Part shown: positions 1-64,000 of the stretch, piece after piece
Numbering within the stretch: the first letter of the stretch is position 1
Layout of the letters: each line of letters opens with the position of its first letter
Source of the DNA: Mycobacterium paragordonae
GTDB lineage: Bacteria; Actinomycetota; Actinomycetes; Mycobacteriales; Mycobacteriaceae
NCBI RefSeq assembly: GCF_003614435.1
Contig: NZ_CP025546.1
Coordinates: 6,014,001-6,078,000, forward strand
Length of the DNA: 64,000 bases
Direction of reading: 5' to 3'
Translations under genes and position numbers: made by a program
Notes under the pieces: generated by a model
What the model saw: only the letters and a program-made list of their open reading frames with translations
Told to the model about the DNA's origin: nothing
The model's database searches: none

Positions 1-1371
1 GTGAACGATCGAGATCGGCACCCGGGTGCCGTCCGCCGCTTGCGCCCAGTCGCGGCGCTCGACGTAGTCCTCGCGGCGGTACCCGCCCAACACCGGTTGT
101 TCTTTGAGCAGCGTGCGTTCCCCGGTGGTCAGGTCGAGGTCGTAGATCCGCACCGGCGTGACGAACGACCCGGCTCCCACCCGCAGCTTGGGCGAGCGCC
201 AGTTCGGATTGGCCCCCAGTCCGGCCGACATCAGTTCGGAGTCGAACGAGATCTCCTGCGGCTCGCCGTAAGTGCCGTCAGAGTCGAACGGCCACAGCTG
301 GATTCGCGGCAGCGCCGCCCGCCGGTAGCTGACCAGCAGGTGGTCGGCGAAGGCGTCCACGCCGTCCAGGCGGACGTCGTCGCGGTGCTCGATCAGGGTG
401 CGTTGCCGCGTCGGGTCGTCGACCGGAGCCTCCACCAGGGTGAAGTTGACCGCATCCTCGTTGTGCAGGATCAGGAACCTGTCCTGCCCACCCACCACGG
501 CGTGCTCCACCGAGTACTCAACGCCCTCGCGCCGCGGCAGCACCACGGTGAACTCGGCGTCGGGGTCGGCCGCGTCGGCGTAGCGCACCTCCGAGGTGAT
601 TGACGACCCGGCCGCGATCAGCACGTGGGCGTTACTGCGGGTGCGGCCCACGCCGAGCCAGAACCGTTCGTCGGGCTCGTGGTAGACCCGCTCGGACGGT
701 CCGCCGGAACCCAGTCGGTAGCGCCACACGGTGTCGGGACGCCATGCCTCATCCACGGTGCTGTAGTAGACGGTGCGGTGGTCGGCCGCCCAGGTGGCCC
801 CGGCACCGATATCGGCGATCTCGTCGGGATAGACCTCACCGGTGCGTAAATCTTTGAACCGCAATGTGTATCGCTCGTCGCCTTTAACATCCACCGAGTA
901 GGCCAGCAGATTGGCGTCGAGGCTCACACTGGCCGCACCCAGGGTGAAAAAGTCGTGGCCCTCGGCTTCGACGTTCTCGTCGAGCAAGACCTGCTCGCCG
1001 GGAATCTCGGTGTGCTCGTCGAATTGCGGGGGGTTCCAGTCGTCGGGATCGGTGACCGGGCAACGGCAATGCACGCCGTACTGCTTGCCTTCGAAAGTCC
1101 TTGCGTAGTACCACCAGTCGCCGCGCCGGGTCGGCACCGACAGGTCGGTCTCCTTGGTGCGCGACTTGATCTCGTCGAAGATCTGCTGCCGTAGCGACTC
1201 CAGGTGGGCGGTGTGTTGATCGGCGTACTCGTTCTCGGCTTCGAGGTAGCCGATGACCTCGGGATTGTCCTTGTCCCGCAGCCACTCATAGGGGTCGATG
1301 AAGACATCGCCGTGAAATTCGCGCCGCGTCTCTACGCGTTTGGCGGTGGGCGGCACCTGCGCGTCGGTCAT
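1..1371 (-). CDS. ptrB: Oligopeptidase B (prolyl oligopeptidase family S9A), N-terminal part
   Basis: The reading frame starts at ATG 1371 and runs off the left edge, so about 457 N-terminal residues are present. The translation begins [14 protein letters not shown] and contains [30 protein letters not shown] and [14 protein letters not shown]. These are hallmarks of the propeller domain of oligopeptidase B, a serine peptidase that cleaves after basic residues in short peptides. The C-terminal alpha/beta-hydrolase domain with the Ser-Asp-His triad lies outside the window, so activity cannot be judged. The start overlaps the purC stop as ATGA, so the two genes are probably translationally coupled. 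purC-ptrB is also the order in M. tuberculosis, where ptrB is split into two genes; here the visible part is intact. Confidence 0.9.
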
Positions 1372-2255
1372 GCGCCGATCCAGTCGTCGAAGCGCAGTCC
1401 CGAAATCCGTTCGTAGGCTTCGATATAACGTCCGCGGGTGGCGTCGATGATGTCATCGGGCAGCGGCGGCGGCGGTTCGGTGCCGTGGCGGTCCCAGCCG
1501 GACTCGGGGCTGGTGAGCCAGTTGCGGACGAACTGCTTGTCAAAGCTGTTCTGCACCACGCCGGGCCGGTATTCATCGGCCGGCCAGTAGCGCGACGAGT
1601 CGGGGGTGAAGATCTCGTCGGCCAGCAGCAGGTTGCCGTCGCGGTCGGTGCCGAACTCGAATTTGGTGTCCGCGATGATAATTCCCTTGGTCAACGCGTG
1701 GTCGGCGGCCTGGACGTAGATCTGCAGGGTGCGGTCCCGCAGCTGGTTGGCCACCACGGCGCCCACCAGTTCGATCACCCGGTCGAACGAAATGTTCTCG
1801 TCGTGGCTGCCCAGCTCCGCCTTGGTGGCTGGAGTGAACAGCGGCTCGGCGAACTTGCTGGCCTCCACCAATCCCGGCGGCAACGCGATACCGCAGACCG
1901 TCCCGGTCGCCTGGTAGTCCAGCAGCCCCGAGCCGGTCAGGTAGCCACGGGCGACGCACTCCACCTCGAGCATCTCCAGCCGGTGCACCAGCAGCGCCCG
2001 GCCGAGCACCTCCTCGGGGATGCGCGGATCGTCGGGCGGCCCGGCCAGGTGATTGGGGGCGTCCACGAGTCCGAAGAAGAAGACGCTCATCGCGGTCAGG
2101 ATGCGGCCCTTATCGGGAATCGAGCTGTCCAGGATGAAGTCGTACGCGGAGATCCGGTCGGTGGCGACCAACAGCAGGTGGTCGTCGTCGACCCGGTAAA
2201 TCTCCCGCACTTTGCCACTGGCTACATGCTGGTAATCGGACAGAGGGGGTCGCAT
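1368..2255 (-). CDS. purC: Phosphoribosylaminoimidazole-succinocarboxamide synthase (SAICAR synthetase)
   Basis: This 295-residue cytosolic enzyme joins CAIR and aspartate using ATP in step 8 of IMP synthesis. Seen: the N-terminal ATP-binding region [21 protein letters not shown], the substrate loop [19 protein letters not shown], and the SHDENISF and ADTKFEFG segments typical of PurC. The length fits the actinobacterial family. It is the first gene before ptrB on this strand and overlaps it by 4 bases. Two other purine genes, purB and purD, lie in the same 15 kb, as in M. tuberculosis. Only 61 bp separate it from the divergent membrane protein at 2317, so both promoters must sit there. Confidence 0.96.
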
Positions 2256-2316
2256 CGGGTCAGCCTATCGGGCGAGCCCGCACCATTCGGGGGCGAGCTG
2301 TGCTGGTATCGGAGGC

Positions 2317-2934
2317 ATGACGAGGTACCTGCCGTACTCCACCCGGCCCTTCCGCCTGTTCGGTCAACTGATCAGCGACATCACCATTTCGCTGTGGACG
2401 GTCATCTGGGTGTTCGTCGGCATCGCGGTGCACGACGCGATCGCGACGATCGCCGAGGCCGGCCGGCAAGTGGAGAGCGGCTCCAAGGACCTGGCCGGCA
2501 ACCTGGCATCGGCGGGGCACGGCGCCCACAACGTTCCGCTGCTCGGCGATGCGCTCGGCAAGCCGCTCGACGCGGCCAGCCAGGCGGCACTGGACGTGGC
2601 GGGCGCGGGCCACAGCCTGGATTACACGGCCAGCTGGCTGGCCTGGGTGCTGGCGCTGGCGGTCGCGTCGCCTCCGATACTGGCGGTGACCGTGCCCTGG
2701 CTGTTGCTGCGGTGGCGGTTCTTCCGGCGCAAGTGGGTGGTGACCGCCCTGGCGGCGACGGCGGCCGGCCAGCAACTGCTGGCGTTCCGGGCGTTGGCCA
2801 ACCGGTCACCCGCCAAGCTCGCGGCGGTCAGTGCCGACCCGGTCGGCGGCTGGCGCCAGGAGGATCCGATGGTCATTCGCGGGTTGGCCGCACTGGAACT
2901 GCGGGCGGCCGGGATCAGGTTGCGCATGCCCTAG
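2317..2934 (+). CDS. Conserved mycobacterial membrane protein (Rv0779c-like)
   Basis: The protein has 205 residues. A first hydrophobic segment lies at about residues 14-45 (FGQLISDITISLWTVIWVFV). A Gly/Ala/Ser-rich external-looking region follows at about 50-110, and a second membrane segment at about 108-130 (WVLALAVASPPILAVTVPWL). Basic cytoplasmic residues RWRFFRRK come next. I recognise it as the homologue of the H37Rv conserved membrane protein Rv0779c from its position between purC and cyp126 and from its topology. No enzymatic motif is visible and the function is unknown. It converges with the TDT transporter, with 14 bp between the stops. Confidence 0.8.
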   Translation: MTRYLPYSTRPFRLFGQLISDITISLWTVIWVFVGIAVHDAIATIAEAGRQVESGSKDLAGNLASAGHGAHNVPLLGDALGKPLDAASQAALDVAGAGHSLDYTASWLAWVLALAVASPPILAVTVPWLLLRWRFFRRKWVVTALAATAAGQQLLAFRALANRSPAKLAAVSADPVGGWRQEDPMVIRGLAALELRAAGIRLRMP

Positions 2935-2948
2935 GCGGTCGGCCCGGG

Positions 2949-3896
2949 CTAGGCTGCGCGCCGCACCTTCAACAGCCCGGCGACGACGACGATCACCCAT
3001 GTCGTCAGCGCGACCCAGAAGAACACCAGCGACACCGTTCGCAGCGTCGGCCTGCCGAGCTCGGCCGCCGTGGCGGCGGTGGCCGCAGAGTACATGCCGA
3101 GCGGGAAGACCATGGCCCACCAGATGCCGGCGAATTGCAGGGTGCCGGGTCGCCGGCTGATCCGTTGCAGGCCGAAGTAGATCAGTGGCGGGATCCACAA
3201 GGTGGCGGCCGCCCACGTCACCACGGTCGCCGTCCGGACCGGAGAGGCCAGCCAGCCGGGGGCCAGGCGGTAGACGCTGTCCCCGGCCAGAGTCGCAATG
3301 GCCAACCCTCCCATCAGGATCCACGAATCGGGCGCGAAGCCGTCGAGATGCTCGCGTTCGTTGATCGCCCGCCACAGAATCAGCCACGTCATCAGGCCGT
3401 AACTGCACAGTCCCGCCACCCACAGCGGCACCGCGGCCCAGAACCATCCGGGCTCGTGCCGCGCTACCTGGGTCGCGACGATCGCCAGCCCGGAGGTGCC
3501 CACGCTGCCCAGTTCCCATGCGCCATGCGCCCGATCCCGCAGTGCCGTCCAGGAATTGGCGGCCATGTTGCGTATGGTGAGCACCACCAGCGCCAGCCAG
3601 GACAGCGACGCCGTGACGGCGAGTGCCACCACCACGGGTTCGACGCCGGCCAGCCGACTGTCCAGCACGGCGCAGGCCGCGACGAAGCTGAACAGCCGCA
3701 GCGTCACGTCGGGGTCGGTGCGGTCCCACGACGCGAGACTGCGGGTCAGCAGCGCCAGGGCAAGCAGGGCTACCAGGCCGGAAGTGGCCAGCACGCCAAG
3801 GGTTTCGCTGATCTTGAGGTAGTGGTGCTGGTCCGCGCCGATCGACAGTATCCCGGTCGCCATGACGGCGGCGAATACGTCGGGCGGCGGTCTCAC
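2949..3896 (-). CDS. TDT / SLAC1-type transporter (tellurite-resistance/dicarboxylate family)
   Basis: About ten hydrophobic helices fill the 315 residues. The opening [20 protein letters not shown] matches the first helix of the TDT/voltage-dependent anion channel family, whose members move C4-dicarboxylates, anions or sulfite. The longer frame starts at ATG 3959. I prefer GTG 3896 because it begins just before the conserved PPDVFAAVMATGI motif and shares a base with the cyp126 stop (TAGTG), which implies coupled translation. It is the third gene of a purB-cyp126-TDT chain. As far as I recall, H37Rv has no transporter at this point, so it looks like an addition. The substrate cannot be read from sequence. 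Confidence 0.82.
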   Translation of the reverse strand: MRPPPDVFAAVMATGILSIGADQHHYLKISETLGVLATSGLVALLALALLTRSLASWDRTDPDVTLRLFSFVAACAVLDSRLAGVEPVVVALAVTASLSWLALVVLTIRNMAANSWTALRDRAHGAWELGSVGTSGLAIVATQVARHEPGWFWAAVPLWVAGLCSYGLMTWLILWRAINEREHLDGFAPDSWILMGGLAIATLAGDSVYRLAPGWLASPVRTATVVTWAAATLWIPPLIYFGLQRISRRPGTLQFAGIWWAMVFPLGMYSAATAATAAELGRPTLRTVSLVFFWVALTTWVIVVVAGLLKVRRAA

Positions 3897-5134
3897 TACC
3901 CCGCGTGCAATTCCACGACCAGGTGCCGGATGCCGGTGTGCCGGTTGCTGCGTGTCCACTCCGGGGGTTCCACCAGTCGGACGGCGCCGAACCGCGACAA
4001 CAGTTCCTCGTACAACACGCGGAGTTCCAGCCGGGCCAGGTTGGCGCCCAGGCAGTAGTGCACTCCCTGGCCGAACCCCAGGTGGGGGTTGGGTTTACGG
4101 GCGATGTCGAACTGTGCCGCGCGCTCGAAGACGGTGTCGTCGCGGTTGGCCGAACCTTCCCAGATCTGCACCTTCTGGCCCGCCTCGATCGGCTGTCCGC
4201 CGAGCGTGACGTCGCGGGTCGCGGTGCGGCGCTTGGACGGCGACGGCGAGGTCCAGCGAATGATCTCCTCGACGGCCGTCGGCAATAACTCGAAATCATC
4301 TCTCAGCAAACGCAATTGGTCCGGATGCTCGGCCAGCGCCAGCAGTCCGCCCGCGACCGCGTTGCGCGTCGTCTCCGCCCCGGCACTGAACAGCAGGCTG
4401 AAGAAAAGGTACACCTCGAGATCGGACAAGGCTTGGGCGGCTTCGTCTTCGAGCATGGCGTTGGCGACCACCGACAGCATGTCGTCGGTGGGCTGCGCGC
4501 GCTTGGCGGCGATCAACTCCTGCCCGTAGGTGTACATCCGCGACCCGGCTTCTTCGATGGACAGCTGCGAAAGCGCCGCTTTGCGCGAACCACCGAAGTC
4601 GAATTGCGGTTCGATCGCTTCGAACAGCCAATGCCGTTCGGATTCCGGCACTCCCAACAGAATGCAGATCATCTGCATCGGCAGCTCGGCGGCGATGTCG
4701 ACCAGGAAGTCGAACGGCTCGCCGGGCACCACGTCGTCGACCAGGCGGCGTGCCCGCGCCCGCAGATCGTCCTCAACCCGGCGAATCATCCGGGGCGTGA
4801 GGCCGGAGCTGACCAGCCGCCGGATCTGCGAGTGCCGGGGGTCGTCCATCATGTTGAGCACCTGGCCCGCGATCGCCAGATCCTGCAGCAGCGTGCCGCC
4901 GAACGGGCGGGAGCCACCGGTCACCGAGGAGTACGTCACCGGATCACGCAGCACCTCAAGGGTTTCCGCGTGGGTGGCCACCGACCAGAAGCCTTCGCCA
5001 TCGGGGGTGTTGTCGGTGGGCTCGTGCCAGAACACCGGTGCCTCGCGGCGGTGGAGGGCGAACAACTCGTGCGGGAACCCGTCGGCGAAGTTGTCCAGAT
5101 CGGTGAAGTCGATGCCCGTCACCGCCGTGGTCAC
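3896..5134 (-). CDS. cyp126: Cytochrome P450 CYP126-type
   Basis: This 412-residue soluble P450 has the I-helix motif [11 protein letters not shown], the K-helix EEIIRW and the heme loop [18 protein letters not shown] with its cysteine thiolate ligand. Position (between purB and the Rv0779c homologue) and sequence identify it as CYP126. The physiological substrate of CYP126 is not established; structural work on the M. tuberculosis enzyme showed azole binding. GTG 5134 overlaps the purB stop (GTGA), and its own stop overlaps the start of the TDT transporter, so it lies in the middle of an apparently coupled operon. No ferredoxin partner is encoded in this operon; the one at 24872 lies in another unit. 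Confidence 0.93.
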
Positions 5135-6549
5135 AGGATTGCCCCGGGCGCGTACTTGGCCGCCTCCGGATGGCGGGTCACCAGTTCGTCCACGGCGGCG
5201 GCCACCTTGTCGACCTGGTCGCCGGCCGCGCCGACGAAGGCCTCCTTGTCGGCCAGTGCGGCGTCGAGCGCCGCCCGGTCCAACGGCAGCCGGTCGTCGG
5301 CGGCCAACCGTGCCAACAGATCCGGCTCGGCGCCGCGTTCCCGCATGGCCAGCGCGGTGGCCACCGCGTGTTCGCGGATCACGTGGTGCGCGGATTCGCG
5401 GCCCATACCCGCACGCACCGCGGCGATCAGCACCTTGGTGGTCGCCAGGAACGGCAGATAGCGGTCCAGTTCACGCTGGATCACCGCCGGGTACGCACCG
5501 AATTCGTCGAGCACCGTCAGGAACGTCTCGATCTGACCGTCGATGGCAAAGAAACTGTCCGGCAACGCAACTCGGCGCACCACCGAGCAGAAGACGTCGC
5601 CCTCGTTCCACTGGGCGCCGGCTAGTTCGGCGGCCATCGAGGCGTAGCCGCGCAGCACCACCTGCAGTCCGTTGACCCGTTCGCAGCTGCGGGTGTTCAT
5701 CTTGTGCGGCATGGCCGACGAGCCGACCTGGCCTTCGGCGAATCCTTCGGTGACCAGCTCGTGCCCGGCCATCAGCCGGATGGTGTGTGCCAGCGACGAC
5801 GGTCCAGCGCCCAGCTGGACCAGCGCGGAGATCACGTCGTGGTCCAGCGACCGGGGATAAACCTGCCCGACGCTGTGCAAAACCGTTGCGAAGCCCAGGA
5901 AATCGGCAACCTGTTGCTCAAGCTCGGCCAGTTTGGCCGTGTCGCCGTCGAGCAGGTCCAGCATGTCCTGCGCGGTGCCCATCGGGCCTTTGATGCCGCG
6001 CAGCGGGTAGCGGTCGATCAGTTCCCGCAGCCTGGTCAGCGCGATCAGCGTCTCCTGCGCGGCCGAGGCGAACCGCTTGCCCAGGGTGGTGGCCTGAGCG
6101 GCGACGTTGTGGCTGCGCCCGGCCATCACCAGGTCGCGGTAAGCCACGGCCCGCTCGGCGAGCCGGGCCACCACCGCCACCCCGTGGGCGAACACCAGTT
6201 CCAGGGACTGCCGGATCTGCAGTTGCTCCACGTTCTCGGTCAGATCCCGGCTGGTCATGCCCTTGTGCACGTGCTCGTGGCCGGCGAGCGCGTTGAATTC
6301 TTCGATGCGGGCCTTGACGTCGTGGCGCAGCACTCGCTCACGCGCCGCGATGGAGGCCAGATCGACGTTGTCCAGAACCCGCTCGTAATCGGCGATTGCT
6401 TCGGCCGGGACATCGACCCCGAGCGCCAGCTGCGCCCGCAACACGGCCAGCCACAGCCGCCGCTCGGCGACCACCTTGGCCTCGGGCGACCAGATCGCCA
6501 CCATCTCGGCGCTTGCGTACCGGTTGGCCAGCACGTTCGGAATGCTCAC
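5131..6549 (-). CDS. purB: Adenylosuccinate lyase
   Basis: The protein has 472 residues, starting at GTG 6549 with [15 protein letters not shown], which matches the usual mycobacterial PurB start; longer upstream starts add a low-complexity tail unlike the family. The fumarase/aspartase-superfamily signature [10 protein letters not shown] is present, as is the helical-bundle sequence [13 protein letters not shown]. The enzyme removes fumarate from SAICAR and from adenylosuccinate, acting twice in purine synthesis. It heads a chain with cyp126 and the TDT transporter. About 100 bp upstream of its start is a perfect 19-bp inverted repeat. Confidence 0.96.
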
Positions 6550-6652
6550 GAACACACAGCTTACGGTCGGGGGCGGGCCTGGGCCGAACCGCCGCCGACC
6601 CGGCCAAATCCCAACTGTCACAGCAGTCTCTGCGCCGGGAAGGCACTTCCTT

Positions 6653-6698
6653 TGCCCGCCTCGCAGCGACAAGTCACCGTGTCGCTGCGAGGCGGGCA
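6653..6698. repeat. Perfect 19-bp inverted repeat (hairpin) between purB and the DUF429 gene
   Basis: The left arm 6653-6671 reads TGCCCGCCTCGCAGCGACA. The right arm 6680-6698 is its exact reverse complement, with an 8-base loop (agtcaccg). No T-tract follows on either strand, so it is not a canonical intrinsic terminator. It lies between two genes that start divergently (purB at 6549 leftward, DUF429 at 6831 rightward). It could be a REP-like dispersed palindrome, a transcript-end hairpin of a vanished gene, or a protein-binding site. Confidence 0.85.
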
Positions 6699-6830
6699 CG
6701 GCGAGGCGCGCTCCGGGCAGTGATCACCGCGGCGCAGGTGGCGTTCACCGGGGGCACCAGGTGCGGTGCGAGTGCGGCCCAGGAAGGCGTGAGTGCGGCG
6801 CGAGCGGGGCGCAACTGACATGATGCCGCC

Positions 6831-7589
6831 ATGCACTTCGCGGGCGTCGATCTCGCCTGGGCCGGCCGCAACCCGACCGGGATCGCAGTGGTCGACGACG
6901 ACGGCCTCCTGGTCAGCGTCGGCGCGGTCCGCACCGACGACGAAGTGCTAAACGCGTTGCGTCCGTGGGTGCGCGCCGAGTGCGTGGTGGGTTTCGATGC
7001 GCCGCTGGTGGTGACCAATCCGACCGGCCAGCGCCCTGCAGAGACCGCACTCAACCGGGATTTCCGCAGGTTCGAGGCGGGGGCGCATCCGGCCAACACC
7101 GGCAAACCCGAATTCGCCGACGGGCCGCGGGCCGCGCGGCTCGCTCAAGCGCTGCACCTGGACCTCGACCCGTATTCGGCGATCCCCCGCCGCGCGCTCG
7201 AGGTGTATCCGCACGCGGCGATGGTCGCCCTGTTCCAGCTGCCTCGCACGCTGAAGTACAAAGCCAAGCCGGGCCGCGACATCGACCAGCTCAGGTCGGA
7301 GTTACTGCGGCTGATGGATCTGGTCGAGACCTTGGCCGACGCGCCGGTACCGCTGCGCGTCCGCGACCACGCCGACTGGATCCGGCTGCGCGACGCCGTC
7401 CTGACGGCGCAGCGCAAGAGCCAACTGCGGCGCGCCGAAGATCCCGTCGACGCCGTGGTCTGCGCCTATGTAGCGCTCTACGCGCAGCGTCGACCCGACG
7501 ACATCACCATCTACGGCGACGCCGCGACGGGTTATATCGCGACGCCGTCGTTGCCCAGGGATGTGCTGATGACCCGCACCGGCGGCTGA
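6831..7589 (+). CDS. DUF429 family protein (Rv0776c-like)
   Basis: The 252-residue protein opens with FAGVDLAWAGRNPTGIAVVDDDG, the RNase-H-like Asp-containing strand typical of DUF429. It also has VVGFDAPLVV and NRDFRRFEAGAHPAN, and a C-terminal PVDAVVCAYVAL helix, which in this family carries a conserved acidic residue. By fold analogy a nucleotidyl or nuclease function has been suggested for such proteins, but none is demonstrated. The location between purB and the TetR gene matches H37Rv Rv0776c. Its last 58 bp overlap the convergent TetR coding region. Confidence 0.85.
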   Translation: MHFAGVDLAWAGRNPTGIAVVDDDGLLVSVGAVRTDDEVLNALRPWVRAECVVGFDAPLVVTNPTGQRPAETALNRDFRRFEAGAHPANTGKPEFADGPRAARLAQALHLDLDPYSAIPRRALEVYPHAAMVALFQLPRTLKYKAKPGRDIDQLRSELLRLMDLVETLADAPVPLRVRDHADWIRLRDAVLTAQRKSQLRRAEDPVDAVVCAYVALYAQRRPDDITIYGDAATGYIATPSLPRDVLMTRTGG

Positions 7590-8194
7590 TCGACCGGGGC
7601 CAGCACCTCGATCAGGTCAATCACCGTCGCCATCGCCGCGGTACGCGGATCGCGTCCTTCCACCAGCGCGGAGACCACCGAACCGTCAACCGCACAGATC
7701 AGGGTGCACACCAGCTCGATCTGGACCGATCTCCCCGATCTCTCGATTGCCTCGGCGACCGCTTCGGCGCGCTGGCGCAGGCTGCGCCGCATGCTCTCCC
7801 GCAACGCGGGGAGGCGGGTACAGGCGATATGACGCTCATATCGCGATATCAGCTGCTCAGCGAGCCCCGGTCCGGATACGTCCCCCACCAGCAAGTCGAC
7901 CAGCACGTCAGCGGTGGTCTCCGGTCCCCGGCGCCGCCGGGACAGGGCGTTGACCCTGGCCCGCAACTGCGCCACCTCGATCATTCCGATGTGTTCGACC
8001 GCGCGGGCGATCAGATCATCGAGGGACGAAAAGTAGTAGGTGGTAGACGCCAGCGGCAGGCCGGCCCTCCGGGCAACCGCCCGGTGGCGCACCGCTTCGA
8101 ACCCGCCTTCGCCGAGCAGCTCGGCGGCAGCGCTTACCAACGCGTACCGCCGACGTTCTCCTTTTGGAGTAACTGCTGCTGCTGTCACGCCCAC
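7532..8194 (-). CDS. TetR-family transcriptional regulator (Rv0775-like)
   Basis: The 220-residue protein has an N-terminal helix-turn-helix (RRYALVSAAAELLGEGGFEAVRHRAVARRAGLP, split here as about residues 15-50) followed by the TetR-typical STTYYFSSLDDL at about 50-61. The rest is a helical ligand/dimer domain. GTG 8194 is the start. Only 55-67 bp separate it from the divergent esterase gene, where a TTTCGCGAAA palindrome sits, so it probably controls itself and that gene. Its 3' end overlaps the convergent DUF429 gene by 58 bp. Confidence 0.88.
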   Translation of the reverse strand: MGVTAAAVTPKGERRRYALVSAAAELLGEGGFEAVRHRAVARRAGLPLASTTYYFSSLDDLIARAVEHIGMIEVAQLRARVNALSRRRRGPETTADVLVDLLVGDVSGPGLAEQLISRYERHIACTRLPALRESMRRSLRQRAEAVAEAIERSGRSVQIELVCTLICAVDGSVVSALVEGRDPRTAAMATVIDLIEVLAPVDQPPVRVISTSLGNDGVAI

Positions 8195-8229
8195 CCATGC
8201 TGCCAGTCAAAGTGGTACTGCATTGCCAT

Positions 8230-8239
8230 TTTCGCGAAA
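8230..8239. promoter_or_regulatory. Candidate TetR operator (10-bp perfect palindrome)
   Basis: TTTCGCGAAA lies in the short divergent gap between the TetR start (8194) and the esterase start (about 8253). GCCAT/ATGGC arms flank it at slightly greater distance. Its position between a TetR gene and its divergent neighbour is the only functional evidence. Confidence 0.4.
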
Positions 8240-8252
8240 CGAACATGGCATG

Positions 8253-9161
8253 ATGACCCGCATGCCAGACATCAGCCGCCGCGCCGTGCTGCGCCTCGGA
8301 GCCGCGGCCGCATGCGGCGCGGGCGGCGCATATGCGCTCGACGTGCTGTTTCAGCCCCGGACGTCGGGCGCCGCCCCAGTTTCCTGGACTGGGACAAACG
8401 TTCCATTGGCGCCGGCACGGCCGCTGGATCCGGCACCCCCCGCGCAGGCGGCCCCGACCATGCTGACGGGCTCGTTTGTCTCGGCCGCCCGGGGCGGGAT
8501 ATCGACCAACTGGGCGATCGCGCGCCCACCGGGCCAGACCAAACCGCTGCGGCCGGTCATAGCGCTGCACGGGAAAGGCAACGACGCGGCGGCCGTGATG
8601 GCCGGCGGCGTCGAACAGGGCTTGGCGCAGGCCGTCAACGCCGGGTTGCCGCCGTTTGCAGTCGTCTCAGTCGATGGTGGCGGCGGCTACTGGCACAAGC
8701 GGGCCGACGGTGACGACGCCGGGGCGATGGTGCTGAACGAGCTGATCCCGATGCTGGACAGCCACGGTCTCGATACCTCGCGGGTGGGGTTTCTGGGCTG
8801 GTCGATGGGCGGCTACGGAGCTTTGCTGCTCGGCGGACGGTTGGGTCCCGGCCGCACCGCGGCGATCTGCGCGGTGAGCCCCGCGCTGTGGACGTCCTCT
8901 GGCGCGGCCGCGCCCGGTGCCTTCGACGGGCCCGACGACTATGCGGCCAATTCGGTGTGGGGCATGCCGACACTGGGTTCCATCCCGATCCGCATCGACT
9001 GCGGCGACAGCGACCCGTTCTATTCGGCGACCAAGCAGTTCATCGCTCAGCTGCCGAACCCTCCGGCCGGCGGTTTTTCACCGGGCGGTCACGACGGCGG
9101 GTTCTGGAGTTCGCAGCTGCCGGCCGAGATGACGTGGATGGCGCCGATATTGACGGCGTAG
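8253..9161 (+). CDS. Secreted alpha/beta-hydrolase (esterase D/antigen 85-like fold), Tat signal (Rv0774c-like)
   Basis: About 302 residues. The N-terminus MTRMPDISRRAVLRLGAAAACGAGG has a twin-arginine motif (SRRAVLR) and a hydrophobic core, so export by Tat is expected. The nucleophile elbow is GWSMGGYGALLLGG (Ser in GxSxG). An acidic residue lies in IDCGDSDPF and a His in GGHDGGFW, completing a plausible Ser-Asp-His triad. H37Rv Rv0774c, the positional homologue, is reported as an esterase. Possible starts are ATG 8250, 8253 and 8262; none has a strong ribosome-binding site. It is divergent from the TetR gene. Confidence 0.84.
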   Translation: MTRMPDISRRAVLRLGAAAACGAGGAYALDVLFQPRTSGAAPVSWTGTNVPLAPARPLDPAPPAQAAPTMLTGSFVSAARGGISTNWAIARPPGQTKPLRPVIALHGKGNDAAAVMAGGVEQGLAQAVNAGLPPFAVVSVDGGGGYWHKRADGDDAGAMVLNELIPMLDSHGLDTSRVGFLGWSMGGYGALLLGGRLGPGRTAAICAVSPALWTSSGAAAPGAFDGPDDYAANSVWGMPTLGSIPIRIDCGDSDPFYSATKQFIAQLPNPPAGGFSPGGHDGGFWSSQLPAEMTWMAPILTA

Positions 9162-9186
9162 TCGTCACCATGTCTACCGTCGTCAT

Positions 9187-10770
9187 GTGAGCGCACCTTT
9201 CGGCTGGCACAATCCGTACTCCTGGCCTCGCACGCCCGTACTCGGCGCCAACGTGGTCTGTACCTCTCAACCGCTGGCCGCTCAGGCCGGGCTGTCGATG
9301 CTCGCCGCCGGCGGCAACGCGGTCGACGCGGCCATCGCCACCGCGATCACGCTGACGATCGTCGAACCCGTGTCCAACGGCATCGGATCGGACGCGTTCG
9401 CGATCGTCTGGGACGGTGAGCAGTTGCACGGCCTCAACGCGTCAGGACGCTCACCCGCGACGTGGACGCCGGAATACTTTGGCGATCAAGGGGTTCCGGC
9501 GTTCGGCTGGAATTCGGTGACGGTGCCCGGGGCCGTGTCGGGATGGATGCAGCTACATGAGAGGTTCGGCAGGCTGCCGTTCGATCAGCTGTTCGCGCCC
9601 GCTATCTCCTACGGCCGCAACGGCTTTCTGGTGTCTCCGATGGTGGCGTCGCAGTGGGAGGCCCAGGTTCCGGTCTTCGCGTCGCAGCCCGGATTCGCCG
9701 CGGCCTTCCTGCCGAACGGACGAGCACCGAAAGCCGGGGAGTTGTTCACGTTCCCCGACCATGCGGCCACGCTGGAGAAGATCGCGGAATCCGGCGGCGA
9801 GGCGTTCTACCGCGGCGAGTTGGCTGCCAGACTCGAGGCGCACTCGACGGCGCACGGCGGCACGATGCGGGCCAGCGACCTGGCGGCCCACCGCGCCGAC
9901 TGGGTCGGCACCATCAGCGGTGCATACCGCGGATACACCGTGCACGAGATACCGCCGAACGGTCAGGGCATCGTCGCCTTGATGGCGCTGGGTATCCTCG
10001 ACCAGTTCGACATATCCTCGTTGCCGGTTGATTCCGCCGATAGCGTCCACCTGCAGATCGAGGCTGTGAAACTGGCGTTTGCGGACGCGCACGCGTGTGT
10101 CGCCGACATAGACCACATGACCGTGACCACCGAACGACTTCTCGACAGTGAGTATCTCCGTCAGCGGGCCGCGCTGATCGACCCGCGGCGCGCAAAGCCC
10201 GCCTCGGCCGGAACACCAAGGGGTGGCACGGTTTATCTGACCGCCGCCGATGCTTCCGGACTGATGGTGTCGATGATCCAATCGAACTACATGGGATTCG
10301 GCTCCGGAGTGGTGGTGCCGGACACCGGCATCGCACTGCAGAACCGGGGCGCGAATTTCGTGGTGACTCCGGGTCATCCCAACCGGATCGGTCCGGCCAA
10401 GCGACCCTTTCACACGATCATTCCCGGCTTCGTCACCAAAGACGGGGCTCCGGTGATGAGTTTCGGGGTGATGGGCGGTCCGATGCAGCCGCAGGGTCAC
10501 GTGCAGGTGCTGGTGCGCATCGCGGACTATGACCAGAATCCGCAGGCGGCCTGCGACGGCCCCCGCTTTCGCTGGGTGGATGGCCTGCAAGTGGCCTGCG
10601 AGAAGGGATTTCCCGCGGCGACGCTCGACGAGTTGCGGCAGCGCGGACACGACCTGCTGACCGTGGACGACTACAACGCGTTCGGCAGTTGTCAGGCGAT
10701 CTGGCGACTGCAGGACGGGTATCTCGCGGCCAGCGACCCACGGCGGGACGGGCAAGTCGCCGCGTTCTGA
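9187..10770 (+). CDS. ggtA: Gamma-glutamyltranspeptidase-family protein
   Basis: The protein has 527 residues from GTG 9187. Seen: [24 protein letters not shown] and the [14 protein letters not shown] region of the large subunit. Near residue 344 is [19 protein letters not shown], where the family cleaves itself before a Thr that becomes the N-terminal nucleophile, followed by [24 protein letters not shown]. No signal peptide is visible, so it is probably a cytosolic Ntn-hydrolase acting on gamma-glutamyl compounds or related amides. It sits 25 bp after the esterase gene on the same strand. The order Rv0774c-ggtA is conserved with H37Rv. Confidence 0.87.
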
Positions 10771-10894
10771 TCCGGAGGTGCGGTGTTGCAAGCCGCCAAA
10801 GTCGACTAACGGCAAGCTCACAGGAAACGAAGAGCTGATTCGCGATCTTCACTGGGTAACGTCAATGCAGCGATTTCCGTTGAGGGGCGGTGCG

Positions 10895-11820
10895 TTGATT
10901 AGCTCAGTTCATCTGGGTCCCGGTGTGGGCTTGGGTGCCGGAGATGTGTTTGCCGGGTACACAATTGACCGGTTGTTGGGGTCCGGCGGTATGGGTGAGG
11001 TCTACCTCGCCCAGCATCCACGCCTGCCGCGCCAGGAGGCACTGAAGATACTCAACGACGACATCTGCGCCGACCCGGCCTATCGGCGGCGCTTCATCAA
11101 AGAGGCCGACCTGGCCGCGGCGCTGTGGCATCCCAACATCGTGCGCATCAACGACAGAGGCGAATCCGACGGCCAACTGTGGATCGCGATGGACTTCGTC
11201 GACGGCACCGACGCCGCGAGCCTGCTGCGCGAGCAGTATCCAGCCGGCATGCCCGCCGCGCAGGTCGGGGTGATCATCGAAGCGATCGCGGCCGCACTGG
11301 ATTACGCCCATCACCATCACGACGTCTTGCACCGCGATGTCGGTCCGGCCAACATTCTGCTCGCTGCCCCGGGCACCGAGGAGCAGCGAATCCTGTTGGG
11401 TGACTTCGGTATCGCCCGCACCATCGGCGACACCGGCGGCCTGACCGCGACCAACATGATGATCGGCACCTTCCCCTATGCCGCGCCCGAGCAGTTGACC
11501 GACGAACCCATCGACGGCCGCGCCGACCAATACGCCCTGGCCGCCACCGCCTTTCACCTGCTGACCGGGGCCCCACTGTTCCCCCACACCAACCCCGCCG
11601 TGGTGATCAGCCGCCACCTCAACACCCCACCGCCGAAACTCGCCGAAATCCGCCCCACCCTGACGGCCTTCGACCCGGTCTTCGCCATCGCACTAGCCAA
11701 AGACCCCACCGAACGATTCGACCGATGCACCCACTTCGCCGACGCATTCACCCGCGCAGTACACGCCATCGGACAATCAACCAACTCGGTCTGGACCATG
11801 CCCAGACCCCTGGCAGTCAG
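10895..11820 (+). repeat. 926-bp direct duplication, copy A (kinase domain)
   Basis: It aligns without gaps to 12620-13545 (offset 1725). Only scattered substitutions are seen, mostly silent. Just downstream of 11820 the two copies diverge abruptly into different linkers. Shared fragments upstream (CAGGAAAC, GGGTAAC) suggest the promoter region was copied too. Confidence 0.9.
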
Positions 11821-12394
11821 AGAACCCACGCTGACGACCTCGGCGCCTGCGACACCACAACGAAGACGCCGACGGAGGGTCGCGGCGGCCGCCGCGGTCG
11901 TCGTCCTGGTAGGGGTCGGCGCCGGCGGATACCAGCCCTCCGGCGGCAGACCGCTGGCCTCGCCCGCAGGTGTGGCAACGCCTCAACATGCGGTGGCGCT
12001 GGCACCACCACTTAATGCACCTGCACCTGCACCTGCACCGGTACCGGCACCCCTACCTGCGCCGACTCCCGTTTCTGGCGCCTCGGTACCCGCTGCCGCT
12101 TCCGCTCCGACCACACCGCTCGTGAAACCGCCCGCGCCCCCACCGCAGCGGGCAGCGGTCGATCGCGACCAGACATTCGTCGACCAGCTATCCCACATTC
12201 CCGGGCTCACCGTCACCGACCCGGGAACGGCCGCTGCAACGGGCCGCGCGATCTGCAAGAGCCTGAAGAACGGGGGAAGCCCCAATGATTCTGTGCAGGC
12301 GACCGTCAACGGGAACAATGGCCTCACTCCCGCGCAGGCTGCCGCGGGCGTCAACGCCGCCATCGGCGTCTACTGTCCGCAATATCCGCACTAG
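10895..12394 (+). CDS. PknF-like membrane Ser/Thr protein kinase with extracellular DUF732 domain, copy 1
   Basis: Starts at TTG 10895 by alignment with the ATG of copy 2; ATG 10865 and GTG 10778 are in-frame alternatives. About 499 residues. The kinase domain spans about 1-290: glycine loop GSGGMGEVY (29-37), ATP lysine K51, catalytic HRD 146-148, DFG 170-172, APE 197-199. The HRDxKxxN lysine is replaced by glycine (HRDVGPAN). A basic stretch and one membrane helix (about 335-350) follow, then a Pro/Ala linker and a DUF732 domain with two Cys (ICKSL, VYCPQ). It probably senses an outside signal and phosphorylates cytosolic targets. This locus is absent from H37Rv as I know it. Confidence 0.86.
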
Positions 12395-12619
12395 CTGTCG
12401 TATTTCCCTGCGCCGCTGCCGTTCTCGCGGGCATGAGGCCGCTGCTGAATCCATCGGTCGACCGTGTCCCGCGCACGTGCCCCCGGACGTCAAGGTGAAC
12501 GCAAGGTAAACTCATAGGAAACTAAGCGTGACTACCCGTTGAATCGGCGGGTAACATCGGATCAGCAATGCGGGCTGGCGCCGAGGCTGCGCTCGGCATG
12601 TTCTGTTACGGACGGTGCG

Positions 12620-13545
12620 ATGATTAGCTCAGTTCATCTGGGTCCCGGTGTGGGCCTGGGTGCCGGAGATGTGTTTGCCGGGTACACAATTAACCGGTTG
12701 TTGGGGGCCGGCGGTATGGGTGAGGTCTACCTCGCTCAGCATCCGCGCCTGCCGCGCCAGGAGGCGCTGAAGATACTCAACGACGACATCTGCGCCGACC
12801 CGGCCTACCGCCGGCGCTTCATCAAAGAAGCCGACTTGGCCGCGGCGCTGTGGCATCCCAACATCGTGCGCATCAACGACAGAGGCGAATCCGACGGCCA
12901 ACTGTGGATCGCGATGGACTTCGTCGACGGCACCGACGCCGCGAGCCTGCTGCGCGAGCAGTATCCGGCCGGCATGCCCGCCGCGCAGGTCGGGGTGATC
13001 ATCGAAGCGATCGCGGCCGCACTGGATTACGCCCATCGCCATCACGACGTGCTGCACCGCGATGTCGGTCCGGCCAACATTCTGCTCGCCGCCCCGGGCA
13101 CCGAGGAGCAGCGAATCCTGTTGGGTGACTTCGGTATCGCCCGCACCATCGGCGACACCGGCGGCCTGACCGCGACCAACATGATGATCGGCACCTTCCC
13201 CTATGCCGCGCCCGAGCAGTTGACCGACGAACCCATCGACGGCCGCGCCGACCAATACGCGCTGGCCGCCACCGCCTTTCACCTGCTGACCGGGGCCCCG
13301 CTGTTCCCCCACACCAACCCCGCCGTGGTGATCAGCCGCCACCTCAACACCCCACCGCCGAAACTCGCCGAAATCCGCCCCACCCTGACGGCCTTCGACC
13401 CGGTCTTCGCCATCGCCCTGGCCAAAGACCCCACCGAACGATTCGACCGATGCACCCACTTCGCCGACGCATTCACCCGCGCAGTGCACGCCATCGGACA
13501 ATCAACCAACTCGGTCTGGACCATGCCCAGACCCCTGGCAGTCAG
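12620..13545 (+). repeat. 926-bp direct duplication, copy B (kinase domain)
   Basis: Partner of 10895-11820; colinear without insertions or deletions as far as I can read. The block ends within the codons for AVR(T/E)PTLT, after which the two proteins differ. Confidence 0.9.
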
Positions 13546-14203
13546 AACACCCACGCTCACGCCCAAGCCCGCCAGCGCGGCAGCCACCGCTGAGCCGCAA
13601 CGCCGGAGGCGGCGGATCTTCGCGGCCGCGGCAACAGCGGTCGCGCTGGTCGGCGTCGGTGCCAGTAGCTACCCGGCCGACGACAAACCGGACGTCGGCG
13701 CGCCCGTTGCGGCACCGGTCACGGCGCGGGCTCAGCTGGCCGCGGAGGCGGCACCGCCCGCGGCGCCAGTGCCGCCACCGCCCAACGACGCGCCGCCACC
13801 GCCGCCACCCGCGCCGGCTTCCGCTGCGCCGCACGCGCCTGCCCCGGCCTCCGTTGGCCCCCATGCTTCAGCCCCGGCCGCTGTTTCGGCACCGGTCGCT
13901 CCGGTGCCGAAAGCGCCTGCCCCGCAAGCGCCCGTCCCGCAAACACCGCCACCGCCGCAACGGCCGCCCGACCCGGACCAGGCCTTCGTCAACATGGTGT
14001 CCGGCATCCCCGGCCTCACCGTGACCGACCCGACCACGGCCGCCGCGACCGGCCGCGCCGTGTGCACGAGCCTGCAAAACGGTGCAACGCCAAACGATTC
14101 CGTTCAGGCGACGGTGAACGGCAACAACACCGTCACCCCCGCCCAGGCTGCCGCCGGCGTGAACGCGGCGATCACTGTCTACTGTCCCCAGTACCAGCAA
14201 TAG
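12620..14203 (+). CDS. PknF-like membrane Ser/Thr protein kinase with extracellular DUF732 domain, copy 2
   Basis: 527 residues from ATG 12620 ([10 protein letters not shown]). The kinase domain is nearly identical to copy 1. I see changes at residue 25 (N for D), residue 30 (A for S) and residue 140 (R for H) across about 305 residues. K51, HRD 146-148, N153, DFG and APE are present, and glycine 150 again replaces the usual catalytic-loop lysine. The linker is longer and richer in Pro/Ala than in copy 1. The C-terminal DUF732 domain ([17 protein letters not shown] to VYCPQYQQ) is related to copy 1 but clearly diverged. It ends 9 bp before the convergent purD stop. Confidence 0.87.
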
Positions 14204-14212
14204 GCCGCCCGG

Positions 14213-15484
14213 CTACTGCAGGCTGATCTTTCCCTCGGCGGCGCGCTTGCCGATGTCGGTGCGAAAGTGGCTGCCCGGCAATCGAATCGAGCCAAGAATT
14301 TCGTACGCGCGGGCGCGGGCTTCGGACAGGTCGGCGCCGGTACCCACCACCGACAGCACCCGTCCTCCGGCGGAGACGATCGCTCCGTCGTCGCGGCGGG
14401 TGGTGCCGGCGTGCAGTACACCCTCGGCTTCGGAACCGACGATGACGTCGCCGACCCGTGGCCGCCCGGGATAGTTCTCGGCCGCCAGCACCACCGTCAC
14501 CGCGGCACCATCGCGCCAACGCAACTGTTCGAAGTCGGCCAGCTTTCCGCTGCCGGCCGCGTGCAGCAGCTGGCCGAGCGGCGTTTCCAGCAGGGCCAGA
14601 ACTGCCTGGGTCTCCGGATCGCCGAAACGGCAATTGAATTCGACCACCGCGGGACCGCTGGAGGTAATCGCCAGGCCGGCGTAGAGCAGTCCATTGAACG
14701 GGCTACCGCGCCGGACGAGTTCGGCCGCAACGGGTTCGACGACGCGGCTGACGATCTCGCGGTAAACGTCGTCGGGCAGCCAGGGCAGCGGTGCGTAGGC
14801 ACCCATGCCGCCGGTGTTGGGGCCGGCATCGCCGTCGCCGACCCGCTTGAAGTCCTGTGCGGGCAGCAGCGGCACCACGGTCGCGCCGTCGAGCACGCAG
14901 AACAGCGAGACCTCCGGGCCGTCCAGGAATGACTCGAGCAGCACTGGATGACCCGACTCGAGCAGACCGGCCGCGTGCGCGCGTGCGGCGTCGCGATCGG
15001 CGGTCACCACGACGCCTTTGCCGGCAGCCAGCGAGTCGTCCTTGACCACCCAGGCCGGGTCACCGGCCGGCGGTCCGAAACGTTCGAGGGCGGCGTCCAG
15101 ATTCGCCGGGTTGTCCACGATTTCGCTGGCCGCTGTCCGGACCCCGGCCGCGGCCATCACTTCCTTGGCGAAGGCCTTGGACCCCTCGATACGCGCAGCG
15201 TCCTTGCCGGGGCCGAAGCAGACGATGCCGGCAGCGCGCAGGGCATCGGCCACTCCTAGCACCAGCGGCACCTCGGGCCCGATCACCACCAGGTCGGCCT
15301 CGACTTTGCGCGCCAGGGCGACGACCTGGTCGCCGGAGCTGATGTCGACATCGTACTGCTCGGCCAGCCGGGTGGTGCCGGCGTTGCCGGGGGCGACGAT
15401 CAACCCCGTGACCTGCGGGTCTCTGCTGAGCGCCAGCAGCAGGGCATGTTCACGGGCACCGGAGCCGATCACCAGGACGCGCAC
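14213..15484 (-). CDS. purD: Phosphoribosylamine-glycine ligase (GAR synthetase)
   Basis: 423 residues with the N-terminal [15 protein letters not shown], the ATP-grasp segment [15 protein letters not shown], and the GAR-synthetase signature [11 protein letters not shown]. It catalyses the ATP-dependent joining of phosphoribosylamine and glycine, step 2 of purine synthesis, in the cytosol. The length is standard for bacteria. It is transcribed leftward and converges on the second kinase. The MarR-type gene upstream on the same strand ends 25 bp before the purD start, so read-through is possible. Confidence 0.96.
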
Positions 15485-15509
15485 GACAGGTCAGACTAGC
15501 CGCAAGCCG

Positions 15510-15917
15510 CTAGAGAATCTTTTCCAGCAGGTCCCTCAGGTCGTGCTGCTGCCCGACGGTGAGGCGGCTAAGGCGCTTGTCGAACTCTTCCGAGAGCAGC
15601 GCCAGCCCCTTGGTGCTGGCCCGGCGCCCCTCCGGAGTGAGCAGCAGGCGATGGCGCCGCAGGTCGGTGGGGTCGATTTCACGGCGCACGAATTTCGCCG
15701 CTTCCAGCCGTTTGAGGTAGAGCGTGACGGTTGCCTTGGGCATGCTCAACGCCGCCGCGAGCTCCGCCGGGTAAGGGTGCTCGTCGATCTCGGCGAGCAG
15801 GAACAGCTCTTTGGACTCCAGCCCAAGCGCACTGATGCGGGGTTCCGCGCACGATATGACCGACAGCAGGACCCGGTAGTTGAGCGACCAGATTTTGGCC
15901 GCGTCGACTGCAGACAT
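15510..15917 (-). CDS. MarR-family transcriptional regulator
   Basis: The 135-residue protein contains a winged helix (PAELAAALSMPKATVTLYLKRLEAAKFVRREIDPTD, about residues 50-85). The LTPEGRRA wing/helix follows and the ends form a helical dimer region. It is divergent from an aldo/keto reductase 82 bp away, and two palindromes lie between them. This suggests self-regulation and ligand-controlled expression of the reductase. No ligand can be assigned. Confidence 0.87.
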   Translation of the reverse strand: MSAVDAAKIWSLNYRVLLSVISCAEPRISALGLESKELFLLAEIDEHPYPAELAAALSMPKATVTLYLKRLEAAKFVRREIDPTDLRRHRLLLTPEGRRASTKGLALLSEEFDKRLSRLTVGQQHDLRDLLEKIL

Positions 15918-15931
15918 CGACTTGCCAGATC

Positions 15932-15961
15932 GTTCAGTCGTGAACTAGTTTATTAATGAAC
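15932..15961. promoter_or_regulatory. Two candidate MarR operators in the MarR / aldo-keto reductase gap
   Basis: Site 1 at 15932-15945 is GTTCA-GTCG-TGAAC, a perfect 5-bp-arm inverted repeat. Site 2 at 15948-15961 is GTTTATTAATGAAC, palindromic except for one pair. Both share the outer GTT..AAC half-sites and lie side by side just upstream of the regulator start. This fits dimer binding by a MarR protein; binding itself is inferred. Confidence 0.5.
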
Positions 15962-15999
15962 AATCGCATAGTCGAACAACTTACCAGAAAGCGGGCGCT

Positions 16000-17085
16000 A
16001 TGCCTCTTGATCAGTACGTGACACTCGGTCGATCGGGATTGCGGGTCAGCCCGTTGTGCCTGGGCGCGATGACCTTCGGTGAAGACCTCGGCTGGGGCAC
16101 CAGCGTCGAAGAGTCCCAACAGATCATCGACCGGTACCTCGAACTCGGCGGCAACTTCATCGACACCGCCAACTTCTACACGCGCAGCCACTCCGAGAAG
16201 ATCATCGGCGATCACATCGGGCGGCATCCGGAACGGCGCGATCGCGTCGTCATCGCCACCAAGTTCAGCGGCAATCTCTACCCGGGCGACCCCAACGGCG
16301 GCGGGTCCGGCCGCAAGTCGGTGATCAAGGCGTGCGAGAACTCGTTGCGGCGCTTGCAGACCGACTACATCGACCTCTACTGGCTGCACATCTGGGATCA
16401 GAACACCCCCATCGAGGAGACCATGGCCGCACTCGACGACCTGGTCCGGGCCGGCAAGGTGCGTTATCTCGGTGTCTCGGACACCCCGGCGTGGAAAATC
16501 GTGGAAGCCAACCTGATTGCCCGCTTCCGCGGCTGGTCCTCGTTCGTCGGCCTGCAGATCGAGTACTCGCTGCTGGAACGCACCGTCGAGCAGGAACTCG
16601 TCCCGATGGCTGCCGAGTTCGGGCTCGGCATCACGCCCTGGTCACCGCTGAAAAGCGGTGTGCTGAGCGGGAAGTACACCCGCACCAACGCCGACCGACA
16701 AGAGTCCGGCCGCGGTGCCATGGTCGACGCGTTCCTCAACGAGGAGACGTACGCCCTGATCGACGAACTCGAGGTCATCGCCCGGGCGCACGACACCGCG
16801 GTTTCCAGCGTTGCGCTGGCCTGGCTGCAGGCGCAGCGGGCGGTGACGTCCATCATCATTGGGGCACGCCGGCTTTCGCAGTTCGACGAGAACGTGCGCG
16901 CGGTGGACGTGAACCTCACGGCCGACGACATAGCGCGGCTGGACGCTCTCACCAGGCCGGCCTTCGGTTTCCCGCAGAGCATGATCGAGATGGCGCCGGG
17001 CATCATCAACGGCGGCACGTCGGTCAATGGCGTGTCGGCGCCGATCTCGGAATACGTGATGCCGGCGGGAGGTCGCCCCTACTGA
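16000..17085 (+). CDS. Aldo/keto reductase
   Basis: 361 residues. The AKR catalytic tetrad can be read: D55 and Y60 in FIDTANFY, K88 in IATKFS, and H130 in LYWLHIWD. The C-terminal NADP-binding pattern VTSIIIGARRLSQFDENV is present. It reduces aldehydes or ketones with NADPH; the substrate is unknown. Expression is probably controlled by the divergent MarR protein. It ends 3 bp before the convergent CMD-like gene. The MarR-AKR pair interrupts the purD-Rv0771 neighbourship known from H37Rv, so it looks inserted. Confidence 0.88.
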   Translation: MPLDQYVTLGRSGLRVSPLCLGAMTFGEDLGWGTSVEESQQIIDRYLELGGNFIDTANFYTRSHSEKIIGDHIGRHPERRDRVVIATKFSGNLYPGDPNGGGSGRKSVIKACENSLRRLQTDYIDLYWLHIWDQNTPIEETMAALDDLVRAGKVRYLGVSDTPAWKIVEANLIARFRGWSSFVGLQIEYSLLERTVEQELVPMAAEFGLGITPWSPLKSGVLSGKYTRTNADRQESGRGAMVDAFLNEETYALIDELEVIARAHDTAVSSVALAWLQAQRAVTSIIIGARRLSQFDENVRAVDVNLTADDIARLDALTRPAFGFPQSMIEMAPGIINGGTSVNGVSAPISEYVMPAGGRPY

Positions 17086-17088
17086 AGG

Positions 17089-17517
17089 CTAGTCGCCCGC
17101 GTTCATCTTCAGGGCGCGCTCGACGTTGGCCTTCTTGTCTTCCTCCGCACCCTTGGCCGCGGCCTTCTTGCGCCTGGCCACGACCGTGTCGACGGCGCCG
17201 TTGAGCGCCGAACCCAGCGGAAAACCGAGGTAATGGGTGAGGAACAGAGCCATTTCCTTCAGCTCGGTTTCGCTGAGTTCGCCGTTGAGCAGCGCGGCAT
17301 TGATCTGGATCTCGGCCAGGTCGCGATTGCCGATGGCGGTGACCGCGGTCAGGGTCATGATGCGCTTGTCCCGCATCGACAACCCCGGCCGGGTCCAGAT
17401 GGAACCGAACAGGTGGTCCACCGTCAGGTCGAAGTAGGGATCGCCCTCGATGTTGGGCATCTCCCAGCCGTAGACCTCGTTCATCTTGTCCAGGCCCTTG
17501 CGGCGCAGTTCGTCCAT
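17089..17517 (-). CDS. Carboxymuconolactone decarboxylase (CMD/AhpD) family protein (Rv0771-like)
   Basis: The start at ATG 17517 overlaps the stop of the upstream dehydrogenase and gives 142 residues, MDELRRKGLDKMNEVYGW. The family core WTRPGLSMRDKRIMTLTAVTAIG with the following HYLGFP segment matches CMD-type helical bundles. No cysteine is present, so it is not an AhpD-type peroxidase. The lysine-rich C-terminus is unusual but ends in frame. It is the last gene of the aldA-SDR-HIBADH-CMD operon. The reaction is unknown in mycobacteria. Confidence 0.84.
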   Translation of the reverse strand: MDELRRKGLDKMNEVYGWEMPNIEGDPYFDLTVDHLFGSIWTRPGLSMRDKRIMTLTAVTAIGNRDLAEIQINAALLNGELSETELKEMALFLTHYLGFPLGSALNGAVDTVVARRKKAAAKGAEEDKKANVERALKMNAGD

Positions 17518-18377
17518 CACGCGTCTTTCTCTTCGTCGTGCGGTACTCCGAGGCCGGCAGCCAACCGCTGCCGAGCCAACTCCGCCAGCGGCAGGTCGAC
17601 CGAAACCGACTCTCCCAACGCCAGAGCCAGGCTCAGATCCTTCTCCCCCAACCCCCGGGTGTGCAGGAACGGCTGGTACAGAAAGTTCTCCGGATCGAGG
17701 TCGTTCATGTCCTCGCGCACCATGATCGCGCCCGGACCGCCGGTGAGCGCGTCGGTGTGGCGGACCACCCGGCCCAGCGCCTGCAGATCCAGCCCGGCCG
17801 CCTCGGCCAGCTTCATGGCCTCGCACGCCGCCGCGTACGAGGTGAACGTCAACATGTTGCGGGCCAACTTCATCCGCGTGCCGGCGCCGGGTTCACCGGC
17901 GTGAATGACCATCGCCGCCCAGTGTTTGAAGGCCGGCTTGATCCGCTCGTACACCTCGCGTTCGGCGCCGACCATGGTGGCGAGCTCGCCCTTGGCCGCC
18001 GCCGCCGCCCCGCCGCTCACCGGTGCGTCGACGACGTGAATGCCCTGCGGCTTGAGTTCGGCCGCCAGCTCGACAGCGGTGGTGTCGCTGATCGTGGAGT
18101 GAATTGCGATGACAGTCCCAGGCTTTGCGCTGGCGGCCAGTTCGCCGACGACCTCACGCACCTGCGCGTCGTTGAGCACGGTGATATGCACGATGTCAGC
18201 GGCCGCGATGTCGGCCACGCTGTCGCCCCGGTTGGCGCCCTTATCCAGCAGCGGCGCCATCGCCTCGGCGCGGATGTCGTAAACCGTCACCCCGCCCGGC
18301 CATTCGGTCATCTTCGTCGCCATCGGCGCGCCCATGTTGCCCAGGCCGATGTATCCGAGCTTCAACTGTTCGCTCAT
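17517..18377 (-). CDS. 3-hydroxyisobutyrate dehydrogenase-family protein (Rv0770-like)
   Basis: 286 residues from ATG 18377 (MSEQLKLGYIGLGNMGAPMA), chosen because it overlaps the SDR stop as ATGA and begins directly before the Rossmann motif. It has the substrate signature DAPVSGGAAAAAKGEL and a catalytic lysine in GTRMKLARNML. Members oxidise beta-hydroxyacids such as 3-hydroxyisobutyrate with NAD(P). The operon (aldehyde dehydrogenase, SDR, beta-hydroxyacid dehydrogenase, CMD-like) looks like a catabolic route for an oxygenated side chain; the exact compound is unknown. Confidence 0.88.
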   Translation of the reverse strand: MSEQLKLGYIGLGNMGAPMATKMTEWPGGVTVYDIRAEAMAPLLDKGANRGDSVADIAAADIVHITVLNDAQVREVVGELAASAKPGTVIAIHSTISDTTAVELAAELKPQGIHVVDAPVSGGAAAAAKGELATMVGAEREVYERIKPAFKHWAAMVIHAGEPGAGTRMKLARNMLTFTSYAAACEAMKLAEAAGLDLQALGRVVRHTDALTGGPGAIMVREDMNDLDPENFLYQPFLHTRGLGEKDLSLALALGESVSVDLPLAELARQRLAAGLGVPHDEEKDA

Positions 18378-19123
18378 GAGCGGATGATCTGTCCGCCGTC
18401 GACGTTGAAGATCTGCCCGGTGATCCAGCGGGCCTGATCGCTCAACAGGAACAGACACATGCCCACCAGGTCGTCGGGGGTTCCCATGCGCGACAACGGG
18501 AGTCCCTTGACGATGTCGTCGACGATCTCCTTGGGCGTGGTGGTTCGGTTGGCCTCGGTGTCGATCGGACCGGGTGCGATGGCGTTGATCCGGATGTTCT
18601 GGCCGCCCAGTTCCCGGGACAGTTGTTGGGTGAGGCCGTTGATGCCGACCTTCGCCAGGCCGTAGAAGTTGGCATAGAGCCACGCTGCCGTGGACGACTG
18701 GTTGACGATCGCCCCGCCGCCGCGCTTGGCCATCTTCTTGTAGACCGCGCGGGTGCACCACAGGGCGCCATCGAGATTCACGCTCATGAATCTCTTGTAG
18801 TACTCGGGGTCCACGGTGAGCAGGAAGTCGAGTTTCATTCCGCCGAAAATTGCGGCGTTGTTGACCAGATAGTCGATTCCGCCGAACTCGGCCAGAGTGC
18901 GATCGGCCATCGCCTTGGCCGACGCCGGGTCGGACACGTCCACCGGGATGCTGATGGCCGTTCCGCCGTCCGCGACGATCTGCTTGGCCACCCCCTCGGC
19001 CGCCTCGGCGTTGATGTCCGCCACCACCACCGCAGCGCCTTCGCGGGCCAGCGCCTCGACGTATGCCTGGCCGATACCGCCACCGGACCCGGTGACGATG
19101 GCTACCTTGTTTTCAAACTGCAC
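18374..19123 (-). CDS. Short-chain dehydrogenase/reductase (Rv0769-like)
   Basis: 249 residues from GTG 19123, preceded by GAGGGG; a longer start (TTG 19150) is possible. The nucleotide motif is VAIVTGSGGGIGQAYVEA. DINAE favours NAD. NNAAIFGG is present. The catalytic residues are Ser in IVNQSSTAAW and the tyrosine and lysine in YGLAKVG. It sits 23 bp after aldA and overlaps the next gene by 4 bp. It probably oxidises or reduces a hydroxy/keto intermediate in the same pathway. Confidence 0.88.
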   Translation of the reverse strand: MQFENKVAIVTGSGGGIGQAYVEALAREGAAVVVADINAEAAEGVAKQIVADGGTAISIPVDVSDPASAKAMADRTLAEFGGIDYLVNNAAIFGGMKLDFLLTVDPEYYKRFMSVNLDGALWCTRAVYKKMAKRGGGAIVNQSSTAAWLYANFYGLAKVGINGLTQQLSRELGGQNIRINAIAPGPIDTEANRTTTPKEIVDDIVKGLPLSRMGTPDDLVGMCLFLLSDQARWITGQIFNVDGGQIIRS

Positions 19124-19146
19124 GGTGGCATCCCCTCGGTTGGCTT

Positions 19147-20616
19147 TCAACTAGCTGAAGTCGCAATGGTTTTGATTTCCAGATACTCCTCGAACCCGGC
19201 CAGGCCCATTTCGCGGCCGTTGCCGGACTGCTTGTATCCGCCGAACGGCGCGTCCGCGGAGTACCAGACACCGCCGTTGACATTGACGGTGCCAACCCGC
19301 ATCCGCGACGCGAACCGGGCGGCCCGGTCTGCGTCCGCGCTGAAAACGGTGCCGGACAGACCATATGGCGAGTCGTTGGCGATACGCAGCGCGTCCTCGT
19401 CACCGTCATGCGCGATCACCGTGAGCACGGGCCCGAAAATCTCCTCGCGGGCCACCCGGGCGTCGTTGCCCAGACCCGCGATCACGGTGGGTTCGATAAA
19501 GTAGCCGACATCGCGTCCCGCCGGCCGGCCGCCACCGCAGGCGAAGGTCCCGCCCTCGGCGATCGCCGAGTCCAGGTAGCCCTGCACGCGGTCCCGCTGG
19601 CGCGCGGAGATCACTGGGCCGCAGACGGTTCCGGGATCATTGGGATCGCCCGGCTTGATTCCCGCCATGGTTCCCGCCGCCGCCGCGACGGCGTCGTCGT
19701 AGTGCGCCCGCGGAACGACCAATCGGGTGGTGATCGCGCAGCCCTGCCCGGCGTGCATGGACGCGGTGAACCCCGCCATCGCGCACGCACCGGCCAGATC
19801 GGCGTCGTCGAGCACCACAAACGCCGACTTCCCACCCAGTTCCAGGAACACCTTCTTGATGGTGGCGGCCGCGTCACTCATCACGCTGCGGCCGGTGGCG
19901 GTGGAGCCGGTGAACGAAATCATGTCCACCCGAGGGTCTTTGGCGAGCAACGCGCCCACGCTGTGGTCGCTGGAGGTGACGATGTTGACCACGCCCGGCG
20001 GAATGTCGGTGTGCTCGGCGATGAGCTCGCCGAGTACCGCCGCGCACCAGGGAGTGTCGGGCGCCGGCTTCAACACGATGGTGTTGCCCGCCGCGAGAGC
20101 CGGACCCAACTTGGCAAGGTTGATTTGATGCGGGAAGTTCCACGGCGTGATGGCGCCGACGACACCCACCGCCTCCCGGGCGATGGTGCGCCGGGTCGGG
20201 ATGCCCATCGGGGCCGCCTGCCCGAGATCCTGGTTCCAGACATAGCTTTCGGCGGTGTCGGCCGCGAACGCGAGGTCATTGACCGGACCCTCCAGCTGGG
20301 CCATCGAGGTGAGCATCCGCGGCGCGCCGACTTCGGAAATCGTCAGCTCGCGCAACTCTTCGGTGTGCTGCTGCATCGCTTCGCGCAACTGCCGGATGCA
20401 CCGCACCCGCAGTTCGGTGTTGCGCGACCAGTCGGTGTCGTCGAAGGCACGCCGCGCCGCATCGATGGCACGGCCCATGTCTTGTGCGTCGGCGTCCGCC
20501 GCTACGCCCAGCACCTCCTCGGTAGCCGGATTGGCAGTGGGGAAGGTGCCCGCGCTGCCTTCCGAGAATTTGCCGTCGATGAACAGTGCACTCACGCCGT
20601 CGGCCAACAGGGCCAT
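19147..20616 (-). CDS. aldA: NAD-dependent aldehyde dehydrogenase
   Basis: 489 residues of the aldehyde dehydrogenase superfamily. N160 lies in ITPWNFPHQ, the catalytic glutamate E259 in LELGGKSA, and the nucleophile C293 in HAGQGCAIT. The NAD-binding FTGSTATGRSV motif is present. It oxidises an aldehyde to the acid. It is the first gene of the leftward operon and divergent from the TetR gene, with two matching palindromes between them, so it is a likely target of that regulator. Position matches H37Rv aldA (Rv0768). Confidence 0.93.
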   Translation of the reverse strand: MALLADGVSALFIDGKFSEGSAGTFPTANPATEEVLGVAADADAQDMGRAIDAARRAFDDTDWSRNTELRVRCIRQLREAMQQHTEELRELTISEVGAPRMLTSMAQLEGPVNDLAFAADTAESYVWNQDLGQAAPMGIPTRRTIAREAVGVVGAITPWNFPHQINLAKLGPALAAGNTIVLKPAPDTPWCAAVLGELIAEHTDIPPGVVNIVTSSDHSVGALLAKDPRVDMISFTGSTATGRSVMSDAAATIKKVFLELGGKSAFVVLDDADLAGACAMAGFTASMHAGQGCAITTRLVVPRAHYDDAVAAAAGTMAGIKPGDPNDPGTVCGPVISARQRDRVQGYLDSAIAEGGTFACGGGRPAGRDVGYFIEPTVIAGLGNDARVAREEIFGPVLTVIAHDGDEDALRIANDSPYGLSGTVFSADADRAARFASRMRVGTVNVNGGVWYSADAPFGGYKQSGNGREMGLAGFEEYLEIKTIATSAS

Positions 20617-20671
20617 CTACCACTCCCACCACATGCGCTCAGCCGTCCGAAGCCGAGTCCTCATCCTGAAT

Positions 20672-20841
20672 GGACAACTGTCCGATATTGTTCCTTCGAA
20701 CCATAGCGCCGCAGTCGCCACGGGTGCAAGAGCCGATCCGCAGGCCAACGGCAATCCGGCAACTCGATGTACCTGACGTGCATATTCGTGCACGGGGCTT
20801 GCTTCACGGCGCGGCCATCCTCTAGTTTGGACATGTGTCCA
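20672..20841. promoter_or_regulatory. aldA/TetR control region: two copies of a GGACA-N2-TGTCC palindrome and a leaderless promoter
   Basis: Site 1 at 20672-20683 is GGACA-AC-TGTCC, near the aldA start. Site 2 at 20828-20841 is TGGACA-TG-TGTCCA, covering the TetR GTG start at 20835. A TANNNT -10 box (TAGTTT, 20823-20828) ends 6 bases before that GTG, which fits a leaderless mRNA. A repressor on site 2 would block transcription start directly. The same motif in front of both divergent genes supports a shared operator; binding is inferred. Confidence 0.55.
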
Positions 20842-21461
20842 GTGATGCTGTGGTTTCGGTAGCCGACCAGGCTCAGCACCCGGTCGGCAGGACTCCGCGG
20901 AACCGCCGCCAGGAGGAAACCTTCCGGAAGGTACTGGCCGCCGGCATGGAGACCATGCGGGAGAACTCCTACGCGGACCTGACCGTCCGGATGGTTGCGG
21001 CCAAGGCGAAAGTGGCGCCGGCGACCGCGTACACGTACTTCTCGTCCAAGAACCACCTGATCGCCGAGGTTTACCTCGATCTGGTGCGGCATGTGCCGTT
21101 CTTCACCGACGTCAACGTCGCGATGCACACCCGGGTGGACCAGGCGTTGCGGCACCTGGCGCTGGTCGTCGCCGACGAACCCGAAGTTGGCGCGGCGTGC
21201 ACGGCCGCGTTGCTGGGCGGCGGCACCGACCCCGCGGTACGCGCCGTGCGCGACCGGATCGGAGCGGAGATCCACCGCCGCATCGCCTCGGCCATCGGGC
21301 CCGGCGCCGAGGCCGGCACCGTCGCGGCGTTGCAAATGGCCTTCTATGGCGCCCTGGTTCAGGCCGGGAGCGGCGAGTTCACTTATCACGAGATTGCCGA
21401 CCGGTTGGCCGACGTGGTGGGCCTCATCCTGACCGGGGCCGAAAAGGGCGGTGATGCATGA
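20835..21461 (+). CDS. TetR-family regulator of the cyp51 region (Rv0767c-like)
   Basis: 208 residues from GTG 20835 (next in-frame GTG 20850). The helix-turn-helix YADLTVRMVAAKAKVAPATAYTYFSSK lies at about residues 45-75, followed by an effector domain. It overlaps cyp123 by 4 bp (ATGA) and so is the first gene of the rightward P450 operon and divergent from aldA. Homologue of Rv0767c by position. It probably represses both arms. The effector is unknown; a sterol-derived or azole-like ligand would fit the neighbours but is speculation. Confidence 0.88.
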   Translation: MSSDAVVSVADQAQHPVGRTPRNRRQEETFRKVLAAGMETMRENSYADLTVRMVAAKAKVAPATAYTYFSSKNHLIAEVYLDLVRHVPFFTDVNVAMHTRVDQALRHLALVVADEPEVGAACTAALLGGGTDPAVRAVRDRIGAEIHRRIASAIGPGAEAGTVAALQMAFYGALVQAGSGEFTYHEIADRLADVVGLILTGAEKGGDA

Positions 21462-22675
21462 CGATTCATGTCGGGGATCCGGAATTGATTCTGGACCCAT
21501 ACGATTACGACTTCCACGAGGACCCGTACCCGTACTACCGGCGGCTGCGTGACGAGGCGCCGCTCTACCACAACGAAGCGCTCGGTTTCTGGGCGGTCTC
21601 GCGGCACAGCGATGTGCACCAGGGTTTTCGCAACAGCACCACACTGTCCAACCGCGACGGAGTCTCGTTGGACCCGGTCTCGCGCGGCCCGCACGCGTCG
21701 AAGACGATGTCGTTCCTGGCCATGGACGACCCGGCGCATCTACGGCTGCGCACCCTGGTATCGAAAGGGTTCACTCCCAGGCGAATTCGCGAACTCGAAC
21801 CCCGGGTCACCGAACTCGCCGTGCAGCACCTCGACGTGATGCTGGAGAAGGCTGCGTCCGGAACCGTCGACTACGTCGCCGAATTCGCCGGCAAGCTCCC
21901 GATGGACGTGATCTCGGAGCTGATGGGCGTGCCGGTGGCTGATCGCGACCGCATCCGCGCCTGGGCCGACGGCGTCATGCACCGCGAAGACGGTGTCACC
22001 GACGTGCCGGCCTCGGCGATCGAAGCGTCGATCAACCTGATCGTCTACTACCAGGGCATGATCGCCGAACGCCGCAAGAAGCTCACCGACGACCTGACGT
22101 CGGCGCTGCTGGAGGCCGAGATCGACGGCGACCGGCTCACCGACGAGGAAGTCCTCGGGTTCATGTTCCTGATGGTGATCGCGGGCAATGAGACCACCAC
22201 CAAACTCCTTGCCAACGCCGCCTTCTGGGGGCACAAGAACCCCGATCAGCTGACGCCGATGTACACCGACCTGTCTCGGATTCCGCTGTGGGTCGAGGAG
22301 ACGCTGCGGTACGACACGTCCAGCCAGATCCTGGCCCGTACCGTGTCCGGTCCGCTGGAGCTCTACGACACCACGCTTTCCGAAGGGGACGTGCTGTTGC
22401 TGTTACCCGGTTCGGCCCACCGCGACGAGCGCGTGTTCGACCAACCCGACGATTTCGTGATCGGCCGCGACATCGGCTCGAAGCTTCTGAGTTTCGGCAG
22501 TGGAGCCCATTTCTGTCTGGGGGCCCACCTGGCCCGGATGGAAGCGCGGGTAGCGCTGACCGAGTTGTTCAAGCGAATCCGCGGATACGAGGTGGACGAG
22601 GCCAACGCCGTCCGCGTCCACTCCAGCAACGTCCGCGGGTTCGCTCACTTACCCGTCACCGTGGAGGTCCGCTGA
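21458..22675 (+). CDS. cyp123: Cytochrome P450 CYP123-type
   Basis: 405 residues. I-helix MVIAGNETTTKLL, K-helix EETLRYD, and heme loop LLSFGSGAHFCLGAHLARME with the ligand cysteine. Sequence and position (TetR-cyp123-SDR-cyp51) identify CYP123, whose substrate is not known. Translational overlaps with the TetR gene upstream and the SDR downstream (ATGA in both) show it is part of one operon. Electrons could come from the ferredoxin encoded at 24872. Confidence 0.92.
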   Translation: MTIHVGDPELILDPYDYDFHEDPYPYYRRLRDEAPLYHNEALGFWAVSRHSDVHQGFRNSTTLSNRDGVSLDPVSRGPHASKTMSFLAMDDPAHLRLRTLVSKGFTPRRIRELEPRVTELAVQHLDVMLEKAASGTVDYVAEFAGKLPMDVISELMGVPVADRDRIRAWADGVMHREDGVTDVPASAIEASINLIVYYQGMIAERRKKLTDDLTSALLEAEIDGDRLTDEEVLGFMFLMVIAGNETTTKLLANAAFWGHKNPDQLTPMYTDLSRIPLWVEETLRYDTSSQILARTVSGPLELYDTTLSEGDVLLLLPGSAHRDERVFDQPDDFVIGRDIGSKLLSFGSGAHFCLGAHLARMEARVALTELFKRIRGYEVDEANAVRVHSSNVRGFAHLPVTVEVR

Positions 22676-23495
22676 TGCCCCGCTTTGAGCCGCATCCCGC
22701 ACGCCGGCCCGCCATCGTCGCGGGCGCGTCGTCGGGTATCGGTGCCGCGACCGCGATTGAGCTTGCGGCTCATGGTTTTCCGGTGGCGCTGGGAGCGCGG
22801 CGGGTGGAGAAGTGCCAGGAACTCGTCGACAAGATCCGCGCAGCGGGCGGCGAAGCGGTGGCACTGCCACTGGACGTCACCGATCCGGCGTCGGTCAAGG
22901 ACTTCGTGCGGCAAGCCACCGAGCAGCTCGGAGACATCGAGGTGCTGGTCGCCGGCGCCGGTGACACGTATTTCGGCAAGCTGCACGAGATCGACAGCGA
23001 GGCTTTCGAATCGCAGCTGCAGATCCACTTGATCGGGGCGAATCGGCTTGCCACGGCCGTGCTTCCGGGGATGCTCGAGCGTCAGCGCGGTGACCTGATC
23101 TTCGTGGGTTCCGACGTCGCATTGCGGCAGCGCCCGCACATGGGCGCCTACGGGGCGGCCAAGGCCGGACTGATCGCGATGGTCACCAACCTGCAGATGG
23201 AGCTGGAGGGCACCGGCGTGCGGGCATCGATCGTCCACCCCGGCCCGACCAAGACGGGAATGGGCTGGAGCCTGCCTGCCGAGTTGATCGGCCCGGCGCT
23301 CGAGGACTGGGCCAAATGGGGCCAGGCGCGGCACGACTACTTCCTGCGGGCTTCCGATCTGGCGCGGGCGATCACCTTCGTCGCCGAGACGCCGCGGGGC
23401 GGGTTCGTGGTCAACATGGAGCTTCAGCCCGAAGCGCCGTTGACGACCACCAAAGAGCGCCAGCAACTGAAAGTCGATGAGAAAGCGCTGAATTC

Positions 23496-23499
<4 letters not shown>
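22675..23499 (+). CDS. Short-chain dehydrogenase/reductase (Rv0765c-like)
   Basis: 274 residues from ATG 22675, which overlaps the cyp123 stop; longer frames upstream are shadows of cyp123. Features: AIVAGASSGIGAATAIEL (cofactor loop), ARR after strand 2 suggesting NADPH, VAGAGDTYFG, catalytic Ser in IFVGSDVALRQ, and Tyr/Lys in YGAAKAG. It overlaps cyp51 by 4 bp. It may reduce or oxidise a product of one of the flanking P450s. Confidence 0.88.
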
Positions 23500-25077
<1,578 letters not shown>

Positions 25078-25078
<1 letters not shown>

Positions 25079-25623
25079 TGGCGTCACACCCCCGCGAGGT
25101 CCTGGAAGACTGGGTAGAGCGCTGGCTGGAGGTCAACCGGGAGGCCGAGCGGAACGGCGACTGGAAACCGCTGGCCGACTTCTACGCAGAAGACGCGACC
25201 TACGGCTGGAACATCGGCCCCAAAGAGGACGTGATGTGCGTCGGCATCGACGAGATCCGCGACATCGCCCTCGGCCTGGAAATGGAGGGGCTGGAGAACT
25301 GGCAGTACCCGTACCAGAAAGTCCTCATCGACGACAAGCAGGGCGAGATCGTCGGGTTCTGGAAACAGGTCGCCATCGACTCCGACGGCGGCCGTTCGGA
25401 GATCTACGGCATCGGCGGTAGCTGGTTCCGGCTCAACGGCGACGCCAAGATCGAGTGGCAACGCGACTTCTTCGACTTCGGCCACGTCCAGGCCCTCTAC
25501 CTGGACCTGATGAAGGCCGGAAAGCTGTCCCCGGGGATGCAGAAGCGCATCGAGCGCAGCCTGGCCGGCGAGAAATTGCCGGGTTACTACCCCCTGGGTG
25601 AGGCGCCGGCACCCATCTGGTGA
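25078..25623 (+). CDS. SnoaL/NTF2-like conserved protein (Rv0762c-like)
   Basis: 181 residues from ATG 25078, overlapping the ferredoxin stop; the longer upstream frame is a shadow. The N-terminal WVERWLEVNREAERNGDWKPL, the ADFYAEDATYGW acidic-aromatic stretch and the later GSWFRLNGDAKIEWQRDFFD segment suggest an NTF2-like cone fold. No catalytic set can be assigned. Position equals H37Rv Rv0762c. Last gene of the tightly overlapping TetR-cyp123-SDR-cyp51-fdx block; 158 bp then separate it from adhB. Confidence 0.75.
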
Positions 25624-25692
25624 GCCGGCCCAACTGTCAGCCGCACCCAACCAAGCATTTGATTTGTTAAACGCGCTATGCTGACACCTCAG

Positions 25693-25710
25693 GAGTGCCC
25701 TGTGGCACTC
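25693..25710. promoter_or_regulatory. Perfect 7-bp-arm inverted repeat in the adhB leader
   Basis: GAGTGCC (25693-25699), loop CTGT, GGCACTC (25704-25710). It lies 72 bp upstream of the adhB start and 12 bp after a TATGCT -10-like hexamer (25676-25681). No T-run follows, so a terminator is unlikely. It could be an operator or an mRNA 5' stem-loop. Confidence 0.5.
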
Positions 25711-25781
25711 ATCACCACCGTGCCGGGCATCATGGGGCCAGGCACTACTCAATTCAAAGGCGAAATGGGGTCAGGTCCACC

Positions 25782-26909
25782 GTGAAGACAAAAGGCGCAC
25801 TGATCTGGGAATTCAACCAACCGTGGTCCATCGAGGACATCGAAATTGGCGACCCCGCCAAGGACGAGGTCAAGATCCAGATGGAAGCGGCCGGCATGTG
25901 CCACTCGGATCACCACCTGGTGACCGGCGGCATCCCGATGGCCGGCTTCCCCGTGCTAGGTGGCCATGAGGGCGCCGGCATCGTCACCGAGGTCGGCCCC
26001 GGCGTGGAGGACATCGCCCCGGGCGACCACGTCGTGCTGTCCTTCATCCCGTCCTGCGGGCAGTGCCCAACCTGCCAGTCCGGCATGCGCAACCTGTGCG
26101 ACCTCGGCGCCGGACTGCTGGCCGGCGCGGCCGTCAGTGACGGCACCTTCCGCATCCAGGCCCGCGGTCAGAACGTCTTCCCGATGACGCTGCTCGGGAC
26201 CTTCTCCCCGTACATGGTCGTGCACCGCAGCTCGGTGGTGAAGATCGACCCGTCCGTCCCGTTCGAGGTGGCCGCGCTGGTCGGCTGCGGCGTCACCACC
26301 GGTTACGGCTCGGCGGTCCGCACCGCTGACATCCGGCCGGGCCAGGACGTCGCGATCGTCGGCGTCGGCGGAGTCGGCATGGCCGCCCTGCAGGGCGCGG
26401 TCGCCGCGGGCGCCCGCTACATCTTCGCGATCGACCCGGTGGAGTGGAAGCGCGACCAAGCGCTGAAGTTCGGTGCCACCCACGTCTACCCCGACATCAA
26501 CGCCGCGCTGATGGGCATCATGGAGGTCACCTACGGGCTGATGGCCCACAAGGTGGTCGTCACCGTCGGCGAGCTGCACGGTGCCGACATCGACAACTAC
26601 CTCAACATCACCCAAAAGGGCGGCACCTGCGTGCTGACCGCCATCGGCAGCCTGCTCGACACCAACGTCAACCTCAACCTCGCGATGCTGACGCTGATGC
26701 AGAAGAACCTGCAGGGCACCATCTTCGGCGGCGGGAACCCGCAGTTCGACATCCCGCAGCTGCTGTCGATGTACAAGGCCGGCAAGCTGAACCTGGACGA
26801 CATGGTCACCACCCAGTACCGCCTCGAGCAGATCAACGAGGGCTACCAGGACATGCTGGAGGGCAAGAACATTCGCGGCGTCATCCGCTACACGGACGCT
26901 GATCGGTAA
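25782..26909 (+). CDS. adhB: Zinc-type alcohol dehydrogenase (class III-like, NAD/mycothiol family)
   Basis: 375 residues from GTG 25782 (KTKGALIWEFNQPW), the expected family start and length. Catalytic zinc ligands lie in AGMCHSDHH and GGHEGAG. The structural zinc motif PSCGQCPTCQSGMRNLC has four cysteines. The Rossmann motif is VAIVGVGGVGMAALQGA. It oxidises a primary alcohol to an aldehyde in the cytosol. It has its own 158-bp upstream region with a possible promoter. Matches H37Rv adhB (Rv0761c). Confidence 0.94.
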   Translation: MKTKGALIWEFNQPWSIEDIEIGDPAKDEVKIQMEAAGMCHSDHHLVTGGIPMAGFPVLGGHEGAGIVTEVGPGVEDIAPGDHVVLSFIPSCGQCPTCQSGMRNLCDLGAGLLAGAAVSDGTFRIQARGQNVFPMTLLGTFSPYMVVHRSSVVKIDPSVPFEVAALVGCGVTTGYGSAVRTADIRPGQDVAIVGVGGVGMAALQGAVAAGARYIFAIDPVEWKRDQALKFGATHVYPDINAALMGIMEVTYGLMAHKVVVTVGELHGADIDNYLNITQKGGTCVLTAIGSLLDTNVNLNLAMLTLMQKNLQGTIFGGGNPQFDIPQLLSMYKAGKLNLDDMVTTQYRLEQINEGYQDMLEGKNIRGVIRYTDADR

Positions 26910-26921
26910 CCCTGGTCCTGA

Positions 26922-28913
26922 GTGACCAGCTTTCCGCACCTGTTGGCGCCGGGGCGAATCGGCGCCATGACGGTGCGCAACCGGGTGGTCATGTCTCCGA
27001 TGGAGACGATGTACGGCACCCCGGACGGATTACCATCCCAGCGCACCCGTGACTACTTCGCCGCCCGCGCCAGGGGCGGTGTCGGTCTGATCACGTTGGG
27101 CGCCACCGGAGTTGACCCGCAGCACCCGGAAACGCCGAGCGGTCTGCACCTGGGCACCGACGACGCTGTGCACGCGCACCGGGCATTGGTGGACGAGGTG
27201 CACGAACACGGCGCCAAGATCCAACCGCAGATCGTGCACGCCGGGCCCGACGGACTGGGACCGGAGATGTTCGGCGCGACGTCGCTGGGGCCGTCGGTGA
27301 TTCCGTCGTACCTCACCGGCCGTCCGTCGGTGGAGATCACCAGTGCGCAACTCACCGAGGTGCTCGATCTGTTCAAAGCCGCCGCGCGCCGGGCCGTCGA
27401 AGCGGGCTACGACGGTATCGAGCTGCACGCCGCACACGGCTACATGCTGCTGGGATCCTTCCTTGCGCCGCAACGCAATCGGCGCACCGACTGCTACAGC
27501 GGCCACACCGCGCACGGCAGGCTGCGGGTGGTGCTGGAAGCGCTGTCCGCGATCCGCTCCGAAATCGGCGACGCCCTGCCGATCACCTTGCGCATCTCCG
27601 GGTACGAGCGCGTCGCGGGCGGGCGGCCCATTTACGAAACCGCCCGGATGGCACCGGAACTCGTTGCGGCGGGCGTCGATGCGTTCCACGTCAGCGGTGG
27701 TGTGATCGACCGGCTGGTCACCGGCATGGTCAACGGCGCCGACGACGGTGACGAGGTCAACGTAAGCGCCGCTGCTGCCGTCAAGCAGGTCGTCGACGTC
27801 CCGGTGATCGCCGTCGGCCGTATCCACGACCCCGTCCGGGCCGAGCAGATCCTGGCCGACGGGCGCGCCGACTTCATCGCCATGGGCCGTCCGTTGCTGG
27901 CCGATCCCGACCTGCCGGCCAAGCTCGGACGCGGACAGCTGGAGCGGGTTCGCAAGTGCATCTCCTGCGAAAACTGCATCGACGCAATGGAACAACGCTT
28001 CTCGGTCGACTGCGCGGTGAATCCCCGGACCGGCAGGGAACGCGTGCTCGCGGCACCCGCCGCGGCTCGTGCCAAACGGGTGGCGGTGATCGGTGGCGGA
28101 CCGGCGGGGCTGGAAGCGGCGCGGGTGGCCGCCGAACGCGGGCACCGTGTGACACTTTTCGAGCGTGGCCGGCAACTGGGCGGAGCACTGCGCTGGGCAA
28201 GCATGCTGCACCCCGAGAACCAGCCCTTCCTGCGATACCTGCGCCGGGAGATCGAACTCAGCGGCACCGAAGTGCTTCTGGGCCGCAATGTTTCGGCACA
28301 CGACGTCGCCGCATCGGAACCGGACGCGGTCGTGGTGGCCACCGGTGGCCGGGTCGCCGTGCCGGCCCTACCGGGCGCCGACCTACCGCACGTGCACACC
28401 GGCCCCGGTCTGCGGAAAATGCTTGACGGCCGGCGGTTTGTGCGGCCGGGCGCGGTGCGGATGGCCAGCCGCGCCTGGATGCCGTTCGGTCACCGGGTGA
28501 CCGTCATCGGGGGCGACCTGGTGGCCCTTGAGTTGGCCGAATTCCTCGCGGCGCGTGGACGATTGGTGTCGATACTGGAGGGCGGCAAGGACATCGCCCC
28601 CGAGATTGGTAACAAGCGCAAGACCGAACACACCGACCGCCTGGACCGGTTGGGCGTCACCGTCCACGTCCGCGCCGCGGTCGAACGAATCACTCGGGAC
28701 GCGGTGGTGTTCACGCCGGCCGGCGGCGTCAGGCGACAACTGGCCGCCGACAGCGTCGTCATCGCCGGCAGCGTCGAGCCGGACACCGGCATGTTCGACG
28801 CACTGACTGACGCCCTGCCGGGTACCCCTATTCACGCCGCCGGTGACTGCACCGGGCTGGGCCTGATCCGCAAAGCCACCGAAGACGGCGCTCGCGCCGC
28901 GTGTGCAATCTAG
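26922..28913 (+). CDS. 2,4-dienoyl-CoA-reductase-type flavin/Fe-S oxidoreductase
   Basis: 663 residues from GTG 26922, 12 bp after adhB. The N-terminal old-yellow-enzyme barrel (about 1-340) shows LGATGVDPQHPETPSG, ELHAAHGYMLLGSFLAPQRNRRTD and MGRPLLADPDL. A cluster motif CISCENCIDAM plus a later Cys follows, then FAD and NADPH dinucleotide folds (VAVIGGGPAGLEAARVAAERG; VTVIGGDLVALELAEFLAARG). The layout is that of FadH-like reductases of unsaturated CoA esters or enones. As I know H37Rv, adhB is followed directly by Rv0760c, so this gene is an addition inside the sterol/P450 region and may act on a steroid-like enone. Confidence 0.87.
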   Translation: MTSFPHLLAPGRIGAMTVRNRVVMSPMETMYGTPDGLPSQRTRDYFAARARGGVGLITLGATGVDPQHPETPSGLHLGTDDAVHAHRALVDEVHEHGAKIQPQIVHAGPDGLGPEMFGATSLGPSVIPSYLTGRPSVEITSAQLTEVLDLFKAAARRAVEAGYDGIELHAAHGYMLLGSFLAPQRNRRTDCYSGHTAHGRLRVVLEALSAIRSEIGDALPITLRISGYERVAGGRPIYETARMAPELVAAGVDAFHVSGGVIDRLVTGMVNGADDGDEVNVSAAAAVKQVVDVPVIAVGRIHDPVRAEQILADGRADFIAMGRPLLADPDLPAKLGRGQLERVRKCISCENCIDAMEQRFSVDCAVNPRTGRERVLAAPAAARAKRVAVIGGGPAGLEAARVAAERGHRVTLFERGRQLGGALRWASMLHPENQPFLRYLRREIELSGTEVLLGRNVSAHDVAASEPDAVVVATGGRVAVPALPGADLPHVHTGPGLRKMLDGRRFVRPGAVRMASRAWMPFGHRVTVIGGDLVALELAEFLAARGRLVSILEGGKDIAPEIGNKRKTEHTDRLDRLGVTVHVRAAVERITRDAVVFTPAGGVRRQLAADSVVIAGSVEPDTGMFDALTDALPGTPIHAAGDCTGLGLIRKATEDGARAACAI

Positions 28914-28928
28914 AGAAGGAGATCCGCA

Positions 28929-29345
28929 ATGACGCAAACGACCCAATCCCCGGCACTGACCGCGTCGCAGTCGTCCTGGCGCTGCGTGCAGGCCCACGAC
29001 CGGGAGGGTTGGCTGGCGCTCATGGCCGACGACGTGGTCGTCGAGGACCCGATCGGTAAGTCCGTCACCAATCCGGACGGCACCGGAGTGAAGGGCAAGG
29101 AAGGCGTCGCCACCTTTTACGACACCAACATCGCGGCGAATCAGCTGACGATCACCTGCGAGGAGACCTTTCCCTCCAGCTCACCCAACGAGATCGCCCA
29201 TATCCTGGTGCTGCACAGCAAGTTCGAGGGCGGCTTCACCAGCGAGGTGCGCGGCGTGTTCACCTACCGCGTCAACGACGAAGGGCTGATCAACAGCATG
29301 CGCGGGTACTGGAACCTCGAGATGATGAAGTTCGCGCAGGAGTGA
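28929..29345 (+). CDS. Ketosteroid isomerase-like SnoaL protein (Rv0760c-like)
   Basis: 138 residues with a ribosome-binding site (GAGAAGGAGA) just upstream. The fold markers are WRCVQAHDREGWLALMADDVVVEDPIG at the N-terminus and SEVRGVFTYRVNDEGLI at the C-terminus, typical of the KSI/NTF2 superfamily. The H37Rv homologue Rv0760c has a solved structure and binds steroids, though isomerase activity is weak or unclear. Sitting after a flavin reductase and near cyp51, it fits handling of a sterol-like ring. Confidence 0.85.
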   Translation: MTQTTQSPALTASQSSWRCVQAHDREGWLALMADDVVVEDPIGKSVTNPDGTGVKGKEGVATFYDTNIAANQLTITCEETFPSSSPNEIAHILVLHSKFEGGFTSEVRGVFTYRVNDEGLINSMRGYWNLEMMKFAQE

Positions 29346-29361
29346 CCCGTCTGCTCGGCGA

Positions 29362-30807
29362 TCAGCCGATGCGCCCGATTCCGGTGATGTTTCCCTGCAT
29401 GATCTTGCCGCCCATCAGCACCATGCACGCCGTCTGAATCGGGTCGCTGAGGATGGTGGCCGACTTCGGCTGCTGATGCACCACTCTGCCGGTGGACGGG
29501 TCGATGACCGCGTAGGCGAACACGTCCAACGGCGTGGTCTGGTCGAGCCCGATCCGGGTGATCGTGTAGATCAGGCCGTCGCCGGTGGACAGGTGCGGCA
29601 GCGCGGCGCTACGAACCTTGCTCTCCCACACGGTATGACAACCCGGACCCGGACTGTCCATGTCCACCCGGGTCATCCCGCCGACGAACGGCGCCGTCGG
29701 CGGCACCGCCGGACCCGCGCCCGGCGGGACCGCCGGATAGGGATAGCCGTACGTGCTGGCGATGAACATCGAGTTGCCGGCTCCGATCGGCGAGTTCTCG
29801 CTGCCCGGTCCGCCCTGCGTGAGAACGGTCTGCTGGCAGACCACGTTGCCGGTGCCGGATTGGTAGACCATGGCGTGCACCTGCGGCTCGGCGTTATCGA
29901 CGATGGTCACGTAATCGGCGCCGGTGGGACCGAAATAGGTTGGGGTGGAACCGGTTCCCCAGCTCAGCTGGCCGGGCTTGCGGGCGGGTCCCCGGTCGTA
30001 GTTCTGGCTCCACATGACCTGGGGGTTGCCACCGCCGTTGAGGTTGATCTCGTAGATCGCGAAGGTCGTGGCCACGGCGATGCGGTTAAGTGGCGATGCC
30101 GAGATGCTGTTGGCCACCTGCTGTCCGGCGGGCAGCTGCAGACTGGCAACGCCCCCAGCGGCTTTCGCGACGCCGACCACGCCGCCGGCGGTCGCGAACC
30201 AGACATTGCCCTGATAGTCGGGCACGACGCCGACGGAGCTGTCGCCGGGCGGTATGACGCTGGACAGATCGGTGTTCTGGGTGACGCCCAACTGCCAGCG
30301 GCCCCGTTCATCCTTCGCGTGCGTGATGCGCAGCAAGCGGTTGTTGCCGTCGATCAGCACCATCTCGTTGTTGTTGTCCAGATAGGCGTAGACGCCGCCC
30401 AGCAGGCCGCCTTTGACAATGTCCATGCTGGCCAACGGAATAATCTGCGGGAGGATGCCACCGGGATCGATCAGATGCAGCACCGGAGCCTGTTGGGTGA
30501 TCGTGGTGCACAGCGCCAGCACCAGACCGTCGGTGCCCTGGGTGATCGTCGGACAGGCCGCCAACAACGGGTAGGCGAAGACCGGCGCCAGGCGTGCACC
30601 GGGACCGGGAAGCGGTCCCGCATCTGCCGATCCGGCGTCGTTGTGCATCGAGGCCAGGCCGTTCGGCGCCATGTACGGGTTGGGCGGGCCCAGCGGCCCG
30701 AACGCATCGGCGGCCCGGGCCGGCGTGATTGCGGGTACCAGGGACACCGCGCATGCGGTGAGCACCGCCACCGGAATCGCCAGCAGCGCTTTGGGAAAAC
30801 GCACCAA
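29362..30807 (-). CDS. Secreted beta-propeller-like protein, function unknown
   Basis: 481 residues. An export signal is clear: MVRFPKALLAIPVAVLTACAVSLVPA with cleavage possible after PARA. LTAC at residues 16-19 also matches a lipobox, so a lipoprotein is possible. The mature part has recurring strand segments (GGVYAYLDNNNEMVLIDGNNRLLRI, GNVWFATAGGVVGVAK, TFAIYEINLNGGGNPQVMW), consistent with a PQQ/WD-like propeller, and a few cysteines. The papain-like lipoprotein gene ends 99 bp upstream on the same strand. No enzyme motif is visible. Confidence 0.75.
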   Translation of the reverse strand: MVRFPKALLAIPVAVLTACAVSLVPAITPARAADAFGPLGPPNPYMAPNGLASMHNDAGSADAGPLPGPGARLAPVFAYPLLAACPTITQGTDGLVLALCTTITQQAPVLHLIDPGGILPQIIPLASMDIVKGGLLGGVYAYLDNNNEMVLIDGNNRLLRITHAKDERGRWQLGVTQNTDLSSVIPPGDSSVGVVPDYQGNVWFATAGGVVGVAKAAGGVASLQLPAGQQVANSISASPLNRIAVATTFAIYEINLNGGGNPQVMWSQNYDRGPARKPGQLSWGTGSTPTYFGPTGADYVTIVDNAEPQVHAMVYQSGTGNVVCQQTVLTQGGPGSENSPIGAGNSMFIASTYGYPYPAVPPGAGPAVPPTAPFVGGMTRVDMDSPGPGCHTVWESKVRSAALPHLSTGDGLIYTITRIGLDQTTPLDVFAYAVIDPSTGRVVHQQPKSATILSDPIQTACMVLMGGKIMQGNITGIGRIG

Positions 30808-30905
30808 GGTCGCCTCCCGTTAATTAGGTCACCTGGGATTTTGGCGGTCCTTGAACACGACACGGCAACGGTGCGTTAACAATTCGGCCGCGCCGCCGCG
30901 CGGCG

Positions 30906-31823
30906 CTAGACCCGGTCAGGGATGTACACCCCGGTTCCCTGCGCCATCTTGGCCAGAGTTTCATAGGCCATCCACATGAATCCTTCTTCGCCCCAACGCT
31001 TTCCGAAGCTGTTCTGGACTCGCACGGCGCCGGAACTCTTGTTGTCGTCGTAGGCGGTGATGACCATGACGTGACCGGCCTTCTTGCCGGAGGCGTTCAG
31101 CATCCACTGCCCGTTGCCGACATACGGGGACGGAGTTCCGCGATAGCGCGGGAAGTCGCTGTACAGGTTGACGCCGAACGCGACCGGCGAGCCCTTTGCG
31201 ATGACCGTCCTCAGGTGGTTCAGCCCGTCGGGTCCGGTGATCCTGATCAATTTGTGCCCGGGAATCCGAAACATCGGGTCGGGGTCGATGATGCGCGCAC
31301 CGTAGTCGGACCAGTTGGCCTCACACGACGTAGTGGACTTTCGCCTGCCGATGTTGGGCGCCACCGCCAGGGACGGCGTCCCACCGTTTTCCTGTAACCA
31401 GTTCAGGCACTTGACCATTTGGCCGCCCTTACACGTGTTCTCGGTGAGCTTGTTCGCCAGCTGATACCGGATGTAGGCGTAGTCGGGGCCGGCGCGGCGG
31501 GCCGGAGTGCTTGGCGGAGTACTGCTTTCGCGCGCGGCGTGGAACGTCGCCAGGCCGTACACCGTGGCCCACACGAAACAGTTCGGCATGGTCTGCCTGC
31601 CCACCGGCGGCAACCACTCCGTTTTCACGGAAGCCTGCGCCGGGAGGGTGCCAGGAGACTTGGGCGTCTCGGGGGTTCCTGGCTCCGAGACGTCGGAATC
31701 GTAGCCGTAGGAGGTCAGCTCGTAGGGCTCGTCTTCTTCGGCACCGCAGGCCGGCAGCGACGCACCGAGTGCGCCGGCCGCCGCCAGCGCGAGCATGGTG
31801 CGTCGCGCGATCCGTACCTGCAC
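30906..31823 (-). CDS. Papain-like (peptidase C1A) putative lipoprotein
   Basis: 305 residues from GTG 31823; the longer frame would run into the divergent HIT gene. The N-terminus VQVRIARRTMLALAAAGALG has a twin-arginine-like RR and a lipobox LPAC (Cys 26), so a Tat/lipoprotein signal is likely. The papain triad is readable: Q77 and C82 in GRQTMPNCFVWATVYG, H251 in KKAGHVMVITAYDD, and N271 in VQNSFGKRWGEEGF. The domain is short (about 230 residues) with no obvious propeptide. It probably hydrolyses peptides at the cell surface. Such proteases are uncommon in mycobacteria in my experience. Confidence 0.82.
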   Translation of the reverse strand: MQVRIARRTMLALAAAGALGASLPACGAEEDEPYELTSYGYDSDVSEPGTPETPKSPGTLPAQASVKTEWLPPVGRQTMPNCFVWATVYGLATFHAARESSTPPSTPARRAGPDYAYIRYQLANKLTENTCKGGQMVKCLNWLQENGGTPSLAVAPNIGRRKSTTSCEANWSDYGARIIDPDPMFRIPGHKLIRITGPDGLNHLRTVIAKGSPVAFGVNLYSDFPRYRGTPSPYVGNGQWMLNASGKKAGHVMVITAYDDNKSSGAVRVQNSFGKRWGEEGFMWMAYETLAKMAQGTGVYIPDRV

Positions 31824-31864
31824 GCGGATGACCCTATTGCCTGGGCCGAACCTATGCTGGGGCA

Positions 31865-32275
31865 ATGGCATCGATCTTCACCAAGATCATCAACCGTGAA
31901 ATCCCCGGCCGCTTCGTCTACGAGGACGACGACGTCGTCGCGTTTCTGACGATCGAGCCGATGACGCAAGGCCACACCCTGGTGGTGCCCCGCGCGGAGA
32001 TCGATCAATGGCAGAACGTGGACCCGCCGGCATTCGCCCGCGTCATGGAAGTGAGCCAGCTGATCGGGAAGGCCGTGACGAAGGCCTTCTCGGCCGACCG
32101 GGCCGGCGTGATCATCGCCGGGCTGGAGGTGCCGCACCTGCACGTCCACGTCTTCCCCGCCCGCAACCTCAGCGACTTCGGGTTCGCCCACGTCGACCGC
32201 AACCCCTCACCCGAGTCGTTGGACGAGGCGCAGGCCAAGATCAAGGCGGCGCTGGCGCAAATCTCTTTGCACTGA
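31865..32275 (+). CDS. HIT-family (Hint-like) nucleotide hydrolase (Rv0759c-like)
   Basis: 136 residues with the histidine triad HLHVHVFP near residue 94 and the N-terminal [25 protein letters not shown] typical of bacterial HIT proteins. Members hydrolyse AMP-linked phosphoramidates and related nucleotides. Homologue of Rv0759c, adjacent to phoPR as in H37Rv. Divergent from the papain-like gene (41 bp) and convergent with phoR (89 bp, no clear terminator hairpin seen). Confidence 0.93.
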
Positions 32276-32364
32276 TTCTGCGTCCAGGGCGCGGCCGTGC
32301 GGCGTGTCGTCACCCTCAGCGCAGGCTCAATGCGACCGGGCGCCGGGCGCTGCGTTTTAAGGCC

Positions 32365-33798
32365 TCAGCTGACCTGAGCGACCACATCGCTGACCCGGGG
32401 CAGCTCCACACGGAAGCAGCAGCCCTCCCCCGGCGCCGTCGTCACGCGGACGGTGCCGCCGTGGGCTTTCACCAACGAGTCGACGATCGACAATCCCAGC
32501 CCGGTGCCGCCGCTGGCCCGCGCCCGCGACGAATCGGTCCGGTAGAAGCGCTCGAAGATCCGGTCCGCGTCCTCCTGGCTCATGCCGGGCCCCTTGTCGA
32601 CGATCTCGAGGACCGCGTCATCGCCGTCGGTGCCGACCCGGATGGTGACGTCAGCGGTCACCGGCGTGTGCTGGATCGCGTTCGCGATGAGGTTGCTCAG
32701 CACCTGACGCAGGCGCGGCTCGTCGCCCAACACCTCCGGGGTGCCGGGCCCGTCGAACACCTCCATCGTGATGGCGCGCTGGGGGTCGATGGCGCGCCCG
32801 TCGTGCACGGCATCGCTGGCCAGCGCCAGCAGGTCCACCCGGTTGTGTTCCAGCGGACGCTGCACATCCAGGCGGGCCAGCATCAGCAGGTCGTCGACCA
32901 ACAGGCCCATTCGGCTGGCCTCGCTCTCGATCCGCGACAGCAGCATCGAGACGTCGCGCGCGGCGCCCTGGCGGTACAACTCGGCGAACCCGCGGATGGT
33001 GGTCAACGGGGTGCGCAGTTCGTGGCTGGCATCGGTGATGAACCGCCGCATCCGTTCCTCGGAATCGCGCGCGGTTTCGGCCGACGATTCCGAGGACGCG
33101 ACCGCTTCCTGAATCTGCGACAGCATTCCGTTGAGCGCCGAGGAAAGTCGGCCCACTTCGGTCCGCGGGTCACGCTCGGTGACGCGGCGGTCCAGCTGTC
33201 CCCCGGCGATCGCCGCCGCGGTCTGCTCGACTTCGGCGAGTGGCCGCAGACTGCGGTGCACCACCACGAAGCTGGCGATGCCGACCACGATCAGCACCGC
33301 GGTGCCGATTCCGGCCTGCAACCAGACCAGCGACCGGACCGTGTGGTCGACGTCGGACAGGTCGATGGCCACCGTCGTGATGCCGCCCTGCGGCCCGCGC
33401 ACCGTCACCGCGCGCCACTGGATGTCCGAATCGCTGACCGAGGGCAGCGTCGTCGGATAGGGGCCGACGTCGTTGTTGGCGGGCAGCGCGGGCTCGGCGT
33501 TGCGGTCGTTGATCGCAGTCATGGGGTGGCCATCGGGGCTGATCGCCCGCACGTAGAACTTCGACGGCGGCCGGGCCGGATCGAAGCCCTGCCCGTTGGA
33601 CGTCGTGTGCTTCCACGGCGCCTGCGCCCAGGTGCGGGTCGCGTCCATCAAGGTCGAATCAATACGGCTGACCAGGCTGTGGCGCAGGATCGAGGTCACC
33701 GCGATCCCCGACCCGAGCAGGCCGCACAAGACCAGGACCAGGGTTGCTGCTACCAGGCCCACCCGTAAGGGCACGCCGCGGCGGTACCGACCGGCCAT
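32365..33798 (-). CDS. phoR: Two-component sensor histidine kinase PhoR
   Basis: 477 residues from ATG 33798, chosen because MAGRYRRGVPLRVGLVAATL matches the family N-terminus. A transmembrane helix lies at about 10-35, an extracytoplasmic sensor at about 36-165 (containing ALPANNDVGPYPTTLPS), and a second helix at about 165-185. A HAMP region follows, the H-box is FITDASHELRTPLTT, and the ATP-binding domain has NLIANAIQHTP, DKGPGMS and GGTGLGLSIV. It phosphorylates PhoP in response to an envelope signal (acid pH has been linked to the M. tuberculosis protein). It starts 1 bp after the phoP stop. Confidence 0.95.
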   Translation of the reverse strand: MAGRYRRGVPLRVGLVAATLVLVLCGLLGSGIAVTSILRHSLVSRIDSTLMDATRTWAQAPWKHTTSNGQGFDPARPPSKFYVRAISPDGHPMTAINDRNAEPALPANNDVGPYPTTLPSVSDSDIQWRAVTVRGPQGGITTVAIDLSDVDHTVRSLVWLQAGIGTAVLIVVGIASFVVVHRSLRPLAEVEQTAAAIAGGQLDRRVTERDPRTEVGRLSSALNGMLSQIQEAVASSESSAETARDSEERMRRFITDASHELRTPLTTIRGFAELYRQGAARDVSMLLSRIESEASRMGLLVDDLLMLARLDVQRPLEHNRVDLLALASDAVHDGRAIDPQRAITMEVFDGPGTPEVLGDEPRLRQVLSNLIANAIQHTPVTADVTIRVGTDGDDAVLEIVDKGPGMSQEDADRIFERFYRTDSSRARASGGTGLGLSIVDSLVKAHGGTVRVTTAPGEGCCFRVELPRVSDVVAQVS

Positions 33799-33799
33799 C

Positions 33800-34528
33800 T
33801 CAGCGCGGTTCGCGCAGCACGTAGCCCACCCCGCGCAGGGTGTGCAGCAGCCGCTTCTCCCCGGTGTCGATCTTGCGACGCAGATACGACACATACGACT
33901 CCACGACGTTGACGTCACCGCCGAAGTCGTAGCGCCAGACGTGGTCGAGGATCTTCGGCTTGCTCAACACGGTGCCGGCGTTGATGACGAAGTAGCGCAG
34001 CAGCGTGAACTCGGTGGGCGACAGCGAGACCGGCTGGCCGGCCTTCCACACTTCGTGGGTTTCCTCATCGAGCTCGATATCGGCGAACGTCAGCCGGGCA
34101 TTGCGCGGTTCGTTGCTGCTGCCCTTGCCGGCGCGGCGCAGGATGACCCGCAGCCGGGCCACCACCTCTTCGAGACTGAACGGCTTCGTCACGTAGTCGT
34201 CGCCACCGAGGGTCAAGCCGGCGATCTTGTCTTGCAACGAGTCTCGTGCCGTCAAGAACAGCGCGGGGGCATCGATGCCGTCGGCGCGCAGCCGGCGCAG
34301 GACTCCGAACCCGTCCATGCCGGGCATCATCACGTCGAGAATCACCGCGTCGGGCTTGGCTTCGCGGGCCCGGTCCAGGGCCTGAGCGCCGTTGGTGGCG
34401 GTGATGACCTCGAATCCCTGGAACTTCAAGCTCACCGAGAGCAGCTCGACGATGTTGGCCTCATCGTCCACGACAAGGATGCGAGCCTCCGGCTTGGTGG
34501 TCTCGCCGCCGGGGTGTCCCAGTGTCAC
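33800..34528 (-). CDS. phoP: Two-component response regulator PhoP
   Basis: 242 residues. The receiver domain (about 15-130) has acidic pocket VVDDE, phosphoacceptor Asp in AVILDVMMPG, Thr in FLTARDS and Lys in DDYVTKPF. The OmpR-type winged helix lies at about 145-242, with SPTEFTLLRYFVINAG and NVVESYVSYLRRKID. In M. tuberculosis PhoP controls complex lipid synthesis, ESX-1 related genes and the pH response. phoP-phoR is an operon here, 155 bp from the divergent Rv0756c-like gene. Confidence 0.97.
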   Translation of the reverse strand: MTLGHPGGETTKPEARILVVDDEANIVELLSVSLKFQGFEVITATNGAQALDRAREAKPDAVILDVMMPGMDGFGVLRRLRADGIDAPALFLTARDSLQDKIAGLTLGGDDYVTKPFSLEEVVARLRVILRRAGKGSSNEPRNARLTFADIELDEETHEVWKAGQPVSLSPTEFTLLRYFVINAGTVLSKPKILDHVWRYDFGGDVNVVESYVSYLRRKIDTGEKRLLHTLRGVGYVLREPR

Positions 34529-34671
34529 GTCAATCTCCCGAACTTGAGTATTAGCTTCCGAATCATTGAAAACTTCCTGAAAGGTCGGTGCAAGTAATCT
34601 GCTAGCAGTCTGCCAGGAGTCGCCGGGTGGCCTTGGGACCTGCGCGGTGTCGTCCGGGCTTTGGACGCGAA

Positions 34672-34684
34672 TAGACTCTCAGAA
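34672..34684 (+). promoter_or_regulatory. Leaderless promoter -10 box of the Rv0756c-like gene
   Basis: TAGACT (34672-34677, fits TANNNT) ends 6 bases before ATG 34684, the spacing expected when transcription starts at the A of the start codon. No -35 element stands out. Leaderless transcripts are common in mycobacteria. Confidence 0.45.
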
Positions 34685-35415
34685 TGAACCTCGTCAAAGC
34701 CCTCATGGGTGTTGCGACCGCTCCGGCGCGGGCCGGGTTGGCCGCCGCGGAAGCGAGCCTGAACCTTGCCGGGGTGGGGGTGAGCCTGGCCAAGCAGGCG
34801 CTGGGCGACACCAGCGGCCCGAGCGGTTCGAGCTCTTCGAACGCGATGGCCCACATGCTGGGCATCGACGACACGCTGGCGCGCGCCAACCGGCTCGCAA
34901 GCCTGCTGGACGACGACATGCCATTGGGGCGAGCGATTGCGCCCAACGGTCCGATGGACCGGATGCTGCGTCCGGGCGGCGTGGTCGATCTGCTGACCGC
35001 CGAAGGCGGGCTGATCGATCGGCTGACCGCCGAGGGGGGCGGACTGCAACGCGCGCTGCAGCCGGGCGGCCTGGCCGATCAGCTGATGGGCTCCGACGGG
35101 ATGATCGAGCGGGTGCTGGCCGAGGACGGGCTGGCCGACAAGCTGCTCTCCGAGGGCGGCCTGATCGACACCCTGACAGCGAAGAACGGGCCACTGGAGC
35201 AGTTGGCCAATGTGGCCGACACCCTGGCCCGTCTGGCACCCGGGATGGAGGCCTTGGAACCCGCCATCGCCACCCTGCAGGACGCGGTCATCTCGCTGAC
35301 CATGGTGGTCAATCCGTTGAGCAGCATCGCCGACCGCTTCCCGCTGCCGGGCCGACGGCCGCGTTCGTCGTCGCGGCCGGTGCGCTCGCAACGCATCGTC
35401 GAGGGCGAGCCGTGA
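34684..35415 (+). CDS. Repeat-containing conserved mycobacterial protein (Rv0756c-like)
   Basis: 243 residues. After an N-terminal amphipathic part, residues about 85-175 hold about seven imperfect 10-12-residue repeats of the type G-G-h-h-D-x-L-x-A-E (GGVVDLLTAEGG, LIDRLTAEGG, LADQLMGSDG, MIERVLAEDG, LADKLLSEGG, LIDTLTAKNG). This probably forms a regular helical or solenoid surface. Then comes an amphipathic helix with a hydrophobic stretch (VISLTMVVNPL) and a basic, disordered tail. Homologue of Rv0756c, next to phoP. Function unknown. Confidence 0.8.
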   Translation: MNLVKALMGVATAPARAGLAAAEASLNLAGVGVSLAKQALGDTSGPSGSSSSNAMAHMLGIDDTLARANRLASLLDDDMPLGRAIAPNGPMDRMLRPGGVVDLLTAEGGLIDRLTAEGGGLQRALQPGGLADQLMGSDGMIERVLAEDGLADKLLSEGGLIDTLTAKNGPLEQLANVADTLARLAPGMEALEPAIATLQDAVISLTMVVNPLSSIADRFPLPGRRPRSSSRPVRSQRIVEGEP

Positions 35416-35442
35416 CCGGTTAGGCTGGCACCGGTTTTACCG

Positions 35443-35514
35443 GCCTCCTTAGCTCAGTGGTAGAGCACTCGCCTTGTAAGCGAGCGGTCGTCAGTTCAAT
35501 CCTGACAGGGGGCT
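35443..35514 (+). tRNA. tRNA-Thr (anticodon TGT)
   Basis: 72 nt cloverleaf. Acceptor stem GCCTCCT pairs with AGGGGGC (one G-T pair). The D arm has AGCTCAGTGGTAGAGC. The anticodon arm is CTCGC-CTTGTAA-GCGAG with anticodon TGT. The T arm is CTGACAGG-side pairing around GTTCAATCC. No CCA is encoded. Its 3' part from the anticodon stem onward is the attachment site of the integrated element, and the gene remains intact at the left junction. Confidence 0.96.
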
Positions 35515-35515
35515 C
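35481..35515 (+). other. attL (left attachment core, inside tRNA-Thr)
   Basis: 35-bp core beginning CGAGCGGTCG and ending GGGGCTC, identical to 45073-45107. It covers the tRNA from the 3' side of the anticodon stem to one base past the end, so integration leaves a functional tRNA. Confidence 0.93.
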
Positions 35516-35571
35516 TCTCACCAGCAGGAATGCTGGTCGATGCTCCGTTGGTCTCACATGCTGGACATGAT

Positions 35572-35606
35572 CGACTACTTTCCGACTACTTTCGCCGCCT
35601 ACTTTC
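35572..35606 (+). repeat. Three tandem 11-bp repeats next to attL (candidate integrase arm-type sites)
   Basis: CGACTACTTTC at 35572-35582 and 35583-35593 and CGCCTACTTTC at 35596-35606, overlapping the integrase stop. Tyrosine integrases bind short repeats beside the core. A related CTACTTT occurs near the right end, at the P450 stop (about 44937-44946). A separate perfect palindrome, ACCAGCA-GGAA-TGCTGGT, sits at 35520-35537. Confidence 0.5.
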
Positions 35607-36744
35607 CCTCCATGAACGCGTCCAGCGCCTGCCGCGCGTCGGGGCCGACGGCCTTCTTCTCGATGTAGTGCCCCTCGGTGGTGGCCAGGTGCGCGTGGCC
35701 GAGCTGCTGCTGCGCGGCCTCGACGCCGTGCGCGTCCCGCACCACGGTGCCCGCGGTACGACGAAACGAGTGTGGAGTACACCAGCGCAGATCGTCGGGC
35801 AGTGCGGCTCGCATCGACCGGCGGAGGTTGTTCGCCGAGAGCGGACCGCCGTCGCGATTCTTGAACACAAGTCCAGCCGGTCCAGTGGTGCCGAACAGGT
35901 CGGTCAGCGCCTCCACACCGTGCTTCGGCAGGATCGTGGTCAGTGGTGGGGCTCCGTGCTTGCGGACGTCCTGGCGGTGTGCTGGCCTACCCGGGATGGT
36001 CTGGTGGTCGATGATCGTTCCGTTGATCTTGACGGTTGGCGGGTCGGCCAACAGGTCGACGTCCTCCCAGCGGATCGCCAACACCTCGCCGGGCCGCGCG
36101 CCGGTGGCCATCGCCAGTTCCACGAACGCCGGCAGGTACCGGCCCCGCTGCGGCCCGCGGATCGGCGTGCTGGCGAACTCGGCCACTGCGTCCCTGATCC
36201 GCCGGAACTCTTCGGGAGTTGCGGCGCGCACCACCCGCTTCGATGCTCTGTTCGGCCGCGCTTCCACGATCGGATTCACCGCGATCACGTCGAACCGCAC
36301 AGCGAGTGTGAACATGCCCTTGAGCACGATCCGCAACAACTGCGCCTGCCGCACCGACTCGACGCTCTTCAGGTGCGCATCCGCGCGACTCGTCGAAAAC
36401 TCACGAATCCGCAACGCGCCTAACTTGCCAACGCCGTGGATACGCCACACTTTGCGGTACTGGGCTTCTGACTGAGGCATCAACCGGTCCTCACTGACCT
36501 TGCACGCGATCCATACTTCGAAGAGTTCGGCGAGAGTTGTTTTTTCACTGATGATTTGACCTACCAGCGGCGCCGTCCGCTGCCTCAAATGGCGCTGAAG
36601 AGCGCGGCGCGCATCCTCGCCCGACCGGCCAGTCCTGCGGACTTTGCGACGGGTCCCATCACCATCCCGAACGTAGGTGCGAGCCTCGAAAAGTCCTTTC
36701 TCGCATTCGGTTACAGTGATCCGGCCGTGCTCGCCCGGCTCCAT
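35599..36744 (-). CDS. Tyrosine recombinase / phage integrase
   Basis: 381 residues from ATG 36744 (MEPGEHGRIT), placed 7 bp after the repressor stop; an upstream start at 36777 would overlap the repressor. The N-terminal arm-binding and core-binding domains (1-165) precede the catalytic domain with R217 (ATGARPGEV), H325-x-x-R328 (HSFRR), H350 (LGHAHL) and nucleophile Y360 (GHYIEKK). It lies directly beside attL, as usual for tRNA-targeting elements, and should integrate and, with the excisionase, excise the element. Confidence 0.94.
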   Translation of the reverse strand: MEPGEHGRITVTECEKGLFEARTYVRDGDGTRRKVRRTGRSGEDARRALQRHLRQRTAPLVGQIISEKTTLAELFEVWIACKVSEDRLMPQSEAQYRKVWRIHGVGKLGALRIREFSTSRADAHLKSVESVRQAQLLRIVLKGMFTLAVRFDVIAVNPIVEARPNRASKRVVRAATPEEFRRIRDAVAEFASTPIRGPQRGRYLPAFVELAMATGARPGEVLAIRWEDVDLLADPPTVKINGTIIDHQTIPGRPAHRQDVRKHGAPPLTTILPKHGVEALTDLFGTTGPAGLVFKNRDGGPLSANNLRRSMRAALPDDLRWCTPHSFRRTAGTVVRDAHGVEAAQQQLGHAHLATTEGHYIEKKAVGPDARQALDAFMEGK

Positions 36745-36751
36745 CCGTTGC

Positions 36752-37264
36752 CTAGGCACCCGGCGGCACCTCCTCAAGCATTCTCAATATTAGATCCCGA
36801 TTGGCCTGCAGTGAGGCAAGCATCCCCCGATAGCTCTCGGCGTCTTCCTGTAGCTTCTCGCGCAGCGCGTCCGGTAGGTCGTAGTGCTTCGGTGCTTCAA
36901 TCGCCTGCCGAAGGTTCTCCCACATTGCGGCAATTTGTGCGTTCGTGTCCGCCAGAATCGCTCGCAGGTCATCACGCCGTCCGCTCTCACCTTTTATTGA
37001 AAGCCCATCAGCGGCCTTAATTAGCCACCACGTCCAGTCGGTGTCGAGCGCGACACCTAGTGCAATTAGCTCTGGAACGGCTACCGACTGCTCCCCCCTT
37101 TCAATGCGCGTGATCGCAACGCGATGGATTGGCACACCGATTTTCTCTGCCTCCTCGGCGAGCTTCACAGCAGTCATATTCCGCGCCTTCCGCGCCGCGT
37201 AGATCAGTTCGCCCAGCCTCTGCGCCAACAGAGCCGGCCAGCTGACGTCATCGGTGTCGTCCAT
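36752..37264 (-). CDS. XRE/Cro-CI-type repressor
   Basis: 170 residues from ATG 37264. The helix-turn-helix at about 12-65 reads LGELIYAARKARNMTAVKLAEEA and HRVAITRIERGEQSVAVPELIALGVAL, typical of XRE regulators. A charged helical, possibly coiled-coil C-terminus (about 95-165) probably mediates oligomerisation; no RecA-type self-cleavage (S24) domain is seen, so induction is unlikely to follow the classic LexA-like route. It is divergent from the excisionase and two matching 17-bp palindromes lie between them. Confidence 0.85.
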   Translation of the reverse strand: MDDTDDVSWPALLAQRLGELIYAARKARNMTAVKLAEEAEKIGVPIHRVAITRIERGEQSVAVPELIALGVALDTDWTWWLIKAADGLSIKGESGRRDDLRAILADTNAQIAAMWENLRQAIEAPKHYDLPDALREKLQEDAESYRGMLASLQANRDLILRMLEEVPPGA

Positions 37265-37314
37265 CGCGACATTCTTACACAAAGTTCTGTCGAGTCCGTC
37301 GGCATTCATGCTAG

Positions 37315-37354
37315 TGTCGTTTGATACGACAATGATATGTCGTTGAATACAACA
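37315..37354. promoter_or_regulatory. Lysogeny-switch operators (two 17-bp palindromes)
   Basis: O1 at 37315-37331 is TGTCGT-TTGAT-ACGACA, a perfect inverted repeat. O2 at 37338-37354 is TGTCGT-TGAAT-ACAACA, with one mismatched pair. Centres are 23 bp apart, about two helical turns, on the excisionase side of the divergent gap. This is the layout expected for repressor control of the rightward early genes. Confidence 0.65.
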
Positions 37355-37369
37355 CGCAGAGGAGCGATC

Positions 37370-37561
37370 ATGAACGATTGGGAGGCCACGGCCTCGAAGC
37401 TCGGCAGGGTCGGCCGATCGACAGTCTTCGCGCTATGGGCGTCGGGAGATCTTGCCTCAGTGAAGATCGGCCGCCGCAGATTCTCGACAGATGCCCAGAT
37501 TGCCGACTACATCGAGCGGCTCGAGTCCGAGGCACGCGGCCCCGGCGGAACGGCTGCCTAG
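37370..37561 (+). CDS. Excisionase / small helix-turn-helix DNA-binding protein
   Basis: 63 residues from ATG 37370, with a strong ribosome-binding site (AGAGGAG) upstream; the longer start lies inside O2. Sequence MNDWEATASKLGRVGRST with VFALWASGDLASVKIGRRRF matches MerR-like excisionase/AlpA helix-turn-helix proteins (recognition helix then a short wing). Expected to bend attL DNA and direct excision. First rightward gene, behind the two operators. Confidence 0.82.
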   Translation: MNDWEATASKLGRVGRSTVFALWASGDLASVKIGRRRFSTDAQIADYIERLESEARGPGGTAA

Positions 37562-37725
37562 TGAGCCATCCGCACACAACCCAGGCTGATCGCGATGCGA
37601 TCGAGGATCGCGGTGTGGTCGATGACGACCGGACCGAAATGCTGACGGCCCCCGCAAACCCAGGTGCTGCAACACCGGGCGGGAGCCGCCGGAACCAACC
37701 CCTCACCCGAAAGGAAAGTTCATGA
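37561..37725 (+). CDS. Small element protein, unknown
   Basis: 54 residues, polar and without membrane or metal motifs (starts VSHPHTTQADRDAIEDRG, ends LTRKESS). The GTG shares a base with the excisionase stop (TAGTG) and its stop overlaps the next start (ATGA), so it is embedded in a chain of coupled genes. That junction pattern is the main support for it being real. Confidence 0.5.
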   Translation: MSHPHTTQADRDAIEDRGVVDDDRTEMLTAPANPGAATPGGSRRNQPLTRKESS

Positions 37726-38165
37726 CCACAATAGCCCGTCAACCCGACCCGACTCCACCATCTGGCGCTGAGCCGGACATCTGGGAGAGCGACGGCCGCC
37801 GAGACGTCTACACCTCCGTGGGTTGCGTGCTTGCCCGCCAAGACATCCTGCGGTGCCCTTTGGTCACGACGATCGCCCGCCAGGACCGAGCGGGAGTGGT
37901 CGACCGAATAAGGGTCGCGATCGAGGCCGACGTCGACCTGACCGCTGAGCAGGCTCGGGAGCTGGCCGGCTACCTCATTCGCGCAGCCGGGATCGCGGAC
38001 CGGTGGGCCGGGCAAGCACAAGAGGATCAGATCACCGTCTTATCCGCAGCCAGAGACGCCGTGCTTGCGGCGTACATCGAGCTTCGGGAATTGCCGGGCA
38101 ATGTCGGTGACTATCTGCGTGCCGCGCTGGACAGCATCAGCGACGCCGAGGGGGCAGCACGGTGA
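37722..38165 (+). CDS. Element protein, unknown (147 aa)
   Basis: Has a good ribosome-binding site (GAAAGGAAAG) in front of ATG 37722. The first about 60 residues are polar; the rest is helical and acidic (VDLTAEQARELAGYLIRAAGIADRWAG), reminiscent of small phage accessory proteins. It overlaps the next gene by 4 bp. I do not recognise a family. It belongs to the early region between excisionase and replication gene. Confidence 0.72.
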   Translation: MTTIARQPDPTPPSGAEPDIWESDGRRDVYTSVGCVLARQDILRCPLVTTIARQDRAGVVDRIRVAIEADVDLTAEQARELAGYLIRAAGIADRWAGQAQEDQITVLSAARDAVLAAYIELRELPGNVGDYLRAALDSISDAEGAAR

Positions 38166-38557
38166 GCACAACCCACGGTTGCCGATACGCCTGGTGCACC
38201 AGCGACCGGAATGCCTCCAAAGCTCAACGAATGGAGCATACGAACCAGGGTTGGTACGGCTCTGCTACCGGCGACAGCATCAGCCGTTCAGGAAGCGCTT
38301 ATGGGGAGACGGTTACGTCGGTGGGTGTGGGCCTCCGCTACAACGCTGACGTCGACGCGGGGCCGATTCTGTGGCTGCACATCCATGGTGGACCGGACAA
38401 TGTCGACACTGACGCAGACATGTCGTTACCCGAGGCCGTGCTACTACATCGAGCGATCGGCGATTACCTGCACGCTGCCCTCGTCTGCTGCGACCTCGAT
38501 CCCGATGCTGTCGGTGAGTACTACCACGTGCCGCACGACGGTGGTGGTACCAAGTGA
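38162..38557 (+). CDS. Element protein, unknown (131 aa; DUF6907-like layout)
   Basis: GTG start overlapping the previous stop. The N-terminus has a CRYAWCTSD segment with two cysteines and a histidine nearby. The central VGLRYNADVDAGPILWLHIHGG is followed by ADMSLPEAVLLHRAIGDYLHAAL. The pattern of an antiparallel sheet followed by a 'sets the S-L-x-E-A' helix resembles small actinophage proteins annotated DUF6907, a weak match from memory. No catalytic motif. Confidence 0.65.
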   Translation: MSTTHGCRYAWCTSDRNASKAQRMEHTNQGWYGSATGDSISRSGSAYGETVTSVGVGLRYNADVDAGPILWLHIHGGPDNVDTDADMSLPEAVLLHRAIGDYLHAALVCCDLDPDAVGEYYHVPHDGGGTK

Positions 38558-38901
38558 CCGAAAGCAAGGAGGGTACCGGCCCCCAACGGGCCGGCGCTCC
38601 ACCCTCCCAACAACGTGCCTGGTGGCCGGTACATCAGTTCCTTGAAGCCGTTGTAGCCCTAGCGAACTACGGTCCGATCCCTGCTGCCGGTACTCCGTCA
38701 TGGTGCGCGCTTGCCGACGGTGACCCACGGAAGCTGTTGGCTGTAGCGATCGACGGCGAACACCAAGTTTTGCGGATCGAAACCGCCCAAGAGCAGCGCG
38801 CCGAAGCATCGAAAGCCATTGCAGGATCGGCAGACTGGTCGACCACCGCGCGATCCATCGGCCGCCACCGTGAGGTCTACATACCCCGGAGGTCAGCGTG
38901 A
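38554..38901 (+). CDS. DUF2742-like phage element protein
   Basis: 115 residues. The stretch AWWPVHQFLEAVVALANYG, AGTPSWCALADGDPRKLLAVA, ETAQEQRAEASKAI and ADWSTTAR matches what I remember of DUF2742 proteins in phiRv1 and phiRv2 of M. tuberculosis. Its function is unknown. It overlaps both neighbours by 4 bp and precedes the replication gene. This is the most specific link of the element to the phiRv class. Confidence 0.78.
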   Translation: MTESKEGTGPQRAGAPPSQQRAWWPVHQFLEAVVALANYGPIPAAGTPSWCALADGDPRKLLAVAIDGEHQVLRIETAQEQRAEASKAIAGSADWSTTARSIGRHREVYIPRRSA

Positions 38902-40589
38902 TCGACACCGAGCAGTTCTTCCTTGAATCCGGAAGTGATCAGCTCGCGAAGATCTACCGGTGGGCCAGGGCTCGGTACGCAGCGCCGTGGGCGGTGTTTT
39001 TCGCCGTGCTACTCCGGGTCGCGGCCAGTGTCGGCCCGCACGTCCAGCTCCCCGGCGTCATCGGCGGCCGTGCCAGCCTCAACCTTTTGGTGGCTTTCGT
39101 CAGCGCCTCCGGCGGCGGCAAAGGCATCAGTGACAAGGTCGGGCGTATGGCGTGGCCGGCGTCGATAGTTGAGCTACCCATAGGTAGCGGCGAAGGCATC
39201 GCCGCCGCCTTTAAGCGACCCGACAAGCCCGACGAGGACAACGAACCGATCACCGCGGCGGTCTTCAACATCCCCGAGATCGACACGCTGTCGGGCATCG
39301 CATCCCGCCAAGGCTCCATCCTTCTCGCACAGCTCAAGTCGATGGCGATGGGCGAACAACTCGGCCAATCCAACGCCTCCAAGGCGACCAGCCGGATAGT
39401 GCCTGCCCACTCCTACCGGTGCTGTCTGTCGGTCGGTGCCCAGCCCGGCCACACCGGCGTCATCTTCAACGACACCACCGGCGGAACCCCGCAGCGATTC
39501 CTATGGTCACCGACCACCGACCCAGAGATGCCAGACACCAACTCACCAGATCCCGCACCGCTGGACACGGCACTGCCGCTGTGGAAACCCGCAGAGGACG
39601 GTGCGGTCGAGATCATCTACGGGCCGCCCGAGATCACACAGACGGTGATCGCCGCGCACATCGCCCGCCAGCGCGGGGACGCCGACCCGCTGAACGGGCA
39701 CTGGATGCTGACCCGCTGCAAGGTGGCCGCGCTGCTGGCGATCATGCACCAACGATCGGTGGTCTCCCAGACGGACTGGGAGATGTCGGCGACGGTGATG
39801 GCGGTCTCCGATCAGACCCGTGAGTGGATCGTCAACGAGGCCCTGAAAGCGGATCGAGCAAAGATCCGGGACCGGGCGATGGCGCGTGCCCGTGGTGAAG
39901 AGTTTGTCTCTGATCACAAGCTGCTGCGCGCGAAGTCGGCAGTGATCCGCTGGCTCGGCCGAGACACGGAGCTGGCGGCCAATCAACTCCGCTCAAAGCT
40001 CAAGGCGGATTTGCGGGACCACTTCGGTGCGGCCACTGCAGAGTTGGTCGCCGAGGGGTTGATCGCCGAGATTCATGTCGACCGGGGTGCCCGGTACCGG
40101 CTCAACAAAGAAGTACAGGGTGTACCCCCGGTACAGGGTATATATCCGCAGCTCACAGAGGGTGTACCCCCGGTACAGGGTGTACCTTCGTCGCCGGGCC
40201 CCACCGGTCAGGGTGACCAGTGTGGTCAGGGTCCATTGTTGCAGCTCAGAGAGAGTGACCCGGTCGGTCAGGGTGACCAACTGGAAGATACCGCGCAACC
40301 GAACTTCCGCAGCCCGGATCCTTCTGGGCCTAGTTCTGAAGATCGGCGTTCAAGCGCCCAGATAAGCGAGGAGCCCGTGGCACTAGCCCGTGTAGGAGTT
40401 TGCCAGCGTTGCTACGTCAGCCTGCCAAAGGCCAGTACCGCAGCGTTCTGTGATGACTGCATCGACGCCCCGGAACGCCCGGTGCCGCCGAAGAAGACGA
40501 CGAACGAGTACGCCCTTCGAGTGGTGCACAACGGCACCATCACCGCCGACGATCATCGGGTACCGAGCGAACGAGAGCGGGCCGGATGA
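38898..40589 (+). CDS. P-loop replication protein (DUF3987/primase-helicase-like) with internal repeats
   Basis: 563 residues. The N-terminal half resembles phage/plasmid P-loop replication proteins: Walker A FVSASGGGKGISDK (about 67-80), then VFNIPEIDTLSG with acidic residues possibly forming Walker B, and SVGAQPGHTGVIF. Residues about 300-405 look like a winged helix (IRWLGRDTELAANQLRSKLKADL). Residues about 405-460 are encoded by iteron-like DNA repeats and have low complexity (VPPVQG, GQGDQ). The C-terminus has a four-cysteine zinc knuckle (CQRCYVSLPKASTAAFCDDC). Likely role: helicase/initiator for replication of the excised element. Confidence 0.78.
   Translation: MIDTEQFFLESGSDQLAKIYRWARARYAAPWAVFFAVLLRVAASVGPHVQLPGVIGGRASLNLLVAFVSASGGGKGISDKVGRMAWPASIVELPIGSGEGIAAAFKRPDKPDEDNEPITAAVFNIPEIDTLSGIASRQGSILLAQLKSMAMGEQLGQSNASKATSRIVPAHSYRCCLSVGAQPGHTGVIFNDTTGGTPQRFLWSPTTDPEMPDTNSPDPAPLDTALPLWKPAEDGAVEIIYGPPEITQTVIAAHIARQRGDADPLNGHWMLTRCKVAALLAIMHQRSVVSQTDWEMSATVMAVSDQTREWIVNEALKADRAKIRDRAMARARGEEFVSDHKLLRAKSAVIRWLGRDTELAANQLRSKLKADLRDHFGAATAELVAEGLIAEIHVDRGARYRLNKEVQGVPPVQGIYPQLTEGVPPVQGVPSSPGPTGQGDQCGQGPLLQLRESDPVGQGDQLEDTAQPNFRSPDPSGPSSEDRRSSAQISEEPVALARVGVCQRCYVSLPKASTAAFCDDCIDAPERPVPPKKTTNEYALRVVHNGTITADDHRVPSERERAG
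40113..40279 (+). repeat. Iteron-like repeats inside the replication gene (candidate origin)
   Basis: GTACAGGGT occurs at 40113-40121, 40131-40139 and 40173-40181. A 21-bp unit starting GGTGTACCCCCGG is exact at 40119-40139 and 40161-40181. A second family, CGGTCAGGGTGACCA, is exact at 40205-40219 and 40265-40279. GCAGCTCA(C/G)AGAG joins the units at 40148-40160 and 40241-40253. The two halves look like a diverged tandem duplication of about 75 bp. Several units are themselves palindromic (GGTGTACC, GGTCAGGGTGACC). Confidence 0.8.
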
Positions 40590-41407
40590 CGACCCCGTAC
40601 ACCGTTCTTATCGAGGCCCTCGCCGGTGCCCCGTCACTGCCCGGTGCGCGCTGTCGCGGCCGCCACCACCTATTCGACCCGGCTGATCTCGGTGAGCACG
40701 CCCAGGCCCGCCACGACCAGGCTCTCGGCCTGTGCACGCGGTGCCCGGCGCTGGTGGCGTGTTCGCAATGGTTCAACAGCCTGCCACCTAGACAACGCCC
40801 TGTCGGTGTCGTTGCCGGCCGAATCAACCAATGGGCGGACCGACCATCCAAAGAGAAACCGTCCCTAGAAATGGAGAAAGCCACAATGGCCAACCACCAC
40901 GAGACCGACTACAGCGACTACCGTCGCGCCGCCGTCCTCACCCTGCACCACCGCCGCGGAAACACCCCCGGAGTACTTGCGATCGTCGACGAAACCAACG
41001 CCGAGGACCGAGCGCGAGAGCTGCTGTTCGCCGTCCTCGGGTTCCACCGCCACCTCATCACCCGGCTCCGCTCCGAGGAAGGGCTGATGCTGGTGTCCGA
41101 CTACGTTCACGGCCTGGCTGTGCACGAACCCATCAATCCCGAGGGCATGGACATCCGGCGTGCCGCGCAGATCCTCGAACACCACGGACAGGGCAACCAC
41201 GACGGCATCGGCTTGGAGATGACGGCCGCGACCGCCGAGCAGCGCGCCACTCACGTCTTTCTGCAGCTGCTATGGATCTACGAGACCGCCCTACCTGAGC
41301 TCACCTCGCGGGCAGGCATCGCCTGGATCGAAGCGCAGATCGAGCTGCTGCTGGCCGAGGAGTTCCGGCCAGGCACCGACGGCCAGGGGGGCGGATCAAA
41401 GCCGTGA
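40586..41407 (+). CDS. WhiB-like domain fused to an unknown C-terminal domain
   Basis: 273 residues, overlapping the replication gene by 4 bp. Residues 1-80 have the WhiB cysteine pattern C23, C50-x2-C53-x5-C59 followed by PVGVVAGR, equivalent to the WhiB G-V/I-W-G turn, so an iron-sulfur regulator domain is likely. Residues about 100-273 form a separate helical domain (YSDYRRAAVLTLHHRRGN; MDIRRAAQILEHHG; AQIELLLAEEF) of unknown function. ATG 40886, preceded by GGAGAAAG, could start the C-terminal domain on its own (173 residues). WhiB-like proteins occur in mycobacteriophages, but this fusion is unfamiliar to me. Confidence 0.75.
   Translation: MTTPYTVLIEALAGAPSLPGARCRGRHHLFDPADLGEHAQARHDQALGLCTRCPALVACSQWFNSLPPRQRPVGVVAGRINQWADRPSKEKPSLEMEKATMANHHETDYSDYRRAAVLTLHHRRGNTPGVLAIVDETNAEDRARELLFAVLGFHRHLITRLRSEEGLMLVSDYVHGLAVHEPINPEGMDIRRAAQILEHHGQGNHDGIGLEMTAATAEQRATHVFLQLLWIYETALPELTSRAGIAWIEAQIELLLAEEFRPGTDGQGGGSKP
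40873..40888 (+). promoter_or_regulatory. Strong internal ribosome-binding site and in-frame ATG
   Basis: GGAGAAAG (40873-40880) lies 5 bases before ATG 40886, in frame with the WhiB-like fusion gene. It would yield MANHHETDYSDYRRAAV..., exactly the C-terminal domain. Confidence 0.5.
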
Positions 41408-41610
41408 ACCGCTCCCGCCAGGACACCGCCCCGGTGTCCGAACGTGCACGAGAACAGGTTTCACCGAAAAAATGGGACTTGTCGGCTGGGTCGGGTATGC
41501 TGAACCCAGCTCGGTATCTCCGAAGCGCCGGGAGCCGCAGGGGCGGCCAACCCGGACACGGGTCACCATGCACATTGCGATTTCCGCATGTCCAAGTAGG
41601 TGACCGTTGA
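41404..41610 (+). CDS. Possible small element protein, unknown
   Basis: 68 residues, basic (starts MNRSRQDTAPVSERAREQV). Its GTG overlaps the stop of the WhiB-like gene (GTGA) and its stop overlaps the protease start TTG 41607. Composition is biased and the DNA holds several GC-rich hairpins (about 41500-41570), so this may instead be a structured untranslated region between the early and capsid modules. Confidence 0.35.
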   Translation: MNRSRQDTAPVSERAREQVSPKKWDLSAGSGMLNPARYLRSAGSRRGGQPGHGSPCTLRFPHVQVGDR

Positions 41611-42134
41611 GCAGCATTCTGTTTCGCACCGCGACCCTTGAACCGGGTTCGGGTAGAACCATTTACGGCCGCGTCGTGCCCTATGGCGAGACCATCTCGG
41701 TTGACGACGGCTATGGCGAATACCGGGAGCGGTTCGCGCCAGGCGCTTTCCGGCGTTCCCTGACCGAACGCGGCCACAAAGTGCGGCTGTTCATCGGCCA
41801 CGACACTCGACGGCTGCCCATCGGCAAAGCAACGTCACTGCGCGACGAGGGCGACGGCGTTCACGCAGAGTTCTTGGTGGCTGACACGGCCGCCGGCAAC
41901 GAGGCGCTCGAGCTGGTCCGCTCCGGTGTGGCCGACTCATTCTCAGTTGGCTTCAGGGGCATGCGTGACCATCGGGACAATGGCGTGACGGTGCGCGACG
42001 AGGCCGCACTGCTCGAAGTCAGCTTGGTCGGCGTCGCTGCCTACTCGGGCGCCGAAGTCGCGGGCGTGCGATCGCAGTCTCTTGTCATTCCCCGTTCGAT
42101 AGCCGAAGCCCGGCTGTCGCCTCTTGATTGGTGA
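41607..42134 (+). CDS. HK97-family prohead protease
   Basis: 175 residues from TTG 41607. Family features: GRVVPYGETISVDDGYGEYRERFAPGAF at 21-48, catalytic His 65 in RLFIGHD, and Ser in DSFSVGFRG (S113, or S111) followed by LLEVSLVGVAAY. It trims the scaffolding arm of the capsid protein during head maturation. It stands 6 bp before the capsid gene. An intact protease in an element lacking tail and packaging genes implies the element builds or remodels its own capsid. Confidence 0.92.
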   Translation: MSSILFRTATLEPGSGRTIYGRVVPYGETISVDDGYGEYRERFAPGAFRRSLTERGHKVRLFIGHDTRRLPIGKATSLRDEGDGVHAEFLVADTAAGNEALELVRSGVADSFSVGFRGMRDHRDNGVTVRDEAALLEVSLVGVAAYSGAEVAGVRSQSLVIPRSIAEARLSPLDW

Positions 42135-42140
42135 AACAAT

Positions 42141-43601
42141 ATGACCGAGCTCATTGAGCACATGACCATCGAGCAGACCCGCGCCGCGGCGCAAGAGCTG
42201 CTCGACAGCACCACCGGCGATTTGACCGGCGCTGACGCTGAAAGATTCCAAGCGCTGACCCGGCACGCCGACTCGCTGCGCCAGCGGCAGGAACAGCGCG
42301 ACACCGCAGCGCGGGACATGGTGCGCCGCTTCGCGGCCGGTGACTCCACCCTGGCTCTGGAAGGTGAAGCCGGAATGCGTCGCACTAACGGCAGTCCGTT
42401 GCCCGGCTACGAGCGTCCCCGCGCGGGCGATGAGGACCACCCGGTCATTAATCGGGAACGTGATGCCGCGATGCGCGTGCTGGACCGCTCGATAAAGGAC
42501 GGCACGATGGTCGCCCGCGGCGCCGAAGCCATCGAGCGGCTGCTGACCACTGGTGCGCCACAAGCCCGTTCGTGGGCTGCCCGGTGGGCGGCCGCGACCG
42601 GCTCCGAGCACTACCTGCGGGCGTTCGCCAAGAAGGTCGCCAACCCCGAGATGGGGCATACGCTGTTCACCGGCTCCGAGGCCGAGGCGTGGCGCACCGC
42701 AGCGCAAGTCCAGGCTGAGCGGGCGATGTCGCTGACCGACACCGCAGGTGGGTTCCTCGCACCGGCTCAGCTCGATCCAGCAATCCTGTTGTCCAGCGAC
42801 GGCTCGGCGAATCCGCTGCGCCAGATGGCGCGGGTTGTGCAAACCGTGTCCGACGTTCACCACTTCGTGTCGTCTGAGGGGGTCGACGCGCACTGGTACG
42901 CCGAAGCGGCGGAGGTCTCCGACGACTCACCTGCACTCGAACAGCCCGCCGTCCCGAACTACCGGGGCAGCGCGTGGGTGCCGTTCAGCATCGAGCTGGA
43001 AGGCGACGGAATCGGGTTCGTCAGCGAAATCGGCCGGCTGCTCATGGATTCGGTTGAACAGCTCACCGCGGCGGCCTACGTCAACGGCAGCGGAACCGGC
43101 CAACCCACAGGGTTTATCCCCGCGCTGACAGGCGTCCCGACATGGGCGGTCAATGGAGCCGGAAGTGAAACGGTTGCAGCCGCTGACCCATTCGCCCTGC
43201 AATCAGCGCTACCTGCGCGCTTCCAGGCGAATTCGGCGTTCGCGGCGAACTTGACCACAACGAATGTTTTGCGCCAGGCGGAGACGAGCGCCGGAGCGCT
43301 CAAGTTTCCGTCGCTGCAGGACAAGCCGCCGATGCTGTGCGGGCGGCCGATCTTCGAGGTTAGCCACATGGCGAGCGTCAACGCGGCGGTGACCGACACC
43401 GTGTACCCACTGGTGCTGGGCGATTGGAGCCAGATGGTTATCTCGGATCGGATCGGATCCACCATCGAGCTGGTGCAAACCGTGTTCGGAGCCAACAGGC
43501 GACCGACCGGACAGCGCGGCTTTTTCGCCTGGTTCCGCACCGGCTCGGACGTTCTGGTCAACAACGCCTTCCGCGTGTTGAAGGTGACCACGACCGCCTA
43601 A
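42141..43601 (+). CDS. HK97-type major capsid protein
   Basis: 486 residues. An N-terminal helical delta-domain (1-about 150) is rich in charged residues and should be removed by the protease. The mature HK97 fold follows, with AGGFLAPAQLDPAILLSSDG, WVPFSIELEGDGIGFVSEIGRLLMDSVEQLTAAAYVNGSGTGQPTGF and LVLGDWSQMVISDRIGSTIELV. It forms the icosahedral shell. The length and architecture look complete. No portal or scaffold gene accompanies it. Confidence 0.94.
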   Translation: MTELIEHMTIEQTRAAAQELLDSTTGDLTGADAERFQALTRHADSLRQRQEQRDTAARDMVRRFAAGDSTLALEGEAGMRRTNGSPLPGYERPRAGDEDHPVINRERDAAMRVLDRSIKDGTMVARGAEAIERLLTTGAPQARSWAARWAAATGSEHYLRAFAKKVANPEMGHTLFTGSEAEAWRTAAQVQAERAMSLTDTAGGFLAPAQLDPAILLSSDGSANPLRQMARVVQTVSDVHHFVSSEGVDAHWYAEAAEVSDDSPALEQPAVPNYRGSAWVPFSIELEGDGIGFVSEIGRLLMDSVEQLTAAAYVNGSGTGQPTGFIPALTGVPTWAVNGAGSETVAAADPFALQSALPARFQANSAFAANLTTTNVLRQAETSAGALKFPSLQDKPPMLCGRPIFEVSHMASVNAAVTDTVYPLVLGDWSQMVISDRIGSTIELVQTVFGANRRPTGQRGFFAWFRTGSDVLVNNAFRVLKVTTTA

Positions 43602-43716
43602 TCCGACTGGTCCTTGCGGCCCATTGCAGTCGGGAAGGTGGTTGTGTCCATGCCTCCAGACGGCAGAAAGCGCAGGTTAGATGGATTATGCTGCGCTGCA
43701 ATCACTTCGAGGAGAC

Positions 43717-43770
43717 CCGGGGGTGGGTGGGGCATCGCAAACGCGGTACCCCCACCGACCGCCCCCCCAG
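43717..43770 (+). other. G/C-tract hairpin between capsid and P450 genes
   Basis: A G-rich run (about 43719-43732, GGGGGTGGGTGGGG) is followed after 16 bases by a C-rich run (about 43749-43768). The arms can pair to form a very stable hairpin, and the G run alone has quadruplex potential. It may end the capsid transcript or affect the P450 leader. The rest of 43602-43845 shows no coding signal I trust. Confidence 0.4.
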
Positions 43771-43845
43771 TTCGGCGCGTCACTGCACGACCGGCGCACT
43801 TTTTTCCCTCGCGAAATCGGCCATGTACCAACAGGATTCGCTCAC

Positions 43846-44946
43846 ATGACATCAGCGAATCACGTTGTACAACAGCAACTTTCACCGGCCTACCACGAGT
43901 TGTTCCCAGTCGACCGAGGGGCGGCGTTTGCCATGCGGCGCGACCTCGGCCCGGTCGGGATGGTTGGCGACGGGGTGTACTGCTTGACCCGCCGGCCAGA
44001 CATGCTGGCGGTACTGCGGAATCCGTGGATGTTCCCCCCGGCGGGAACCTCGCCGGTCACGGGATTGCCGATCACCAAAGATCAGCATGACCTGTTCGTG
44101 CGACTGCTTGACACCGCCGCAACCGCGTCGATGTTGCCGTCGCTGCGGCAGCGGGCCGCGGACATCATCGACGGCGTGGCCGCGCGCGCAGGCTGTGACG
44201 GGATCAGTGAGGTGGCCTGGCCATTCGTATTGGCCGTGTTCTGGGACATGTGCGGATTGCGCCACGCAGACGCCCGTATCGACACCGATCCGCTCGAGCT
44301 GCATTTGCGCGCAGGATTGATCGCTACGCGGCGGCACGACCCCGGCGCGGACGTCATCTCTCAGATCACCCAGGAGGCTCCACACCTTCCCGACGAGGAA
44401 ATCCAATCGATGGTGGTGTCGGGTATCTGGCCCTCGATCGTCTTCCTGATGACACCCATCGGGGCTGCACTCTTGGAGCTGGCACGGCGTCCCGAGCTAC
44501 GCGACCGGCTGCGCGCCAACCCCCAGGACCAACTGGTCTTCGTCAACGAGGTGCTCCGCCTGGAAGGTGGCGGGGTGGCCGGACGGCGGACTGCGGAGCC
44601 GGTCACCGTGGCGGGCGTGCCGATCCCGGCCGGCGCAACCCTGCTCCTGGAGATGGGCTACATCAACCGGGACGACTCCGACGAGATGTCGACCAACGAA
44701 CTGCGGATGGACGGCCGACACTGCCACTACTCCTTCGGAGTCGGGCCGCGCCGCTGCCCAGCGGGCTACTTCGTCCGCAGTCTGTTGGTCGCATTCATCG
44801 AGGAATGGCTTTCCCGCATTCCGGTGTTCGACGTCGAGCCGGGTTACGTTCCCCGGCTGCATTACCCGGACCGATGCCTCGGGTCAGCGGACCTGAGGCA
44901 GGTTCTCCGCGAACTCCCGCTGCGCTGGACACCGGGGCTACTTTAG
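43846..44946 (+). CDS. Cytochrome P450 carried as cargo in the element
   Basis: 366 residues from ATG 43846; longer upstream frames read through the hairpin and look non-coding. The heme loop HYSFGVGPRRCPAGYF with C304 and the helix-K ExxR (E235, R238) are present. The I-helix, however, reads VVSGIWPSIVF (190-200) in place of the usual A-G-x-E/D-T, so the oxygen-activating acid/Thr pair is missing. It may be a peroxygenase, an isomerase-like P450 or a non-classical enzyme. It lies between the capsid gene and attR, the usual cargo position. No redox partner is encoded in the element. Confidence 0.86.
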   Translation: MTSANHVVQQQLSPAYHELFPVDRGAAFAMRRDLGPVGMVGDGVYCLTRRPDMLAVLRNPWMFPPAGTSPVTGLPITKDQHDLFVRLLDTAATASMLPSLRQRAADIIDGVAARAGCDGISEVAWPFVLAVFWDMCGLRHADARIDTDPLELHLRAGLIATRRHDPGADVISQITQEAPHLPDEEIQSMVVSGIWPSIVFLMTPIGAALLELARRPELRDRLRANPQDQLVFVNEVLRLEGGGVAGRRTAEPVTVAGVPIPAGATLLLEMGYINRDDSDEMSTNELRMDGRHCHYSFGVGPRRCPAGYFVRSLLVAFIEEWLSRIPVFDVEPGYVPRLHYPDRCLGSADLRQVLRELPLRWTPGLL

Positions 44947-45072
44947 GGATACAAACCTCCGCGACACGCCGCATACCGTCATGGCCTGTCGCGGACTGCA
45001 GCTAAACCTTGCATCCCCGTTTGTTGGATTTAACAGGACTACAGCAAACTTTACTAAGAGATAACCCGCTGC

Positions 45073-45107
45073 CGAGCGGTCGTCAGTTCAATCCTGACAG
45101 GGGGCTC
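45073..45107 (+). other. attR (right attachment core)
   Basis: Exact copy of the 35-bp core at 35481-35515, carrying only the 3' part of tRNA-Thr. An A/T-richer stretch (about 45020-45065) precedes it inside the element, as expected for integrase/host-factor binding. It lies 88 bp upstream of the cyclase gene. Confidence 0.93.
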
Positions 45108-45195
45108 CATTGCCGTTGCGGGTTTGCCGCACGGCTTGACGTCGGCGAAGATAAATCCGGAAAACTCGGGGTTATCTCGTCGGGGGTGACACGAC

Positions 45196-48100
45196 GTGGA
45201 CGATCGGGACGGGCCCGCACTGATCGACGCGCTGCTGGATCGCGCGGTGGCGGCACTCGGCACTGGTGATCACGCCGCGGCGACAGCGTTGGCGGGGCAG
45301 GTACTTGCCGCCGACGAGGGCAATGCCGACGCCGAGGAACTGCTCGCCGCCCCGGCCCGCGGTGGCGAGATTCGGCGGCTGACAATCCTTTTCGCCGATC
45401 TGGTGGATTCCACCGCGCTGTCGACCCGAGTCGAGCCGGAGACGTACCGCCTCGTGGTGGGCCGGTATCGCGAACAGGTGCTGAACATCGTGAACCGCTT
45501 CGGGGGTCACATCGGCTCCACCGCGGGCGATGGTTTGCTGGCGGTGTTCGGCCACCCGGTCGCCCATGAGGACGATGTGCGGCGCGCCGTCCTGGCCGGC
45601 TTGGAGATCACCCGCGCCGTCCCCCGATTGAGCGCGAAAGCCAAGGCGCGCTTCGGCTTTGAGATCAGCGTGCGAGTCGGTGTGCACCGCGGCGTGGTGT
45701 ATCTGGACACCACTCAGGCTGACGTCTACGGGTTGGGCGCCAACCTGGCGGCCCGAGTATGCAGCCTGGCGCCGCCGGGTACGGTCGTCATCTCCGATCC
45801 GGTCGCCCGCCTGGTGCACGACGCGTTCGACCTGGAGGCCCGCCCCGCCGCACCGGTGAAGGGCGTCGAAGGCCTGATCGACCACCACCGGGTGCTCGGC
45901 GAAAGGTCTTCACCGGCGCGGGTTGCGCCCGGCCCGTTCGTCGGCCGGTCCGGCGAATGGCAGCACCTGAAGACGAGCTGGGCACGGGCCCAGGCCGGAC
46001 AATTGAGCACGCCCGTGGCGTTCTGCGGTGAGCCCGGCATCGGCAAGAGCAGGCTGGCGGCCGCGGCTCAGGCGCTGGTCAGTCAAACCGGGAACACCGT
46101 GATCGAGTTGATCGGCTCGCCCTTCCACGCCGAAGCCGGCCTGTATCCGGTACGCGCCCTGATCGAACGCCGTTGCGGCATCGGCCGTCTCACCGATCCG
46201 GCGGACCGCCTGGCGCTGCTGAACGCCGAACTGGCCACACTCGGACTGGATCCCGGTCGTTTCGTTCCCTTGCTGGCACCGGTGCTGGGCATCGACGCCC
46301 AACACGGCTACCAACCCGCTGCCGACGAAGGCCGCGAGCTCTACGATCTGATCGCCGAGGCGGTCCAGGACTATCTCCTGGCCTGCCTGGACGGCGCGCC
46401 CGGATTGGTGATCGCCGAGGACGCGCACTGGTTCGATCCCACCAGCCTCGAGGTGCTCGGCGGGCTGCTGGACGCGGCAGGCGGACATCTTCTGCTCGTC
46501 GTCACCGGACGGGACAAAGGATGGTTGCCGGACAGCTGGCGGGCGACGGTTTTCGACCTCGAACCCCTGACCGAGCAGGAGTCCGATGAGCTGATCGTCG
46601 CACTCAATCCGGGCCTGACGCAGCAGGAGCGGGCCACCGTCCAATCCCGCTGCGACGGCGTGCCTTTCTACATCGAGCAGGTGGTGTCCGGGATCACCGA
46701 GGTCGGCGTGCCGGAGGCGCTCTACGAGCCGTTGTTCGCCCGGCTCCGGGCAAGTGCCGAGGTGGTGCCGGTGGTCGAAGCAGCGGCGGTCATCGGGCGC
46801 TACATCGATACCGGCCTGCTCAGAACCGTGGTCGACATGGACGCCGACGACCTGCAACGTGTCATCGACGAGCTTGCCGACGCACAGGTGCTCGAACGGT
46901 GGAGCACCGACGGCTGGCGCTTCCGCCACGAGCTGCTGCGCGAGGTCGCCACCGAGTTGGCACCACCCAGCGTGCGCAGGACGCTGCACGCCCGGGTCGG
47001 CGACGCCCTGTGCAGCTTCGGCGGCGAGCCGGACTGGGGCCTGGTCGCGGGCCACTACCGGCAGGCCGAACGGTTCGACGACGCCGCCTCCGCATACCAG
47101 CAGGCCTCGGCAGCCGCGCGGCGCCGCGGCGCCCTCACCGAGGCGCGCTCGCACCTGAGCCAGGCCCTTGCGCAGCTGGACCGGTGCGCGCCCAGCCCCG
47201 ACCGCGACCGCCGCGAAATCGCCTTCCGGTTAGGGCGGGGATTCCTCGCCGGCAGCGCGGTGAGTCCGTCGAGTCCCGTGGTTGCCCCCGACCTCGAGCG
47301 CTGCCTGGAACTGATCGGGGCTGACGTACCGGTGAACAACCCGGGGAAGACGTCGACCGCGGAGGAACTGTTCTCGACGTTGGGCGTGCTGACCGGCTAC
47401 TACACCGGCCGCGCCGATCTGAGTCGCGCCTCCAAAGCCCTCGAGCTGCTCCGCGCCGCCCTGGAGCAATGGCAGCCGGGGTCCTGGCCGCGCACCGATG
47501 CCTGGGCCGGAGTCTTGGCATTTCTGCGAGGCGAATTCGCCTCAGCGCGAGAACAATTGGAGCTGGCTACCGACCCCGCCCGATCGAATGAGCGCAGCAC
47601 GGAGACGGTGAGCTACCTACCGATCGACCCCATCGTGGCGGCACGCATCCACCTCGCTCTGGTCCGGCTGGTCCAGGGCAGTCTGCCCGCGGCCGAGGCG
47701 GAGTTGGCCGCCGCCGCGCAATCCGTTGAGGGCATGGGCTTCCCGCAAGGTCCCTACAGCCTCGCGTACCTGCGGTTCGTGAAGATCTGGGTGTTGATCG
47801 AGACCGGTCAATTCGACCGCGCGTCGGCGCTGGCGGTCGATTTGGTCGAGGATGCCCAGCGGCACGGCTTCAATCAGTGGCGGCTGCGCGGCACGATTCA
47901 GCAAGCCATCGCGGACGCTCTGGCGACGACGACCGGACCATCCCCCGCAGTCGACGAGCGCATCGCGGATATCACCGCCCTGGTCGACGAATTGCGCTCC
48001 GCGGATCTCAATGTCTACCTCACCTTTTTCGAAGGCGCGCTCGCCCGGTTGATGATCGCTGCCGGCCGGCGGGACAGCGCCCGGCTCGACGCCGCGCTGG

Positions 48101-48390
48101 CGATGGCCCGCGAGACCGGTATGGCGTTCTATGATTCCGAACTGCTCCGGCTCCGATCGCACGTCCAGACCGATGAGGCCGCGCGTCGCGCCGACCTCGA
48201 GAGCGCCCTGCAACTGGCCCGCCAGCAGGGCGCGAATCTGTTCGAATTGCGTTGCGCCCTGGATTATTTCGAACTCCGCGGACAGGATGCGAGCGACGTC
48301 CTGGCCGGCGCGATGAGCCGGATGCCGTCCGACAGTGCACTCACCGAATCGGGCAGGGCCGCCGACGCGCTGACCGCATCCGGTACCTGA
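45196..48390 (+). CDS. Class III adenylate/guanylate cyclase-like protein with AAA/NB-ARC-type ATPase and TPR-like region
   Basis: 1064 residues from GTG 45196. A short N-terminal TPR-like part comes first. The class III cyclase domain (about 58-235) has metal Asp 68 (FADLVDST), D112 (AGDG), and D176, N183 and R187 in ADVYGLGANLAAR; the usual purine-specifying Lys before TxGDG is Ser 108. The P-loop ATPase (about 248-560) has Walker A GEPGIGKS (278-285) and Walker B GLVIAEDAHWFD. A long helical TPR-like C-terminus ends without the LuxR-type helix-turn-helix of some relatives. Probably a signal-integrating cyclase or a degenerate one; substrate unknown. Confidence 0.85.
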   Translation: MDDRDGPALIDALLDRAVAALGTGDHAAATALAGQVLAADEGNADAEELLAAPARGGEIRRLTILFADLVDSTALSTRVEPETYRLVVGRYREQVLNIVNRFGGHIGSTAGDGLLAVFGHPVAHEDDVRRAVLAGLEITRAVPRLSAKAKARFGFEISVRVGVHRGVVYLDTTQADVYGLGANLAARVCSLAPPGTVVISDPVARLVHDAFDLEARPAAPVKGVEGLIDHHRVLGERSSPARVAPGPFVGRSGEWQHLKTSWARAQAGQLSTPVAFCGEPGIGKSRLAAAAQALVSQTGNTVIELIGSPFHAEAGLYPVRALIERRCGIGRLTDPADRLALLNAELATLGLDPGRFVPLLAPVLGIDAQHGYQPAADEGRELYDLIAEAVQDYLLACLDGAPGLVIAEDAHWFDPTSLEVLGGLLDAAGGHLLLVVTGRDKGWLPDSWRATVFDLEPLTEQESDELIVALNPGLTQQERATVQSRCDGVPFYIEQVVSGITEVGVPEALYEPLFARLRASAEVVPVVEAAAVIGRYIDTGLLRTVVDMDADDLQRVIDELADAQVLERWSTDGWRFRHELLREVATELAPPSVRRTLHARVGDALCSFGGEPDWGLVAGHYRQAERFDDAASAYQQASAAARRRGALTEARSHLSQALAQLDRCAPSPDRDRREIAFRLGRGFLAGSAVSPSSPVVAPDLERCLELIGADVPVNNPGKTSTAEELFSTLGVLTGYYTGRADLSRASKALELLRAALEQWQPGSWPRTDAWAGVLAFLRGEFASAREQLELATDPARSNERSTETVSYLPIDPIVAARIHLALVRLVQGSLPAAEAELAAAAQSVEGMGFPQGPYSLAYLRFVKIWVLIETGQFDRASALAVDLVEDAQRHGFNQWRLRGTIQQAIADALATTTGPSPAVDERIADITALVDELRSADLNVYLTFFEGALARLMIAAGRRDSARLDAALAMARETGMAFYDSELLRLRSHVQTDEAARRADLESALQLARQQGANLFELRCALDYFELRGQDASDVLAGAMSRMPSDSALTESGRAADALTASGT

Positions 48391-48484
48391 TTAGCTGCCC
48401 AACGGCCGGTGTCGCTGGCAAGATGCTCCTGTCGTCAGTTGCCGACTGTGAGTGACCGTAGCCACCGAGCGAGGGGAAGTCGTG

Positions 48485-50482
48485 ATGTCGTTTGTCATCG
48501 CTGGTGCTGAGCAGATTGCGGCCGCGGTGGCAGACGTGTCGGGCATCGAAGCGGCGGTCACGCGAGCCAACGCAGCCGCGGCAACGCCGACGACCGCGTT
48601 GTTGGCGGCCGCCGAAGACGAGGTGTCGGCGGCGATCGCGAAGTGGTTCGGTGACTATGGGCTGCAATATCTTTCGGTAAGCGATCGGGTGCTGCAGGCG
48701 CAGACCCGGTTCGCGCAGTTGCTGAACAACGCGCAGACTTCCTACTCCACCGCTGAGGCGACGATCGCCGCGTCATTGGCCAGCTCAGCCGGCGTGCCCG
48801 GCCTCGTCGACGACGTCGTGGGGGTGATCAACGCGCCCACGACCTTCCTGCTGGGGCGCCCGCTGATCGGCGACGGCGTCAACGGCATGCCGGGCACCGG
48901 GCAAGCCGGTGGGGCGGGCGGGATCCTGTGGGGCAACGGCGGTTCCGGCGGGGCGGGTGCGGTGGGCCAGCGGGGAGGGACCGGTGGCAGTGCCGGCCTG
49001 ATCGGCAACGGCGGCATGGGCGGCGAAGGCGGTGTCGGAGGCGGGTCCGGCGGGATCGGCGGCACGGGCGGCTGGTTGGTGGGCAATGGCGGGGCCGGCG
49101 GTGCCGGAGGGACCGGGCTGGGGCCCATCGCCGCTGGGCCGGGCGGATTGGGCGGACGAGCGCTGTCGTTCTTCGGCGCGCCGGGGGCCACCGGCAGCGT
49201 CGGGGAGCATCCCGCGGTCTTGCAGGTGTCCCAGCAGCAAGCGCTCGCTCTGCTCACGGCGGCACCGGACATGAACTTCCTGCTGATCGGCACGGACGGC
49301 ACGAACCTGGCCGCGATCCTGGCCGACCCCGCCGGTACCCCTAACTTCCACGAGTTCATGAAACAGAGCGTCACCTCCGCGTCGACGATCGTCGGGCACA
49401 CCACCATCTCCAACCCGTCGTGGACGACGATCCAGACGGGCGTCTGGATGGAGACCGCCGGCGTGAGCAACAACGTCTTCACTCCGTGGACTTATGACAC
49501 CTGGCCGACCGTGTACAACCAACTCGAGGCCACCTGGGGCGACCTGGTCAACACGACGGTCATCGCCAACGGCGAGGGCACCACGAGCGGCATCAACACC
49601 CGGATCGCCGGCGCCGGCGCGTTCCCCGCCGACCACATCGAATTCGTTCCGCAGGTTCCTGGCGACACGGACTGGATAGCGACGCAGAACCTGGTCGGCC
49701 AGAAGGCCCAGGCGGCAATCCTGGCCGCCGACCGGAACCAGGGCAATCTCATCTTCGCGTCCTTTGCCGGGGTCGATAACAACGCGCACCAGTACGGCGG
49801 CGATTCGCCGCAGTACGCGGCGGCCCTTCGGAACCTGGATTACAACCTCGGTAAGCAGACCATCGGCGGAGGCGGCCTACTGGGAGCGGTGGCGCAGTGG
49901 GAGCACGATAACGGCGAACAATGGTCCACGCTGGTGGTCACCGACCACGGTGAGATCGGGCCCAACCAGTTCGGCCGCGGTCACGGCTTCCAATCGCCGC
50001 GTGAGACAGCGACATTCCTCATCTTCGATCAGGCCGGCAATGATCTGCGGGACGGGTGGATCAACAACTCCTGGCAGACCGTCAGTGTGACGCCGACGAT
50101 CATGCAGCAGTTCGGCCTTTCGCCCCTGCCGTACATGCAGGGTGCGCCGCTGACGTCGCCTGTCTTCCAGGGCACCTATGTCGATCCCGGCGCCAACCTG
50201 TTCAGCGTGCTCAGCGCGTCCTTCGCCGGACAGGGATATCCCGATCCCGTGACGAACTATGTGCTGGACTCGCGCACGGTCGCGGCGACGATCCCCTATC
50301 TGGCTTACGGACCGATACAGAACATCGTCAACGCGGTGCCGGAACTGTTGAAGGTGCCCGTCTCCTGGATCGGCGCGGGCGTCTACCAGGCACTTAACAT
50401 CCCCGCACAGATCTGGTGCCGGTTCACCGGCGTGACCGGCAACCAGATCATCCCGCCGGTGCTCAACCCCTTCCTCGCCTAG
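48485..50482 (+). CDS. PE_PGRS protein with C-terminal phosphodiesterase/nucleotide-pyrophosphatase domain
   Basis: 665 residues from ATG 48485 (MSFVIAGAEQIAAAVADV), the canonical PE start, with GGGGAAG upstream. The PE domain (1-95) includes the ESX secretion motif Y87-x3-E91. A linker with GRPLIGDGVNG follows, then a short PGRS part (about 138-225, GGxGG repeats). From about 260 on is an alkaline-phosphatase-superfamily domain: metal Asp 271 in LIGTDGTN, candidate nucleophile Thr 314/315 in NPSWTTIQTG, and metal ligands in FAGVDNNAHQYGG, VTDHGE and RGHGF. Probably ESX-5-exported and acting on a phosphodiester or pyrophosphate outside the cell. Confidence 0.85.
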   Translation: MSFVIAGAEQIAAAVADVSGIEAAVTRANAAAATPTTALLAAAEDEVSAAIAKWFGDYGLQYLSVSDRVLQAQTRFAQLLNNAQTSYSTAEATIAASLASSAGVPGLVDDVVGVINAPTTFLLGRPLIGDGVNGMPGTGQAGGAGGILWGNGGSGGAGAVGQRGGTGGSAGLIGNGGMGGEGGVGGGSGGIGGTGGWLVGNGGAGGAGGTGLGPIAAGPGGLGGRALSFFGAPGATGSVGEHPAVLQVSQQQALALLTAAPDMNFLLIGTDGTNLAAILADPAGTPNFHEFMKQSVTSASTIVGHTTISNPSWTTIQTGVWMETAGVSNNVFTPWTYDTWPTVYNQLEATWGDLVNTTVIANGEGTTSGINTRIAGAGAFPADHIEFVPQVPGDTDWIATQNLVGQKAQAAILAADRNQGNLIFASFAGVDNNAHQYGGDSPQYAAALRNLDYNLGKQTIGGGGLLGAVAQWEHDNGEQWSTLVVTDHGEIGPNQFGRGHGFQSPRETATFLIFDQAGNDLRDGWINNSWQTVSVTPTIMQQFGLSPLPYMQGAPLTSPVFQGTYVDPGANLFSVLSASFAGQGYPDPVTNYVLDSRTVAATIPYLAYGPIQNIVNAVPELLKVPVSWIGAGVYQALNIPAQIWCRFTGVTGNQIIPPVLNPFLA

Positions 50483-50619
50483 GAATTGGCAGGGCATCAC
50501 CTACGGATTGCCAAGGCATACGCAGGCGCGCGAGTTGCACCGCGGCGCACACCCCAACGGACTGACGTGCGCTGCGCGGCAACATGTTTGAGCCGTGGCC
50601 CGAGGCTGCTCGACGCGTC

Positions 50620-51861
50620 CTAGTTGGTGGTGGGCGGTGGTTGAGGTTGGAAGGGGGTGTACCACATCCATTGGGCGCGTTCGCCGGTGGGCCCGGGGTA
50701 GGGGCCGACGTCGGGTGGGCTGGTGGTGGGTGGTCGGGCCAGCGATCCGGGCAGCAGGATGGCGCCGTCGCGGTCGGTGACGGTGAGGTGGTCGGCGTCG
50801 CCGGTGATGGTGATCTCCCCGCGGTGATGCTCGCGGTGGTGATACGGACATAGCAGGATCAGATTGATCAGCTCGGTGGGGCCGCCATGTTCCCAGTGCC
50901 GGATGTGATGAGCGTGCAGGCCGCGGGTGGCCCCGCAGCCAGGCACCGCGCAGCAGGGGTGGCGGTGCTCGAGGGCGCGGCGCAGCCGCCGGTTGATCGT
51001 GCGGGTGGTGCGCCCGGCGCCGATCGGGCGGCCGTCGCGCTCAAACCACACCTCACAGGTGGCATCACAGGTCAGGTACTGGCGGTCGCACTCGGTGAGC
51101 AGCGGGCCCAGGTGCAGTGCGGCGGCGGGCTTGTCGACGTCGAGGTGCACCACCACGGTGGTGTGCGCGGCGTGTGGGCGGGCGGTGGCCTCAGCGTCCC
51201 AGCCGGCCTCGATCAGCCGCATAAACGCATCCATCGTGTCAGGCATCGGCGGCGCGGACTCCGACTCGCCGCTGTCGGCGCGGTCGTGTTTCCACTGGGT
51301 GATCAGCGCCTCCCGATGCGAGGCCAGCGCCGCCTCGAACGTCGCCGCCTGCGGGGCCGCCAGGGTGATCCGCCAACACGTGGCCTCATCGGTGCTGGTT
51401 TTGCTGATCGCCGGGGGCGGGCGCCGATCCGGTTTCGGGCGCGGTTCGCCCTTGATCGCGGTGCGCAACTGGCTGACCGAGGCATAGCGGGCCAACTGCT
51501 CATAATGAGCGTCTGAGCCGTCCCCGGCCCGCGCGGCGATCACCCCCACCTGATCCAGCGACAACCACCCCTCGCGCAGGCCTGCCACACACCGAGGAAA
51601 CTCCCGGGCCCGCCGCGCCACCGTCGCGATCGTCTCGGCATTGCCCCGGGTGGTGCCCAGCTTCCAGGCCACCACCGCGGCCACCGAGCGCGCCCCCGTC
51701 ATCCCCCACAACCCGTCCCCGTCGATCTCCGCGACGATCTCCACGATCCGCCCGTCGATCGCGTTGCGCTGCCCCGCCAACTCCGACAACTCCTCGAACA
51801 ACACATCCACACGCTTGACCGGAGGCCGCTGAAATGAGCCCGCCAAGGCAGTCACCGACAT
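50620..51861 (-). CDS. REP13E12-family DUF222/HNH endonuclease-domain protein
   Basis: 413 residues from ATG 51861, preceded by GGGAGGATGGGG. The N-terminal DUF222 helical domain (VKRVDVLFEELSELAGQRNAIDGRIVEI) is followed by a C-terminal HNH motif with zinc cysteines: CAVPGC, HAHHIRHWEHGGPTELINLILLC, YHHREHH. REP13E12 proteins occur in several copies in mycobacterial genomes and one is a phiRv1 integration target in M. tuberculosis. Function is unknown; nuclease activity is plausible. No flanking repeats were found, so I do not call a mobile unit. Confidence 0.88.
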   Translation of the reverse strand: MSVTALAGSFQRPPVKRVDVLFEELSELAGQRNAIDGRIVEIVAEIDGDGLWGMTGARSVAAVVAWKLGTTRGNAETIATVARRAREFPRCVAGLREGWLSLDQVGVIAARAGDGSDAHYEQLARYASVSQLRTAIKGEPRPKPDRRPPPAISKTSTDEATCWRITLAAPQAATFEAALASHREALITQWKHDRADSGESESAPPMPDTMDAFMRLIEAGWDAEATARPHAAHTTVVVHLDVDKPAAALHLGPLLTECDRQYLTCDATCEVWFERDGRPIGAGRTTRTINRRLRRALEHRHPCCAVPGCGATRGLHAHHIRHWEHGGPTELINLILLCPYHHREHHRGEITITGDADHLTVTDRDGAILLPGSLARPPTTSPPDVGPYPGPTGERAQWMWYTPFQPQPPPTTN

Positions 51862-51944
51862 AACCCCATCCTCCCACCGGGGTCTGACAACTGTCGGCCA
51901 CCGAACCGACTCCCCAAGCGGGACAGCCGGATTGGCCAATGCAG

Positions 51945-52598
51945 CTACATCGTCCGCGCCCGAGCCACCTGAACGGCGCCGTTGCCGGTGATCAACCACA
52001 GGGTGGCGAGCTGACCGATCAGCTCATCCACCGACAGGTCCACGTCACCATTGACGAAAGCGAGGATCGCCTCGGCCGTCCCGCCGACGATGAACGACGG
52101 CGCCACCTTGGCCAACGGATCTGCCTCCAGTTCGACATCGTGCACCGCGCGGCCGTGGTCGATCAGCACGTCGGTCAGTCGGTGCATCACCGTGTTGCGG
52201 TGCGCCTGCAGTTCGGGTGAGGCCGCGACGCCACCAAGCAGGACCCGGGCCCGCCGGGGATCGTCGACCAGGGCGCGTACGGCGGCCGCCACACCGGCCA
52301 GCGCCTGCGCCTCCAGTGGCTGCTCGATGACCGCCTCGACGGCCGTCAAGGTTGCCGCGCGAACCTCGTCCGCGATGTCGTCGACGACCGCTGCCGACAG
52401 CGTGTCGACGTCAGCGAAGCTCTCGTAGAAGTATCGCTTGTTCAATCCGGCTGCGGCGCAGAGCTTGTCGACCGTGACGCTGCGCCATTCATTACGGGCC
52501 ATCGCGTCCATCGCCGCATCCAGCAGCCGCCGGCGCCGCAGCCGGCGGCGCTCCGGTGCGGACTGCCCACCGTAGGCCCGCTGAGGTGACTCGGACAC
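51945..52598 (-). CDS. TetR-family transcriptional regulator
   Basis: 217 residues from GTG 52598 (VSESPQRAYGGQSAPERRRL); the longer frame upstream is unlikely because it crosses the operator repeats. The helix-turn-helix is WRSVTVDKLCAAAGLNKRYFYESFADVDTL (about 40-70). It is divergent from a three-gene operon, with two direct copies of a 20-bp operator-like repeat between them. Ligand unknown. Confidence 0.86.
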   Translation of the reverse strand: MSESPQRAYGGQSAPERRRLRRRRLLDAAMDAMARNEWRSVTVDKLCAAAGLNKRYFYESFADVDTLSAAVVDDIADEVRAATLTAVEAVIEQPLEAQALAGVAAAVRALVDDPRRARVLLGGVAASPELQAHRNTVMHRLTDVLIDHGRAVHDVELEADPLAKVAPSFIVGGTAEAILAFVNGDVDLSVDELIGQLATLWLITGNGAVQVARARTM

Positions 52599-52637
52599 AG
52601 TCAAATACTCGCAGCCGTTGACAACACCACCAAACTC

Positions 52638-52681
52638 TGGCACATTTTCGTACCAGATATTTGGCACAACTTCGTACCAGA
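52638..52681. promoter_or_regulatory. Tandem 20-bp operator-like repeats
   Basis: TGGCACATTTTCGTACCAGA (52638-52657) and TGGCACAACTTCGTACCAGA (52662-52681), 24 bp apart start to start. Each is an imperfect palindrome, TGGCAC-N6-GTACCA. Their position between a TetR gene and its divergent operon, 22 bp before the operon's first start codon, supports a repressor-binding role. Confidence 0.65.
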
Positions 52682-52702
52682 ATCGCGGCAGACGGAGGGC
52701 AC

Positions 52703-53368
52703 ATGACGAAAGCAGCCACCAACACCAAGACGCCCGAGTTGCATGCCTCGGTTCTTGACGATCTTCGGCAACTGGCCCGCACCGCGCCGGTGCTGGCGCG
52801 CCGCCAGGGCTGGGACTACCTGCGCGAGTTGGGCAGCAGCGGTCGACGCGACCAACTGGCCGCCCTGTTCGCACGCGGCGATGCCCCCGAGGGGCCGCAC
52901 GGCGCGCTGGAAGGCCTGATCATCGGCAACCTGTTCGGCATCCCGGAGGCGTACCTGGCCAACCCGCTGCTGAAAATCGATCCGACCTGGCGCGGCAAGA
53001 CATTCGAGGCAGACACCGGTTTCAACCGGCTGGCCCCGCTGGCCAGATACGCCATGCCGGTGATCGCGCCGCTGTACCGAGGGTTGCGCCGGGTGGGGGC
53101 CGAGATGGAGGGCTTCGGCTTCAACCACCGCATCGACACCGCCGCCATCTCGCCGTACAACACCGTGCGCGCACTGGACTACAGCCCCGAGGAATACGGC
53201 AATCCCAGCGTGCGGACCTTCCCGATCAAACGGACCCGCGACGAGATTGTGGAACTGCTGCCCGGCCTCTACCTGGGGCGGGCGCTGCTGACGATGCACA
53301 GCGGCGAGGTGCGACTCATCGCTTACTTCGGTTTGCGGGAGTTCACCGATGAGAGCGCCACGCGATGA
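52703..53368 (+). CDS. Conserved protein, unknown (distant GXWXG/DUF4334-like pattern)
   Basis: 221 residues from ATG 52703, with GGAGGG directly upstream. Features are LEGLIIGNLFGIPEAYLANPLL, then DPTWRGKTFEAD and a C-terminal VELLPGLYLGRALLTMHSGEVRLIAYFGLRE. The WxGKxF segment plus a final sheet recalls GXWXG/DUF4334 lipocalin-like proteins, but the GxWxG core itself is GNLFG here, so the link is weak. It overlaps the SDR by 4 bp, so they are co-translated and probably act on the same small molecule. Confidence 0.65.
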   Translation: MTKAATNTKTPELHASVLDDLRQLARTAPVLARRQGWDYLRELGSSGRRDQLAALFARGDAPEGPHGALEGLIIGNLFGIPEAYLANPLLKIDPTWRGKTFEADTGFNRLAPLARYAMPVIAPLYRGLRRVGAEMEGFGFNHRIDTAAISPYNTVRALDYSPEEYGNPSVRTFPIKRTRDEIVELLPGLYLGRALLTMHSGEVRLIAYFGLREFTDESATR

Positions 53369-54171
53369 TCAAACTCAAGGGAGCCGTCGTCTGCGTCACC
53401 GGTGGCGCGCGCGGCATCGGCCGCGCCACGGCCAACTCGCTGGCAGCGCGCGGAGCCACCGTATGGATCGGTGACCTGGATGCCGATGAGTGCTTCCGCA
53501 CCGCCCGCGAGATCGGGGTCAAGGCAGCACATCTGGACGTGACCGACGAATCCAGCGTCGCAGCGTTCCACCGCGCCGCATCCGCGGACGGGCCGGTGTC
53601 GATGCTGGTGAACAACGCCGGCATCCAGTACATGGGTTCTTTTGTGGACCAGAAACTTTCGGCATATCACCGCGAAGTGGCGGTGAACCTGGTGGGCGTC
53701 ATCAACGGGATGCACATATTCCTGCCCGAGATGCTCGAGCGCAACTACGGCCACGTCGTCAACGTGGCGTCGATGGCGGCCAAGGTCACCACTCCCGGCA
53801 TTTCCGTCTACTGCGCGACGAAGTACGCGGTGGCGGCACTTTCGCGCGCGGTGCGCGCCGAGATCGCCGACACCGACGTCACCATCACCACGCTGATGCC
53901 GACGGCCGTGCACACCGAGTTGACCGCAGGCGTGTCGCTGAACCTGCTACCAACCAGGCAGCCCGAGCAAATCGCCGAGACCATCTCCGACAGTGCGCGA
54001 CGCCCCGGGCGGGAGGTCACCGTGCCGTGGTGGCTGGCACCGTTCGGAGCCATCGAGGAAGTGACACCCGAACCGTTGATGCAACGCCTCAAGCGGATCG
54101 CGACCCGCAACGAACCCCCCGGCCATTTCGACGAACACCGGCGCCGCGGCTACCTGGACCGGATCGGTTAG
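53365..54171 (+). CDS. Short-chain dehydrogenase/reductase
   Basis: 268 residues. Cofactor motif VVCVTGGARGIGRATANSLAARG, then WIGDLD (Asp favouring NAD), NNAGIQYMG, catalytic Ser in VVNVASMAAK and Tyr/Lys in YCATKYAVAAL. The C-terminal part (RRPGREVTVPWWLAPFGAI) is typical of mycobacterial lipid-related SDRs. Second gene of the TetR-controlled operon. The substrate is unknown, perhaps a lipid alcohol or ketone. Confidence 0.87.
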   Translation: MIKLKGAVVCVTGGARGIGRATANSLAARGATVWIGDLDADECFRTAREIGVKAAHLDVTDESSVAAFHRAASADGPVSMLVNNAGIQYMGSFVDQKLSAYHREVAVNLVGVINGMHIFLPEMLERNYGHVVNVASMAAKVTTPGISVYCATKYAVAALSRAVRAEIADTDVTITTLMPTAVHTELTAGVSLNLLPTRQPEQIAETISDSARRPGREVTVPWWLAPFGAIEEVTPEPLMQRLKRIATRNEPPGHFDEHRRRGYLDRIG

Positions 54172-54252
54172 AAAGCTTTTAGAAGGACGCAAGAAAGGCA
54201 CAAGGCCTGCACCAGAGACTCACTTCAACAGGAACAATCCGTCCACACCGAA

Positions 54253-55245
54253 GTGACCAAGCAGGCCAACATGACCACTCTCCGAACGATCGAACTGCAC
54301 GGCGAACGTGTCGCGTACCGCGACGAGGGCGCCGGCGAGGTGCTGCTGCTGATCCACGGGATGGGCGGCAACTCCAACAACTGGCGCGAGATGATCCCCG
54401 CGCTCGCCAAGAAGTATCGCGTCATCGCACCGGACCTGATGGGCCACGGTCAGAGCGCCAAGCCGCGGGGCGACTACTCGCTGGGTGCCTTCGCGGTGTG
54501 GTTGCGGGATTTGCTTGACGCCCTTGGTATTCCGCGGGTGACGATCGTCGGCCACTCGCTGGGCGGCGGCATCGCGATGCAATTCGCCCACCAGCACCGC
54601 GACTACTGCGAACGACTGATCCTGATCAGCAGCGGCGGCCTGGGCAACGAGGTGAACCGGACGTTGCGGCTGGCGTCGCTGCCCGGATCGGGCATGCTGC
54701 TGCAACTGGCGTCCTCGAAGCCGGTCATCAAAGCCCGGATGGCGTTGTCGGCCCTCGGCAACCACGCGGACCTCAGCCACCACTGGGAGGCCCACGCCGC
54801 ACTGTCGAACCGGGAGAACCGGCAGGCATTCCTGCGCACCCTGCGCGCCGTCGTCGACAGCCGCGGACAGGCCGTCTGCGCGCTGAACCGCCTGCACCTC
54901 AACGCCGACCGGCCGGTGCTGATCATCACCGGCGATCAGGACCCCGTCATTCCGGTTGCCCACGCGTACGCCGCCCACCAGGCGATGCCGCAGAGCCGGA
55001 TGCACGTCATCCCCGGCGTCGCCCACCATCCCCACACCGAATGCGCCGACACCGTGGCACGACTCATCAACGACTTCATCGGATCTGACGAGGAGCACGC
55101 GGACGCTGCCGTCTCGCTGGCCGAGTGGTCGGCGGCGCAGCACGCCGGCGCGCGGTCGCGGACCGCGACCCAAAGGATCAACCGGCGACGCTCACGGCGC
55201 CACCTGCACGCGGTGCCCTCCGCAGACGAATCCCTTTGCGGCTGA
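54253..55245 (+). CDS. Alpha/beta hydrolase
   Basis: 330 residues from GTG 54253, or 324 from ATG 54271, which fits the family start MTTLRTIELHGERVAYRD better. Oxyanion motif LIHGMGGNSNNW, nucleophile in GHSLGGG, Asp in ITGDQDPVIP and His in GVAHHPHTE form a full triad. A basic, probably disordered C-terminal tail (about 300-330) extends beyond the fold. 81 bp after the SDR, so it could belong to the same operon or have its own promoter. Confidence 0.85.
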   Translation: MTKQANMTTLRTIELHGERVAYRDEGAGEVLLLIHGMGGNSNNWREMIPALAKKYRVIAPDLMGHGQSAKPRGDYSLGAFAVWLRDLLDALGIPRVTIVGHSLGGGIAMQFAHQHRDYCERLILISSGGLGNEVNRTLRLASLPGSGMLLQLASSKPVIKARMALSALGNHADLSHHWEAHAALSNRENRQAFLRTLRAVVDSRGQAVCALNRLHLNADRPVLIITGDQDPVIPVAHAYAAHQAMPQSRMHVIPGVAHHPHTECADTVARLINDFIGSDEEHADAAVSLAEWSAAQHAGARSRTATQRINRRRSRRHLHAVPSADESLCG

Positions 55246-55358
55246 ACAGGTGTGCAATATATGACTTCGCCCTGAGTCTGCCCCGGCACGGCGCGGTGGC
55301 TTCGTGATGCGGCTTGAATCGGAGCTTTGCGCAATACATCGTTTCGGGGGGAAAGTCG

Positions 55359-57323
55359 TTGGAGCAGGAGGGGACGCCGTTCGGCCGTTATCGGCTGATC
55401 GAGCTGATCGGCCGCGGTGGCATGGGCGAGGTGTGGCGGGCCTACGACACCGAAACGCAGCGGGTGGTCGCCGTCAAGGTACTGCCGGCGAACCTGGCAA
55501 ACGACTCGACGTTCGTGCAGCGGTTCCGCCGCGAGGCCCTGGCCGCGGCGGGGCTCAACGACCCGCATGTCATCCCGATCCACCACTTCGGCGAGATCGA
55601 CGGCCGCCTGTACGTCGACATGCGCCTGATCAACGGACGTGACCTGCAGAGCATCATCGCCGAAGGCGCCATGGACCCGGCGCGGGCGGTGGCGATCATC
55701 GAGCAGGTCGCCTCGGCGCTGCACGACGCGCATCAGATCGGGTTGGTACACCGCGACGTCAAACCGTCCAACATCCTGGTCACCCCGCGCGACTTCGCGT
55801 ATCTGATCGATTTCGGGATCGCCGCCGCGTCCGGGGAGACGCGGATGACCGGCACCGGCAGCGTGATCGGCACCTGGGCCTACATGGCGCCGGAACGGCT
55901 GAGCAGCGGCCAGAACGATCCGCGCAGCGACACCTACGCCCTGGCGTGCGTCCTGCACGAATGCCTGACGGGCAGCCAGCCGTTTCCCGGCCGCAGCATC
56001 GAGCAGCAGATCGGCGGCCATCTCGGGCTGCCGGCGCCGCGTCCGTCCACGCTGCGCCGAGGTTTGCCGGTGCAACTCGACGGGGTCATCGCGATCGGGA
56101 TGGCCAAGAATCCCGACCAGCGCTATCCGTCCGCGACCGAGCTGGCCGCGGCGGCGCGTTCGGCGATCACCCAGCCGACGGCGCTGCCCTCCCGGGACCC
56201 GTCCGAGTCCGAGACCCACCGGTTGGCCGTGCCGCGCAACTACTACCCGGCGACGCCGGGCGGCGGGGTGTCCCCCACCGACGCGACCCAGTACCGGCCC
56301 TACGGCGCGGACGCTCCGGCCGGCCCGACACCTCCTCCGGCACGGCCGGCGCCGCCCGGTGCTGAGCCGAATCCCAAGCCGAATCCCAAGCGTCGCCGCG
56401 CCATCCTGGCCGGCGCCGCCGCCGCGGTGCTTGCGGTGATCGGCCTGGTCACCGCCCTGTTATTGATCCCGAACGACAAGGCGAGCCGCGCGGACGTCCC
56501 GCTGGCCAACAGTGGTCCGCTGACCGGCACGTACACCGCCACCTTCGGGCAGAGCATCGGCCTGTCCGGCAGGCCCGAGCCCGGTGGGGAGCCGGCCGAC
56601 AAAGAGACGTGGAAAATGCGGTCGGTGTGCGGCGCGAAAGGGTGTGTGGCCACCGCGGCGCGAAGCACCGGAGCACTGAAGCACCCGACCAACCTGGTGT
56701 TCGACGACATCAGCGGCCGCTGGATCGCCGTCACCCTGGACACCGAGTCCTGCCACGGCCGGGACATCGAGGAGTGGCACTGGGTCTATCTGCTCCCGCG
56801 GCCGGACGGCAGCATGGCCGGGGAATGGATCGACGATTCCGTCGAGTGCTACAGCAAACGCAGCGTGACATTCACCCGCAGCGGCGACGCCGACGTGGCC
56901 GGCCTGCCCGACCCGGCCGCGCTACCCGCACGGGTGGCGTCCCCGGCGCTGGGACTCCGCGGCTTCTACCGATCGAAGGTGACGACGGCGACCGGCCAAC
57001 CGAAGTTGGCCGACCAGGACTTCAGCGTCGACACGTTCTGCCTGCGAGCCGGGGACCGATGCCTGAGCCGGTTCGTGCTGACCGATTTCTCCGACCACCA
57101 GCTGTTCATCTTCGCCAACAACGCCTGGACGGAGAACTCCGAGGAAGACGCCCCCTGCCCGGCCGGCGGAACGAGTCACGTCCGGATGACCGGTGTCTTC
57201 CCGCTTCCCAAACCGGCTCAGGACCCGATCACGTCGCTCTCCGGCCACGGCATGGAGGACGTTTCGGGTAGCGCGTGCAAGGGCGGCCCCTACGACCAGG
57301 TCTTCACCCGGATCAGGGACTGA
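55359..57323 (+). CDS. PknE-like membrane Ser/Thr protein kinase
   Basis: 654 residues from TTG 55359, preceded by GGGGGGAAAG; TTG 55314 is the longer alternative. Kinase domain about 1-270: IGRGGMGEVW, AVKVL lysine, complete HRDVKPSN catalytic loop, DFGIA and MAPER. PknE-like sequences DPHVIPIHHFGEIDGRLYVDMRLINGRDL are present. A Pro-rich linker leads to one membrane helix (about 350-375). The outside part has two related modules with paired cysteines (RSVCGAKGCVATAAR; TFCLRAGDRCLSRFV), unlike the DsbA-like domain of PknE itself. Probably a sensor kinase; the ligand is unknown. Confidence 0.88.
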   Translation: MEQEGTPFGRYRLIELIGRGGMGEVWRAYDTETQRVVAVKVLPANLANDSTFVQRFRREALAAAGLNDPHVIPIHHFGEIDGRLYVDMRLINGRDLQSIIAEGAMDPARAVAIIEQVASALHDAHQIGLVHRDVKPSNILVTPRDFAYLIDFGIAAASGETRMTGTGSVIGTWAYMAPERLSSGQNDPRSDTYALACVLHECLTGSQPFPGRSIEQQIGGHLGLPAPRPSTLRRGLPVQLDGVIAIGMAKNPDQRYPSATELAAAARSAITQPTALPSRDPSESETHRLAVPRNYYPATPGGGVSPTDATQYRPYGADAPAGPTPPPARPAPPGAEPNPKPNPKRRRAILAGAAAAVLAVIGLVTALLLIPNDKASRADVPLANSGPLTGTYTATFGQSIGLSGRPEPGGEPADKETWKMRSVCGAKGCVATAARSTGALKHPTNLVFDDISGRWIAVTLDTESCHGRDIEEWHWVYLLPRPDGSMAGEWIDDSVECYSKRSVTFTRSGDADVAGLPDPAALPARVASPALGLRGFYRSKVTTATGQPKLADQDFSVDTFCLRAGDRCLSRFVLTDFSDHQLFIFANNAWTENSEEDAPCPAGGTSHVRMTGVFPLPKPAQDPITSLSGHGMEDVSGSACKGGPYDQVFTRIRD

Positions 57324-57328
57324 GCCGG

Positions 57329-59050
57329 CTAGACCGGGACGGGCAGCCCGGTCAGATCGCTGAGGCTGGGATGCATCAGCGAGTCGATGAAGTCCTCGGC
57401 CACCGCCAAGGGGAAGTTGGCGGTGGCGGTGCCGACCCCTTCGAGACCGTCGCGGACCGCGATCGCGAACGTCGTCGGATCGCCGGAAAGCAAGCCCGCG
57501 AAGGCGTTCCACGCTGCCACCTGCGGCGGCACGATCAGGTTCCGGAAGTCGACGAACAACTTGGTCGGCAGATTCGCCGGTCCGACGGGCACGCCGTCCC
57601 AGCTGACCAGGTTCCAACCACCCTTGGGATCGCCCTGCATGACGACAACGCTGGTGTTGTTGAGCTGATGGGTGAGCAGCAGTAAGGGGTTCGGGTTGTT
57701 GACGTTCATCAACGTGCCGACCTCGATCGTGAAGGCGCTCGAGTACGCCGCCTCGGTGATGTGGCCGGTCACCGGCGAGACAACCGGGTTGCCCATCGCG
57801 GTGTTGTACATGGTCTGCACCGACTGGGTGAAGGCGTTGTTGAACACGATTCCGTTGACGTTCGTGGAACCCGGCGCCAGCATCGGCACCAGGGGGAAGC
57901 CGAGCGTCCACGCGACCGGGCCGATCAGATAGAGGATGCCCGCGGGGCTGATCTGCGGCAGGCCCTCGAAGATGCCCGCGTTGATCTCGTTCAGTCCGGC
58001 AAGGATCTGCGGGTTGGCGGTCAGGTAACTCGCGGTCTGCTGCGTCCGCAGCAACTCGGACGCGAATATTCCGGCGTAATTGTTCGGCGGCGCAAGCACA
58101 TTCGCGATGGCCTGGGCCTGCTGCTGACCCAGTGCTGTGAGCGCCACGCCCGGGACCGCGGTGTCGATCCAGCCCTGTGCATTGGCAATCGACTGGGCAT
58201 GGCGCACGAAATCGATCTGGATGAGCGTGCCCGGCCCGGCGGTGGGCAGCACACCCGCGCCGGGGACGCCGACGAACAACCCGCCTCGACCGGCGAACCC
58301 ACCGCCTGCGGCGGCGCCCCCGTTGCCGAAGAACAGCGCCTGTCCGCCGCTGCCTCCGGTACCGCCTACTCCGCCCAGACCGCCGTTGCCCATCAGCCAG
58401 CCGCCGACACCGCCGGTGCCGCCGATCGCGCCGCCGAACCCGGCGCCACCGGCGCCGCCATTGCCGATCAGGCCGGCGTTTCCGCCGGTGCCGCCCGGTG
58501 TTACACCGGCCGTCGGCGAGTAGCCCGTGCCGCCGTCACCGAACAGGAAGCCGCCGGCGCCGCCGGTGGGGTGAGCCGCGGTGCCGGCGACCCCGTGGCC
58601 GATCAGCCCGCGTCCGAACAACAGAGTCGTCGGCGTGTTGATGATCGGGTCCAGCGCCTGACCCAGCGGACTGGCGATCCAGGCGTCACCGGCCAGGTGG
58701 ATCGGACCATAGACCAAGTTCTGAAACCCGTTCGCGACAGCCGAATCCAGGCCGTCCAGCGCAGCGGCGGCCGCGGCCTCGGCACCCGAGTACGACGCCG
58801 CGGCGACGCCCAGGTTTTGCACGAATTGCTCGTAGTACGAGGCCGCCTCAACCGCCGCCGCCTGGTACTGCGAACCGTGCGTGCCGAACAATGCCGCGAC
58901 AGCCAACGACACCTCGTCAGCGGCCGCCGCCGCCAGTTCGGTCGTCGGGAGTACCACCCCGAGATTTCCGGTCCGCAGTGCCTCGCCGATCTGAGCCAAA
59001 TCCGTTGCCGCCGTCGTCAACAAGCCCGGCGCCGTGGTCACATATGACAT
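57329..59050 (-). CDS. PE_PGRS protein with histidine phosphatase domain (PE_PGRS11-like)
   Basis: 573 residues. PE domain 1-95 with Y87-x3-E91 secretion motif; linker LFGRGLIGHG; PGRS about 160-265; then a phosphoglycerate-mutase-type histidine phosphatase: R283-H284 in DFVRHAQSIAN, a conserved Arg/Glu region in FASELLRTQQTA and a second catalytic His in LLLLTHQLNN. It corresponds to H37Rv Rv0754 (PE_PGRS11), reported as a surface phosphoglycerate mutase, and in H37Rv also lies near phoPR. Expected to be exported by ESX-5. Its stop is 5 bp from the convergent kinase stop. Confidence 0.88.
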   Translation of the reverse strand: MSYVTTAPGLLTTAATDLAQIGEALRTGNLGVVLPTTELAAAAADEVSLAVAALFGTHGSQYQAAAVEAASYYEQFVQNLGVAAASYSGAEAAAAAALDGLDSAVANGFQNLVYGPIHLAGDAWIASPLGQALDPIINTPTTLLFGRGLIGHGVAGTAAHPTGGAGGFLFGDGGTGYSPTAGVTPGGTGGNAGLIGNGGAGGAGFGGAIGGTGGVGGWLMGNGGLGGVGGTGGSGGQALFFGNGGAAAGGGFAGRGGLFVGVPGAGVLPTAGPGTLIQIDFVRHAQSIANAQGWIDTAVPGVALTALGQQQAQAIANVLAPPNNYAGIFASELLRTQQTASYLTANPQILAGLNEINAGIFEGLPQISPAGILYLIGPVAWTLGFPLVPMLAPGSTNVNGIVFNNAFTQSVQTMYNTAMGNPVVSPVTGHITEAAYSSAFTIEVGTLMNVNNPNPLLLLTHQLNNTSVVVMQGDPKGGWNLVSWDGVPVGPANLPTKLFVDFRNLIVPPQVAAWNAFAGLLSGDPTTFAIAVRDGLEGVGTATANFPLAVAEDFIDSLMHPSLSDLTGLPVPV

Positions 59051-59157
59051 CGCCCACCCTCGTTGGTATCGCGCTTAGCCTCATCATCGCGCCCCGTGCC
59101 GGGAAATGAGCGCATATCAGAAAACTGGGTGAACAAACGGTGATCGAGCGGTTGCCG

Positions 59158-59937
59158 CTACGCTTTTCGGCTCTTTCGGTCAAGAAACGCCTGCATGTGC
59201 CGCTGCGGTTCGCCGGTCAGGAACGCCGTTCCGAACTCCGCCACGCTGTCTTCGACCGCTGCGTGCAGCGACATGTCGAACCACTTGTTCAGTAACCGCT
59301 TCTGCTGCCGGACCGCGGCCGGCCCGAATCCGCCGAGTCTTGTTGTGAGCTGGGCGATGCGGGCATCTAACGCGTCGGGCGCGACGGCCTCGTGGACCAG
59401 GCCCCAGGCTAGTGCCGTGGCGGCGTCGATCGTCTCGCCGGTGAGCAGCATCCACGCCGAATGTCCGGCGCCGATCAGCGCCGGCATCAGGGCCGCGTGG
59501 ATCACCGAGGGGATTCCGACGGCCACCTCCGGCATGCCGAACCTGGCGCCGGTTTCGGCGATTCGCAGATCGCAGGACATCGCGACCTCCAGACCACCGC
59601 CGAGGCAGTAGCCCGCGAGCCGGGCGATCACCGGGACGGGGCATTCGCGAATCGCCTCGCACAGGCCGGCGAGCCGGCGGATGAACACCTGGCCGCTGTC
59701 CTGGTCGAGCTTGACCATCTCGTTGATGTCGGCGCCGCCGATGAACGCGCTGTCACCCGAGCCGCGCAGCACCACCACGCGCACGTCAGGATCTTCCCCG
59801 GCCGTTTGCAGCGCTTCGGTGAGCGCCGAAATGGCGGGACTGCCAATGATATTCAACGTTTTGGAGTTGATCAGCTCGATGGTGGACACGCCACCCTGGT
59901 GACTGAGCCGGACGTAGCTGGTTTCCGTCATGGTCAC
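59158..59937 (-). CDS. Enoyl-CoA hydratase/isomerase family protein
   Basis: 259 residues from GTG 59937 (ATG 59931 also possible). The crotonase fold is clear: SAFIGGADINEM (oxyanion loop 1), PVIARLAGYCLGGGLEVAMSCDLRIA (loop 2) and a Glu near GMPEVAVGIPS where hydratases keep a catalytic acid. Its GTG overlaps the stop of the WS/DGAT gene (GTGA). Together they suggest coupled acyl-CoA handling and storage-lipid synthesis, though pathway membership is inferred. Confidence 0.88.
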   Translation of the reverse strand: MTMTETSYVRLSHQGGVSTIELINSKTLNIIGSPAISALTEALQTAGEDPDVRVVVLRGSGDSAFIGGADINEMVKLDQDSGQVFIRRLAGLCEAIRECPVPVIARLAGYCLGGGLEVAMSCDLRIAETGARFGMPEVAVGIPSVIHAALMPALIGAGHSAWMLLTGETIDAATALAWGLVHEAVAPDALDARIAQLTTRLGGFGPAAVRQQKRLLNKWFDMSLHAAVEDSVAEFGTAFLTGEPQRHMQAFLDRKSRKA

Positions 59938-61403
59938 GCGCCGGAGCTGGCGTCCTCCAACTCGTCGAGCGCCTCCCCGGTGTAGACGGCCAGTCGCTGT
60001 AGGTGTGGCAGCGTGTCGCGGCAGCCGATGAACCCGAAATTCAGCGTGCTCGCGTAACTCTGCAGGGTGATGTTGAGCGCCTGGCTGTGCGCGACGAGGG
60101 AGACCGGGTAGGACGCCTCCATCCGACTGCCCCGCAGATACAGCACGTCCTGCGGGCCGGGCACATTGCTGACGCAGAGGTTGAAGGCGTGCGGCAGAGG
60201 CGTTTTCACCCCGCTGAGCGCACTGGCCAACTGCATGGTGAACGGCGCCATCAACGCTGCGGTGTAAGCCAGGATCGCGTCCCGGTTCATCTTCGCCAAC
60301 TCGGCCTTGGCCATGCGGGTCGTCGCGGTCACCGTTGCCAACCGCTCCAGCGGATCTTCGATGTTGGTGCCCAGCGAACCAAGGATCGCGGCGACGGCGT
60401 TGCCGCCGCCCTCGTCGTCCTTAGGGCGCACGTTCACCGGCAACATCGCGATCAGCGACTTCTCCGGCAACTCCCCCAACTCGTCGAGGAAGCGCCGCAG
60501 GCTGCCGCCGCAGATGGCCAACGCGACATCGTTGACCGTCGAATCATTGGCTGCGCCAATCTTTTTGAGACGATCGAGCTCGTACTGCTGGGTGGCGAAA
60601 CGGCGGTTGCGGCTGATCCGGGTGTTGAGGATGCAGTGCGGTGCCTGTACCGAGCCGATCAGGTTGCGGTACTCGTTGTCGCTGCGCAGCTGGGTGTTGA
60701 TCAGCGCCTTGGTGAGATCGAATGTGGACCGTCCCGCACCCGCAACCGAACCGAGCGCGCTGCCCACCCCGCTGACCATCCCGCCGAGGTTGCCCACCAC
60801 ACCGCCGAGGCTGTTGAGCAGACCACCCGCGATACCGCCGGCAGAATCCTCCTTGGTCGGCGAGACCCGGCCAGGGGTTGGGATGTTGAAGAACAACGGG
60901 TGCGTGGTGTCGTGCGGGTCGGTCGACAGACTACGGGCCAGCATCTTCTGCCCGGTGTAACCGTCGATCAGCGCGTGGTGCATCTTGACGTAGATCGCGA
61001 ACCGTCCACCCTCGAGGCCCTCGATGAAGTGCATTTCCCACGGTGGGCGACGCAGGTCCAGAGCGTTACTGTGCAAGCGCGACACCAGGATTCCGAGTTC
61101 GCGCTCGTCACCGGGACTGGCCAGAGCGGAACGCCGGACGTGATAGTCCAGGTCGAACTTGTCGTCGTACACCCAGGACTGGATCGGGCTCAGCAACAGG
61201 TCCGGATGGCTGAGCTTCAGATTCCACGGCGCGACGACTTCATTCGCCTTGCTCTCGTCGACGAGCTGACGCAGGAAGTCGCGCGGCGCATCGGGCGGCG
61301 GGGTGAACGGCATCAACCCACCGACGTGCATCATCGTGCTGGACGTCTCGCCGTAGAGGAACAACATGTCTTGCGGGCCCAGCCGCCGGGCGGTCTTGCT
61401 CAC
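59934..61403 (-). CDS. WS/DGAT-family diacylglycerol O-acyltransferase / wax ester synthase
   Basis: 489 residues. The active-site motif HHxxxDG is present as MHHALIDGYT near residue 143. LSHPDLLLSP, DLDYHVRRSALASPGD, NDVALAICGGSLRRFL and a late NVPGPQDVLYLRG segment are typical of mycobacterial Tgs proteins. It uses acyl-CoA to esterify diacylglycerol or long-chain alcohols at the membrane. A Gly/Ser/Val-rich insertion (about 190-225) separates the two CAT-like halves. First gene of a pair with the enoyl-CoA hydratase. Confidence 0.92.
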   Translation of the reverse strand: MSKTARRLGPQDMLFLYGETSSTMMHVGGLMPFTPPPDAPRDFLRQLVDESKANEVVAPWNLKLSHPDLLLSPIQSWVYDDKFDLDYHVRRSALASPGDERELGILVSRLHSNALDLRRPPWEMHFIEGLEGGRFAIYVKMHHALIDGYTGQKMLARSLSTDPHDTTHPLFFNIPTPGRVSPTKEDSAGGIAGGLLNSLGGVVGNLGGMVSGVGSALGSVAGAGRSTFDLTKALINTQLRSDNEYRNLIGSVQAPHCILNTRISRNRRFATQQYELDRLKKIGAANDSTVNDVALAICGGSLRRFLDELGELPEKSLIAMLPVNVRPKDDEGGGNAVAAILGSLGTNIEDPLERLATVTATTRMAKAELAKMNRDAILAYTAALMAPFTMQLASALSGVKTPLPHAFNLCVSNVPGPQDVLYLRGSRMEASYPVSLVAHSQALNITLQSYASTLNFGFIGCRDTLPHLQRLAVYTGEALDELEDASSGA

Positions 61404-61585
61404 GGGCTACTCCTTCTCGGTGTCACCGGTGATTGTGACCGTAGCCCAAAGTCAGCCCGCCGGACCCTCCGATTTCACTTCGCGCCGCTTCCGGGGGCGG
61501 CGCCGGGAGCGGTGACCGACCGAGCACTACGCTCGCGTCGGCGCAATCACGTTCTGGCGCAACCAGATAGCCGCTGGAGGAAGCG

Positions 61586-62545
61586 TCAGTACAGGGGGAC
61601 CCAGACGCCGAAGAACCAGTAACCCCAACCGCCGTACTGCCAGTTGAACACGGGTAGGACGGTGAAGGTGTTGTAGTTGAACTGGCCGAAGTCATTGCGC
61701 CCGTAGTTGACGTCGCGCGCCGGCCCGTCCCATGGACGGTTCCAGCCGCCGGGGGGCGGCGCACCGTTCCAGCCTCCGGGAGGCGGCGGGCCTTCCCAGT
61801 TGGGCGGCGGGTGGCCGGGGGCCGGGCCGTCGTTCCAGCGGTAACCGCGCAGCGGCGGCGGTGGCGGCGCGCCCCGTCCCGGGAAGGCGAAGCCGGCGGG
61901 GAGATCGGTGGGACCGCCGAATTGGTTGCTGGCCCGCACCAGGTTCTCCCGCGGAATGAAGGGTGGGTGCGGCGGTTGAGTGGGCGGCGCGTTGATGATC
62001 ACGTTGATCTGGATCTGCGCCGCGCTGGTGGTGGTGGTCTGCCCCGCCGCGGTGGTGGTGGCTGAACTGCCCGACGTCGAGCTCTGGCCGGCCGGCGTCG
62101 TCGTCGTCTGCCCGCTCGTCGTCGTCTGACCGGTGGTGGTGGTCTGACCGGTGGTGGTGGTTTGTCCACTCGCCGTGGTGGTGGTGGTCACGGCGGCCGA
62201 TGTCGTGGTCTGCGAAGCCGGTGGCGTCGTCGTGGTTGCCGGCACCGTCGTGGTCGCGGCCGGCGGCGTCGTCGTGGCCGGTGCCGCGGTGGTGGCGGGC
62301 GGCGCGGTGGTAGCCGGTGGCGCGGTGGTGGCAGGCGGCGCGGTGGTGGCGGGGGCCGCCGTCGTGGCGGGAGCCACGGTGGTCTGCGGCGCCGGCGCGA
62401 CGGTAGTCGCCGGACCCGGTGTGTCCGGCGCCAACGGCAGCGGTCCCAGCGGAGCAGAGTTTGCGAGCCCGGAGTCCAGCATCACCGCGGCGAAGCTGAG
62501 GCTCACCGCCATCGCCGCCGCACCGGCAACGCGTTTAACATCCAT
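61586..62545 (-). CDS. Secreted Thr/Pro/Ala-rich protein with conserved aromatic C-terminus
   Basis: 319 residues from ATG 62545 (AAAGGA upstream). A Sec-type signal peptide (MDVKRVAGAAAMAVSLSFAAVML, cleavage after ANSA) is followed by a long low-complexity region (about 45-185) of PATTAP and TTTGQ repeats, probably O-glycosylated or extended. Then comes a Pro/Gly/Trp-rich segment with repeated GGWN motifs and a C-terminal QYGGWGYWFFGVWVPLY. A similar tail occurs in other mycobacterial exported proteins. Function unknown; a wall-spanning stalk is plausible. Confidence 0.8.
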   Translation of the reverse strand: MDVKRVAGAAAMAVSLSFAAVMLDSGLANSAPLGPLPLAPDTPGPATTVAPAPQTTVAPATTAAPATTAPPATTAPPATTAPPATTAAPATTTPPAATTTVPATTTTPPASQTTTSAAVTTTTTASGQTTTTGQTTTTGQTTTSGQTTTTPAGQSSTSGSSATTTAAGQTTTTSAAQIQINVIINAPPTQPPHPPFIPRENLVRASNQFGGPTDLPAGFAFPGRGAPPPPPLRGYRWNDGPAPGHPPPNWEGPPPPGGWNGAPPPGGWNRPWDGPARDVNYGRNDFGQFNYNTFTVLPVFNWQYGGWGYWFFGVWVPLY

Positions 62546-62613
62546 GGCAGTGTCCTTTCTTGGGTCCCTTTTCGGGTCCTTCTAGGCCCCTTCCCGGGCT
62601 TCGCAAACCTGCA

Positions 62614-63081
62614 CTATGGGCAGGTCACGCTCATTTCGAAAGTCTTGGACACCGGCTTCGGGTCGGTCGGATTGGACATGTCGACGCCGGAGGCGGTGCC
62701 CTTGATGCCATAGGCCTTGCCGTCCACCGCGGCTCCGGCGTTGGTGGCTTGATTGGGCGCCGCGTCCGAGAAGCCCATCGTGATCCCGTTGACGTTGCCC
62801 AGGCCCACGGAGTGGACGATCGGCGGGTTGCCGGTGCTGACCACCGCGCCGACGCCGTTCGCCACGTCGCCGATACCGATGTTGATGTTGGAACCCGCCG
62901 TCGTGCAGGTCACGGGTCCCGACACATTCAGCGTCTGACCGTCGACGACCACCTTCGGGGCGGGGGGACCCGCCGGTGGAGAACTCGGTTGGCCCGTGTC
63001 GGATTTGTTGCTCGAGCATCCGGCGCAGGCCGCCGCCGCGATCGCCACGCTGGTAACACCAACCCAGATCTCTCGCTTCAC
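62614..63081 (-). CDS. LpqH-like 19-kDa family lipoprotein
   Basis: 155 residues from GTG 63081 (VKREIWVGV), with AAGGAG just upstream; the next GTG, 63084, adds one residue. Lipobox AAACAGC with the lipidated Cys before SSNKS. The mature sequence PKVVVDGQTLNVSGPVTCTT, HSVGLGNVNGITMGF, TASGVDMSNP and KTFEMSVTC closely follows the M. tuberculosis 19-kDa antigen LpqH, including its paired cysteines. The H37Rv lpqH lies elsewhere, so this is a paralogue or relocated member. Surface-exposed, TLR2-type lipoprotein expected. Confidence 0.88.
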   Translation of the reverse strand: MKREIWVGVTSVAIAAAACAGCSSNKSDTGQPSSPPAGPPAPKVVVDGQTLNVSGPVTCTTAGSNINIGIGDVANGVGAVVSTGNPPIVHSVGLGNVNGITMGFSDAAPNQATNAGAAVDGKAYGIKGTASGVDMSNPTDPKPVSKTFEMSVTCP

Positions 63082-63210
63082 CACTGTCTCCTTGCGACCG
63101 GTGCAACGACGCCGACGCGCTTCGCGACGACGCGTGGCGGCCGAGTACCCGCAGGTCACGATTTGCAAACAACGTCATTCGGTGTTCACAAGAAAGTCGG
63201 CAACCGGCCG

Positions 63211-64000
63211 TCAGTCGGTGATGTGACGCTCCAGGAAATCCAGCACGGCCCCGGCGAAGATGTCGTTGCGGTCGCCGGCAACCATGTGTCCGGCACCGCG
63301 GACGTCGGCGAACTCGACCTGTGGGAAGCGCTCGAGGAACTCCTCGGCGCGCTCCTGGCTGACCAGGTCACTCATTTGGCCTCGAATCAGCAACATGGGC
63401 AAGCCATTTCGCAGGATGGCCGCGACGGCGGTGTGCATGCGATCGGCGTCGGTGACCTCGAACGGCGGGAAAGCCGCAGTGCCGCTGATGAATTGGGGAT
63501 CCCAGTGCCAGTACCAGCGATCGCCGCGGCGACGCAGATTGGTGGTCAGACCGTCCAGGTCGGTGGGCCGCGGCCGGTGCGGGTTGTACTCGGCGATCGC
63601 GTCGGCCACCTCTTCAAGCGACTCGAAACCCGACTCCACCCGGTCGGACATGAAGGCGTGAATCCGGTTGGCTCCCGACTGCTCCATGTTGGGCACGATG
63701 TCGACGAGCACGACGGCACTGGCCAGTTCCGGCGCGATCTCGCCGGCCAGGAGCATCGAGGTGAATCCACCAAGGGAGGCGCCCACGAGCACCGGCCGCG
63801 GCGGCAGGGTGCGCAGCACCTCCACCACGTCGGCGGCGAAGCTGGTCACCCGGTAGTCGCCGTCGGCGGACCAGTCGGATTCGCCGTGGCCGCGCAGGTC
63901 AACGGTCACGGCCTGGTACCCGCGACGGGCGACGGCGGCGGCGGCCCGGCCCCACGATCGGCGGGTCTGCCCGCCGCCGTGCAGAAACACCACCGCGCGG
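63211..64000 (-). CDS. Alpha/beta hydrolase, partial (start outside window)
   Basis: The frame is open to the right edge, so the N-terminus is missing; about 263 residues are visible. Oxyanion motif VVFLHGGGQTRRSW, DLRGHGESDWSADGDYR, nucleophile in LVGASLGGFTSML, an Asp in MSDLVSQE and His in GAGHMVAGDRND. This resembles peroxidase/epoxide-hydrolase-like members common in mycobacteria. The listed GTG near 63993 falls inside the oxyanion strand and is unlikely to be the true start. Confidence 0.85.
   Translation of the reverse strand, partial: RAVVFLHGGGQTRRSWGRAAAAVARRGYQAVTVDLRGHGESDWSADGDYRVTSFAADVVEVLRTLPPRPVLVGASLGGFTSMLLAGEIAPELASAVVLVDIVPNMEQSGANRIHAFMSDRVESGFESLEEVADAIAEYNPHRPRPTDLDGLTTNLRRRGDRWYWHWDPQFISGTAAFPPFEVTDADRMHTAVAAILRNGLPMLLIRGQMSDLVSQERAEEFLERFPQVEFADVRGAGHMVAGDRNDIFAGAVLDFLERHITD

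What the first reader, a model, noticed from the sequence alone, without database searches (positions are those of the whole stretch)
35481..45107. A 9.6-kb capsid-encoding phage satellite of the phiRv1/phiRv2 class in tRNA-Thr
Seen: exact 35-bp att repeats, tyrosine integrase beside attL, repressor/excisionase switch, replication gene, prohead protease and major capsid protein, with every rightward gene intact and mostly overlapping by 4 bp. Not seen: portal, terminase, tail, lysis. Known: phiRv elements and capsid-forming PICIs encode heads but borrow other parts. Inference: this is a live or recently live satellite that packages itself in its own small heads using helper packaging and tail functions.
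Basis: partly seen in the sequence, partly recalled or inferred. Interest (0 to 1): 0.8.

Follow-up and report, generated by a model that had tools for sequence, protein, structure and literature searches.

The report
Phage satellite carrying altered cytochrome P450
A 9.6-kb mobile element in a mycobacterium makes its own virus shell protein but lacks the rest of a virus, and near the shell gene it carries a reshaped cytochrome P450 gene whose relatives lie near shell genes in similar elements of two other mycobacteria.

Summary
Two exact 35-bp repeats (35481-35515, 45073-45107), the left one being the 3' end of tRNA-Thr, bound a 9,627-bp element with integrase, repressor, excisionase-like gene, replication protein, prohead protease and HK97 capsid. 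No portal, terminase or tail family matched among 11 genes or 51 further ORFs. The element is absent from this site in a relative with 89% identical flanks. This is a satellite of the published phiRv/candidate-PICI kind; packaging by a helper remains inference.

The same protease-capsid-P450 block (97% identical) sits in a second element at tRNA-Val in the same genome. A 56%-identical P450 lies 1 kb after a different capsid in a serine-recombinase element of M. asiaticum; a more distant CYP143-like P450 follows a related capsid in a tRNA-Met element of M. kyorinense. The first three keep the heme cysteine and ExxR but lose the I-helix (A/G)GxDT motif and parts of the C-helix and F-G region, yet evolve under purifying selection (dN/dS 0.14 and 0.41). 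I read it as a P450-fold protein retained for something other than ordinary monooxygenation. The satellite is known; the cargo is new.

The parts
35443..35515 (+). tRNA-Thr(TGT), integration site; its 3' end is att left
   Evidence: ARAGORN, Rfam RF00005 68.5 bits
35481..35515 (+). attL core, 35-bp direct repeat
   Evidence: the repeat finder D8
35599..36777 (-). tyrosine integrase, 392 aa
   Evidence: PF00589 5.1e-14, phrog_1 2.4e-48; 53% identical to the integrase of Mycobacterium phage Tortellini
36752..37309 (-). HTH_3 repressor, 185 aa
   Evidence: PF01381 2.1e-7
37337..37561 (+). excisionase-like HTH protein, 74 aa
   Evidence: weak: PF12728 0.018, TIGR01764 0.024
37722..38165 (+). unknown, 147 aa
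   Evidence: no family; 33% identical ORFs in L075 and L076
38162..38557 (+). unknown, 131 aa
   Evidence: no family; 45% identical ORF at the right end of the second element L003
38554..38901 (+). DUF2742 protein, 115 aa
   Evidence: PF10888 8.8e-33
38898..40589 (+). replication protein (phage DNA primase/polymerase type), 563 aa
   Evidence: phrog_28894 1.7e-53; no Pfam family; 77% identical homologue in a third element of the same genome
40586..41407 (+). WhiB-like N part plus unknown C part (separate gene in most relatives)
   Evidence: phrog_9926 4.7e-5; P0026 and most other hits are 155-190 aa and cover 52-65% of the query
41401..44928 (+). exchange block shared at 97% nt identity with a second element in the genome: protease + capsid + P450
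   Evidence: blastn to L003 7830-11357, identity profile
41607..42134 (+). S78 prohead protease, 175 aa
   Evidence: PF04586 9.5e-18
42141..43601 (+). HK97-type major capsid protein, 486 aa
   Evidence: PF05065 1.6e-40, TIGR01554 7e-41
43846..44946 (+). P450-fold protein related to CYP143, 366 aa; heme Cys and ExxR kept, I-helix (A/G)GxDT lost
45073..45107 (+). attR core, 35-bp direct repeat
   Evidence: the repeat finder D8

Best explanation
An integrated phage satellite of the phiRv/candidate-PICI kind. Shown by sequence: it is bounded by attL/attR at tRNA-Thr; it carries genes for integration, repression, replication, one capsid protein and one protease; no portal, terminase or tail gene was found; the last gene before attR encodes a P450-fold protein. 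Inferred: on induction the integrase and excisionase-like protein cut it out, the replication protein copies it, its own capsid and protease build a small head, and a helper phage supplies portal, terminase and tail. Inferred: the P450 is retained satellite cargo, moved with or near the capsid genes between satellites. In the window/tRNA-Val/M. asiaticum lineage it has lost the residues that P450 monooxygenases use to deliver protons to oxygen but keeps the heme-ligand cysteine, so it more likely acts as a heme-binding factor or a non-monooxygenase heme enzyme (peroxygenase or isomerase type) in the lysogen than as an ordinary hydroxylase. A plausible target, untested, is the CYP143 pathway of the host.
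For: att repeats and tRNA; gene families; no packaging or tail genes; absent from the site in G006; 97% shared block with a second element in tRNA-Val; P450 984 bp after a capsid without BLASTP similarity to the window's in an M. asiaticum element and 202 bp after a related capsid in M. kyorinense, inside a 10-kb element with 49-bp repeats; window lineage found in 2 of 396 genomes at E<=1e-80, all 3 copies in such elements; (A/G)GxDT absent in 4 of 4 window/L003/P0002/P0003 sequences and present in 34 of 34 chromosomal relatives; the ExxR and heme-Cys columns are invariant over 20 aligned sequences; dN/dS 0.14 between own copies, 0.41 to M. asiaticum.
Against: A P450 follows the capsid in only 2 of 39 annotated related loci (L003, L059), two of which 39 end within 0.8 kb of the capsid (L061, L092), so it is not a core satellite gene. 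G045 has a capsid 93% identical to that of M. asiaticum and no P450. No excision, particle or helper evidence; the only portal and large terminase found in the genome lie in an interrupted prophage remnant. Heme binding is read from sequence only; the model has low confidence next to the Cys (residues 297-303, pLDDT under 50; Cys is 304).
Confidence: 0.68

Rival explanations
1. The element is a satellite, but the P450 is passive or decaying cargo: a host CYP143-like gene picked up by accident that has lost catalytic motifs because nothing selects for it.
For: Loss of the I-helix motif and of C-helix and F-G segments; long branches in the tree; P450 present in few satellites (2 of 39 annotated loci).
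Against: Open frames in all three genomic copies although the M. asiaticum copy is only 56% identical; dN/dS 0.14 and 0.41; the two sub-lineages share the C-helix deletion, most of the F-G deletion and a Phe at the place of the I-helix Thr, which a neutral wreck would hardly keep.
Confidence: 0.2
2. The element is a decayed prophage that lost portal, terminase, tail and lysis genes and is now stuck, its capsid a relic.
For: No packaging, tail or lysis genes; an interrupted prophage remnant exists in the same genome (L142).
Against: Exact att repeats, intact integrase frame, compact operon with 4-bp overlaps, MCP dN/dS 0.19 between two elements of the genome, and relatives near many different tRNA genes (19 of 30 capsid-family loci scanned hold a tRNA gene). 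The set integrase/excisionase/primase/protease/capsid is described for phiBN42_1 (PMC3986857, passages read).
Confidence: 0.12
3. The capsid does not package DNA but forms an encapsulin-like compartment loaded with the neighbouring P450-fold protein.
For: P450 is the next gene after the capsid in three elements (window, L003, L059) and 1 kb after it in a fourth, and moves with it as one 3.5-kb block.
Against: A prohead protease and a replication and integration module fit a DNA-carrying head; 37 of 39 annotated relatives of the capsid show no P450 (downstream cut short in two); in M. asiaticum the capsid is of another lineage; no cargo-docking tail was tested.
Confidence: 0.04

Closest known systems
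phiRv1/phiRv2 and other Mycobacterium candidate PICIs (PMC10654092, mSystems 2023; passages read)
   Same: Integrase plus major capsid protein; tyrosine integrases at tRNA genes or serine integrases elsewhere; prevalent in slow growers.
   Different: The main text of that paper holds 'P450' 0 times; a P450 cargo is not described there.
phiBN42_1 (PMC3986857; passages read)
   Same: Five genes with assigned function: integrase, excisionase, DNA primase, prohead protease, capsid.
   Different: The paper's main text holds 'P450' 0 times.
CYP143 (Rv1785c, PDB 8amo, 8ckn, 8amq)
   Same: Best sequence and fold match of the window P450 and best solved sequence match of the M. kyorinense one.
   Different: CYP143 is chromosomal, in the ESX-5 locus beside ferredoxin FdxE (PMC6469627, passages read); the window lineage lost the I-helix and C-helix motifs and about 20 residues of the F-G region.
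P450 genes in viruses: giant viruses and Mycobacterium phage Adler (stated in PMC9405906, passages read)
   Same: A P450 in a phage-like genome; redox partner genes not found there either.
   Different: Those are in full viruses; the window protein has no match at E<=1e-3 in 50,697 phage records.
cyp110 on the nifD excision element of Anabaena 7120 (PMC1079853; search listing and start of abstract only)
   Same: A P450 gene on an 11-kb excisable bacterial element of unknown function.
   Different: Cyanobacterial; I did not compare the elements or the proteins.
Capsid-forming PICIs (recalled)
   Same: Satellite with its own capsid genes.
   Different: As recalled, they also encode portal and terminase; none was found here.

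Membership tests
[quoted passage not shown]
[quoted passage not shown]
   PF05065 1.6e-40
Phage satellite in the functional sense | Lacks genes for a full virion | tested here: met
   no portal, terminase or tail family in 11 genes or 51 other ORFs
Phage satellite in the functional sense | Induced, packaged and moved by a helper phage | not testable with these tools
   needs infection experiments
Capsid-forming PICI | Own portal and terminase (recalled definition) | tested here: not met
Cytochrome P450 superfamily | P450 fold | tested here: met
Cytochrome P450 superfamily | Heme-ligand Cys loop and ExxR | tested here: met
   Cys-loop pattern in 5 of 5 element sequences; E235, R238 and C304 invariant over 20 aligned sequences. 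The ExxR pattern is too loose to count.
Cytochrome P450 monooxygenase | I-helix (A/G)GxDT | tested here: not met
   0 of 4 sequences of the window lineage; present in M. kyorinense and in 34 of 34 chromosomal relatives
Encapsulin with P450 cargo | Capsid protein that encloses the neighbour protein | not tested
   no assay or docking test run

The most novel reading that the evidence does not exclude
Phage satellites of mycobacteria have domesticated a CYP143-derived P450-fold protein. In one lineage it has shed the monooxygenase motif while keeping the heme-ligand cysteine, and serves the satellite or its lysogen, for example by interfering with or sensing the CYP143/ESX-5-linked envelope pathway. 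It has travelled between satellites with different integrases and different capsids.
Probability: 0.4. Interest if true: 0.8.

Novelty: new variant of a known kind. Interest (0 to 1): 0.58.

Why it matters
Phage satellites are known (as I recall) for carrying toxin, defence and capsid-interference genes. A heme protein of the P450 fold as recurrent cargo near the capsid gene would point to satellites acting on host lipid or envelope chemistry. It would also give a natural set of P450s in which the proton-delivery motif was lost under selection. The nearest characterised enzyme, CYP143, is an orphan in the ESX-5 locus, so a satellite protein built on it could help make its role testable.

Tried and rejected
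Hidden packaging genes in small or antisense ORFs: 0 of 51. P450 in known phages: no match for P0001 or for the M. kyorinense P450 at E<=1e-3. A chromosomal P450 as control found one phage record at 2e-8, so the search can see P450s, but it did not return phage Adler, which PMC9405906 names; absence in that collection is weak evidence. Plasmids: one 37% P450 on an M. branderi plasmid. IMG/VR: one contig (L097), identical to the M. asiaticum element; two other scans gave nothing. Common origin of the M. kyorinense P450 with the window lineage: one clade not rejected (AU p 0.505), nor shown; long branches. The first tree held the window P450 twice, once under a chromosomal label. Anti-phage models: none for the P450. 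Sigma-70-like promoters: none found, uninformative. A resident helper: no PF04860 portal in the genome, but L142 holds a large terminase, an SPP1-type portal (PF05133 6.5e-38) and a capsid, followed by a transposase; I take it for a remnant and did not search for tail genes. Capsid without sequence kinship in M. asiaticum: both capsids fall in PF05065 but BLASTP finds nothing (E 1.4), so they are distant lines of one fold family. The far boundary of the M. asiaticum element in the comM-like gene was not found. Downstream ORFs of related loci: 87 scanned, 50 Pfam families, the commonest in 2 members, p450 in 1 (L059; the window lineage misses the threshold), and some of these ORFs are host genes; so no general cargo class emerged.

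Papers: searches; no title or abstract start listed reports a P450 in a phage satellite. In one search, 60 papers held two of the three terms and the ten listed held 'P450' 0 times; the other 50 were not seen. Original papers on viral P450s and on capsid-forming PICIs were not read (recalled).
Full report
What was checked. The window lies at C1:6014001-6078000 of a 7.22-Mb mycobacterial genome. The 35-bp repeats at 35481-35515 and 45073-45107 are identical, and the first is the 3' end of tRNA-Thr(TGT). Between them I count eleven genes. Two run left: the integrase and an HTH repressor. Nine run right: an excisionase-like protein, three small proteins (one DUF2742), a phage primase/polymerase-type protein, a WhiB-like fusion, an S78 protease, an HK97 capsid and a P450. 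Four junctions overlap by 4 bp. The 51 other ORFs of 60 aa or more lying wholly between the repeats gave no match in PHROGs or Pfam at E<=1e-3.

Mobility. Of 61 genomes compared with the region, G006 has both flanks at 89% identity. The left alignment ends at the end of the tRNA (window 35515), and the right one resumes at window 45113, six bases after attR. Between them G006 has 1.17 kb with a PE-family gene (PF00934 2e-32) and no element. The same genome as the window holds a second element (L003) at tRNA-Val, with another integrase and another replication protein. By DNA the two share only 41401-44928, at 97%; by protein also a WhiB-like part (34%) and the 131-aa protein (45%). A third element, at tRNA-Ala, shares the replication protein (77% aa) and the WhiB-like gene (75%) and has no capsid. 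So satellites in one cell share modules.

Relatives. The capsid has relatives in 47 of 396 Mycobacterium genomes at E<=1e-20. Of the 54 places listed besides the window itself I annotated 39, L003 and L056-L093, the better-scoring ones with few exceptions. Of 30 of these scanned, 19 hold a tRNA gene in the stretch (Val, Arg, Pro, Leu, Ala or Met). Six carry an ORF over 1,100 aa after the capsid (L065, L067-L070, L072). Three of these six were scanned and two matched a phage minor tail family, so some of these loci are probably full prophages. The nearest phage capsids are about 45% identical over 69% of the query. Elements of this kind are in print as phiRv-like candidate PICIs (PMC10654092, PMC3986857; passages read).

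Recurrence. That element has a serine recombinase and lies in a comM-like gene (Resolvase 2e-31, Mg_chelatase 3e-84). IMG/VR holds 9,775 bp of it, identical, as a viral contig. In M. kyorinense (P0022, contig 26,895 bp = G094:C8) a 367-aa P450 starts 202 bp after a capsid of the window's family inside a 10-kb element at tRNA-Met with 49-bp repeats. Its best solved match is also CYP143, at 4e-53 against 9e-22 for the next family. A P450 HMM over 97 loci and the window and over 46 later loci found no other P450 in a capsid-bearing locus. A profile of the window lineage finds only 2 of 396 genomes at E<=1e-80. The M. asiaticum capsid type occurs in 30 of 396 genomes; G045, with a 93% identical one, has other sequence in the slot, so the P450 sits in a swappable cargo position there.

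What the protein has lost and kept. Compared with 34 chromosomal relatives, the four sequences of the window lineage (window, L003, P0002, P0003) lack (A/G)GxDT in the I-helix (0 of 4 against 34 of 34) and a C-helix EHxRxR pattern (0 of 4 against 28 of 34); the Cys-loop pattern is in all. In the 20-row alignment the ExxR and Cys columns are invariant, and the window and M. asiaticum proteins share the deletion before and in the C-helix, most of the deletion in the F-G region (8 residues longer in the window's) and a Phe where the catalytic Thr would be. The M. kyorinense protein keeps the I-helix, C-helix and Cys-loop patterns. Nei-Gojobori dN/dS is 0.14 between the two own copies (dS 0.198) and 0.41 against M. 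asiaticum (dS 0.90); both indicate constraint. P0002 (5 member sequences, 2 contigs) looks like a mosaic of the two own copies, which suggests recombination between satellites. In the exchange block dS rises from 0 (protease) through 0.044 (capsid) to 0.198 (P450).

How it probably works. Shown: boundaries, gene content, absence from a relative and sharing of modules. Inferred: excision, replication, own heads, helper portal, terminase and tail. For the P450, heme binding is inferred from the conserved cysteine and ExxR. Ordinary monooxygenation is unlikely in the window lineage because the acid-alcohol pair is gone (established P450 knowledge, recalled). Peroxygenase or isomerase chemistry, heme sensing, or interference with CYP143 or its ferredoxin are open. 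CYP143 is an orphan enzyme of the ESX-5 locus with partner FdxE (PMC6469627, passages read).

Chance. In one search, 99 of 198 genomes had 1 to 5 P450s matching at 1e-30, element copies included. For about 80 cargo ORFs drawn at random from genomes of several thousand genes, well under one such gene would be expected; this is a rough estimate, not a computed test. A single origin of all element P450s is not excluded, so the number of captures may be one.

Against.

Noticed in passing
L159 (G000:C1:6000-24000), 5560-16875: Third satellite-like element of the same genome at tRNA-Ala, with the window's replication protein (77% aa) and WhiB-like gene (75%), no capsid, and a 641-aa leftward ORF at 13802-15727 whose C part matches dCTP deaminase/dUTPase (2e-30).
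   Followed up: partly
L143 (G000:C1:2973000-2989000): Another element with a capsid (283 aa) of a different type and an integrase (PF00589) ending beside tRNA-Leu.
   Followed up: partly
L142 (G000:C1:1828000-1844000), 3865-10131: Prophage remnant: TerL, SPP1-type portal and a 284-aa capsid, followed by a transposase.
   Followed up: partly
window 3899-5470 (-), 21455-22672 (+), 23481-24851 (+): Three further P450 frames on the chromosome outside the element.
   Followed up: no
L160 (G006:C1:6105000-6108600), 1053-2063 (-): The relative G006 has a PE-family gene between tRNA-Thr and the cyclase/AAA gene where the window has the satellite.
   Followed up: partly
L077 and L078 (G105:C1, capsids at 138276 and 2044331): One genome holds two elements whose capsids score identically (63% to the window's).
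   Followed up: no
L025 13004-14182 (-): Beside the M. asiaticum P450 lies a trypsin-like peptidase that matches defence-system protease models (RT-Protease_XI 1.9e-13).
   Followed up: no
L132 9624-10346 (-): In G045 a WhiB-like stretch is followed in frame by a small terminase (PF05119 2.6e-21), so some satellites may carry their own packaging specificity.
   Followed up: partly
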